A stretch of DNA of 35,335 bases from a virus. The notes under the pieces are model-generated. The model worked only from the letters and a program-made list of their open reading frames with translations. It did no database searches and had not been told where the DNA came from. A program made the translations under genes and the position numbers. Positions 1-35,335 of the stretch are shown piece after piece. Numbering within the stretch: the stretch's first letter is position 1; each line of letters begins with the position of its first letter. The stretch spans positions 1 through 35,335 of IMG/VR virus record IMGVR_UViG_3300042987_000108; one strand, written 5' to 3'.

Positions 1-84
1 ACATTTGCCGGTTTCCCGGTGCCATTCGCGCTTCCCCGCTACACGCTGCGCGTCTTGAGGCTGGCCGCCCCGGTCAAGATTTAA
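1..84 (+). CDS. 3' end of an unidentified gene cut by the left edge
   Basis: Frame 1 is open from the first base and ends at a TAA at 82-84, leaving 27 residues that finish in LRLAAPVKI. No start is visible because the gene enters from outside the window. It points the same way as the early operon but is separated from it by about 470 bases holding a terminator-like hairpin and the leftward repressor gene. I do not recognise the product. The short length means chance openness cannot be excluded; the hairpin downstream mildly supports a real gene end. Confidence 0.4.
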   Translation, partial: TFAGFPVPFALPRYTLRVLRLAAPVKI

Positions 85-138
85 GCCGTGTCTGCGCGTG
101 GTTTCCCCGACCAGACAGGCCGAGGCGTAAACGGATGT

Positions 139-167
139 TTGACACGGACGTATAGCCCGGTTAACCT
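139..167 (+). promoter_or_regulatory. Weak sigma70-like promoter candidate
   Basis: A perfect TTGACA (139-144) is followed 17 bases later by TAACCT (162-167), which keeps the three most conserved -10 positions. No coding region follows before the hairpin at 233-246, so a transcript from here would be a short RNA of roughly 80 bases. The -10 match is poor and this may be chance. Confidence 0.25.
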
Positions 168-232
168 GTCCTCTACGCCGAACTGCAATCTCAGCGTAAG
201 GCTTTCCCACAAGCCGCGTCAAGCCCCCGTTG

Positions 233-256
233 CCCCCGCTCGGGGGTTTGTCGTTT
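233..256 (+). terminator. Probable Rho-independent terminator
   Basis: CCCCC (233-237) and GGGGG (242-246) enclose a four-base GCTC loop and are followed by TTTGTCGTTT. It lies downstream of the edge-cut gene ending at 84 and just past the 3' end of the leftward repressor gene, so it could separate the two. The T-run is interrupted, so efficiency is uncertain. Confidence 0.5.
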
Positions 257-275
257 CTGGCCCCGTATAACCGCA

Positions 276-443
276 TTAGCGGCCCTGTGGGGGCTTTACT
301 AGCCCTGCCTTCAATTGCCACAGTCGGGCCGCCGGGATCGCCCCAGCGCGTACCCATTGGCTTACCGCCCCCTTCGTCACCCCGAAGGCTTTAGCCAACG
401 CCTGTTGGCTCCCGTATTTGTTCAGTAATTTCTGGATGTCCAT
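276..443 (-). CDS. Cro/C1-type helix-turn-helix repressor (small)
   Basis: This 55-residue reading frame starts at the ATG whose complement is 441-443 and ends with TAA at 276-278. Residues about 13-37 form a clear helix-turn-helix: QQALAKAFGVTKGAVSQWV, a sequence of the Cro/YdaS-like class in which the second helix (TKGAVSQWV) reads DNA. The length matches phage Cro-type proteins. It is transcribed away from the early operon, and an 18-base near-perfect dyad sits immediately upstream of its start, as expected for self-regulation. The Shine-Dalgarno is weak (CTCTTGGCT before the ATG). I infer that it represses the early promoter and its own promoter. No larger CI-type repressor or integrase was recognised, so whether it serves lysogeny or only timing is open. 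Confidence 0.8.
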   Translation of the reverse strand: MDIQKLLNKYGSQQALAKAFGVTKGAVSQWVRAGAIPAARLWQLKAGLVKPPQGR

Positions 444-450
444 AGCCAAG

Positions 451-468
451 AGTTTAGGCGCTTAAACT
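451..468. promoter_or_regulatory. Operator-like dyad next to the repressor gene
   Basis: The 18 bases AGTTTAGGCGCTTAAACT form an inverted repeat with a single mismatched pair. The core GTTTAG-N4-TTAAAC matches the dyad at 497-512 in arm sequence and in spacing. It begins eight bases upstream of the repressor start codon, so a bound dimer would block repressor expression. Function is inferred from symmetry and duplication. Confidence 0.55.
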
Positions 469-485
469 TTTTTTTGCTAGGGGTG

Positions 486-513
486 TTGACAAGGCTGTTT
501 AGTTTGCTAAACT
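486..513 (+). promoter_or_regulatory. Early promoter of the rightward operon
   Basis: TTGACA (486-491) and TAAACT (508-513) are separated by 16 bases, a good sigma70-type pair. Transcription would begin near 520 and enter the gene at 557 through an AGGAG ribosome site (547-551). The palindrome at 497-512 lies between the two boxes and reaches into the -10 box, so the promoter is very likely repressor controlled. Confidence 0.6.
497..512. promoter_or_regulatory. Operator-like dyad inside the early promoter
   Basis: GTTTAG TTTG CTAAAC is a perfect inverted repeat with six-base arms and a four-base centre. It shares arms and spacing with the dyad at 452-467, 45 bases away (about four helical turns), and overlaps the spacer and -10 box of the early promoter. 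This is the arrangement expected for the operator of the adjacent helix-turn-helix protein. Confidence 0.6.
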
Positions 514-556
514 GAACTCGTCGACAGAAACAACGCATCCACAAACAGGAGCAAAT

Positions 557-781
557 ATGAAAAAGCGTCAATACATCAGCATCACCGACCCGCGATTTGT
601 TTATGCGGGAAATCGCACAACGCCGGTAATTTTGACGCGCACTCGTAACGAGGTTGCGCAATGGCTTAAAGATGCGCGCCGTCACTCAAAGAACGCGCCG
701 AAATCAATCGCCGTAACAAAAGTTGACAACGGTTACTTGCGAACAATTTGCGGTCATTACGACATGATGGTGTCAGTTTGA
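557..781 (+). CDS. Unknown small early protein
   Basis: First gene of the rightward operon, 74 residues, with AGGAG six bases upstream of the ATG. The protein is basic, with an arginine/lysine-rich middle (TRTRNEVAQWLKDARRHSK) that could form a helix. I recognise no family. Its position directly behind the repressed early promoter is typical of host-takeover or regulatory proteins, but no function can be claimed. Confidence 0.75.
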   Translation: MKKRQYISITDPRFVYAGNRTTPVILTRTRNEVAQWLKDARRHSKNAPKSIAVTKVDNGYLRTICGHYDMMVSV

Positions 782-790
782 ATACAACAC

Positions 791-818
791 GGCGGGGACT
801 GCAAACCCGCCTCCTTTT
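791..818 (+). terminator. Hairpin with T-run between two early genes
   Basis: GGCGGG (791-796) pairs with CCCGCC (806-811) across a nine-base loop, followed by TCCTTTT. It lies in the 50-base gap between the first two early genes, directly before the AGGAG site of the second. It may be a partial terminator or attenuator that lowers expression of the downstream genes. Confidence 0.4.
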
Positions 819-831
819 AGGAGCAACAGAT

Positions 832-1131
832 ATGTCTCACACCTGTACCACGGAACTTTATCTACTCGGCACTTTGTGGGAAGTAGAGATTGAATTCTCC
901 TACGACCCTGCCGACCCTGACGTTGGCCTCGGCGAAACGGTTTACGTGGATGAGGTATGGCTGCTCGGCTACGCACCCGAGGGCGATGGCAAATACATCG
1001 CGTGCCACATTAAAGCCGACATCCAATGTATGTCCAAGGCTGATTACGAGTTGTGCGAGAACGCGGTGCATGAATACATCCGTTCGGTTGCCCGCGAAGC
1101 CTTTGACGATTCCCACTCCTACGAGGATTAA
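832..1131 (+). CDS. Unknown acidic early protein
   Basis: 99 residues starting at the ATG at 832, chosen because AGGAG (819-823) lies just upstream; a longer in-frame start at 748 overlaps the previous gene and lacks such a site. The protein is acidic and reads as a beta-strand-rich domain, with LGTLWEVEIEFSY near the start and a helical, acidic end (EAFDDSHSYED). Four cysteines are present. The pattern resembles small conserved phage early proteins, but I cannot assign a role. Confidence 0.8.
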   Translation: MSHTCTTELYLLGTLWEVEIEFSYDPADPDVGLGETVYVDEVWLLGYAPEGDGKYIACHIKADIQCMSKADYELCENAVHEYIRSVAREAFDDSHSYED

Positions 1132-1134
1132 ACC

Positions 1135-1263
1135 ATGCGAAACAGAGATCGCTTCATTATTTTATTGATTGCCATGACGGTCGTTTATTTTATGGCCGCA
1201 TACGTTGACCGATGCGATGGTGGCTGCACGACAGCCGAGGAGGTGCGTAATGGAAAACGATGA
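1135..1263 (+). CDS. Small single-pass membrane protein
   Basis: 42 residues beginning three bases after the previous stop. A short basic N-terminus (MRNRDR) is followed by one hydrophobic segment, residues about 7-23 (FIILLIAMTVVYFMAAY), and a short tail with two cysteines. The 3' end overlaps the next gene by 14 bases. The charge pattern predicts a cytoplasmic N-terminus. It could be an early membrane-acting protein such as an exclusion factor, but that is a guess. Reality is supported mainly by its fit between neighbours. Confidence 0.5.
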   Translation: MRNRDRFIILLIAMTVVYFMAAYVDRCDGGCTTAEEVRNGKR

Positions 1264-1414
1264 TAACAGTTGGTGGCATCAGCAGGATTTGGAACTACAG
1301 CAGCAAGAAGAACAAGAACGCATTGAACGATGCAACGCTGCACTCGCTGAACTGAACAGCATCATCAACGAAGAACTGACGAAGGTGGGTTATGAGCGAA
1401 TTACTAAAAATTAA
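1250..1414 (+). CDS. Small Gln/Glu-rich helical protein
   Basis: 54 residues from the ATG at 1250, which has a strong GAGGAGG site eight bases upstream; the longer frame from 1205 starts inside the preceding gene without a site. Residues 14-30 are almost all Gln and Glu, predicting a charged helix or coiled coil. The end overlaps the Sak-like gene by 23 bases, suggesting translational coupling. No family is recognised. Confidence 0.65.
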   Translation: MENDDNSWWHQQDLELQQQEEQERIERCNAALAELNSIINEELTKVGYERITKN

Positions 1415-1928
1415 CGTCAACGACCACGTTGAGAAGAAAGGCAATTTGTCTTACTTGTCGTGGGCGTGGGCATGGGCCGAGGTGCTAAAGATTGACCCGG
1501 CTGCCCGTTGGACGGCGCACGAATACAGCGACCGCCCTGCCATGTATCTGCCCGACGGCACTGCAATGGTGAAGGTCAGCGTAGAGATAAAGGGCGACAT
1601 TAAAACGTGCGTGTTGCCGGTGATGGACAATCGTAACCGAGCAATTCAGAACCCCGATGCGTTCTCAGTCAACACCGCGATCATGCGGTGCCTTGCCAAA
1701 TGCATCGCCATGTTCGGCCTTGGCTTGTACATCTACGCGGGCGAGGATTCGCCTGAGGGTGCTGCACCGCAAGTTGATCCTGATCTTGTTGCGCTGATTG
1801 CAGGTTCTGCATCGCTGGACGAACTGACCAAGTTGTTTAAGCGGCTCACCAAGGAACAGCGCATGACGCACATTGATGCGTTTACCGCCCGCAAGAAGGA
1901 ACTGAACCCGCCACCGGAGGCCGCGTGA
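1392..1928 (+). CDS. Sak-type single-strand annealing protein (DUF1071)
   Basis: 178 residues. The N-terminus contains NVNDHVEKKGNLSYLSWAWA followed by the WAEVLKIDP pattern, the hallmark of the DUF1071/SSAP_Sak family of phage recombinases. This family anneals complementary single strands during recombination-dependent replication and repair. A conserved NTAIMRCLAKCIAMFGLGLYIYAGED stretch (about residues 95-120) is also family-typical. The C-terminal third is variable and probably contacts partners. It overlaps by four bases (GTGA) with the YqaJ-type exonuclease that follows, making a classic two-component phage recombination pair in which the exonuclease produces the overhangs that this protein pairs. 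Confidence 0.88.
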   Translation: MSELLKINVNDHVEKKGNLSYLSWAWAWAEVLKIDPAARWTAHEYSDRPAMYLPDGTAMVKVSVEIKGDIKTCVLPVMDNRNRAIQNPDAFSVNTAIMRCLAKCIAMFGLGLYIYAGEDSPEGAAPQVDPDLVALIAGSASLDELTKLFKRLTKEQRMTHIDAFTARKKELNPPPEAA

Positions 1929-2575
1929 AAAAGGCAACTGTAACCGACCGATTACAGGGCGGCACGATGGAGCAGCGCACCGAGGAATGGTTCGCGGCCC
2001 GCCTTGGCAAAGTAACCGCCAGCCGCGTGGCTGACGTAGTAGCCAAGACCAAGAGCGGGTATTCGGCAAGCCGTGAAAATTACATGGCGCAGTTGATCTG
2101 CGAACGCCTTACGGGAAAGCCGACCGAGATGTTCAGCAATGCCGCGATGGAATGGGGTACGCAGACCGAGCCGCAAGCACGGGCCGCGTATAGCGCCAAG
2201 ACAGGCGAGTTGGTGGAGGAGGTGGGGTTTATCCCGCACCACGACATTCCCGGCTCTGGCGCATCCCCCGACGGTTTCGTGGGCGACGGGTTGATAGAGA
2301 TTAAATGCCCGAATACGGCTACGCATTTGGAGTACGTGCTGTCTGGTAAACCTCCTGAAAAGTACGTCACGCAAATGCAATGGCAGATGGCGGTGACGGG
2401 TGCGCCGTGGTGTGACTTTGTGTCATACGACCCACGCTTGCCGGAGCATTTGCAATTGCTAATTGTGCGTATGGCGCGTGACGCCACGCGCATCGCGGAG
2501 TTAGAGGCCGAGGTGCAGTGGTTCCTCGGTGAGTTGGAAAATAAAGTTGAGCAACTACAAAAGGTGAAATTGTGA
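1925..2575 (+). CDS. YqaJ-type viral recombinase (exonuclease)
   Basis: 216 residues from the GTG at 1925, chosen for its GGAGG site and its GTGA overlap with the upstream stop; an internal ATG at 1967 (MEQRTEEW) is an alternative. The family pattern is clear: QRTEEWFAARLGKVTASR near the start, D116 in GASPDG, the catalytic E125-x-K127 in IEIKCP, and the YVTQMQWQM helix at about 148-156. These are the PD-(D/E)XK residues of lambda-exonuclease-like nucleases, which chew double-stranded ends to give 3' overhangs. It sits directly after the Sak-like annealing protein. Confidence 0.92.
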   Translation: MKKATVTDRLQGGTMEQRTEEWFAARLGKVTASRVADVVAKTKSGYSASRENYMAQLICERLTGKPTEMFSNAAMEWGTQTEPQARAAYSAKTGELVEEVGFIPHHDIPGSGASPDGFVGDGLIEIKCPNTATHLEYVLSGKPPEKYVTQMQWQMAVTGAPWCDFVSYDPRLPEHLQLLIVRMARDATRIAELEAEVQWFLGELENKVEQLQKVKL

Positions 2576-2853
2576 ATTACGATCCAAACATGAAGGGTGT
2601 GCTGTTTAAGAACGACAAGGGCGATAACCCGAACCGTCCCGACTACCGTGGGTCATGCGTAATTAACAACGTGGACTACAACATTTCGGCATGGATAAAG
2701 GCAAGCAAGAAAACAGGCGATAAGTTTATGAGCCTGAAGATAGAGGCCAAGGGTGAGGGCAAGTTGTCGCGTGGCGGTGAGCCGCAGCGTCAACCGACCA
2801 AGAAGCCGCAGTTAAACGAGGACAATTGGGATGACCTTGACGCCCCATTCTGA
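2572..2853 (+). CDS. Putative single-stranded DNA-binding protein
   Basis: 93 residues from a GTG that overlaps the previous stop; an ATG at 2590 is an alternative. The first 60 residues look like a small beta-rich domain (GVLFKNDKG, YRGSCVINNVDYNISAWIK, KFMSLKIEAK), as in DUF736-like and other compact SSB-type folds. The end is a flexible Pro/Gln/Lys linker then NWDDLDAPF, closely resembling the acidic tail of bacterial SSB that recruits partner enzymes. The location next to an annealing protein and exonuclease agrees. The fold is inferred, not demonstrated. Confidence 0.6.
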   Translation: MNYDPNMKGVLFKNDKGDNPNRPDYRGSCVINNVDYNISAWIKASKKTGDKFMSLKIEAKGEGKLSRGGEPQRQPTKKPQLNEDNWDDLDAPF

Positions 2854-3307
2854 CTTTGAGGCAAGGTTTCGGGCGAGTCGCCCTGCTGAAATCGTAGTGG
2901 CGACTTACTTGCTAAACCTTGGGCATACGGTGACGCTCCCGCAGCGTCGGCTGCGTGCCAACTTTGCCGACCGCAAAGAATACGCCGATAAGGGCGACAT
3001 TTATGCCAGTGATAAGCGCATAGAGGTCAAGCATCTAAAGCGTGACTTTGAGTTTGGCGAGTGGCCGTTTGAGACGGCAACCATCTGCGCCAAGGCATCG
3101 TTTGACAACGCGCACCCTCGGCCTGATTGGTACTTTCTGGTCAATCACAGCATGACGGTGGCTGCTTTAGTGGACGTTAATACGACGTTTGCCGATTGGA
3201 TTGTGCGCAAACAGTTAGACCCGGCTCGGGGTTACGATTACGACGTTTACGCCGTGACGCCCGAGTATTTAGCATGGCGTTACATAGACTTTGAGGAAAA
3301 ACTGTGA
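2831..3307 (+). CDS. PD-(D/E)XK nuclease-like protein
   Basis: 158 residues, overlapping the SSB-like gene by 23 bases. A candidate active site is D56 (KGDIY) with E65-x-K67 (IEVKHLK), the spacing of PD-(D/E)XK nucleases, and a possible acidic residue E20 in an upstream helix. The remainder has short strands and a conserved-looking DWYFLVNHS segment after the core, as in restriction-type folds. It lies within the recombination set, so a role in processing DNA intermediates or branched DNA is reasonable. No specific family name can be given. Confidence 0.6.
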   Translation: MTLTPHSDFEARFRASRPAEIVVATYLLNLGHTVTLPQRRLRANFADRKEYADKGDIYASDKRIEVKHLKRDFEFGEWPFETATICAKASFDNAHPRPDWYFLVNHSMTVAALVDVNTTFADWIVRKQLDPARGYDYDVYAVTPEYLAWRYIDFEEKL

Positions 3308-3966
3308 AGGTATTTATCGGTTGGGACAGCCGCGAGGACATTGCGTATCAAGTATGCCGCAAGAGCCTGCTGAAGCACGCCTCTATTCCGTTAGACATCC
3401 AGCCCATCAAACAGTCAGAACTTCGGGAGCGTGGCCTTTACTGGCGGGAGTTTGATCCGTTGTCGTCTACGGAGTTTTCGTTTACCCGCTTCCTGACCCC
3501 ATACCTCGCCGGGTACGACGGCTGGGCTGTGTTTATGGACTGCGACTTTCTTTTGCGGGGGGATATTGCGGGACTGATGGACTACGCCGACGGGGCAAAA
3601 GCGTGCTTTGTGGTACAGCACGATTACAGGCCGTTTGAGAAGGTCAAGATGGACAACAAGGCGCAGCATCAATACCCACGAAAGAACTGGTCATCGTTCA
3701 TGTTTATGAACTGTTCGCACCCCGAGGTCAAGGCGTTGACACCCGACGTTGTGAACAGAGAAAGTGGAATGTTCCTGCACCGCCTACAATGGTTAAAGGA
3801 CGAGTCCATCGGCTCCCTACCGATAGCGTGGAACTATCTGGAAGGCTGGTACACCCGCGACCATTGCCCTAATCCGATTGCCGTGCATTTCACACGCGGT
3901 GGCCCGTGGTTTAAGGATTGGGTAGACGTTGAGTACGGCAAGGAATGGTTAGAGGCGAGTCGGTGA
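3304..3966 (+). CDS. Glycosyltransferase (GT8-like)
   Basis: 220 residues from GTG 3304, which overlaps the upstream stop. It begins with MKVFIGWDSRED, typical of phage and bacterial GT-A glycosyltransferases, and carries a D79-x-D81 motif (VFMDCDFLLRGD) for metal and nucleotide-sugar binding. The late IAVHFTRGGPWF contains the histidine often found near the C-terminus of GT8-like enzymes. It presumably transfers a sugar from a nucleotide donor in the host cytoplasm, to host surface precursors, virion protein or DNA; the acceptor is unknown. It is odd to find it between nuclease and NinB genes. Confidence 0.75.
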   Translation: MKVFIGWDSREDIAYQVCRKSLLKHASIPLDIQPIKQSELRERGLYWREFDPLSSTEFSFTRFLTPYLAGYDGWAVFMDCDFLLRGDIAGLMDYADGAKACFVVQHDYRPFEKVKMDNKAQHQYPRKNWSSFMFMNCSHPEVKALTPDVVNRESGMFLHRLQWLKDESIGSLPIAWNYLEGWYTRDHCPNPIAVHFTRGGPWFKDWVDVEYGKEWLEASR

Positions 3967-4373
3967 AACGCATCTTTCCCAAAGGCACAACGCCTGAGCA
4001 GTTAGCGACCGCTGCCGCACGCATGGTGCAGGGACTCTCGCCCAACAAAACGTGGGCGATAGAAGTCACCGAGTGGAAAAAGCCGCGCACGCAGCAGCAG
4101 AACGCCTTTCTCTGGGGCGTAGCGTACCCCGCGATCCTAGAGGGCGGCGGTGAGGCGTTGGCAGGATGGACACGCGATGACCTCCACGAATACTTCCTCG
4201 GGGAGTGCTTTGGATGGGAGACGCTGGAAGGGTTCGGACGTAAACGTATGCGACCGCTCAAACGATCCTCGGCGCTGACCAAGCAAGAGTTTAGCGATTA
4301 CTTATTGTTTTTAGAGTCGCGCTGCGCGGATATGGGCATTGTGATACCGGAGCCGGTGTATGAGCCTGCGTAA
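3963..4373 (+). CDS. NinB-like recombination protein
   Basis: 136 residues from GTG 3963, overlapping the previous stop; an earlier in-frame start at 3945 would read into the glycosyltransferase gene. The pattern of VTEWKKPRTQQQNAFLWGV, then DDLHEYFLGECFG, then SSALTKQEFSDYLLFLESRCADMGI matches the lambda NinB (Orf) family, which binds single-stranded DNA and helps load recombinases in place of host RecFOR. Length is close to the family norm. It follows the Sak/YqaJ pair and precedes a DUF1364 protein, the same partnership found in lambdoid nin regions. Confidence 0.85.
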   Translation: MKRIFPKGTTPEQLATAAARMVQGLSPNKTWAIEVTEWKKPRTQQQNAFLWGVAYPAILEGGGEALAGWTRDDLHEYFLGECFGWETLEGFGRKRMRPLKRSSALTKQEFSDYLLFLESRCADMGIVIPEPVYEPA

Positions 4374-4560
4374 AGAGGCCAAAGGCCGAGGCTGCATGGT
4401 GCGCTTGCCCGGTATCTGCAACTTCAACAGCGAAACCGTCGTGCTGGCGCACATCCGTTTGGCGGGCGTGAGCGGCATGACGCACGACGAACTACGCCTT
4501 GCTCACTTTGAGGGCATGGCCCGCACCATTGCACAACTTGAAAAAGAGGGGTTGGTGTGA
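4360..4560 (+). CDS. DUF1364-type protein, internally shortened
   Basis: 66 residues, overlapping the NinB-like gene by 14 bases. Both ends of the DUF1364 family are present: LRKEAKGRGCMVRLPGICNF and LAHIRLAGVSGM at the start, and HDELRLAHFEGMARTIAQLE at the end. From memory of the family, full proteins are about 95-100 residues and carry between these parts a cysteine/histidine segment (roughly GIKPPD, then CSxCHD) that forms a metal-binding HNH-like centre. That segment is absent here, with the frame kept, so the protein may have lost nuclease or zinc-binding activity. Family calls for the two ends are firm; the meaning of the loss is inference. Confidence 0.75.
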   Translation: MSLRKEAKGRGCMVRLPGICNFNSETVVLAHIRLAGVSGMTHDELRLAHFEGMARTIAQLEKEGLV

Positions 4561-5114
4561 GTTTTGTCGTAGACACCCCGTACACCACGGCCTACGTGCG
4601 TAACGAGTTCCTATACGACCAGCAAAACGGGCATGGCAAGTTTACGCTTTGCACCGTGTTTGGGTTTCGCGCTGAACCTGCCCGAGTGCCGATGTTCCAA
4701 GTGATGTTGGAGAACGGCGCACAATGGGCCAGAATCCCGATCCACGCCCTTTGCGCCAAACCTTGCGAACCGTTGTCGCTCAATCTGTCTGTGTGGTGGG
4801 ACTCGTTCAGCAGGCACTGCGAGGTGCGCGAGATGCAGATGCTTCGCAATCACCGCGTAGAGGCGCTGGGCCGCGATAAGGTCATGCGTGCGGGAACGTA
4901 CCTATTTAGCGTGTTCTGGGCCAATGGCGGTTGGGCAGAGGTGCCTGACCAGAGCAAGGATCACCACATCATCGCGCTAGACACCGGCCCGTGGATTGCC
5001 TACCCGAATAACCGATTGCTGTGGAAAGACCCGTCATGGATTACGGGCGACGTACCAAGGGATTGGAAGTCACCGAGTACCAATTATAGCGTGGAGGGTT
5101 TATGCGGCTCCTAA
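4557..5114 (+). CDS. Conserved phage protein of unknown function
   Basis: 185 residues from GTG 4557, overlapping the DUF1364 stop (GTGA). The sequence is rich in aromatic residues and beta-prone stretches (GKFTLCTVFGFRAEPARVPMF, SLNLSVWWDSFSRH), with a central FSVFWANGGWAEVPDQSKDHH segment and LDTGPWIAYPNNRLLW. This resembles a family of roughly 180-residue phage proteins found in early regions, without known function. Its reading frame is closed by a TAA that lies inside the next small gene. Confidence 0.75.
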   Translation: MSFVVDTPYTTAYVRNEFLYDQQNGHGKFTLCTVFGFRAEPARVPMFQVMLENGAQWARIPIHALCAKPCEPLSLNLSVWWDSFSRHCEVREMQMLRNHRVEALGRDKVMRAGTYLFSVFWANGGWAEVPDQSKDHHIIALDTGPWIAYPNNRLLWKDPSWITGDVPRDWKSPSTNYSVEGLCGS

Positions 5115-5215
5115 TGCGTTTTAAGCGGTTTTGGACGCGAATCTATGGTGAGGATTGGCGTCACGTTCCCCCGCCCGTATGGGCTTGTAAGCGCGGTGGG
5201 AGGGAATACTGGTGA
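5102..5215 (+). CDS. Small basic protein bridging two early genes
   Basis: 37 residues from the ATG at 5102, inside the end of the previous gene, to TGA 5213-5215. It starts MRLLMRFKRFWTRIYGEDWR and is rich in Arg and Trp. Support comes from its position: it overlaps the upstream gene by 13 bases and its stop overlaps the GTG of the next gene in the GTGA pattern used repeatedly in this operon. Function is unknown; a translational-coupling role is possible. Confidence 0.5.
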   Translation: MRLLMRFKRFWTRIYGEDWRHVPPPVWACKRGGREYW

Positions 5216-5409
5216 TTGATAACGACAGCCCGCCGGGGGCGTGGAAAGCCGAGTTACAGCGTGCGCCGTGGGGATACGGTCAAAGTCAGGCGCAAAAGGT
5301 ACAATTTGCGCTGGCCGAAATCCGCCAGCGTGGAATGTGGGAGATTGCCGAGGTGCTGGAGCGTGAAATTAAGACGTTACAGGCCGAGGTTGCGCATCTT
5401 AGCCGTTGA
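5212..5409 (+). CDS. Small helical protein before the tRNA
   Basis: 65 residues from GTG 5212. Residues about 28-63 form a long predicted helix or coiled coil (QKVQFALAEIRQRGMWEIAE, then EREIKTLQAEVAHL). The TGA stop at 5407-5409 is also the first three bases of the tRNA-Gln, so the gene runs directly into the tRNA. This is the last protein gene of the rightward unit. No family is recognised. Confidence 0.65.
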   Translation: MIDNDSPPGAWKAELQRAPWGYGQSQAQKVQFALAEIRQRGMWEIAEVLEREIKTLQAEVAHLSR

Positions 5410-5481
5410 GGGATCGACTAACTGGCAAGTCACCAGACTTTGACTCTGGCAATGGTAGTTCGACCCTACCTCCCTCAGCCA
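5407..5481 (+). tRNA. tRNA-Gln (anticodon TTG)
   Basis: A complete cloverleaf can be drawn. The acceptor TGAGGGA (5407-5413) pairs with TCCCTCA (5471-5477), followed by G and an encoded CCA. The D arm is GACT...AGTC with GG in its loop, the anticodon arm CCAGA CTTTGAC TCTGG shows TTG at the anticodon position, and the T arm is GGTAG TTCGACC CTACC. Total 75 bases. The anticodon reads CAA (and by wobble CAG), so it charges glutamine. Its first three bases double as the stop codon of the upstream gene, so processing of the tRNA would cut the end of that message. Confidence 0.95.
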
Positions 5482-5634
5482 TCTTTAACGGCCAGAACGG
5501 TGCAAACGGCTTAAAGTGAACGCTGCCGCAGCGGCACGCGCCATCTAACAGGCCGCTGACGGTCGGGTGTGCGCATCCCCACCCTTGGCCGTTCCAAGGG
5601 CAGCACCACACGCAGCGTGCGCACGCCTCTGGCC
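5482..5634. other. Convergent intergenic region with hairpins
   Basis: The rightward early unit and the leftward late unit meet here. CCCTTGG (5582-5588) and CCAAGGG (5594-5600) make a perfect seven-pair hairpin with a five-base loop, and GCGTGCGCACGC (5615-5626) is a 12-base perfect palindrome. Neither is followed by a strong T-run in either direction. A two-way transcription stop is plausible. No convincing gene is seen. Confidence 0.4.
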
Positions 5635-6630
5635 TTAAATCTTCCTTCCCCGAAACCATGCGGCACCGCGTTCTACGACGCAAAGTTCGGGCTGGAGCAA
5701 AAAGCCCTTGTGGAAGGTCAACACGGCAAAGCCTGACGCCCAATTAAGCGGCCCTGCCTCCGTATAGTTGAACTGCGGGCCTTCCGGTTCTGCGAGGGTG
5801 CCGGTGTCTATACCGTACCGACGGCCCCTGTAATCGCCCCACGGTGTCACCTGCAACTTGTGGAGGTGTCCGTGGGCATAGTGGACGCCCGAGCGTAGAG
5901 TGCTGTTATAGGCGGCGTGTATCCCACCGGATACAGGGCGGTGACGGACAGTGACCCACCCCTCGGTGTTTTGGTTTAGATGCACACACCATCCCGCCCG
6001 CCATCTCGGTAGGTAGTCCAGCAGCGTCATGCCGGTCATTTCTTCAAACTCGCCAACACGGGTAGACAGGTAGTTCTCAAAGCGGGCGTCGTGGTTGCCG
6101 ATGGTGCGGATCAGTTTGGCGCGACCTGCCGCACGTTCAATCTCCGCAACCCGATCCTGCACCGCAGCAATTTCGTCTTTTACCGTAGGCTGTTTTTCCC
6201 ACATGATGCGGGCGTGACGGCTGATCCGCGCACCGTCCAATACGTCACCGTTCAAGATGACTATTTTCGGACTAAGTTCCTTGGCTAACCGGCAAAACGC
6301 TTGGTGCGCCTCGGTCACGAGGCCGGGCCAGTAGTGGCAGTCTGAGGCAATCAGCACCACGCCGTCTTTAACCTCATCCACCATGTCACGCTCGTACTTC
6401 CTAGCGCGTTCGGCAGCAAGTTCGTTGGCGCGGTTGCCTTTTTGGGTCATTTCCCCGCCTTGGGCGTATTTTATTGCAGACGGTAATGCGACCCCGTAGC
6501 GGGCTTCTAATGATCGGCGGCGCAAATGCACCGACCTCGCATCCATTTTTAGGTATTTCGCAACCTTTGAAGGGCTTTTTAGCCGACTCCAAAGTTCTAA
6601 AAACTCATCGTCGTTTGTGTGCTTTGGCAT
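5635..6630 (-). CDS. Metallophosphoesterase with N-terminal helix-turn-helix-like segment
   Basis: 331 residues from the ATG at 6630 (MPKHTNDDEF); a longer frame to 6720 would lie inside the neighbouring gene. All calcineurin-like phosphoesterase motifs are visible: D97-x-H99 (SDCHY), GD128-129 (LNGDVLD), GNHD178-181, H230 (VRHRP) and GHLH254-257. These bind two metal ions and cleave phosphomonoesters or diesters, including nucleic acid ends in some relatives. Residues about 8-45 (ELWSRLKSPSKVAKYLKMDA, then SVHLRRRS) resemble a DNA-binding helix-turn-helix, suggesting a nucleic acid substrate. It is the last gene of the leftward unit, beyond the lysis genes, and overlaps its upstream neighbour by 26 bases. 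Confidence 0.88.
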   Translation of the reverse strand: MPKHTNDDEFLELWSRLKSPSKVAKYLKMDARSVHLRRRSLEARYGVALPSAIKYAQGGEMTQKGNRANELAAERARKYERDMVDEVKDGVVLIASDCHYWPGLVTEAHQAFCRLAKELSPKIVILNGDVLDGARISRHARIMWEKQPTVKDEIAAVQDRVAEIERAAGRAKLIRTIGNHDARFENYLSTRVGEFEEMTGMTLLDYLPRWRAGWCVHLNQNTEGWVTVRHRPVSGGIHAAYNSTLRSGVHYAHGHLHKLQVTPWGDYRGRRYGIDTGTLAEPEGPQFNYTEAGPLNWASGFAVLTFHKGFLLQPELCVVERGAAWFRGRKI

Positions 6631-6841
6631 TGCGGATAACCTTGATGCCGAGTTCCTTTCGGCGGGCCTTGGTGGCCTCATCGTCACGTTCGGCCATCCA
6701 TTCCAGTTGGCCGTCCACAAGTCGGTATTTTTCTTTGTGGACTAACGCACAGTCGCAACATTCGGCGTGGGTATACCCCTTGATGCGATACCACGTTCCG
6801 TCAATTATTTGGACGGCTTTGTATCGGTTATCCTTCGCCAT
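6605..6841 (-). CDS. Small basic Cys-containing protein
   Basis: 78 residues. The N-terminal half reads as strands with a CCDCALVHKEKYRLVDGQLEW segment; the histidine and cysteines of HAECCDCALVH could bind metal. The C-terminal part is a charged helix ending KAHKRR. It overlaps the endolysin gene by 37 bases upstream and the phosphoesterase by 26 downstream. Similar small proteins occur near phage phosphoesterase genes, but no function is known to me. Confidence 0.7.
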   Translation of the reverse strand: MAKDNRYKAVQIIDGTWYRIKGYTHAECCDCALVHKEKYRLVDGQLEWMAERDDEATKARRKELGIKVIRNAKAHKRR

Positions 6842-7188
6842 TCAGGTTTCCCCACTCCTCGGCTGAAATGCGGTGTATCCACCAATTTCACACCGTTTCC
6901 ACCCCACGAGTTAAGCGGGTGAAGGCTCTCCCAATAAGCCCCTAGGGAAGCCAAAACGGCCTTGTCGTAGCATAACGCATTATCTTTGAAGAAGTTAAGG
7001 TCTACGGCACGACGTTGAAGGTGAAGTGAGTTCATTGTGCGGGAACGCCCGGTCTTGACGTATATCTGTTGCTGTTCGGGTGTGCGATAGAGTTCGCCTG
7101 CTGTCACGACGAACCCCAATTCCGTGGCGCGATTGATAAGACGGCATACGTCCAGCAGGAAAGCGGCTTGTTCAGCGACGTTGCTCAT
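6805..7188 (-). CDS. Endolysin, M15-family D-Ala/L-Ala-Glu type peptidase
   Basis: 127 residues. The zinc site of M15 peptidases is seen as S54-x-H56...D63 (SLHLQRRAVDLNFF) and H107 in DTPHF. FVVTAGELYRTPEQQQIYV near the N-terminus matches the part of these enzymes that precedes the zinc site. The enzyme would cut peptide cross-bridges of peptidoglycan at lysis. There is no signal peptide, so it depends on the holin encoded directly upstream, whose stop overlaps this start in an ATGA. Confidence 0.92.
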   Translation of the reverse strand: MSNVAEQAAFLLDVCRLINRATELGFVVTAGELYRTPEQQQIYVKTGRSRTMNSLHLQRRAVDLNFFKDNALCYDKAVLASLGAYWESLHPLNSWGGNGVKLVDTPHFSRGVGKPEWRRITDTKPSK

Positions 7189-7727
7189 TTGAGAGCGTCC
7201 CGTAACTGGTCAGCCTTGTCTTTACTGCCTTGGCTTGAGCCAAAGTAATACGACACGATCTGCGTGGCGATGGCAGAGAGGACGCCGAGGACGTATATCA
7301 GTATGTCTTTGCGGGAAGTCTCAACAGGCGTGTTGTCAAACATGACAACGCCAAACAGCACAAAGGTCAGCAACAAGATAGACAGCGCGAGAACGGGGGT
7401 CACGATCTTATTTATTAAAGGGGCCGTACTGGAGGTCGCAATCGCAACTTCCCGTTCCCGCGCCGAATCCGTGTCCTTAAGCCGCATTTCTAGTTCAGCG
7501 AGGTCTAGTTTGTTGTCCTCTATCCGTAGGCGCAGCAGTTCTTCTTCGTGTTCCATCTGCGCCATCTGAACCTTTGCCATGTCCTCTGAAGACATATCGG
7601 GCTTTAGTTCCACGCCTAATTTGTCCTCTATCGCCTTTTTGCCTTTGGCAAGCACAGCGTTAGCCACTAGCCCGAGGCCGTTGGCAAGGAGAGGTTTAAC
7701 GATAGGCAGCAGCGCAGCAGGAATCAT
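7185..7727 (-). CDS. Holin, 3TM/GTA-type
   Basis: 180 residues. A weakly hydrophobic N-terminal helix (IPAALLPIVKPLLANGLG) is followed by a charged coiled-coil stretch at about residues 45-95 rich in Glu, Lys and Met, then two strong membrane segments (ILLLTFVLFGVVMF, about 115-130, and YVLGVLSAIATQIVSYYFG, about 145-164) and a basic SSQGSKDK tail. This plan matches the GTA_holin_3TM family. It probably forms the membrane lesion that releases the endolysin encoded immediately downstream. Overlaps of four bases on both sides tie it into the lysis cassette. Confidence 0.78.
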   Translation of the reverse strand: MIPAALLPIVKPLLANGLGLVANAVLAKGKKAIEDKLGVELKPDMSSEDMAKVQMAQMEHEEELLRLRIEDNKLDLAELEMRLKDTDSAREREVAIATSSTAPLINKIVTPVLALSILLLTFVLFGVVMFDNTPVETSRKDILIYVLGVLSAIATQIVSYYFGSSQGSKDKADQLRDALK

Positions 7728-7966
7728 TTGTCAGCCTTTGCCTCAAGCCGGTCAAAGATGAGCCGCAGCATACCCTTAATTTCGTCTATATCGCGCTGGT
7801 AGCGGTTCTGGTCGCGGTGGTAAGCATCCTGCGTAATGTAGGTCAGCGGCATCTCACGCACATCCTCGTCCAGTTTTTCTATGGATCGGGAAATGTTGTT
7901 AAGTATCCAGCCGCCAAAGACACCTGCAATACCGACTAGCACGTTAAATAGAATCTGCGCTTCCAT
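7724..7966 (-). CDS. Small membrane-anchored coiled-coil protein
   Basis: 80 residues. One N-terminal membrane segment (residues about 6-22, LFNVLVGIAGVFGGWIL) is followed by a long charged helix (SIEKLDEDVREM, then RYQRDIDEIKGMLRLIFDRLEAK). Topology resembles XhlA-like hemolysin accessory proteins and inner-membrane spanin subunits. Location between a holin and another membrane protein supports a lysis role. No outer-membrane lipoprotein partner is evident, so the spanin reading is tentative. Confidence 0.7.
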   Translation of the reverse strand: MEAQILFNVLVGIAGVFGGWILNNISRSIEKLDEDVREMPLTYITQDAYHRDQNRYQRDIDEIKGMLRLIFDRLEAKADK

Positions 7967-7967
7967 G

Positions 7968-8246
7968 TCACTTTCTGCCGTATATCTCGTCTAGGTTGTT
8001 GAACACGACCCACAGATACGCCGCACACATGATTGCTGTGAGTCCCCATAAATTGACGTACCACAACGCCCACACGCCCGCCAACTTCACTGGCACCATG
8101 ACGGAAAGCGGGTCAAACCGCTTAAACAGTTTGGCGAGAAACGGGTTTAACTCCCGACCACCCTGCTTTAGCGCCGTTAGCGTCGTCCAGATGTCAGCGA
8201 TCTGAAGGCCAACAAAGATGACGAGAAATGCCGTGTTCATGCCCAT
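7968..8246 (-). CDS. DUF5658-like membrane protein
   Basis: 92 residues with three hydrophobic segments (TAFLVIFVGLQIADIWTTL, SVMVPVKLAGVWALWYV, GLTAIMCAAYLWVVFNNL). The pattern LQIADIWTTLTALKQGGRELNPF, an aspartate in the first helix and a GGREINP-like loop, is characteristic of the DUF5658 group. The function of that group is unknown; in this position it may be an auxiliary holin or antiholin. The predicted N-terminus and loop charges fit an inner membrane protein. Confidence 0.75.
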   Translation of the reverse strand: MGMNTAFLVIFVGLQIADIWTTLTALKQGGRELNPFLAKLFKRFDPLSVMVPVKLAGVWALWYVNLWGLTAIMCAAYLWVVFNNLDEIYGRK

Positions 8247-8551
8247 GGCAGCGGCGGCGATACGATGGGCGGGTTGATCTGGTTCTGGATCTGCTGCGCT
8301 ACCGCAGCCTCGGTCGCGTCCTTATCCACGCCGTTGGCCCAAATCCAGCCGAGTACTTGATCTTGCGTGAGGTCAGCGTAGGGCGTAAACGCACCCTGCA
8401 CGACGGCAAACGAGCAAGTGCTATAGACGCTGCCGCTATAGTCGCCGTCTACGCCGTTGCATTGCCAATGGGCCGTGACGACGTAATCCGCACCCTCCGC
8501 TGATTGCGGGAGGCAGTTTAATTCGCTGATATTCCATGTGATCGTTGTCAT
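8237..8551 (-). CDS. Conserved small phage protein, possibly fibre or lysis associated
   Basis: 104 residues. The N-terminal half alternates as beta strands (TTITWNISELNCLP, YVVTAHWQCNGVDGDYSGSV) with three cysteines; the second half is helical (LTQDQVLGWIWANGVDKDAT) and ends in a Pro-rich tail. Proteins of this pattern are common just after fibre genes in phages of aquatic bacteria. The start ATG shares bases with the stop of the small gene upstream. Function is unknown. Confidence 0.7.
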   Translation of the reverse strand: MTTITWNISELNCLPQSAEGADYVVTAHWQCNGVDGDYSGSVYSTCSFAVVQGAFTPYADLTQDQVLGWIWANGVDKDATEAAVAQQIQNQINPPIVSPPLPWA

Positions 8552-8709
8552 TGCATTTGCTCCGGTTGTTCCTTCGGCATCTGCGCCTCCACCTGCGCCT
8601 TCAGTTTCTGCCAGAGCGGGAACCCGCCTTGACTCGTCGGGAGGCTACCCAGCAGATTCACGATGGCGACGGCTTCTTCAAGCGAGAGTTTCAGTTCAAC
8701 GTCGGACAT
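8548..8709 (-). CDS. Small helical protein between fibre and downstream genes
   Basis: 53 residues from ATG 8709 to TGA 8548-8550, overlapping the next start in the ATGA pattern. It reads MSDVELKLSLEEAVAIVNLL at the start, then a LPTSQGGFPLWQKLKAQVEAQ segment. The design (helix, Gly/Pro turn, helix) is common among small phage proteins found after fibre genes. It begins two bases beyond the end of the fibre gene. Position suggests an assembly or chaperone-like partner, without proof. Confidence 0.65.
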   Translation of the reverse strand: MSDVELKLSLEEAVAIVNLLGSLPTSQGGFPLWQKLKAQVEAQMPKEQPEQMQ

Positions 8710-8711
8710 GG

Positions 8712-11700
8712 TTATTTAGTCTCCAGAGCGGCTACTTTGGCCTCAAGTTGTTCAATACGGGCCATTGCTTCTTGTAGGGCTTTGATGGCGGCAAAGGTGA
8801 TGTCCTTGGTGTAGACCGTCTTGAGCGGCACACCATCTTCTGGCGTTTCGCCAAAGCCATCGCTGTCTACCCACACCGGCTCAACAGATTCTACTTGCTG
8901 CGCGATGACACCGACGTTGACATCATCGTGCGTCTGGTCGTTGTACTTATAGGTGACAATCTCCAAAGCGCCGATCTTGTCCCACATAGACGCGGCCGGA
9001 TTGATTTCCTTCTTCGTGCGAGCGTCAGACAGGTCTACGTTATTGGCTTGGTAGTTAGCCAAGCCGCCGTTGGAGCGAATAGATGCACGAAGTGTAGTGC
9101 TGTCATTGCAATACAAAAACGCAGCAGAAGTGCCGTTTGGAGACGCTCCAGAATAGTTTACTTGTATGCCGTTTACTGACTGATTGAGAGTTGCGTTAGT
9201 AAGTTGAACAATAACGCCAGTCTCGTTAGCGGTTGATCTTAATTCGTGGTACGAACCTGTACTACCAACATACACCCCGTCATTACTCGCCTTGAAATAC
9301 CCCCCTGCCGTGATGCGTGCGCGTTCGGTGCCTTGCGTTTGGAAATAGATATACGCGCTGGCAGGGTTGGCGTTTATACCGACGTTGTTACTAGAGCCTT
9401 GAGACTGGATGAAAATGTCTTGTGACGTACCGCTGCCAGTTATGCGAGAGTATTGTCCAATACCTCCAATAATTGTCCCATTTTGTGCAAAGCCAAGTAC
9501 AGGCCCAAGTGCCGTACCGGATGCTCCATTTAGGCCAACAATGCCTTGGCCGCTAACGAGTTCGCTACTTGAACCAACCCATAAAGCCCCTGACGCAAAC
9601 AGCGTCATCGCCTGCGTGAACGTGATCGCGTTGCCTGCGGTGCCGGAGGGGGCGTTGAACCAAACGTGTGTTCCAGCGGTCTGTTCGTAATAACTAGCCT
9701 GAACCGAACTTGCAATGTATTTGAAATTGGTGTTGTCGTGGTAAGCGTTGTACACGACCATCGGTTGAGTGGCCGGACCAGAGACAAAATTGGCCCGTTG
9801 ACCAATCTGGATTGTTTTCCAGTTGCTTCCCCACGCACTCGGCGTCACGCCCAGACCGAGGTTGCCGGAGGGGTTTAAGACAACCGCGGATGTTGAACCT
9901 ACAGAGGCATCAGAAGAAACCGTACCTAAATACAAAGTTCCTGCGGTTGATGCGTTTGGCCCCCAAGCAATAACTCGGCCTGCGGTGCCGGGTAAAAAAT
10001 CAACGGTTGTTTGCGATGCCCCGGCTAAAATTGCAGAACTATTTGCTGTAAGTCCTGATGCCCGTGCAGAACCATTTACATCCAACTTATACGCAGGCGA
10101 ACTCGTCCCGATGCCGAGGCCCGTGGAGGTGAGGCGCATCTGTTCGGAACTAATAGTCCAAATGTTGTTACCAGAAGTATCAATCTGATAACGGTAAGAG
10201 CCTGCTGTATGGTCATATATACCAAAAGCATTTGCTCCGGTTACTCCTAATTGATACTGCCTATTAGCGTTAACAAGAGAAACAGCCGCAGCAGCAGATC
10301 CATATATGCTAACAACACGCCCAAAACCGCCACCATCATAAATAGTGGTTGAACCTGCGCCTATGTTTCCTGTTGTCGCAAAGTTCGTCCCATCAAACGT
10401 CAGCGCACTCCCACTCGTCGCCACCTTGCTGCCGTTCAGATACAGCACGCCGTTGGCGGTGCCGCCGTTAAGCGTGAGGTTGCCGGAGAGCGTGGCCGTA
10501 CCTGCGTTTGCCGAGGCAATAGAGGCGTTGGTAACAGTCAGCCCTGTGACGACTGCGGTGCCGACATTAGCCGACGCAATAGAGGCTCCTGTGGCCGTAA
10601 GGGCTGTAACTGTGCCTGTGGTGATAAGCGCCACACCGACGTTAGCGGAGGCGACCGAGGCACCTGTGACCTGTAGGTTGCCCGCGTTAGCCGATGCGAT
10701 AGAGGCTCCCGTAGCGGTAAGGCTCGTCACTGTTGCCGTGGTGAGTAGCGCCACACCCGCGTTCATGCTGGCGATGGACGCTCCCGTTGCTGTGAGGCTT
10801 GTAATCACCGCAACGCCTGCGTTGATGGAGGCGATAGAGGCGGCCGTAAACTGAAGGTTGCCGATGTTGGCCGAGGCGATGGACGCGCCTGTGGCGGTCA
10901 GCGTCGTGACCGTGGCGTTGGTAAGAAGGGCAACCCCGGCGTTCATGCTGGCGATGGAGGCCGACGTAGAGGTGAGATTAGTCACCGTTCCCGTTGTAAT
11001 AACGGCTACAGCCGCGTTCATGGAGGCCGTGGAGACTACCGGAAGGTCTGACTTACCCGTAACCGAAAGCGTGCTACCGAGCGTTGCAGCGCCTGTGACG
11101 GCAAAGGTGCCGCCAACGGACAACGTAGACGTAATGGAGACGTTGGCTTGCAGCCCGGTGTTACCCGTAACCGTAAGGGTGCCGTTGATCGTCGTGTTGC
11201 CAAATGAATTGGCGGCGTTAATCATCTGAAAACGGGTGCCGTCATAGCAAATGACGACGATCTCGCCCGTGTTAACGTCTCCCGCAATCAATGCCGTGGA
11301 GCCGTCTCGCGTGATGGCCTTTGCGCCAAGACCGTCAATGTTGATCGTCATGGCGCCAGTGTTGGCGGCGTTGGCAATAAAGTAGAACAGTTGCCCTGCC
11401 GCGTAAGCCGTCAGCGCAGGCGACATGGTTCCCGTAATGGTGTCCGTACCCGTGACCGTGATGAGTTTGGCGGCGGTGGATTGCACTTGCCCAAACGTGG
11501 CGGCATCGGTTGCTGCGGTCGCAGCACCAAGCCCTGTAATTTTGTTAGAGCCAAAGGGGATGTTGGCCGTAATGGTCGTTTGCCCGTCTTTGGTGATACA
11601 GGTAGAAAGACCCGTGGCAAGGTCTGCGGTAAGCGCATTAAAGACCGTGGCCGAAATGACGGTGTTAGCGACGACAGGCTGGCCTGCCGTGTTGATGACG

Positions 11701-11726
11701 AACGTCCCGGAACCATTGAAAGACAT
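8712..11726 (-). CDS. Tail fibre with repeat shaft and S74 self-cleaving chaperone
   Basis: 1004 residues. The N-terminus (about 1-180) is a phage-type attachment region rich in Thr, Gly and Ala. Residues about 230-412 hold nine copies of an ASIASxN motif, followed by a long beta-rich body. The C-terminus is a Peptidase_S74 intramolecular chaperone: S900 in LSDARTKKEI, then VGVIAQQVESVEP and DITFAAIKALQEAM, ending in a coiled coil. In this family the domain helps the trimer fold and then cuts itself off just before that serine, with the nearby lysine taking part. The fibre would bind the host surface. It follows the ejection-type genes and precedes lysis genes. Confidence 0.93.
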   Translation of the reverse strand: MSFNGSGTFVINTAGQPVVANTVISATVFNALTADLATGLSTCITKDGQTTITANIPFGSNKITGLGAATAATDAATFGQVQSTAAKLITVTGTDTITGTMSPALTAYAAGQLFYFIANAANTGAMTINIDGLGAKAITRDGSTALIAGDVNTGEIVVICYDGTRFQMINAANSFGNTTINGTLTVTGNTGLQANVSITSTLSVGGTFAVTGAATLGSTLSVTGKSDLPVVSTASMNAAVAVITTGTVTNLTSTSASIASMNAGVALLTNATVTTLTATGASIASANIGNLQFTAASIASINAGVAVITSLTATGASIASMNAGVALLTTATVTSLTATGASIASANAGNLQVTGASVASANVGVALITTGTVTALTATGASIASANVGTAVVTGLTVTNASIASANAGTATLSGNLTLNGGTANGVLYLNGSKVATSGSALTFDGTNFATTGNIGAGSTTIYDGGGFGRVVSIYGSAAAAVSLVNANRQYQLGVTGANAFGIYDHTAGSYRYQIDTSGNNIWTISSEQMRLTSTGLGIGTSSPAYKLDVNGSARASGLTANSSAILAGASQTTVDFLPGTAGRVIAWGPNASTAGTLYLGTVSSDASVGSTSAVVLNPSGNLGLGVTPSAWGSNWKTIQIGQRANFVSGPATQPMVVYNAYHDNTNFKYIASSVQASYYEQTAGTHVWFNAPSGTAGNAITFTQAMTLFASGALWVGSSSELVSGQGIVGLNGASGTALGPVLGFAQNGTIIGGIGQYSRITGSGTSQDIFIQSQGSSNNVGINANPASAYIYFQTQGTERARITAGGYFKASNDGVYVGSTGSYHELRSTANETGVIVQLTNATLNQSVNGIQVNYSGASPNGTSAAFLYCNDSTTLRASIRSNGGLANYQANNVDLSDARTKKEINPAASMWDKIGALEIVTYKYNDQTHDDVNVGVIAQQVESVEPVWVDSDGFGETPEDGVPLKTVYTKDITFAAIKALQEAMARIEQLEAKVAALETK
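10491..11039 (-). repeat. Repeats in the fibre shaft
   Basis: Nine imperfect copies of a motif like TATGASIASANxGxA occur in residues about 230-412, separated by 13 to 25 residues that carry LTTATVTSLTATG-type linkers. DNA copies are similar but not identical. The pattern predicts a stacked beta shaft; copy number could change by recombination. Confidence 0.8.
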
Positions 11727-11732
11727 CTGTAT

Positions 11733-13703
11733 TTACTCCTGTGACGTTATCGCGCCTGTGCGCCCGGCTAATTGCCCTGCAAGGGCTTGCTGACGGCGAC
11801 GACGTTCCATAAATGCACGCATATTCGTTAGTTCTTCTGCGGCGGGTTCGCCGCGCAGCAATAGTAATCTTGCCAACTCTTTTCTTGTTTCTTCTGGCAT
11901 ACGGATTTTAGAAAATCTTTGGGCAATCCGCGAAACAAAGGGCAAACCGCCTGTTTGTGCAGATTGAGCCAAATCAAAAGCATCCATCATTGCGGCTTGA
12001 TCTTCTGCTCGTGCGCCTAACTTGAAGGTTTGCGAACCTTGACCCGCACGCTCCACTCGGCGCAATTCTTCTTGCGTTGTAATGGCTCTTTGAAACTTGC
12101 GAAAATCATTGCCAAAAATAGTTCGCAGTTTGGCTTGCAGCGTAGGTTCTTTGTATACGTTAAGAAGCCGAGATTGACCCGCGCCCGTCCCTGCTAAGTC
12201 ACGAATACCTTGCAACGCGCCCATGCGGAACGCTTCAAGTTGCGACGGCTCAAGATCAGCCATTGTTGCGGCAAGTTCCTCTGCGTCCTCTTTCAGCGCA
12301 TCACGACCACGCCGCATTGCAGTCTCTAACTGCGCTTCGCCCTCAAACGCTTGTCGGGCTTGTTTATAAATGCTTTGGCCTTTGCTGTCTTTAGGCGACA
12401 GTTCGTCTAGTTTGGCGATTAGACTGCGGCGCAATTGGGTATAAGCACGGCTTTTTTCCGTGGATTTACCAAACTCACCTTTTGCGGCTTCTTCAATGTC
12501 ATACAGCGTGCGCTTAAGGTTATCCAATACCTCAAACGGCACTCTGTCACCCGGTCGCACAGCGCCAAGATCAAGTTTGGCGGGCATACCACGCACCGCC
12601 GCAAGTTCTTCAGCCTCACCAAACGCTTTACGGGATCGGGTAAGCAAATCAGCCAATCCTTTGTCTACAACAAAATCTTGACCTTCTAACTGTTGATAGA
12701 ACGGCGCTGCTTTTGCCCGCGCATCTTGAGAATATTGAAGCACGGTTGCGCGAAACGGGACGCCTTGACCGCCCATTGCAGTTTCTGCGCTTTCTACAAG
12801 TGCAGGGCCACGACGCTCTTGAATTCGTCGCGTTTCCTTGTCAATGGCACGTTGCTGCGAACCCGGAAGATTGCGCAGCAGCCCCAACTCCTCTGTTGTT
12901 TCTCGGCCTGTTGCCGCCAGCGGAGCATCTGGGCCAAATACCCTTAACCGACGCTCTGCAATTGTGATGGGGTCTTGTGCGCCAGTAAACCGCGCATTCA
13001 TGTCCCGCATTAACAATTGGGCAAGGCGTTCACGGGCCGGGTCTTTTGCAAATCGTTCGCCAACTTTTGGCGTTCGTTGAGCAATTTGACTTCCAATTAC
13101 ACCTAAACCCTTGCCGCCTAAACCCAATCCTGCGCCATATGCGGTATTTATCGCGGTGCGACGAGCCACATCTGCTGCAAAATCACCGGGTGATTCAGCC
13201 TCAGTTTCGCCAACCGCTGAAACCGCGCTAGTTCCAACTATGGGCTTTAAAAACTGATAGCCTCGTTGCAATGCCGTTACGCCAAGGCGAGGCAACCCTA
13301 ACCCAAGGGAAAGAGGTGCGCCTACAACACCGCCCGTTATTTCGGTTGCTAATGCCTCGCCGGGACGCTCCTCTTGGAAACTTTCTACGCCTCCCCTAAA
13401 GGCTTCTCGGGCTGGCTCATACATCTGCTCGGGTCGCATCCTTGGGGTTGCTTGATTCGCATAACCCGCTCCCGCAAACGACCCGGCTTGCCCTTGAGCA
13501 GCCGCAGCACCCGCTAACTCATCTGCCGTGTTTAAAAACGCGCCTTGAAGGCCCGTCATTAGTCTCCGCGCTTCAATTGGCAACGTTCGGCCAGCCTGCC
13601 GCGCTTTTGACTCAGAACTAAGACTTTCCCATTTGCCGTTACGGAATATGAACCGTTCGCCAGTTTGCGTGTTTGTCGCGGTTTGCCCTTCTTTGTATGC
13701 CAT
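11733..13703 (-). CDS. Large virion-type protein, possibly an ejection protein
   Basis: 656 residues. The N-terminus (AYKEGQTATNTQTGERFIFR, then NGKWES) is a short module common at the start of phage virion proteins. Residues about 45-215 are rich in Gly and Ala with hydrophobic stretches such as GVVGAPLSLGLGLPRLGVTA, and the remainder is long, charged and helical (RERLAQLLMRDMNARF, LADLLTRSRKAFGEAEEL). This mix is typical of proteins stored in the head and delivered into the cell. It lies exactly where T7-like and P22-like phages encode internal virion proteins. No enzymatic motif was found. Confidence 0.7.
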   Translation of the reverse strand: MAYKEGQTATNTQTGERFIFRNGKWESLSSESKARQAGRTLPIEARRLMTGLQGAFLNTADELAGAAAAQGQAGSFAGAGYANQATPRMRPEQMYEPAREAFRGGVESFQEERPGEALATEITGGVVGAPLSLGLGLPRLGVTALQRGYQFLKPIVGTSAVSAVGETEAESPGDFAADVARRTAINTAYGAGLGLGGKGLGVIGSQIAQRTPKVGERFAKDPARERLAQLLMRDMNARFTGAQDPITIAERRLRVFGPDAPLAATGRETTEELGLLRNLPGSQQRAIDKETRRIQERRGPALVESAETAMGGQGVPFRATVLQYSQDARAKAAPFYQQLEGQDFVVDKGLADLLTRSRKAFGEAEELAAVRGMPAKLDLGAVRPGDRVPFEVLDNLKRTLYDIEEAAKGEFGKSTEKSRAYTQLRRSLIAKLDELSPKDSKGQSIYKQARQAFEGEAQLETAMRRGRDALKEDAEELAATMADLEPSQLEAFRMGALQGIRDLAGTGAGQSRLLNVYKEPTLQAKLRTIFGNDFRKFQRAITTQEELRRVERAGQGSQTFKLGARAEDQAAMMDAFDLAQSAQTGGLPFVSRIAQRFSKIRMPEETRKELARLLLLRGEPAAEELTNMRAFMERRRRQQALAGQLAGRTGAITSQE

Positions 13704-13714
13704 AACGTCCTCGC

Positions 13715-15004
13715 TTACCGTGGCGACGGGTCAAGAACTGCACCCGGCGGCAACTGACTGCCATACGCAGGCGGGGCAACAATGTCGGGAAATCTATCGC
13801 CCAACCCAGCGAATTCTGGGATTTTTCGCAATCTTGATCGCGTTCTATTGCTGCGCTGAATGTTTGCTCTTGCGACCTTTTCGTTTAACTCAGCAAGGTA
13901 TTCAAGATTGGCATTTGTCAACTCCAACGTACCAGCAGCGGCTTTCTCCAAAAATTCTCGGTCGCTACCAGTAAATCCTTGACCCGACCCAAGGCCGCTT
14001 GTTGGAATTGCAGCCAATGTAACTTTGCCAAGTTCGGCCGCCAAATTTTCCGTAACAGAGGCTTTTTGGCCTTTTGAAAAGCCTGCGGTAGCCAATGCTC
14101 GCTCAAGCGCAAGCCGTGCATTTGCGCCAGTTCCCGTAATGGGGTTTTGTTTCAACAAATCACGGACACGGAACGACGCGTCAATCTGCGGCAAAGATTG
14201 CTCACCTAATGCAAGATCGGCCGCATCTTGATCTGCTAATTTTCCACTCAACGCCGTTGTATATGCGGTTGTCGTTTTTTCACCCGGCAACACATTGGTA
14301 ATGCTAGTGGATGGCGGCTTCGTCAATCGCCAATCTTCAAACGATTTAACTGGCTTATTTAATCGTCGCTGATCGGCAACATAATACTGATACGTTTCAA
14401 CCTCGCTCGGCAAATTACCTGCTTTTGGCGCTAACTCCAAAACTGATGGATCGCCTGTTTCTTGATATTTGCGCCTGCTTTCAGGCGATGCACTCATTAG
14501 TGCTTCCATTGTCATTTGCGGTTGACGGCTCAACATCAATTGCGCGAGGCGCTGAGATGACGGCGTACCGCTTGCCAGTGCGTTCGTCAGCAACGATTCG
14601 CGCTGCTGGAAACTCGGCATAGTTGTTTCGGTGCGTGGGGGCGTGTATTTGCTACCCATTTCCATTGGGTCAGCAAACATATCAGGCTCAACAACGCGAG
14701 TTTGCGGCCCAAGCGACCGCTGAAGTTCAGTCATGCCTGCAATATCAGCCTCACGCGCCTTTGCTTCAGACGCCTCCGCTTTTTCGCCCACTTTTTTGGC
14801 GGTATAGGCTTGCAGAATGCGACCCAACGCATTAGCCGGCGATGGCATTGCACGAAAACCTTGGAACGTGAACGGCTCTTGTTCGCCTTCCATGGCTTGC
14901 TGCTGCAAAAGTTCAGCGTAGCGGCGTTGCCGTTCGGCACGCTGCTTCTCTATTTCGTAGGGGCTTGGTTCCGTAAATGCTTTATAAGTTCGCATCAAAG
15001 TCAC
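13715..15004 (-). CDS. Virion-type helical protein, possibly an ejection protein
   Basis: 429 residues; an internal ATG three codons on (MRTYKAF) is an equally good start. The N-terminus is a strongly charged helix (YEIEKQRAERQRRYAELLQQ). The middle is Pro/Thr/Ser-rich and the last 200 residues contain predicted helices (GANARLALERALATAGFSKG, LEYLAELNEKVARANIQRS). It begins inside the end of the 112-residue gene (23-base overlap) and belongs to a run of five genes between the tail hub and the fibre. No family is recognised. Confidence 0.7.
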   Translation of the reverse strand: MTLMRTYKAFTEPSPYEIEKQRAERQRRYAELLQQQAMEGEQEPFTFQGFRAMPSPANALGRILQAYTAKKVGEKAEASEAKAREADIAGMTELQRSLGPQTRVVEPDMFADPMEMGSKYTPPRTETTMPSFQQRESLLTNALASGTPSSQRLAQLMLSRQPQMTMEALMSASPESRRKYQETGDPSVLELAPKAGNLPSEVETYQYYVADQRRLNKPVKSFEDWRLTKPPSTSITNVLPGEKTTTAYTTALSGKLADQDAADLALGEQSLPQIDASFRVRDLLKQNPITGTGANARLALERALATAGFSKGQKASVTENLAAELGKVTLAAIPTSGLGSGQGFTGSDREFLEKAAAGTLELTNANLEYLAELNEKVARANIQRSNRTRSRLRKIPEFAGLGDRFPDIVAPPAYGSQLPPGAVLDPSPR

Positions 15005-15320
15005 CTCTGTACTGCCCTCCTTGCGGCGTCGTCATGCCGGGGGAGGCGGGCTTGCGCGGCCCGTTACCGAGTTGTGGCGATGAATAACCGCGAGAGCCGG
15101 TGATTCCGGGCTGCGGGGTGTTCATTGGGCCGTTAAAATTCATGGCTTGCGGTGCGATGCCTGCGGCGGTGTTGGGCGTAGCGCCGCTATACGCAAGTGA
15201 CGGACGCATCGCCGGCATACCGTCCCGCTGACCCGCTGGGGCGTTAAGCGATGAATTACGCTCCTGCAACGCTAACATTTGCGCCATGCGTTGCGGTCGG
15301 TCTGGTGTAAATCCGTTCAT
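14982..15320 (-). CDS. Small Pro/Gly-rich virion-type protein, paralogue of its neighbour
   Basis: 112 residues. The first 20 residues (PDRPQRMAQMLALQERNS) match those of the 84-residue protein encoded directly upstream (TDPQRLAEMLAMQEANQ), so the two look like a tandem duplication. The rest is low complexity, rich in Pro, Gly, Asn, Gln and Met, and probably unstructured. Such proteins may pack or travel with ejection proteins. Overlaps of 4 and 23 bases with its neighbours support translation. Confidence 0.65.
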   Translation of the reverse strand: MNGFTPDRPQRMAQMLALQERNSSLNAPAGQRDGMPAMRPSLAYSGATPNTAAGIAPQAMNFNGPMNTPQPGITGSRGYSSPQLGNGPRKPASPGMTTPQGGQYRGDFDANL

Positions 15321-15571
15321 GCTAACCCCGTCGTATCTGTGGGTGTGGTGGTGTCGTAGGTGTTCTTGCCAATCTTTTGCGCTTTGCGGTTCATGGCTGT
15401 GCGGCGCATCTTTTCTAAATCCATCGGGTTAATGAAGTTAGGGCTTCCCGATGACATGGACGGTAACGCGCCGTAGTCAGTACTAACTTTTTGATTGGCT
15501 TCTTGCATTGCCAGCATTTCTGCGAGGCGTTGCGGGTCGGTACGATCTTGCTGGGCTTTGTAGTACTTCAT
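15317..15571 (-). CDS. Small virion-type protein, paralogue of its neighbour
   Basis: 84 residues. A short helix (DPQRLAEMLAMQEANQ) resembles that of the next gene, followed by a polar stretch and a basic helix (LEKMRRTAMNRKAQKIGK), then a Thr-rich tail. Both its ends overlap neighbours by four bases. It may act with the 1024-residue protein encoded just upstream. Function is unknown. Confidence 0.65.
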   Translation of the reverse strand: MKYYKAQQDRTDPQRLAEMLAMQEANQKVSTDYGALPSMSSGSPNFINPMDLEKMRRTAMNRKAQKIGKNTYDTTTPTDTTGLA

Positions 15572-18500
15572 AACAGCAACCCATACTTAACCATGTTGTA
15601 ACCGCTTGGGTGGGTCACGACCGCTTCCGGCTTGACCCTCTGCACTTCGTCGGCCATCACGCCGCGCTGGCGTTCGCCAAAGATGTCGTACTCATAGATG
15701 CCGATGCCAAGCGGGTGCGTGCCGACGCGCACGATGTTGGACTTTAAGCGGCGGTCGGACATGATTGCCGCGCTGCCAAGGCTTCCCGCCAATCCGTACA
15801 GACCGCTTGCGTTGCTGGCGGCTTGGTTGGCTTGGATGCCGTAACGCTGCATTGCGGCAGCGTCTTGCGCTTGGGCGGCTTGCAGATACGGAGTCGCAGC
15901 GACTTGCACGCCGCTGTAGCCTTGGAACTGCGGCATCTGTACTTGCGATCCCGATAGCAACGCTGAAATCTCGTTGAGCGGCTGATTGCGTAGTGCCAAT
16001 TGCTGCTGAAGCGCCTGCTGTACCGCTTGGTTGCCAAACGTCGCTGCACCAACCATTTGGTTGTACTGCTGTTGCTGTGCGGCGTTTTGCGCAGCCTGTT
16101 GCGACATTGCCATTTGGTAGTTTTGCAGCATGGCGGCGTTGTACAAACCTTGGATGTCCATGGCTTGCCCAAACCGCTGCTGCTGCGCGGCATTGGCGGC
16201 GGCTTGTTGTGCCATTGCTTGCTGGTACGCTTGTGCTTGTGCGCGGTTTGTGAATTCGGCTTGTGCGCCCGCTTGTTGAAAACCTTGTTGTTGACGCGCC
16301 AGATTGGCTTGGTAGGCGGCCAATGCTTGCGCTTGGTTCTGCGCAAGGGCTTGGTTCTGTAGTTCTTGAGCGGTCACTTGCTGACCAAACTGCTGTGCGC
16401 CCGCTTGGTTCTGCATCTGTGCGGCGGCTTGAGCCTGCGCAAAGTTCTGTGCCATGGCTTGATTAGCGGCTTGCTGGGCTTGTTGACCCATACCAAACTG
16501 CGCTAACAATGCCTCGCGGTTAAACTCACCCGCACCCATCTGCTGCGCGTAACCCTGTTGCTGCGCTTGGTTCGCGGCTTGTTGAGCGGCGAGGGCTTGC
16601 TGGAAGTTCTGCGCAGCGGCTTGGTTTTGTGCTTGCTGGGCTTGCTGTGCTTGTGCAAAGTTTTGCGCGATGGCTTGGTTTTGTGTTTGTTGGGCTTGTT
16701 GGGCCATGCCAAACTGCTGGCCGGCAAGTTCCGCACCGACTTGTGTTCCTGTGACCGCTTGGCCAAAACGCTGCGCTTGCGCGGCTCGGGCTGCTTCATC
16801 AGCCGCCATGGCTTGCTGGAAGTTCTGAGCAATGGCCGCGTTTATTGCTTGCTGCGCTTGCTGACCCGTCTGGAACGACGCCAGTTGCGCTTCTCTGCCA
16901 AACTCGCCTGCGGCCAACCGCTGTGCAAATTGTTGCGCTTGGGCTTGGTTTGCGAACTGCCCGCTTTGCAACGCCAATTGCGTGTTTTGTGCAATGGCTT
17001 GGTTGCGTGCAGCCTCTGATTGCATTCCTGCGCCAAATCGCGCAAGTTCTGTTTGCTGCCCAAACTCTGCACCGGCAAGGCGCTGCTGGAATGCTTGTTG
17101 TTGAGCGGCGTTGGCAGCGGCTTGCGTGGCAAGGGCTTGCTGCACGTTTTGACCAAGGCCGACGTTATATAACCCTGCCTGTTCCATGCCCGCCCCAAAC
17201 CCTTGGAGGGCGGCTTGATTGGCAAACATGGCGCGAGATTGTTGTTCGGCAAAACCTTGCTGGCGTGCCGCTTGATCTAACGCAATGCCTTGCGCTGCGG
17301 CTTGCAAGATAAGGTCGTTTTCCTTTTGTGCTTGCGCTGACATGGCCGCGTTGAACGCTTCACCACCCGGCACAAGTCCTTGGTTAATCAATTGGGTGTA
17401 AAGTTGTTGGCGTTCGCCCTGAAGTTGAGGGCCAAGGCGCGACATAATCGCTTGTTGCGCCGTTGTGCCTGCGCTGATCGGTGCTGCGGCTAATCCTTGT
17501 ACGTCAATCTGACGCTGTAACTCTGGCCCCTCTACAAACTGTTGGGCATAACCAAACTGACCTTGGCCCGGTGCGCGTTGCACGCGTCCCACGCCAAAGG
17601 TGTTCAAGCCTCCTAATTGCGGGCCGGCGACCGTGCCGCCTTGGGCTTGTCCAAACTGTCCTACACCGCCTTGAATGCCCATTAAACCGGACGTATCCAA
17701 ACCGCCAAACTGCACGCCCTGCGGGCCGCCTGCGGCTGCGCCAAACTGACCGCCCGTTACCCCGGCTTGAGCCGTGCCAACACCGGCCAAGTTAAGACCG
17801 CCAACCTGCGGTGCGGCAGGGCCGCCGCCCGCAAGGCCGTATAAGCCCGCGCTAGGGCCGCCTTGGGCTAACCCGTACTGACCCGCGCCCGGTGCGCCTT
17901 GAATGGCACCAAAGGCCGCAGGGTTGATTTGTTGCAGGGTTTGCGCCTGCGGGCCACCGCCCGCCATGCCGAACTGACCGGCAGCGGGGCCGGTTGACAC
18001 CCCGGGTAACGCACCTTGCAAGCCTTGGGCGGTGCCGGTCGGTGCATATTGCCCCGGTAACTGCCCTGCGCCAAATTGGGTAAGGGGGCCGTATTGGCCG
18101 GCTTGGGGTGGCCCTACGATCTCGCCTTGCGGGCCGATTCCTGTGGCTTGTCCGTAAGCCGCAGCGTTCGGGGCTTGCGCTACTTGACCGTACCCGCCGA
18201 GGGTCGTTTGGATTTGCGGCAATTGCGCTTGGAAATCTTGACCGAGGAACTGCGACAAGTCGCCGATCTCTCGCAGCCCAAGATTTGCCATGGCCTGCTC
18301 GGCTTGCTGCTGCGTGGCAAAGATGTCCTTGGCAGGGCCAACCAACTCTTGCCGAATTGTCGGCTGTTCAACGTAGGTCGTGAACTGTTCGCGGGATGGT
18401 TCTGGGCCGGTATACCCATCGGGAGCCTGTGACCAATAATCCTGCATCGCCTTGTCATAGGCTTCTTGATTAAATTGCGGCTGTTTTGTCCACTGCACCG

Positions 18501-18642
18501 TCTGCTGCGCCGTCGGCGTGTAGACGTTTGGGTTGGACATATACGCCGATTGCTTGGCCGCCTCCAAATTGGCTTGGCCTTGCAACATGGCAATTTTGGA
18601 ATAATCAGGTGTTGGCGGTGGTGCCGGCGATCTTTTGCCCAT
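15568..18642 (-). CDS. Giant Gly/Gln/Ala-rich virion protein with S74-like C-terminus
   Basis: 1024 residues. The start (GKRSPAPPPTPDYSKIAMLQ, then NVYTPTAQQTVQW) matches a class of podovirus proteins that often end in an S74 domain. Residues about 160-390 are Gly/Pro/Gln-rich repeats (QYGLAQGGPSAG style), and about 455-885 are helical Gln/Ala repeats (QAANQAMAQNFAQ). The last 64 residues carry an S74-like chaperone with SDRRLKSNI, then GVMADEVQRVKPEAV and GYNMVKYGLLL, with no C-terminal coiled coil. It probably sits in the virion as an ejection or tail-associated protein. In 180 codons at 16201-16740 I count 62 glutamines, 40 as CAA and 22 as CAG. Confidence 0.8.
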   Translation of the reverse strand: MGKRSPAPPPTPDYSKIAMLQGQANLEAAKQSAYMSNPNVYTPTAQQTVQWTKQPQFNQEAYDKAMQDYWSQAPDGYTGPEPSREQFTTYVEQPTIRQELVGPAKDIFATQQQAEQAMANLGLREIGDLSQFLGQDFQAQLPQIQTTLGGYGQVAQAPNAAAYGQATGIGPQGEIVGPPQAGQYGPLTQFGAGQLPGQYAPTGTAQGLQGALPGVSTGPAAGQFGMAGGGPQAQTLQQINPAAFGAIQGAPGAGQYGLAQGGPSAGLYGLAGGGPAAPQVGGLNLAGVGTAQAGVTGGQFGAAAGGPQGVQFGGLDTSGLMGIQGGVGQFGQAQGGTVAGPQLGGLNTFGVGRVQRAPGQGQFGYAQQFVEGPELQRQIDVQGLAAAPISAGTTAQQAIMSRLGPQLQGERQQLYTQLINQGLVPGGEAFNAAMSAQAQKENDLILQAAAQGIALDQAARQQGFAEQQSRAMFANQAALQGFGAGMEQAGLYNVGLGQNVQQALATQAAANAAQQQAFQQRLAGAEFGQQTELARFGAGMQSEAARNQAIAQNTQLALQSGQFANQAQAQQFAQRLAAGEFGREAQLASFQTGQQAQQAINAAIAQNFQQAMAADEAARAAQAQRFGQAVTGTQVGAELAGQQFGMAQQAQQTQNQAIAQNFAQAQQAQQAQNQAAAQNFQQALAAQQAANQAQQQGYAQQMGAGEFNREALLAQFGMGQQAQQAANQAMAQNFAQAQAAAQMQNQAGAQQFGQQVTAQELQNQALAQNQAQALAAYQANLARQQQGFQQAGAQAEFTNRAQAQAYQQAMAQQAAANAAQQQRFGQAMDIQGLYNAAMLQNYQMAMSQQAAQNAAQQQQYNQMVGAATFGNQAVQQALQQQLALRNQPLNEISALLSGSQVQMPQFQGYSGVQVAATPYLQAAQAQDAAAMQRYGIQANQAASNASGLYGLAGSLGSAAIMSDRRLKSNIVRVGTHPLGIGIYEYDIFGERQRGVMADEVQRVKPEAVVTHPSGYNMVKYGLLL
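15990..17280 (-). repeat. Gln/Ala-rich helical repeats
   Basis: About 430 residues built from imperfect units of the form QxAxNQAxAQNFxQAxxAQ, often with FGxG or EFGRE spacers every 25-30 residues. The composition is about one third Gln and one third Ala, suggesting long helices or coiled coils. DNA repeats are degenerate. Confidence 0.75.
17470..18165 (-). repeat. Gly/Gln/Pro-rich repeats
   Basis: Residues about 160-390 of the 1024-residue protein repeat short units such as GQFGxAxGGPQA and LGGLNxxGVG. They predict a flexible or fibrous region without charged residues, distinct from the Gln/Ala part. Confidence 0.7.
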
Positions 18643-19045
18643 ACCGAGGCTCCAAGTAACGACACCGATCTGGTGTCTGCGTCATAAACACGATGTCTCC
18701 GTCGGGAGCGGCGTTTTTAATTCGCGCTTCCTCTGAAAACCCCATCTTTGTGACCAGTTTCAGCGCCCGGGTATGGTTGCTGCTTATTGGCCCTATGATC
18801 TTATCAACATTTGCGATGTTGTAGGGATAGTCGTACACCGCAGCGAGGTATGCTGGGGTGATCTGATCCCAAGTGATGTGGCAAACGATAGATTTACCGT
18901 TCCACATCTCGTAAACCGTACCGGCGACCAATTGACCGTCTTTTTCAAGGCCAATAGCCGTTGAACGGTCGGCGTTATAGTGGCCGTCCGTTCTTGCCAT
19001 TGTCCAATGGCCCACTTCGGGGCCGCTTACGATGCGCCAGCCCAT
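18605..19045 (-). CDS. GNAT-family N-acetyltransferase
   Basis: 146 residues from the ATG at 19045 (MGWRIVSG); a longer frame to 19213 runs inside the tail-hub gene. The SNHTRALKLVTKMGF stretch (residues 89-103) with following DIVFMT is the typical end of GNAT domains, and GLEKDGQLVAGTVYE matches the early strands. The enzyme uses acetyl-CoA; its substrate is unknown. It overlaps the beta-rich tail gene by 19 bases and the 1024-residue gene by 38 bases, so it is bound into the tail module. GNAT-like proteins are common at this place in related phages and may modify virion or host proteins. Confidence 0.82.
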   Translation of the reverse strand: MGWRIVSGPEVGHWTMARTDGHYNADRSTAIGLEKDGQLVAGTVYEMWNGKSIVCHITWDQITPAYLAAVYDYPYNIANVDKIIGPISSNHTRALKLVTKMGFSEEARIKNAAPDGDIVFMTQTPDRCRYLEPRYGQKIAGTTANT

Positions 19046-20598
19046 CCGAGTTGATACACAATGTCTGTTGATGCCCACTCCAACGACAAGTTTTTGCTTT
19101 TGCTGTTGAAGTTCACAGCACCGCAATAACCAATGCCTTGAAGACCTACAAAGTTGTTTGAAACGACTGAATCCGACCCCCATAACGCTTGACCCCACAG
19201 GCCAACATCCCACAAACCATAAGCGGTTCCCGAGAATGACAAGGGGCCAACTAAGTCGGCGGTCTGAAAATCTACGTTAATGCCAATGCTGATGGCGGGT
19301 TGGCCGTTGGAGTACAGCGTCGGGCGGCCTCGGGTGAAGTATTTGATAACACCGCGAGTGTCAAAGTAGTTAAAGGCTTGCAGCGATCGGGTTTGTATCG
19401 CCGCGCCGTTGTCTGCGTAACTATCGGCTCCCGTACCGCCAACCCAAGCGCGTGCAACAATGCCGTTTGCACCAAAATACGGGGTGTCGTTAAGAAGCGT
19501 CCAGCAGTTTGCGTACCATCCCGTAAAGTTGCACCACGCTTTTGTGATGTTATTCATCACAAATTGTTGCTGGGTGCCAGTTCCAACTGGAATGTTGACA
19601 ATTAGGGCGTTGTTGAGCGGGTTGTAGAGCAATCCCCACCCAAAGTTGTCCTTATAGGTGCGTGTTGCCGCAGCAAATGCGCCTTGAATCTTGTCTGACA
19701 ACGCCACTTGCGGGTCTAACCGTGACGATTGCAACGCTGATGCAAGCGGAATCAATCCATCCAACGTCAACACCAACAAATCGCCGCCGTACTTAGCAAC
19801 GCAACGGCGTGATACGGGCGATCCGACTTGCCATATACCAATCAACGCCCATGTCGATGCGCTGGAGGGGTCGGTTCCGCGATAAACGATGATTTCACCT
19901 TGGTTGGTAATAAACACAAGGTTGTCATCAACGCCGTAACCCGCGTCAATCGTCCATGTTGCCATGGCTTGCAATGCGCCGCCCATGCGGGCAACCGTGG
20001 AGAGGTCTAAAACTTGTGCCGCGCCGCCCACGCTTGCGGTTGGCAAATACCAAGCCTTTAGCGTGTCCTTTTCAATAAACCACATACGGTTTTTGAAAAG
20101 CGTTGGACTAATTAGCGATGTGGTCGTCACTCCCGTAATGGCAGGGCTAGAGGCATTCGTGATAGATGTCCACGTTGAGCCGTCGTAGAGCAAAGGCGCG
20201 TCAACGCCGTTCGCGGCATAAAGATATGCCCCGCCTGCCGTTGTGACGTTGACGTATTCCCATCGGTTGTTCGTTAAACCCGACTTGACCGCCGCGCCGA
20301 CCGCGCCTGCGGAGGTAACGTCATAAATGTTGCCGCCCACAACGGCAAACATTTTGTCGGTTGCCCCAGCGTTGTAGGTCATCAAAGTTTCAACTTGACC
20401 AGACATACCCGTGGCGTGGTTAATGTAACCCCCGCGCAATGCAACGCTAGACACGCCCGGAAATAAGTTCTCCAACGTTACCGCATCGGTCGGCGCCATG
20501 TTGGCCAGCGCATCGCGTGCGTTCCACCCGCCGACGGGAGCGGGGAGCGATGCAACGTTGTTGCTTGTGCGCTGAATGAGTTTCCGACGAGCGGCCAT
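19027..20598 (-). CDS. Tail hub or nozzle-type protein (beta-rich)
   Basis: 523 residues. After a basic start it shows VGGWNARDALANMAPTDAVT and LENLFPGVSSVALRGGY, the opening seen in podovirus tail proteins of the gp10/nozzle type. Repeated strand units (KMFAVVGGNIYDVTSAG, YLYAANGVDAPLLYDG, LLVLTLDGLIPLA) suggest a beta-propeller. In the virion this would form the distal tail tube ring or plug the portal. It follows the adaptor gene with the stop and start sharing an A (TAATG), as in related gene orders. Confidence 0.75.
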   Translation of the reverse strand: MAARRKLIQRTSNNVASLPAPVGGWNARDALANMAPTDAVTLENLFPGVSSVALRGGYINHATGMSGQVETLMTYNAGATDKMFAVVGGNIYDVTSAGAVGAAVKSGLTNNRWEYVNVTTAGGAYLYAANGVDAPLLYDGSTWTSITNASSPAITGVTTTSLISPTLFKNRMWFIEKDTLKAWYLPTASVGGAAQVLDLSTVARMGGALQAMATWTIDAGYGVDDNLVFITNQGEIIVYRGTDPSSASTWALIGIWQVGSPVSRRCVAKYGGDLLVLTLDGLIPLASALQSSRLDPQVALSDKIQGAFAAATRTYKDNFGWGLLYNPLNNALIVNIPVGTGTQQQFVMNNITKAWCNFTGWYANCWTLLNDTPYFGANGIVARAWVGGTGADSYADNGAAIQTRSLQAFNYFDTRGVIKYFTRGRPTLYSNGQPAISIGINVDFQTADLVGPLSFSGTAYGLWDVGLWGQALWGSDSVVSNNFVGLQGIGYCGAVNFNSKSKNLSLEWASTDIVYQLGWAGAS

Positions 20599-21509
20599 TA
20601 TTGGCTATCCGTACCGTAGCCCGAGTCGGGGATGTTGTCGTAACCGATCAGCACCGTGCCGGGTCGCGGCGCAAATGACAGGTTGGCCGCTGCGGTGTCT
20701 TGGGCAACGGCTGTTTCAAGTTCCATCAAGTAATCGCGGTAAAGGGCGGTCGTGTCAAAACCTTTCGCTTCAAAGTATTTAAGTTTGGTGCCTAGCACCA
20801 TCAAACGATCTGGGTAGATGCAGGTGTCGCTATCTACCGTAAAACTGTTTTTCGGCGTGCCGTCAGCAGCATACGCCCACGCCGCACTGCGATACTCAAA
20901 GCCGAGCAACTCCCCACCGTTCATTCCCGGCCAAATCTGAAAATATTTACCGAGCAAGCGCCAGCGGATACGCGGGCCGGTGCTGATATAGCCCGACAAG
21001 AGCCACTCCCACTGCTGCGGTGACTCGGGGCCGAGCATTTCCCACCGCTTAGATTTATCCCAATGTGTGCGGTTAACCGTGCTGACGTAATCAGCCGGAA
21101 GGTCGTACTTTACCTTTTGAAAGATAACTTGCCCGCCGACTACCGTTTCCGTTGGCTGATAGTTAAGCGTGACGCTGGTTGGGCCAACCGAGGTGACATA
21201 CGTTGCGTTTGGGATGCCGACGCCCTGCACTTGGTAGGACGTTGACAGCCCCGCCGTACTTGCAAGCCCGGTGATGGCTGCGACACCGTTGACCCAATCG
21301 CCCGTTGCGGTTGTTGCCTCAGTGTAAAACGTATGCTGGCGGGTCAATTCACGCCAATCAGCACGACGGAGAAACTCATACCCACACGCGTTCATCAACG
21401 CTAACAATTGCACGACATCTTGACTGTTGTTGCCGGCAACGTTGGTGGGGGTCGGGATACCGAGTTCTTGCGTACACTCGGTGATGAGTTGAACCATCGT
21501 GCTGCCCAT
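20598..21509 (-). CDS. Head-to-tail adaptor protein
   Basis: 303 residues; an ATG four codons in (MVQLITEC) is an alternative start. The N-terminal TECTQELGIPTPTNVAGNNS and QLLALMNACGYEFLRRADWRE is the pattern of podovirus adaptors (tail tubular A / P22 gp4-like group), and a beta domain in residues about 60-130 (YQVQGVGIPNATYVTSVG) is inserted between helices. The last third holds helices with LGTKLKYFEAKGFDTTALYRD. The protein would form a dodecamer ring under the portal. The tail hub gene follows immediately. Confidence 0.82.
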   Translation of the reverse strand: MGSTMVQLITECTQELGIPTPTNVAGNNSQDVVQLLALMNACGYEFLRRADWRELTRQHTFYTEATTATGDWVNGVAAITGLASTAGLSTSYQVQGVGIPNATYVTSVGPTSVTLNYQPTETVVGGQVIFQKVKYDLPADYVSTVNRTHWDKSKRWEMLGPESPQQWEWLLSGYISTGPRIRWRLLGKYFQIWPGMNGGELLGFEYRSAAWAYAADGTPKNSFTVDSDTCIYPDRLMVLGTKLKYFEAKGFDTTALYRDYLMELETAVAQDTAAANLSFAPRPGTVLIGYDNIPDSGYGTDSQ

Positions 21510-21510
21510 A

Positions 21511-22053
21511 CTATCCCTCCGTTAATTCTTTTGGCGGCCTGCCACGGCGCTTTTTTGACGCCAGCAGTTCGGCCATCTGTGCTTGAAGTTCGGCAAGTTG
21601 CTGCTTCGTAGAGTCCAACTCTGCGCTGGCGTCTGAGCGGTTCTTGCGATTTAGATACATTCGCGCCTTTTCGCGCAGCCCAATAGCACCCATGCCGACG
21701 CGCTGTAGTTGGGCGTCCGACGCAAGGGCTAATTGTTCCACAGTGACAAATTTTAGGATGGACAGTTCTGCGATCTGGTCGCGGTTGATGTCATCGGGCG
21801 AGTCGGCAAGCCACTGCGTAAGCGGGGTGCCGATCTGCGAGGCCGCGCCTTCGTTCTGCTGCATCTGAAAATAAAGCCACTGACGCGGGAAACGCGCCTT
21901 GTGGTCATCGCGCAGCGGTTGGTCAATCACGTTGGTTTTGTCGCCGGGGGCTTGGATGCGGCAATAAACGTTGCCCTTGTTGGGGCCGTCCTCGCGTGCA
22001 TAAAACTCAACGTGTAGTTGGGCGTCGGCATTGTTGATGTCACTGTCTAGCAT
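21511..22053 (-). CDS. Conserved phage structural-region protein
   Basis: 180 residues. The first half is a compact domain (AQLHVEFYAREDGPNKGNVY, then CRIQAPGDKTN), and residues about 55-120 contain FPRQWLYFQMQ and LAL-rich helices. It ends with a coiled coil (STKQQLAELQAQMAELLASK) and KKRRGRPPK, an AT-hook-like basic motif. Homologous proteins occur next to capsid genes in podoviruses. Possible DNA or scaffold contact is inferred from the tail. Confidence 0.72.
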   Translation of the reverse strand: MLDSDINNADAQLHVEFYAREDGPNKGNVYCRIQAPGDKTNVIDQPLRDDHKARFPRQWLYFQMQQNEGAASQIGTPLTQWLADSPDDINRDQIAELSILKFVTVEQLALASDAQLQRVGMGAIGLREKARMYLNRKNRSDASAELDSTKQQLAELQAQMAELLASKKRRGRPPKELTEG

Positions 22054-22077
22054 TTCCTTCTCCAGTAGGGATTGAGG

Positions 22078-22440
22078 TTAAACGCGTTCACCGTTTAGGC
22101 TGTACCATTGGGTGTTGGACACAGCAAAAAACAGGGTTGTATGGTTTTGGGGGATGCCGGCAAATGTCGTCTGATTGATCGTTGACCCGCTTTGCGGATA
22201 AACCTTCAAACTATGGGCGCCGCTATTTGCAACAATAATCACAGCACCCATTTCGGTCGGAGGTAATTTTACACCGCTATTGTTTGGCGTGGTGTCTACC
22301 GAATTAAATACGAACGTTAGTTGCGTGGCATCACCGGCTGACGTTCCCGCCGCCACAATGTCATCTTTGCCGTCACCGCAAATGCTAACGGTAGAAAGTT
22401 GGCTCATGCCGCTGCCGAGGACGCGTGAGGGGATGGCCAT
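22078..22440 (-). CDS. Small beta-rich structural protein
   Basis: 120 residues with alternating strands (ATQLTFVFNSVDTTP, AVIIVANSGAHSLKVYPQSG, TTLFFAVSNTQWYSL). The composition and gene position, between DUF115 and adaptor-side genes, fit a decoration or minor head protein. The start shares an A with the stop of the upstream gene (TAATG). No specific family is recognised. Confidence 0.7.
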   Translation of the reverse strand: MAIPSRVLGSGMSQLSTVSICGDGKDDIVAAGTSAGDATQLTFVFNSVDTTPNNSGVKLPPTEMGAVIIVANSGAHSLKVYPQSGSTINQTTFAGIPQNHTTLFFAVSNTQWYSLNGERV

Positions 22441-23216
22441 TACGCCGCCTTTGCCGTGTCGCGGCGACAGCGCATGATTTCAGCAATCAATCCGGGGCCG
22501 ACAACCTCCATCTTTAGGTCGGGCATGACCTCAAACAATTTCTGGAATTCGTTGGCTTGCTGGGCCATGGCGGCATTGGCGTTGAACTTCTTGCCCTCTG
22601 GGCCGCCTACCCAGATGTCTACGGTCAGACCCGGCAACTCGCCCGTAAACCGTTTGCGTCCGTCGGGGCTATTGCAGGAGTCGTAGCCGTACAGGAAAAA
22701 CTTACGGAATCCTAGGATGTAGCCAATATTGATAGCACGCAGACCCGAGGTCGTGCCGCCACCAATGGCTAATTTGCCTTCGCCCATCGCATCCATCTCT
22801 GGGCCTTCAGCCCATGAGTGCCACAGCATCACGCGCTTACCTTGAAGGTAGTCAAACGTGGAGGGCGGGCAGCGCGAGGCCACAAGGTACAGCGTGCGGT
22901 CGTTCTTGTGCTTGATACCGTTGGTGCGGTCGCGGGGGTCAAGGTTGACCCAAAAATCTGGCTCTACGCCGTTCTCTACCAAAAAGTCATGCGCACCTTT
23001 AATCGCACCGATGACATGACCGGCCTTGCGGTGCGCTTTGATCTCGTCAATGTAGTCGGGCATAGACCACCCGCTCGCCACCAGCACCATGTTGCCATCG
23101 TGCGTGATGGGAGCGAGGGTCAGTTCTGGCAGACCACGGGCAAGCGCGGAACGTATGTTAGAACATAGTTCTTCAGGCGTTCCCGCCGCTTGTACCGTGA
23201 TCTCCAGAGGTTTCAT
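22440..23216 (-). CDS. DUF115-like (MptE-like) protein, possible glycosyltransferase
   Basis: 258 residues. The features VLVASGWSMPDYIDEIKAHR, GAIKGAHDFLVENGVEPDF, and GGTTSGLRAINIGYILGFRK then FFLYGYDSC match the DUF115/MptE-like fold, which includes flagellin-glycosylation Maf proteins and a pterin kinase. In phages these are often found near capsid genes. A role in sugar addition is possible; the substrate is unknown. Its neighbours are a capsid-side beta protein and the decoration-like protein, so a virion-modifying function is a reasonable hypothesis. Confidence 0.75.
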   Translation of the reverse strand: MKPLEITVQAAGTPEELCSNIRSALARGLPELTLAPITHDGNMVLVASGWSMPDYIDEIKAHRKAGHVIGAIKGAHDFLVENGVEPDFWVNLDPRDRTNGIKHKNDRTLYLVASRCPPSTFDYLQGKRVMLWHSWAEGPEMDAMGEGKLAIGGGTTSGLRAINIGYILGFRKFFLYGYDSCNSPDGRKRFTGELPGLTVDIWVGGPEGKKFNANAAMAQQANEFQKLFEVMPDLKMEVVGPGLIAEIMRCRRDTAKAA

Positions 23217-23698
23217 CAGGCGCCCGAGTACCCAACAACGTGCGGGAAGCCCGCAACGCAGGTAATTGCCGTTGCGCCCGACGCGGTTGCCGTGGCAACG
23301 ATACCGGCCACAAGGCCGACACCGCCACCCGACACCGTGGCGTCATCCAGAACGCCAGCCGTCGCCGTCGTAAAGAGCGGGACAGCCGGGTTGCAGGACG
23401 CCGCAAGGTTGACGCGCATCACGCCACCCGATTGCACCCAGCCGAATGAGCCGGAGGCAATAGAGACTTGCGCAACCGCAAACCGCTTGGAGTCAGCAGC
23501 GTTGGTGGTCGTTACCGGCACAGCCTTGTTGTCGGCACGGACAGACACGGCGGCGTACTGCGAAACAGCCGAGGCTGCTTGCACATAAATCGCCTGTCCA
23601 CCGTCGTCAAGGTTGACGCAGGTGCCGAGGTTAAATTGCTGCGTGGTGTCGGCATAGCCAAGGGCAACGCCAATGACATTACTTGTTGAAACAGTCAT
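23216..23698 (-). CDS. Capsid decoration-type protein
   Basis: 160 residues, low in charge and rich in Ala, Val, Thr, Ser and Gly, with beta-strand patterns (QYAAVSVRADNKAVPV, RFAVAQVSIASGSFGWV). It lies directly downstream of the major capsid gene with a GGAGT site before its ATG, which is the usual place of decoration proteins. There is no clear match to a named family, though the composition resembles DUF2190-like capsid stabilisers. Confidence 0.7.
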   Translation of the reverse strand: MTVSTSNVIGVALGYADTTQQFNLGTCVNLDDGGQAIYVQAASAVSQYAAVSVRADNKAVPVTTTNAADSKRFAVAQVSIASGSFGWVQSGGVMRVNLAASCNPAVPLFTTATAGVLDDATVSGGGVGLVAGIVATATASGATAITCVAGFPHVVGYSGA

Positions 23699-23711
23699 TT
23701 TCGTTTACTCC

Positions 23712-24737
23712 TTAAGCAATCAACACGCCTTGGAACTGGCTGCCCGAGCAGGTCAAGTTACCGGCCCAGCCAATCAGTTTCACAATGGCGTCTTGGTTGA
23801 CGGCCTGACGCTCACCGCCAATCGGCACAAAGTTGCGATCCTTGTGCGGACGGAACATCAGGTACTTGGTGTTGAGGAACCACATATGGTTCGCGTTCCC
23901 CGCACCGCTGTTGTAGGTGGACGATCCGATACCACCGTCCAGCACAACGTCGGAGGCCATGCCTGCGCCGTAGTACTTGAGGGAGGCAAAGCCCGCACCC
24001 GCGAGGCCGCTGCCGGACTCGGTGATACGCTGGATGGCCTGCAACGATTGCAAATAGAAACGATAGTAGTTGTTATCTGCAACGATGAGGTCAGGCTTGT
24101 CGGTGCCACGAACGAGTTGCACGGCAAGGGCGTCCATGTAGCCCTGAATCGTCGTGCTGGACACAGCGCCCGCACCGCCACCGTCGGTAGCAGCCGAGAA
24201 CTTCTTGCTCTGCCAGAACGACCACACAGCGCGGTTGATGCCGCCGTAGGTTCCCGTGGTCGGGTCATCCGGCACAGCCGCAGCAAGGCCCGTGAGGTTC
24301 TTGCCGGCGTTTCCGGTGCCGTCGCCGTACAGGTCGCCCGAGATGCGGTTGGCAAGTTGGGCTTCCGCGACTTCCATGCGACCGTCAAGAAGGTCAATGA
24401 TGGCCTCCTTGCCCGAGTTCTGGATCATCTCCAGACCCGAAATGGTCACAGCCGAGGCGTACTGCGTGATGCTGAACTGCGCCGCAGAAATCGGCGAGTT
24501 CTGGCCCACGTTCAGCACTTCATAGCCGCTGTACGAGTTGGTGTTATTCGTGGTCGGATCGGTGTACATGATTTCTTGCAAAATCACGTTACCGCCCGAG
24601 AACGTTTTGACGTTCCCACGCTCCTTCAGACGACGCAACAACGCATTGTTGTTGGTCACGTTATCAGCCAACTCACCGCTACGGCTCTGGATTGTGGTAG
24701 CAATGATGTCGCTGATACTAGAGTTGGCAAATGCCAT
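23712..24737 (-). CDS. Major capsid protein
   Basis: 341 residues, preceded by GGAGAAAC nine bases before the ATG. The N-terminal helix (SSISDIIATTIQSRSGELAD), LLRRLKERGNVKTFSGGNVI, SPISAAQFSITQYASAVTIS, and the late MWFLNTKYLMFRPHKDRNFV are typical of HK97-fold major capsid proteins found in phages with this gene order. It would form the icosahedral shell around the scaffold. It sits between the scaffold-like and decoration-like genes. Confidence 0.9.
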   Translation of the reverse strand: MAFANSSISDIIATTIQSRSGELADNVTNNNALLRRLKERGNVKTFSGGNVILQEIMYTDPTTNNTNSYSGYEVLNVGQNSPISAAQFSITQYASAVTISGLEMIQNSGKEAIIDLLDGRMEVAEAQLANRISGDLYGDGTGNAGKNLTGLAAAVPDDPTTGTYGGINRAVWSFWQSKKFSAATDGGGAGAVSSTTIQGYMDALAVQLVRGTDKPDLIVADNNYYRFYLQSLQAIQRITESGSGLAGAGFASLKYYGAGMASDVVLDGGIGSSTYNSGAGNANHMWFLNTKYLMFRPHKDRNFVPIGGERQAVNQDAIVKLIGWAGNLTCSGSQFQGVLIA

Positions 24738-24760
24738 TTTGTTTCTCCTAGTTCAGTTAA

Positions 24761-25783
24761 TTACAAACGCACTTCTTGTTCGTTCAATGCTTCTTCAAGT
24801 AGTGCGCGACGGGTTGCTGCCTTGGGAGCCGTGTTTGCGCCGGGTGTGGCGCTTCTGACACTCACCGCTGCTGCACGGGCAACTTTCGCCGCCCGGTTGG
24901 CCTCTTTGGCCGCTTTAGCCGCTTCCTCGGCCTGTCGGGCCTTGGTCACTTGGTCAAACAAATCGGGGGTTAGGCGTATGGCTTTGTCATACGCTTCTTG
25001 CAGGTTTTCCGCGAGTCCACCCTGTAGGAGTTGGATCATCACGGGCCGTGCTTCCTCAAAATAGTCAACCTTTTGACTAAAACTGTTAATTTCGTTAAGC
25101 AAGGTCTGATTTTCGGTCATTTCTTGCTGCTGTTTCCAGCCCATGACCTCGCCCCTAACCTTGTTGAGTTCATTTTGCAGTTGGTAGACGAGCGGATCAA
25201 CAGCGCGTTGTGCTTGCTGACCTTGTTGCTGCGGCATCGCACCTAAATTGATGCCGTAGGAGCGTGCCAACTGCGTGAAATACTGCATTTTTGTCTGCGG
25301 GTCGCTGTTCCGCAGCATATGGTCGGCCTGCATCAGCGCAGAAACCGCCTTATCGGGCGTAATGCCTAGCCCTTGGATCGTCTGCATATACGGCTCTATT
25401 GCCGCTTGCATCGCATCGGCAAATTCAGCCTTGCCAAAGATGTTTTCCACGCCTCTGCGCATTTCTTCTTCGCGCTTCCAAGCGTATTCTTGCAACTTCG
25501 GGTCGGCTTTTTGCCAAATTTCGTGATATTCCCGACGCCAAGAGGCGGGCGGGCGTTTCCACACCGGATCGTTGTCGTATAACGTGTTAAACGACGCTTT
25601 TTCTTCCGTTGTCTCTGCCGGTTGCTCGGCTTCTTGCTTGCTGAACCGCCCTGCCGCATCGCGAACGACGGTTTCTACGGGTTCGCCCTTTTCAGCGGCG
25701 TCAAACCCTGCCTCTAATAACTCACGACGGTCAATCTCTTGATCTTCCCGTGCCGCTTCCATTGCTGGATTAGTGTTGTCCAT
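24761..25783 (-). CDS. Scaffold protein
   Basis: 340 residues, highly charged and mostly helical. VVRDAAGRFSKQEAEQ near residue 40 is a frequent scaffold-protein element, residues about 80-230 hold long helices, and the C-terminus is a basic Ala/Lys stretch then LLEEALNEQE. Position between portal and capsid genes is the standard scaffold position. It would guide procapsid assembly and leave or be digested later; no protease gene is seen nearby. Confidence 0.85.
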   Translation of the reverse strand: MDNTNPAMEAAREDQEIDRRELLEAGFDAAEKGEPVETVVRDAAGRFSKQEAEQPAETTEEKASFNTLYDNDPVWKRPPASWRREYHEIWQKADPKLQEYAWKREEEMRRGVENIFGKAEFADAMQAAIEPYMQTIQGLGITPDKAVSALMQADHMLRNSDPQTKMQYFTQLARSYGINLGAMPQQQGQQAQRAVDPLVYQLQNELNKVRGEVMGWKQQQEMTENQTLLNEINSFSQKVDYFEEARPVMIQLLQGGLAENLQEAYDKAIRLTPDLFDQVTKARQAEEAAKAAKEANRAAKVARAAAVSVRSATPGANTAPKAATRRALLEEALNEQEVRL

Positions 25784-26130
25784 TACCCTCTCCTGTGGGG
25801 ATTGGTGAAATTGGCTTGTTGGCGTATCTCGCGCAGTATGCGATCAGCCTGTTCGTTGGTCATGCGTGTGTTGACCATGTGCTTAATGCGTTCCAGCCGA
25901 GTGTTTTTCTCGGGTTCACGCCGTATGTGCTTGGCCGGGTCGTCGTTACCTACCTCCTCGCAGTTGTTTGCCTTGAGGTGTCTGCGATGCTCCGAGCGTG
26001 ACGTCACCATCTTGCCGTCAATCATGCTCCGATAGGGCGTGATGTCAGGCATGACGTAGTGGTAGCGCCCCTTGTCGTCCTTCTTGCGCTCCACAAACTC
26101 GCCGTCTATGTAAACGTACGTTCGTTTCAT
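25783..26130 (-). CDS. Small basic head-region protein
   Basis: 115 residues. It starts KRTYVYIDGEFVERKKDDKG, followed by RYHYVMPDITPYRSMIDGKM, and continues SRSEHRRHLKANNCEEVGND. The HRRHLKANNCEEVGN part occurs in many phage proteins of this position and may be a small DNA-associated motif. The end is a basic helix. It lies between portal and scaffold; function unknown. Confidence 0.75.
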   Translation of the reverse strand: MKRTYVYIDGEFVERKKDDKGRYHYVMPDITPYRSMIDGKMVTSRSEHRRHLKANNCEEVGNDDPAKHIRREPEKNTRLERIKHMVNTRMTNEQADRILREIRQQANFTNPHRRG

Positions 26131-28145
26131 TGCGTAAAGGGTGGCTCAGGCATCGTCTTGCCCATCTGGGCAATGATGAGTTTAGTTTGGGCGTCAATGT
26201 CAGCCTTGTACTTGGCTGCTGCCTGTTGCGATTGCAGTTCGGCGGCTTTGAGACGCGCTTCAAAGTCCATCTTTTGCTGTTCCAGCGCCAACTTGGCTTG
26301 GTTGCGCATCTGTTCCATTTGCAAGGCGTACTGCATTTCGGCTTGTTTAAGCGCCGACTGCATCTGCATCTTGGACGATTCCAGTTGGCCCTTCGCTTGC
26401 AACTCGGCTTGCTTGCCTTGCATTTCTGGGTTTTGACGCATTTGTGCGCTTTGCACGATCTGCTGGAGCGTGGCGTCAATCTGACCTTCAATCGGACGGG
26501 CTGCCTTGAACGCCTGCATACCAAAGCGCAACAGTTCCATCATCATCGGCACCATCTCTGGGCTGGCTTGTCCGACCGGCAACGCTTGGGCAAGGAAGCC
26601 ACCGAATGCTTGCAGGAACTGCATACGGTCTTGCTTGTTCTGGTTCTCATCCAGCATCACAAGAGAGTCAGCGGCGATGTCTACGCGGAAGTTCCGTAGC
26701 GGCTTGTTACGCAATAGTTCCAACGCCTGCGGGATCAGTTGCTGGTCGGCGGGCGTCATCTGCTGTGCGGCAGCGTACGCAAGGATCGTCTCGGGCTGAT
26801 ACTTCATGCACATAACCTGTGCCTTCAGGCGTATCAGTTCCGAGGCAAAGAGGGCAACGTCCTCTTGCATAGAACGCAGTCTTAGCCCTGCGTACTGCCC
26901 TTTGATTTGCTGCGCGGTCGCCGTTTCGCTGGCGTAGGTCGTCCCTCGGATGATGTCCGAGATGCCCGTGATTTCGTAGATTTGGCTCTTGATGTCTTCT
27001 CTAGCGCGGTAGCACTGGAGTAGCGCATTTGCGAGTGTGTCAAGGGGGAGGAGGTCAATACTACCTTTAAGACCGCCCTTTTCACTGAATGCCATCCATT
27101 TATCAACCGGGATAAGAGCATTGTTATCGCCCTCCGTCATCAGTCGTTGCAGCGCGGGTTGGCTGGAGTCATAGACGCCGCGCACGCGCAGTGCTTTGAC
27201 CAAACCATCAATGCGGTCGGACAGGATGTCCAACTCCATGGCCTGATCTTGATACAGCACAAAGTCGGGGACAGGTACAAGCGTGTCGCTCGTCGTCGTT
27301 GCATACAGAGGCTTCGGGCAAGGGAAGAAGCCCTCAAGGCCAAGCGGGTCATCACGCTCGTCAATGATTTCTGGCATTCCCTTGCTAAACCAATAGACCT
27401 TTTCGGTTTCTTTATCCCAGAGTTCGCAAATCTTTGCGCGGTTGTAGAGACGCTTGTTCTCGTTATAAGCGTTGAGTGGCTCGGGGCCGCTGTCTAGCGG
27501 TATCTTGCGTGCTACGTCCTCGCCAAAGCGTTCTACGAGAGCCTCACGGGTCATGTAGACCCAGCGCCACACCTGCCCGACTTCTTCCCAAGTTCGGGCA
27601 GGCGAGTGTCCAAAGTCGCGCCAATGGACGTAATCCACGGGTGCGCATTCGTACTCAATACGCTCTAAGTTCGGCGGTGCGCCTTCGCCCTGCTCAATGT
27701 CAGGGGTGATAGATACGCCGTCGTCCTCTATGCCAATCGGCGCAGTGTGCGGTTCATAACGCACCCATGCCGTGCCGCGTCCACCGAGGAACCGATCCTC
27801 TACGGCATACGCCATCGTGGAGCGGTAATCGGGGTAATGCTCAATTTCAAAGTCAATGGCACGCTCTACCAACTGTGCGGCCACGCGGCCCACGGGGTCG
27901 TTGTCACCAAAGCGGCGGCTAATGTCGGCTTTCGGCAGTTTGGCGTAAACAGCAGGCTTCAGGGTTTGTACGTTTGACCACAGAATGTTGAACTTGGCCG
28001 ATTCGGTCAGCGTCTGCCCACGCGTATCGTCGCGGTAACGCTTGATGATCTTCTTCGTCCGCGCCATCCATTTGGCAAACTCGTTGTCGTACTGCCCGAT
28101 GATGCGCAGATAGCGGTCAAGTTTTGGCTGTAACAGTCCGTCCAT
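26127..28145 (-). CDS. Portal protein
   Basis: 672 residues, a size typical of large P22-like podovirus portals. It has FAKWMARTKKIIKRYRDDTR and FNILWSNVQTLKPAVYAKLP near the N-terminus, VEDRFLGGRGTAWVRYEP with the usual portal clip region, FPCPKPLYATTTSDTLVPVP, and GTTYASETATAQQIKGQYAG. The last 100 residues are a Gln/Lys/Ala-rich helix that may form the barrel. The protein makes the 12-subunit DNA channel used for packaging and ejection. It overlaps neighbours by one or four bases. Confidence 0.93.
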   Translation of the reverse strand: MDGLLQPKLDRYLRIIGQYDNEFAKWMARTKKIIKRYRDDTRGQTLTESAKFNILWSNVQTLKPAVYAKLPKADISRRFGDNDPVGRVAAQLVERAIDFEIEHYPDYRSTMAYAVEDRFLGGRGTAWVRYEPHTAPIGIEDDGVSITPDIEQGEGAPPNLERIEYECAPVDYVHWRDFGHSPARTWEEVGQVWRWVYMTREALVERFGEDVARKIPLDSGPEPLNAYNENKRLYNRAKICELWDKETEKVYWFSKGMPEIIDERDDPLGLEGFFPCPKPLYATTTSDTLVPVPDFVLYQDQAMELDILSDRIDGLVKALRVRGVYDSSQPALQRLMTEGDNNALIPVDKWMAFSEKGGLKGSIDLLPLDTLANALLQCYRAREDIKSQIYEITGISDIIRGTTYASETATAQQIKGQYAGLRLRSMQEDVALFASELIRLKAQVMCMKYQPETILAYAAAQQMTPADQQLIPQALELLRNKPLRNFRVDIAADSLVMLDENQNKQDRMQFLQAFGGFLAQALPVGQASPEMVPMMMELLRFGMQAFKAARPIEGQIDATLQQIVQSAQMRQNPEMQGKQAELQAKGQLESSKMQMQSALKQAEMQYALQMEQMRNQAKLALEQQKMDFEARLKAAELQSQQAAAKYKADIDAQTKLIIAQMGKTMPEPPFTQ

Positions 28146-28438
28146 TACTTGCCCTCGTTTCGTTTGCTAATGGCTTTGGCCTTTGATTTGGCCTCTGCCT
28201 TACTACCAGCGCCCCATGCTCTCAGAGCAAGTGCAAGGCGCGTCGGTTCGCCGTTCTTTTCCATCGGCCCCGGCATATTGCCCATGCGGGCGAGGAACGA
28301 TGCGCGGCGTGGGTTGTTGCCTGACTTAACGGGAGGCTTCAGCGTCCCGCCTGTCTCGGCTTTGTACGAGGCGCGACCCTTTGCGTTTAGCCCGCCTTTC
28401 GGGTTCTTGCCCTCGGATCGTTGCCACGCTGCTGTCAT
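28145..28438 (-). CDS. DUF6321-like basic protein
   Basis: 97 residues. TAAWQRSEGKNPKGGLNAKG and PVKSGNNPRRASFLARMGNM are distinctive of a small phage protein family (DUF6321, from memory). It is strongly basic and has a Lys/Ala-rich helical end. It is placed between the terminase and portal genes. Function unknown; binding to DNA or a portal is possible. Confidence 0.75.
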   Translation of the reverse strand: MTAAWQRSEGKNPKGGLNAKGRASYKAETGGTLKPPVKSGNNPRRASFLARMGNMPGPMEKNGEPTRLALALRAWGAGSKAEAKSKAKAISKRNEGK

Positions 28439-28593
28439 TTCTTCGCCGTCTTGGCTGATTGCCTGAATGCTTCGGCAGTCGGTGCGCCTTTCTCGCCGGG
28501 CTTACGGGTACGCTCTACGGGGCGACCCTCACGGCGCTGTCTTGCCTGCCGCTCCTGTTTGGCCAGAACGTTGGCGTAGAGGCCGGCTTTCAT
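28435..28593 (-). CDS. Small basic protein
   Basis: 52 residues from ATG 28593 to TGA 28435-28437, overlapping the next start in an ATGA and sharing one base with the previous stop. It reads AGLYANVLAKQERQARQRRE followed by GEKGAPTAEAFRQ and a Lys-rich tail. The family of small basic proteins with GEKGAPTAEAF is frequently encoded near the previous one. No function is known. Confidence 0.7.
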   Translation of the reverse strand: MKAGLYANVLAKQERQARQRREGRPVERTRKPGEKGAPTAEAFRQSAKTAKK

Positions 28594-28886
28594 TAGGCGT
28601 ACGTGCTAAAGAGGCCGACGACTGACATGGACGCGTTTTGGCTGCACGTTGCCGTGATCTGGCCCGTCGTGGCGACGTTAAGTTCCACCGAGTACACACC
28701 GGCTGCGGTCGTGGCGGGGAACGACACCAACGTGGTGCTGCCATCCTGCACCAAGCACGTTGCCTCTGTGTTGCTGGCGACATTGACCACCACGCGGTGC
28801 AGATATGCGCCCGGGCTGCCAAAGGTCGTGGTGGAGGTCGCGCCGACGGCGACGTAATTCATGCGAGTTGGCTGTTGAACGCTCAT
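28593..28886 (-). CDS. Small beta-rich structural-type protein
   Basis: 97 residues rich in Thr, Val, Ala and Ser (HRVVVNVASNTEATCLVQDG, VYSVELNVATTGQI). No charged helix is present and beta structure dominates. Location between the large terminase and portal-side genes suggests a minor head or decoration protein. Its stop TAA shares a base with the next start. Confidence 0.72.
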   Translation of the reverse strand: MSVQQPTRMNYVAVGATSTTTFGSPGAYLHRVVVNVASNTEATCLVQDGSTTLVSFPATTAAGVYSVELNVATTGQITATCSQNASMSVVGLFSTYA

Positions 28887-30223
28887 ATCCTTGCTCTCCT
28901 GCTAACCGTGCGGTCGTGAACGGCCCACATATCGTTTAGCGTGACCTTGTTTTCAGGCCCAACCAGCAGCGGTTTTACCTCTACCGATGGGGGCTTGTCA
29001 GAAATCTCCTGCCATGATACCGCAAGCATACGGAATGCGTCACTAGGGTGGCTAGTCCAATCGTGACGCGGGGACTGCCGAAACGCTTTCTTGTCCTCGT
29101 CGTACTCGCGCTGATACTGGCGTAATGCCTCTATGCCATCGCGGCATTTCTCGCCGTCAAACCAAACTCGCGGCAATGTCATGCGTACGGCTTGGATGCC
29201 GTTTTGCACGCCGATGTCAGGAACGACAGCAAGGTTAGCGGTGCCAAGGTATGCGGCTAATTGCTCAATGATGCTGCGCCCTGTTTGAAGGCTCTTTGCC
29301 CGTGCGTCGTGCGGCAGGAAGTGTTTGACGTACTTGTAGGGCTTACTCTCTACGTGTTCGGCAATGTCGTGGATGTCCGCACCCGAAATGGCAAAGTAGT
29401 CAATGACGCGTATTTCCCCGCGTGACGGCTGGTAAAACCACACCGCCGTGTCGTCGCGGTAACCTAAGTCAAACGCCGTGTAAGTCGGCAGGTTCGGGTC
29501 GTACGGCACGCGGGTGATACGGCCCTGATCCTGCGCTTGACGCATCTCTGTGCCGTAAAAAGCGCCGAGGATGGCTGCTTCAAATGAGCATTCGTACTCC
29601 TGTAGGTACTGATCCTCGGCCAACTGCGCCTTGGCTGCCGCGAGTTCGCTTGGCGGCAATAGCCCACTGGTGGAGGCGGGGAGGCGCAACAGGAACCATT
29701 CATTTGGGATGCGTTGTGCGGTTTCGTAAATTTCCCAGAATTGGTTTTTGCCTTTCGGTGTACCGCCGAACACAGCCCAACCCTGCTTGTCTGATAGTGC
29801 AGGGCGTATGACGTTGCCAAATGCGCTGGGCTTAAAGTCACCGAATTCGTCCATGTAAACCCCCGAAAACCCCAGCCCGCGCATTGCGTCTGCGGTTTCG
29901 GCTCCGTAAAGGCGTATTTGGCTGTTGTTAATGAGCGTTATCGTCAGTTCTTGCTCATTGACGCTGCTGATGATGGGTTGGGCAAACTCTTTGAAGTATT
30001 GCCATGCCACGGCCTTGGCCTGCGACCGATATGGCGCAACGTATCCGAATAGCCCGTATGGGCCTTGGTAGGTGATAGCGGCACGGATCATGTCGTTGAC
30101 GGCGGCGACCGTCTTACCTGCGCGTCTATGTGCGACAAGGCACGCCCAGCGGTGCGTCCTGTTGTGAAAGGGCAGGAACGCCTTGCGCGGGCGATAGGGC
30201 AGGATTATTCGGGAGCCATCCAT
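28883..30223 (-). CDS. Terminase large subunit
   Basis: 446 residues. ATPase motifs are Walker A AHRRAGKT (31-38), Walker B VYMDE (122-126) and the coupling motif GGTPKGKN (153-160). The nuclease domain has D252 (FDLGYRDD), HDA at 305-307 and D395 (HPSDAF), matching an RNase H-like cleavage site. It packages DNA into the procapsid and cuts the concatemer. It overlaps the small subunit gene by 19 bases. Packaging type cannot be told from sequence alone. Confidence 0.95.
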   Translation of the reverse strand: MDGSRIILPYRPRKAFLPFHNRTHRWACLVAHRRAGKTVAAVNDMIRAAITYQGPYGLFGYVAPYRSQAKAVAWQYFKEFAQPIISSVNEQELTITLINNSQIRLYGAETADAMRGLGFSGVYMDEFGDFKPSAFGNVIRPALSDKQGWAVFGGTPKGKNQFWEIYETAQRIPNEWFLLRLPASTSGLLPPSELAAAKAQLAEDQYLQEYECSFEAAILGAFYGTEMRQAQDQGRITRVPYDPNLPTYTAFDLGYRDDTAVWFYQPSRGEIRVIDYFAISGADIHDIAEHVESKPYKYVKHFLPHDARAKSLQTGRSIIEQLAAYLGTANLAVVPDIGVQNGIQAVRMTLPRVWFDGEKCRDGIEALRQYQREYDEDKKAFRQSPRHDWTSHPSDAFRMLAVSWQEISDKPPSVEVKPLLVGPENKVTLNDMWAVHDRTVSRRARI

Positions 30224-30480
30224 CCGATCTGTACCTTGACCGGGCCGTTGTCTTGTCCTGTGATCTCTTGGCGGGCGAGTTTAGGAACGTGGTATTCCAA
30301 CAGGGTGCTGAAAGCATCAAAGGCAGCCTGTGGCCCCTTCTCCTCTGCGATCTGATCTAGCCACCCTTGTAGTCGGTCTGCATTGCCGTCCACGAATGCG
30401 GCTATCGCCTCTCTAGCGGCTTGTGTGGCCTTATTAGGCGTACCTGCCTGCCTACCGCCTGTTTTTTTACCTTTTGCCAT
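30205..30480 (-). CDS. Terminase small subunit-like protein
   Basis: 91 residues from the ATG at 30480 (MAKGKKTGGRQAG). A GTG at 30519 would add 13 residues and would overlap the upstream stop in the GTGA pattern seen elsewhere, so the true start is open. KKTGGRQAGTPNKATQAARE is a common N-terminus of small proteins encoded next to large terminases. A helical region (AAFDAFSTLLEYHVPKLARQ) follows. It presumably recognises the packaging site; it lacks an obvious helix-turn-helix, so the call rests partly on position. Confidence 0.7.
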   Translation of the reverse strand: MAKGKKTGGRQAGTPNKATQAAREAIAAFVDGNADRLQGWLDQIAEEKGPQAAFDAFSTLLEYHVPKLARQEITGQDNGPVKVQIGWMAPE

Positions 30481-30515
30481 CGTTTTCGGTCTACTTTGGA
30501 TCGCCTGTGGGACAA

Positions 30516-31553
30516 TCACTCACGCTTGAGAATCTTAACTTTCTTTTCCTCGCCGGGGAACACAACAAAGTTGCGTGTACCGCTGCCGCCTTGGCCTCGG
30601 CTGCCTGCGTCTGCATATTTTATGCCCGGTATGCCAGATTTCCGCATTTGTTCGGCAAACTTGGCTTCATCCGTAAAGCCAAACATAGATTTGAAATCTT
30701 TCCATGTCATGTCATTACCAGATGCGTATTTGATGGCGTAATCACCAAAGGCTTTACGCAACGCCTGTTTGACAGGTTCAGGTTGACTGCCAATCAATGC
30801 GTCGTAATCAACCATCCGATCTACCATTTCGTCAGGTAGGTCGGCGGTGTAGAGGTTGCCGCCTACTTCTACCTTTGCGCCTTTACCACGCCACTCTCGC
30901 GCTAGTTCCATTGCTTTTGCAAAATTTTCGTTACGAGGGCCATATTTGCCGCCGAGTCTTTCTATCGCTTTTGAAAATGGGTCTTCATATTGCCCGCCAT
31001 GCGCCGAAACAATGGCATCAACCGCTATTGTTTCAGGGTCATTTCTGGCTTCAGGGGTTCGTTTAGCAGCAATCCTGCGCCCATCTACTGAGATAACATC
31101 TTCGGCTAACGCTCGCCTATAAATTTCTGCGGTGCTTGGTTTTTCGGCAAGGTAAATGCCATGCCCATATGCCTGTGCGCCTTCGCCCGTGCCAATCTTG
31201 CTGGCGTCAAATTCCTCAAATCGGTGCGGGCTACCGTGGTAAACGTCAATTTCGCGCATTACGGGGTCAAAACCTTTTAACGCCCCAATTAGTTTGCCGA
31301 GCGGCAGCGCAGAGGCTCCTGCCATGGCCATGCCGGCTGTGTCGTCAGCCCGTCTTGCGCGTTCAAAGTCACGGGCGGCGAGGGCTTGCCCCACACCCGG
31401 CACGAGGCTCCCGCCCATCTCCAGCGCCATGTCTATGGCGTCGGTGTCCTGCGGCTGGTCTAGGCTGACCATGCGCTCATAACGGCGTTTCAGGTCAGCC
31501 TTGTCACCAAGGTACTTGAGTGCGGCAGCGACTTGTTCGCGGCGTACCGGCAT
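30516..31553 (-). CDS. Putative ADP-ribosyltransferase (ART-PolyVal-like)
   Basis: 345 residues. Residues about 1-95 are helical with a Gly/Ala-rich hydrophobic part (GGSLVPGVGQALA, AMAGASALPLGKLIGALKG). The rest matches the ART-like domain of phage polyvalent proteins: Y105-H106-G107-S108 (VYHGSPHRFEEFD), a GIYLAE-containing strand (about 132-137) followed by STAEIY, and, after an insert of about 140 residues, PGIKYADAGSRG and NFVVFP. These correspond to the H and Y of H-Y-type ADP-ribosyltransferases; the third catalytic position is not the usual Glu. It probably uses NAD to modify host proteins, and could be packaged. It stands between the Pro-rich gene and the terminases. Confidence 0.72.
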   Translation of the reverse strand: MPVRREQVAAALKYLGDKADLKRRYERMVSLDQPQDTDAIDMALEMGGSLVPGVGQALAARDFERARRADDTAGMAMAGASALPLGKLIGALKGFDPVMREIDVYHGSPHRFEEFDASKIGTGEGAQAYGHGIYLAEKPSTAEIYRRALAEDVISVDGRRIAAKRTPEARNDPETIAVDAIVSAHGGQYEDPFSKAIERLGGKYGPRNENFAKAMELAREWRGKGAKVEVGGNLYTADLPDEMVDRMVDYDALIGSQPEPVKQALRKAFGDYAIKYASGNDMTWKDFKSMFGFTDEAKFAEQMRKSGIPGIKYADAGSRGQGGSGTRNFVVFPGEEKKVKILKRE

Positions 31554-31556
31554 AAC

Positions 31557-33023
31557 TCACCCCAACCAATCGTAAAGGTCTGACTGACCCATGAGTGCCT
31601 CGCGGATCGTGCGTGGCGTTCTGCGGCGCTTGCGCTCTTGCTGAAGTGCTTGAGCCAGCATCATGTTCCCCGAAACGCTATCGGTTGGCATGGAGGTGCT
31701 GGGTGCTGGCGTGGTCGGTGGATTGTAAACCGGCCCAACGTAGAACGGCGGCAATGTCGGGGTAGGCGTGTTCGGCGGTGGCGTATAAACGTCAATCGGC
31801 GGGGTCGGGCTATCTACCGGCCCTTGGTCAATCGGCGGCATCTCTACCGGAATCGGTGTAGTACCGGGCTTTGTCGGCCCCGTGTAAGGCGGTGGTTCAT
31901 TGTCGTCAATTAAACCCGGTGGGTTAAACACGGGATTGAACGGCGGCGCCCCACCGACATACGGCGGGGGTGGCACAAAGGGCGGTGGAGGCGGGGGCGG
32001 TGGGATGAATAATTCGGGCGGCAGCGTTGGCATCACCGGAATACCGACGAACGGCGGCACGGGGGGCGGCGGTGCAGGAGGTGGTGGGGGTGTAAGTTGT
32101 GGCGGTTCTGGCAGCGGCGCGATGATGTCAGGCGGCGGCGGTGGCGGCAGCGTTTGACCCGGCGGTAGCAGCAGGCTTGGGTTAAAAATGGGGTTAATCG
32201 GTAGTCCCGGCCCGGTGTACGGCGGTGGCGCGACAGATTCCGCAGGCGGTTGGTAGGGCGGCGTGAACGGTGGCTCGTAAGGCGGTGTAATCGGTTCTTG
32301 GTACACCGGGGGTTGAAACACGGGCGGTTCAAAAATCGGTTCTGGTTCCGTATACACCGGGGGCTGGAAGGGCGGTTGGAATACCGGCTCTTGATAAAAG
32401 GGAGGTTGATACACCGGCTCTTGGTATGGCGGCGGTTCTTGAAACGTGGGCGGTTCCACCAATACCGGCTCATCGCGTGGGGTAAACACGGGCGGCTCTG
32501 CTACCGGCTGAGTCGGCGGCACAAAAGGCGGTGTGAAAATAGGTTCTTGGTATACGGGTGGTTGATATACCGGCTCGGGTTCAACGTATGCCGGCGGTTG
32601 ATACGCAGGCGGTTGATATGTTGGTTCTTGATACGCCGGTTCTTGATAAATAGGGGGCTGAAATACCGGTTCCTGATATGTAGGAGGCTGAAAAACAGGC
32701 TCTTGGTAAGCCGGTGGTTGAAATACGGGTTCTTGGAACTGCGGCGCTGGCTCTGGGTACGCCGGCATCATGGCGGGCGGCGCTTCGGGCATGACGGCGG
32801 GCATCATGGCCGGCATCGGTTCTGAGTAACTCGGCATAGGAGCCGGTTGCGGGATATACGCAGCCTCTGGGGCAATCATCGGTTCGGGTGCCACCATGAC
32901 CGGCGCCATCTCGGGGAGCATCGTCGGCGGGGCAAACATTCCTGCGTTAAACGGCAGCGTGTCCTGCGGTGCGTTTTGCAACGCATACATCTGCATTAAC
33001 TGTTGGAATTCCTCCTCCGTCAC
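31557..33023 (-). CDS. Proline-rich repeat protein
   Basis: 488 residues with a short acidic helical start (TEEEFQQLMQMYALQNA), a Pro/Met/Ala-rich linker, a repeat region at about residues 96-260, a Pro-rich part with runs of up to eight prolines at about 260-430, and a basic end (QQERKRRRTPRTIREAL) followed by LYDWLG. There are eight YQEP and two FQEP units, three in tandem with a ten-residue period. It has no signal peptide or membrane segment. The product resembles eukaryotic-like extensin or elastomer sequences and is probably an extended polyproline II rod, perhaps a virion spacer or fibre. It overlaps the ferritin-like gene by four bases. Function is unknown. Confidence 0.75.
   Translation of the reverse strand: MTEEEFQQLMQMYALQNAPQDTLPFNAGMFAPPTMLPEMAPVMVAPEPMIAPEAAYIPQPAPMPSYSEPMPAMMPAVMPEAPPAMMPAYPEPAPQFQEPVFQPPAYQEPVFQPPTYQEPVFQPPIYQEPAYQEPTYQPPAYQPPAYVEPEPVYQPPVYQEPIFTPPFVPPTQPVAEPPVFTPRDEPVLVEPPTFQEPPPYQEPVYQPPFYQEPVFQPPFQPPVYTEPEPIFEPPVFQPPVYQEPITPPYEPPFTPPYQPPAESVAPPPYTGPGLPINPIFNPSLLLPPGQTLPPPPPPDIIAPLPEPPQLTPPPPPAPPPPVPPFVGIPVMPTLPPELFIPPPPPPPPFVPPPPYVGGAPPFNPVFNPPGLIDDNEPPPYTGPTKPGTTPIPVEMPPIDQGPVDSPTPPIDVYTPPPNTPTPTLPPFYVGPVYNPPTTPAPSTSMPTDSVSGNMMLAQALQQERKRRRTPRTIREALMGQSDLYDWLG
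32244..32738 (-). repeat. YQEPVFQPP-type repeats
   Basis: Residues 96-260 of the Pro-rich protein. Units (Y/F)QEPVFQPP recur, perfectly at 106-114, 116-124 and 210-218, with variants PAYVEPEPVYQPP and PPVYTEPEPIF. The DNA copies share TTGATA/TTGGTA and ACCGGTT-like blocks but differ at third positions, so the array is old or selected at protein level. Confidence 0.8.
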
Positions 33024-33385
33024 TTAAAGCGTTCCAACTTGTAGAGCAAGGCCGCAATCTCGCCCACGATCTCGTCAATGATGTTCTGGAGGTCGGTGTC
33101 TTTAGGCAGGTCTTTGCGGGTGCCTTTCACAAAGGTCAGCAGACTGTCGGCGTACTTGGCCGCATCCGTCTGCACCTTAAACCCTTCGGGATAGTCAGCA
33201 AGAGGGATGATGCCGTAATGCCCTTGGTAGGCTTCCGCGTATTTGTCGGCCAAGTCCACGATGTTCTCGTAATAGTGGCCGAGTGCCTTGTGGGCAGCGT
33301 AACTGGCCGTTTGCAGATGCAGAAAATGCGTGGCCGTTGCCGAATGCAACAACACCCCAACGAATTCAGCCGCGTCTTTGTGCAT
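33020..33385 (-). CDS. Ferritin/Dps-like helical protein (DUF5856 type)
   Basis: 121 residues from the ATG at 33385, which has a good GGAGG site seven bases upstream; the longer frame to 33430 is rejected. Long helices with HSATATHFLHLQTASYAAHK, then ALGHYYENIVDLADKYAEAY, resemble the first helices of Dps/ferritin-like phage proteins (DUF5856). Metal ligands would be from His and Glu in these helices, but the full diiron set is not clear. If similar to Dps it could bind DNA or protect against oxidative damage; this is inference. It is the first gene of the long leftward unit. Confidence 0.65.
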   Translation of the reverse strand: MHKDAAEFVGVLLHSATATHFLHLQTASYAAHKALGHYYENIVDLADKYAEAYQGHYGIIPLADYPEGFKVQTDAAKYADSLLTFVKGTRKDLPKDTDLQNIIDEIVGEIAALLYKLERFK

Positions 33386-33432
33386 AGAGCCTCCGCGTGA
33401 CGAGCGTAGCACACGGTGGTATGTTTGCAAGT

Positions 33433-34095
33433 ATGTCTACGTTCGTGTTTTTTCATGTGGGCGATGATCTGGAGTGGCCGACTCGGATGGTTGCTTCCCT
33501 CCGCGCTTTCAACCCCGGTGCCAAAATCATCCAAGTGACGGATCGTGTGACCCCGACCGTTGAGGGTGTCACATGGGCGTATCCGACCGAGGGCGACCGG
33601 GAGTTTCTGATGCACTGGCGTCTTGCCGCCTTTGCGCGATTAGGGCTTGATGAGCCTGCCCTATACCTTGACACCGATATGGTTGTGAAAGCCCCCATAA
33701 AGCCGTCCACGCTCGTTCTGGATGAGGTTTGCGTGCCGTGTCGGCGGTCATTCAACCGGGATGCGCTGTTTAACCCCCGTCAGCGTGGTTTGGACTTTTC
33801 AGAGTACACGGGTAAGACGCTGGATGAAGTGTACCCGTTTGTCGGTTGTGCGACAGTGACCCGTGATGCAGGGCCGTGGGAGGACATGGCCGAGATGTTT
33901 GAGGCGTTACCCGAGAAATTCTGGCGGTGGTACGGCGATCAAGAGGTTTTGCGAGAGTATTGCCGGCAGACCGAGGTGACGCTGCCTGAGTATCATTTTG
34001 CTTGTCTGCCCGAGTACCTGCCCCAGCATCCTCACCCGGCCATCATCCACTACAAGGGTGCGCGTAAAGCCCTTATCGGTACTGCTCCGGTTTGA
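33433..34095 (+). CDS. Glycosyltransferase (GT-A, DxD)
   Basis: 220 residues from ATG 33433 (MSTFVFFHVG); starts at 33421 and GTG 33397 are also open and no candidate has a well-spaced ribosome site. The D80-x-D82 motif is in ALYLDTDMVVKAPI. HWRLAAFARLGLDEP before it and CRQTEVTLPEYHFACLPEY toward the end fit small phage glycosyltransferases. The gene is transcribed rightward between leftward genes, and its 3' end overlaps the VRR-NUC gene by 23 bases in convergent orientation. Its acceptor is unknown. Confidence 0.75.
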   Translation: MSTFVFFHVGDDLEWPTRMVASLRAFNPGAKIIQVTDRVTPTVEGVTWAYPTEGDREFLMHWRLAAFARLGLDEPALYLDTDMVVKAPIKPSTLVLDEVCVPCRRSFNRDALFNPRQRGLDFSEYTGKTLDEVYPFVGCATVTRDAGPWEDMAEMFEALPEKFWRWYGDQEVLREYCRQTEVTLPEYHFACLPEYLPQHPHPAIIHYKGARKALIGTAPV

Positions 34096-34396
34096 TAGAG
34101 AGCAAATACCGTTCGTACAGTTCCCGCACTGCGTCCTGTGCGTCACGGGCGACGTAATACTCACCCCGTGGCGCAAAGATGTTACGGAACCGCTCTTGGC
34201 CTTCCCGTAACTTGCCCTTTGGCATCTTGATCTCTACCCAGCACACCCATTCTACCCCGTCGGGTAGCGCCCGAGTGACGAGTTTATCGGGTATGCCTTC
34301 GCCTGCCTTGCCGTAGTCGTAAACAGTAAACCCTTGCGCACGCAGTGCCTGTGTAATGACCGCATCGTTCCCGTCTCGGCGTGCTGCGTGTCTCAT
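34073..34396 (-). CDS. VRR-NUC domain nuclease
   Basis: 107 residues. The core is GIPDKLV (D37), WVEIKMPKGKL (E55-x-K57) and EGQERFRN (Q67), the complete signature of the virus-type replication-repair nuclease domain. Stand-alone phage VRR-NUC proteins act as structure-specific endonucleases, for example on Holliday junctions. It could resolve recombination intermediates produced by the Sak/YqaJ/NinB set in the left arm. Its ends overlap the methyltransferase (ATGA) and, convergently, the glycosyltransferase. Confidence 0.9.
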   Translation of the reverse strand: MRHAARRDGNDAVITQALRAQGFTVYDYGKAGEGIPDKLVTRALPDGVEWVCWVEIKMPKGKLREGQERFRNIFAPRGEYYVARDAQDAVRELYERYLLSIKPEQYR

Positions 34397-35130
34397 GCCT
34401 TGATCAATAACCCTTGGCCGGTCGGCATTTCCAAGATTTGCTCTTTGCCTTCAAGGAACTTTTGGTGCATCACCGCTGACTCACGATACCGAGCAAAGCC
34501 GTAGTCGTCAAAGATGACTATGCCACCGGGTGATAGCCTCTCATACACCAACGGGAACACAAATCCTTCGGCCTCCGCGTCGTTAAGGTCAATCTGACAA
34601 AAGGCAATCTGATCGGGAAGCGTGTCGGCGTGGTGACGAATATCACCACCAAAAATGCTTGCCTCCCATTCGCCCAACCTCTCCACTACTTGCTGTTGCA
34701 AATTGGGGCCATGCTCTGATTTCTTGCTCTCAGCCGGAGGGCCGTCAAAGTAGTCGTAAGCATATACGGGTCTGCTTTTACGTTGATACCGCAGCACGAC
34801 TTCCAATGCACGCCCGTCGTAAGTGCCAATGTCTACGATGGCACCGTCAACGTGTAATGCCTGCTCACACGCCCAGCATAGGGTGTACAGCCGCCAGAGG
34901 CGTGCGCGTAGCACAAAGTTGAGGCTCCCACACGCTTCGTTAAATCTTGGGTCTTGCGTAAAAAATAGGTTCCGAAACCACACAAAGAGGTCATCGTGGA
35001 AGGTGCAGTGTCCTCCGACGTTTGCGCCGAGTAACCCCATGAGGGTCTGCAATGTGTCGTGTATTTCCTTTCTTTTTTCGGGACTGAATTTTTGGTAGTC
35101 CTTGTGAAACAGGGCTGCTGACGGGTTCAT
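34393..35130 (-). CDS. SAM-dependent methyltransferase (TylF/MycF-like)
   Basis: 245 residues. Motif I VDIGTYDGRALE (99-110), an acidic strand end in YAYDYFDGPP, then ADTLPDQIAFCQIDLNDAEA and GGIVIFDDYGF match the class I fold of TylF/MycF sugar O-methyltransferases, where the two late Asp residues bind metal. The N-terminal 90 residues are helical. The probable substrate is a sugar, which fits the neighbouring glycosyltransferase. It overlaps genes on both sides by four bases. Confidence 0.8.
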   Translation of the reverse strand: MNPSAALFHKDYQKFSPEKRKEIHDTLQTLMGLLGANVGGHCTFHDDLFVWFRNLFFTQDPRFNEACGSLNFVLRARLWRLYTLCWACEQALHVDGAIVDIGTYDGRALEVVLRYQRKSRPVYAYDYFDGPPAESKKSEHGPNLQQQVVERLGEWEASIFGGDIRHHADTLPDQIAFCQIDLNDAEAEGFVFPLVYERLSPGGIVIFDDYGFARYRESAVMHQKFLEGKEQILEMPTGQGLLIKA

Positions 35131-35335
35131 ACCTTGCCTCGTTGATGCACCGGATGAGCCATATCCTCCACCACATCCGAGTGTTGTGATTTAACTTTTT
35201 CACGCAACCGCTTTAGCCCTTTCTCACCAAACAGATACCGCACCATCGTCACCAACTGCGGCTCACCTAGCACTTGACCCGCATCCACCTCACGGAGCAA
35301 CTCTGCCACCCTAAACTTGATGCTTTCGGTGCGTT
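35127..35335 (-). CDS. Unidentified protein, cut by the right edge
   Basis: The frame is open from the window end to a TGA at 35127-35129, giving at least 68 residues. A GTG at 35309 would allow a complete 60-residue protein, but the frame continues upstream with codons for RTESIKFR, so a longer gene is equally possible. It contains FRVAELLREVDAGQVLGEPQ and a basic helix (GEKGLKRLREKVKSQ). The stop overlaps the start of the methyltransferase gene (ATGA). No family is recognised. Confidence 0.55.
   Translation of the reverse strand, partial: RTESIKFRVAELLREVDAGQVLGEPQLVTMVRYLFGEKGLKRLREKVKSQHSDVVEDMAHPVHQRGKV

What the first reader, a model, noticed from the sequence alone, without database searches (positions are those of the whole stretch)
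30516..31553. Late-operon ADP-ribosyltransferase-like protein
YHGSPH, GIYLAE and NFVVFP match the ART part of polyvalent proteins, here as a separate 345-residue protein with a hydrophobic helical N-terminus. The usual catalytic Glu is not apparent. Encoded right before the terminase genes, it might be injected with DNA as in T4 Alt, or serve as a late host-control or anti-defence factor.
Basis: partly seen in the sequence, partly recalled or inferred. Interest (0 to 1): 0.6.

Follow-up and report, generated by a model that had tools for sequence, protein, structure and literature searches.

The report
Phage effector gene with swappable domains
The gene encodes a phage enzyme that probably tags host molecules with ADP-ribose, and it is one of at least a dozen interchangeable effectors that near-identical phages carry at the same spot behind a shared front end, like swappable warheads, although packaging and enzyme activity are still unproven.

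Summary
The AlphaFold2 model of residues 97-345 has an ADP-ribosyltransferase (ART) fold. The best solved matches are a cyanophage pre-ejectosome protein and diphtheria toxin. H106 and Y134 are conserved; Asn328 sits where PARPs have Glu. ART-PolyVal is matched below Pfam's cut-off.

In relatives the slot between a DUF5856 gene and the terminase genes is polymorphic. A conserved ~97-residue N-module, with no Pfam family, carries about 13 C-terminal types: ART-PolyVal, other ART-like domains, LPD23 with HELQH, Zeta toxin, GNAT, ParB-like and unknowns. Five contigs with identical TerL carry five different C-termini, with sharp DNA breakpoints. Within the ART, two cassettes between conserved blocks reassort independently.

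Best reading: a late-made, virion-packaged, injected mono-ART effector from a polymorphic cargo locus, resembling T4's internal-protein hotspot but with polyvalent-protein enzyme domains. Fold, selection and polymorphism are shown; packaging, injection, activity and target are inferred. New variant of a known kind.

The parts
30516..31553 (-). ART effector gene, 345 aa (P0001)
31497..31553 (-). N-terminal short motif, residues 1-19 (MPVRREQVAAALKYLGDKA), type xRxx[LIV]AxALxY, shared by slot proteins whose remaining N-terminus differs
31263..31553 (-). N-module, residues 1-97; found in relatives with about 13 different C-terminal domains; invariant S30 L31 P52 A59 R61 D62 R65 R68 D71 A78 P84
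31119..31250 (-). ART block I, residues 102-145 (strand 1 with H106, strand 2 with Y134)
30855..31118 (-). hypervariable, exchangeable cassette A, residues 146-233
30783..30854 (-). ART block II, residues 234-257 (strand 3)
30636..30782 (-). hypervariable, exchangeable cassette B, residues 258-306
30519..30635 (-). ART block III, residues 307-345 (strands 4-6; D315, N328, E335)
30205..30519 (-). putative small terminase gene; downstream border of the slot
   Evidence: position before TerL
28883..30223 (-). terminase large subunit
33020..33430 (-). DUF5856 gene; upstream border of the slot
31557..33023 (-). proline-rich 488-aa protein between DUF5856 and the ART; among the loci fetched found only in contigs of the window's own type
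1392..1928 (+). Sak-type single-strand annealing protein; candidate agent of the domain exchange (inference)
   Evidence: E=1.9e-44
1925..2575 (+). YqaJ-type recombinase exonuclease, partner of Sak (inference)
   Evidence: E=9.9e-29

Best explanation
The gene encodes an ART-PolyVal-like mono-ADP-ribosyltransferase effector held in a polymorphic effector slot of the phage's late, packaging-gene cluster. The N-module, beginning with a short helical motif, most likely loads the protein into the procapsid or ejection apparatus. The C-terminal ART is then delivered with the DNA and modifies a host molecule early in infection, either to take over the host or to blunt a defence. Phages replace the C-terminal domain while keeping the N-module, and within the ART they exchange two cassettes (A and B) around a constant NAD-binding core, which probably retargets the enzyme. 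The phage's Sak/YqaJ annealing recombinase and the short conserved DNA blocks are a plausible route for the exchange. SHOWN: ART fold by model, conserved H106/Y134, purifying selection, fixed slot, domain replacement, cassette reassortment. INFERRED: packaging, injection, transferase activity, target, recombination agent.
For: Profile: ART-PolyVal E=2e-5, weak matches to further phage families. Fold: AF2 strands at 102-108, 133-136, 233-239, 310-314, 327-331, 340-344. VIA-align best matches: cyanophage A4 pre-ejectosome Z 10.1, diphtheria toxin 9.0, ParT 8.3, MbcT 7.3, then RES, Cholix, ExoA and tankyrase at 6.7-7.0, all over about 96-345. BFVD matches, several named ART-PolyVal-like, E to 1e-17. 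Conservation in 98 sequences, a few of which lack the ART: H106 93, Y134 94, D315 91, N328 91. Slot: N-module with 13 C-terminal clusters, nearly all between DUF5856 and TerS/TerL where flanks are present. Window versus L089: flanking DNA 92-94%, N-module 84%, C-termini unrelated. Five contigs with identical TerL carry five different C-termini, N-module DNA 94-97% identical, breakpoints at one place. Cassettes: of 33 pairs with A at least 70% identical, 27 have B under 35%; of 40 pairs sharing B, 34 have A under 35%. Delivery context: SLT+ART protein L071; ART beside portal, internal virion or head genes in phiGT1, vir555 and Tunturi_5. Published context: packaging-gene neighbourhoods for phage ARTs (PMC9503650).
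Against: No virion proteomics and no NAD assay. The Pfam match is below the gathering score and covers only the first third of the domain. The plain Foldseek search of the PDB gave nothing under E=0.1, and Z values of 8-10 are only modestly above what unrelated models reach. The canonical catalytic Glu is Asn. The N-module model is low confidence (pLDDT 64) and shows no fold that explains packaging.
Confidence: 0.6

Rival explanations
1. A late, unpackaged host-control or morphogenesis factor: the ART acts in the dying host, for example on RNA polymerase or the translation machinery late in infection, and the N-module tethers it to the packaging machinery or membrane.
For: Gene position beside the terminase genes. 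T4 ModA and ModB are ARTs deployed later in the infection cycle (PMC9503650). No virion data exist.
Against: Fast domain turnover looks like an arms race with variable host systems rather than a fixed late function. Relatives are fused to SLT or lie among ejection-protein genes.
Confidence: 0.2
2. A pseudoenzyme: an ART fold kept for binding (NAD, ADP-ribose or a protein partner) without transferase activity.
For: Asn328 at the PARP Glu position. The acidic residue after strand 5 sits behind a two-residue PG insertion in the window's clade.
Against: H106, Y134, D315 and N328 are kept in more than 90% of 98 diverse sequences. Mono-ART PARPs with H-Y-I or H-Y-L are listed as active (table in PMC7955679).
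Confidence: 0.13
3. A toxin-antitoxin or polymorphic-toxin module used against other cells or phages, as in bacterial competition.
For: A constant N-terminus with variable toxin-like C-termini, including Zeta toxin. One N-module gives a non-significant PT-TG pre-toxin match, E=0.065.
Against: No immunity or antitoxin gene follows: TerS starts within 0-300 bases of most slot proteins. No secretion domain found.
Confidence: 0.04

Closest known systems
Polyvalent proteins and their ART-PolyVal domain (Iyer et al. 2017, PMC5512222)
   Same: ART domain family, partner domains (GNAT, LPD23, HExxH-type peptidase, ParB), late/virion gene context; some relatives are true multidomain proteins (L071 SLT+ART, L022 ART+GNAT).
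   Different: The window protein has one catalytic domain. Diversity is generated by swapping single domains behind a shared N-module at one locus rather than by joining many domains in one chain.
T4 internal proteins Ip1-3 hotspot (PMC12373910, PMC3012670)
   Same: Unrelated injected anti-defence proteins share only an N-terminal leader and sit in a variable hotspot.
   Different: Here the shared N-module is about 97 residues, the cargo consists of enzyme domains, the phage is a small podovirus-like virus, and packaging is not shown.
T4 Alt
   Same: ART made late; proposed delivery with the DNA.
   Different: Alt belongs to the R-S-E clade; this one has H-Y with Asn at the third site.
MuF-fused phage ARTs and polymorphic MuF toxins
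   Same: Constant head-associated part plus variable effector C-terminus.
   Different: No MuF domain found; the N-module matches no Pfam family.
Cyanophage A4 pre-ejectosome protein (PDB 9k3a chain B, residues 1418-1602)
   Same: ART-like fold (VIA Z 10.1) within a virion ejection protein.
   Different: No detectable sequence similarity; part of a protein of at least 1,600 residues.

Membership tests
ART superfamily, H-Y clade | Split beta-sheet ART fold | tested here: met
   AF2 strand order; VIA-align Z 10.1-6.1 almost only to ARTs; note Foldseek PDB not significant
ART superfamily, H-Y clade | His in strand 1 and Tyr in strand 2 | tested here: met
   H106 93/98, Y134 94/98
ART superfamily, H-Y clade | Acidic or Gln third residue at strand 5 | tested here: inconclusive
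   N328 at the PARP Glu position by strand order; D/E335 aligns with the D of wider relatives after a PG insertion; no residue-level structural alignment was available
ART superfamily, H-Y clade | NAD-dependent transferase activity | not testable with these tools
   needs an assay
ART-PolyVal (PF18760) | Score above Pfam's gathering cut-off | tested here: not met
   25.8 bits versus 31.2; an N-module relative, L130, reaches 40.4
Polyvalent protein | Two or more disparate domains in one chain | tested here: not met
   only the ART in the window protein; met by relatives L071 and L022
T4 internal-protein system | Otherwise unrelated proteins share an N-terminal leader in one hotspot | tested here: met
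   (by analogy; homology to T4 Ips is not claimed)
T4 internal-protein system | The leader directs packaging into the capsid | not testable with these tools
   needs virion proteomics or a fusion test
T4 Alt family | R-S-E active site | tested here: not met
   H106, Y134
MuF polymorphic effectors | MuF domain | tested here: not met
   no such Pfam match
Toxin-immunity polymorphic systems | Cognate immunity gene downstream | tested here: not met
   TerS follows directly in most loci

The most novel reading that the evidence does not exclude
A two-level combinatorial weapon locus in small tailed phages: a conserved N-terminal packaging module with interchangeable enzymatic cargo at one genome slot, and inside the ART cargo a second layer in which two target-recognition cassettes are shuffled independently around a constant catalytic core, allowing rapid retargeting of an injected enzyme.
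Probability: 0.45. Interest if true: 0.8.

Novelty: new variant of a known kind. Interest (0 to 1): 0.62.

Why it matters
Injected phage effectors are hard to find because they share little sequence. A constant N-module at a fixed slot gives a sequence handle for retrieving a large, mostly uncharacterised set of them, including domains with no known family. If the N-module is a packaging signal, it would be a cargo-loading tag for podovirus-like capsids. The cassette-shuffled ART offers a natural experiment on how ART target choice is encoded.

Tried and rejected
Sequence search of solved structures with the protein and with the 98-sequence profile: nothing relevant. Foldseek PDB: no E below 0.1. 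N-module alone: low-confidence helices, pLDDT 64, not searched further; no Pfam family; no match in 50,697 annotated phages. PADLOC and NCBIfam: nothing convincing. Genome contigs: one weak relative only. Short N-terminal motif elsewhere in the window: best 14.0 bits at 15317-15571 against a shuffle 95% level of 13.35, too weak to claim. Promoter/terminator scan no better than shuffles. The nearest annotated phage by DUF5856, MW202520, has no such effector in its slot. The phiGT1 virion mass-spectrometry table and the A4 pre-ejectosome paper could not be read. Assembly chimaera as the cause of swapping rejected: the same alleles recur in separate metagenomes (for example L089-L091, L009-L011).

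Full report
What is there. The feature is a 345-codon ORF on the minus strand, 31553 to 30516. The window is a 35,335-base virus record with a podovirus-like late cluster on the minus strand: DUF5856 gene, proline-rich protein, this gene, small and large terminase, portal, coat, tail and ejection-type proteins. TerL is closest to Rhodoferax phage P26218 at 46% identity; the host is unknown. The gene abuts its neighbours on both sides.

Fold and family. ART-PolyVal is the best Pfam match (E=2e-5, residues 103-147) but below the curated cut-off. With an alignment of 98 sequences, AlphaFold2 gives mean pLDDT 82 and an ART-like order of strands over 97-345. VIA-align ranks ART-fold proteins almost exclusively: a cyanophage A4 pre-ejectosome chain (Z 10.1), diphtheria toxin (9.0), ParT (8.3), MbcT (7.3), Cholix, ExoA, RES and tankyrase. 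Foldseek alone was not significant against the PDB but found phage models, several named ART-PolyVal-like, at E down to 1e-17. So the fold assignment rests on profile, topology and the second structural look together.

Active site. H106 (93 of 98) and Y134 (94 of 98) are the H and Y of the H-Y clade; a few of the 98 rows carry other C-termini and lack the ART, so these are near-complete. By strand order the PARP Glu position, at the start of strand 5, is Asn328, itself conserved in 91 of 98; D315, at the end of strand 4, is in 91. Iyer et al. describe the polyvalent ARTs as H-Y-D with the Asp in strand 5 (PMC5512222). Wider relatives read NFVVFD, while the window's clade reads NFVVFPGEE, with a two-residue insertion before the acidic pair. 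The third catalytic residue is therefore open. Lack of Glu does not exclude mono-transfer, since human mono-ARTs carry H-Y-I or H-Y-L (PMC7955679).

The slot is polymorphic. The viral collection holds 266 relatives of the protein. Reading them showed that the first 97 residues are shared with proteins whose C-termini are unrelated. A profile of this N-module found 150 ORFs, 87 distinct, whose C-termini form 13 single-linkage clusters. Pfam/PHROG matches on representatives: ART-PolyVal, DUF3990-type ART-like (L116, E=7e-4), LPD23 with an HELQH motif, Zeta toxin (E=1.4e-13), GNAT, DUF7178, ParB-like, and several with no match. Nearly all lie between the DUF5856 gene and TerS/TerL where the flanks are present. 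A group of ART contigs (L026, L027, L029, L032, L038, L045, L047, L120) shows no such flanks and may use another site. A second N-module type also pairs with ART and with LPD23, and a second slot between TerL and portal occurs in a few contigs (L130, L156, L161, L214).

Tempo. Window versus L089: TerL 99.8-100% identical, flanking DNA 92-94%, N-module DNA 84%, C-terminus ART in one and LPD23/HELQH in the other. L130, L240, L243, L245 and L246 have identical TerL protein over the stretch compared but fall in five different C-terminal clusters; their N-module DNA is 94-97% identical, the match stops at nearly the same base (L130 1641-1650) and resumes downstream of the domain. Among 93 pairs with TerL at least 98% identical, 46 have unrelated C-termini and 29 more are below 70%; a few of these pairs are two slot genes of one contig.

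Cassette exchange inside the ART. In 46 distinct ARTs, three blocks are about 80-87% identical on average while the segments between them average 21-22%. The blocks were found by a pattern, which inflates their identity, but reassortment does not depend on that: 27 of 33 pairs sharing cassette A have unrelated B, and 34 of 40 pairs sharing B have unrelated A. DNA comparisons show the same as short islands of 84-93% identity (45-125 bases) at blocks I and II between unrelated cassettes. The model places A as a hairpin plus helices between strands 2 and 3, and B as helices between strands 3 and 4. Selection on the homologous parts is purifying: dN/dS about 0.05-0.3 in the N-module, blocks and shared cassette A. 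The phage encodes a Sak annealing protein and a YqaJ exonuclease, a plausible engine for exchange at short homologies; that is inference.

How it most likely works. Late synthesis beside the terminase genes, no immunity gene, rapid turnover of enzymatic domains, fusion of the same ART to an SLT lytic transglycosylase in a 1615-aa protein (L071), and ARTs among portal, internal-virion or head genes in annotated phages (phiGT1, vir555, Tunturi_5) all point to a packaged, injected effector. The literature places many phage ARTs near head-packaging genes for the same reason (PMC9503650). T4's Ip proteins show the principle: proteins sharing only a packaging leader, in a hotspot, each blocking one defence (PMC12373910). 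Each step from packaging onward is untested here.

Verdict. ART-fold effector: likely. Virion-delivered: probable. The polymorphic slot and cassette shuffling are the new part. Neither was found in the literature searched, which was limited.

Noticed in passing
33433-34095 (+): Glycosyltransferase-like gene on the plus strand between minus-strand late genes; no significant Pfam match. A similar-looking ORF lies at 3304-3966 (+).
   Followed up: partly
31557-33023 (-): 488-aa proline-rich repeat protein (extensin-like composition), seen only in contigs of the window's own type; its C-terminus LAQALQQERKRRR resembles the slot N-terminal motif.
   Followed up: partly
14982-15320 and 15317-15571 (-): Two small proteins beside the ejection-type protein start with R[LM]A[EQ]MLA[ML]QE-type motifs resembling the slot motif; only marginal against shuffles.
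   Followed up: partly
28145-28438 (-): A 97-aa gene (MTAAWQRSEGKNPKGG...) sits between TerL and portal here but upstream of the effector in relatives (L013, L035, L133), so gene order around the slot shifts.
   Followed up: partly
L130 4019-4615; L161 1964-2758; L156 2708-3535: A second effector slot between the TerL/97-aa gene region and portal in some relatives.
   Followed up: partly
L007 1719-2204, L066 1161-1787, L064 6941-8143: Extra genes inserted between effector and TerL: HNH-like, GIY-YIG-like and ParB-like by eye; not tested.
   Followed up: no
15568-18642 (-): 1024-aa Gln/Ala/Gly-repeat virion protein whose C-terminus (SDRRLKSNI) looks like an S74-type chaperone; PHROG ejection/structural match.
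   Followed up: no
22440-23216 (-): MptE-like (pterin diphosphokinase-like) domain, E=7e-15, inside the structural gene cluster.
   Followed up: no
5407-5481 (+): tRNA-Gln (TTG) near the boundary between plus-strand and minus-strand gene sets.
   Followed up: no
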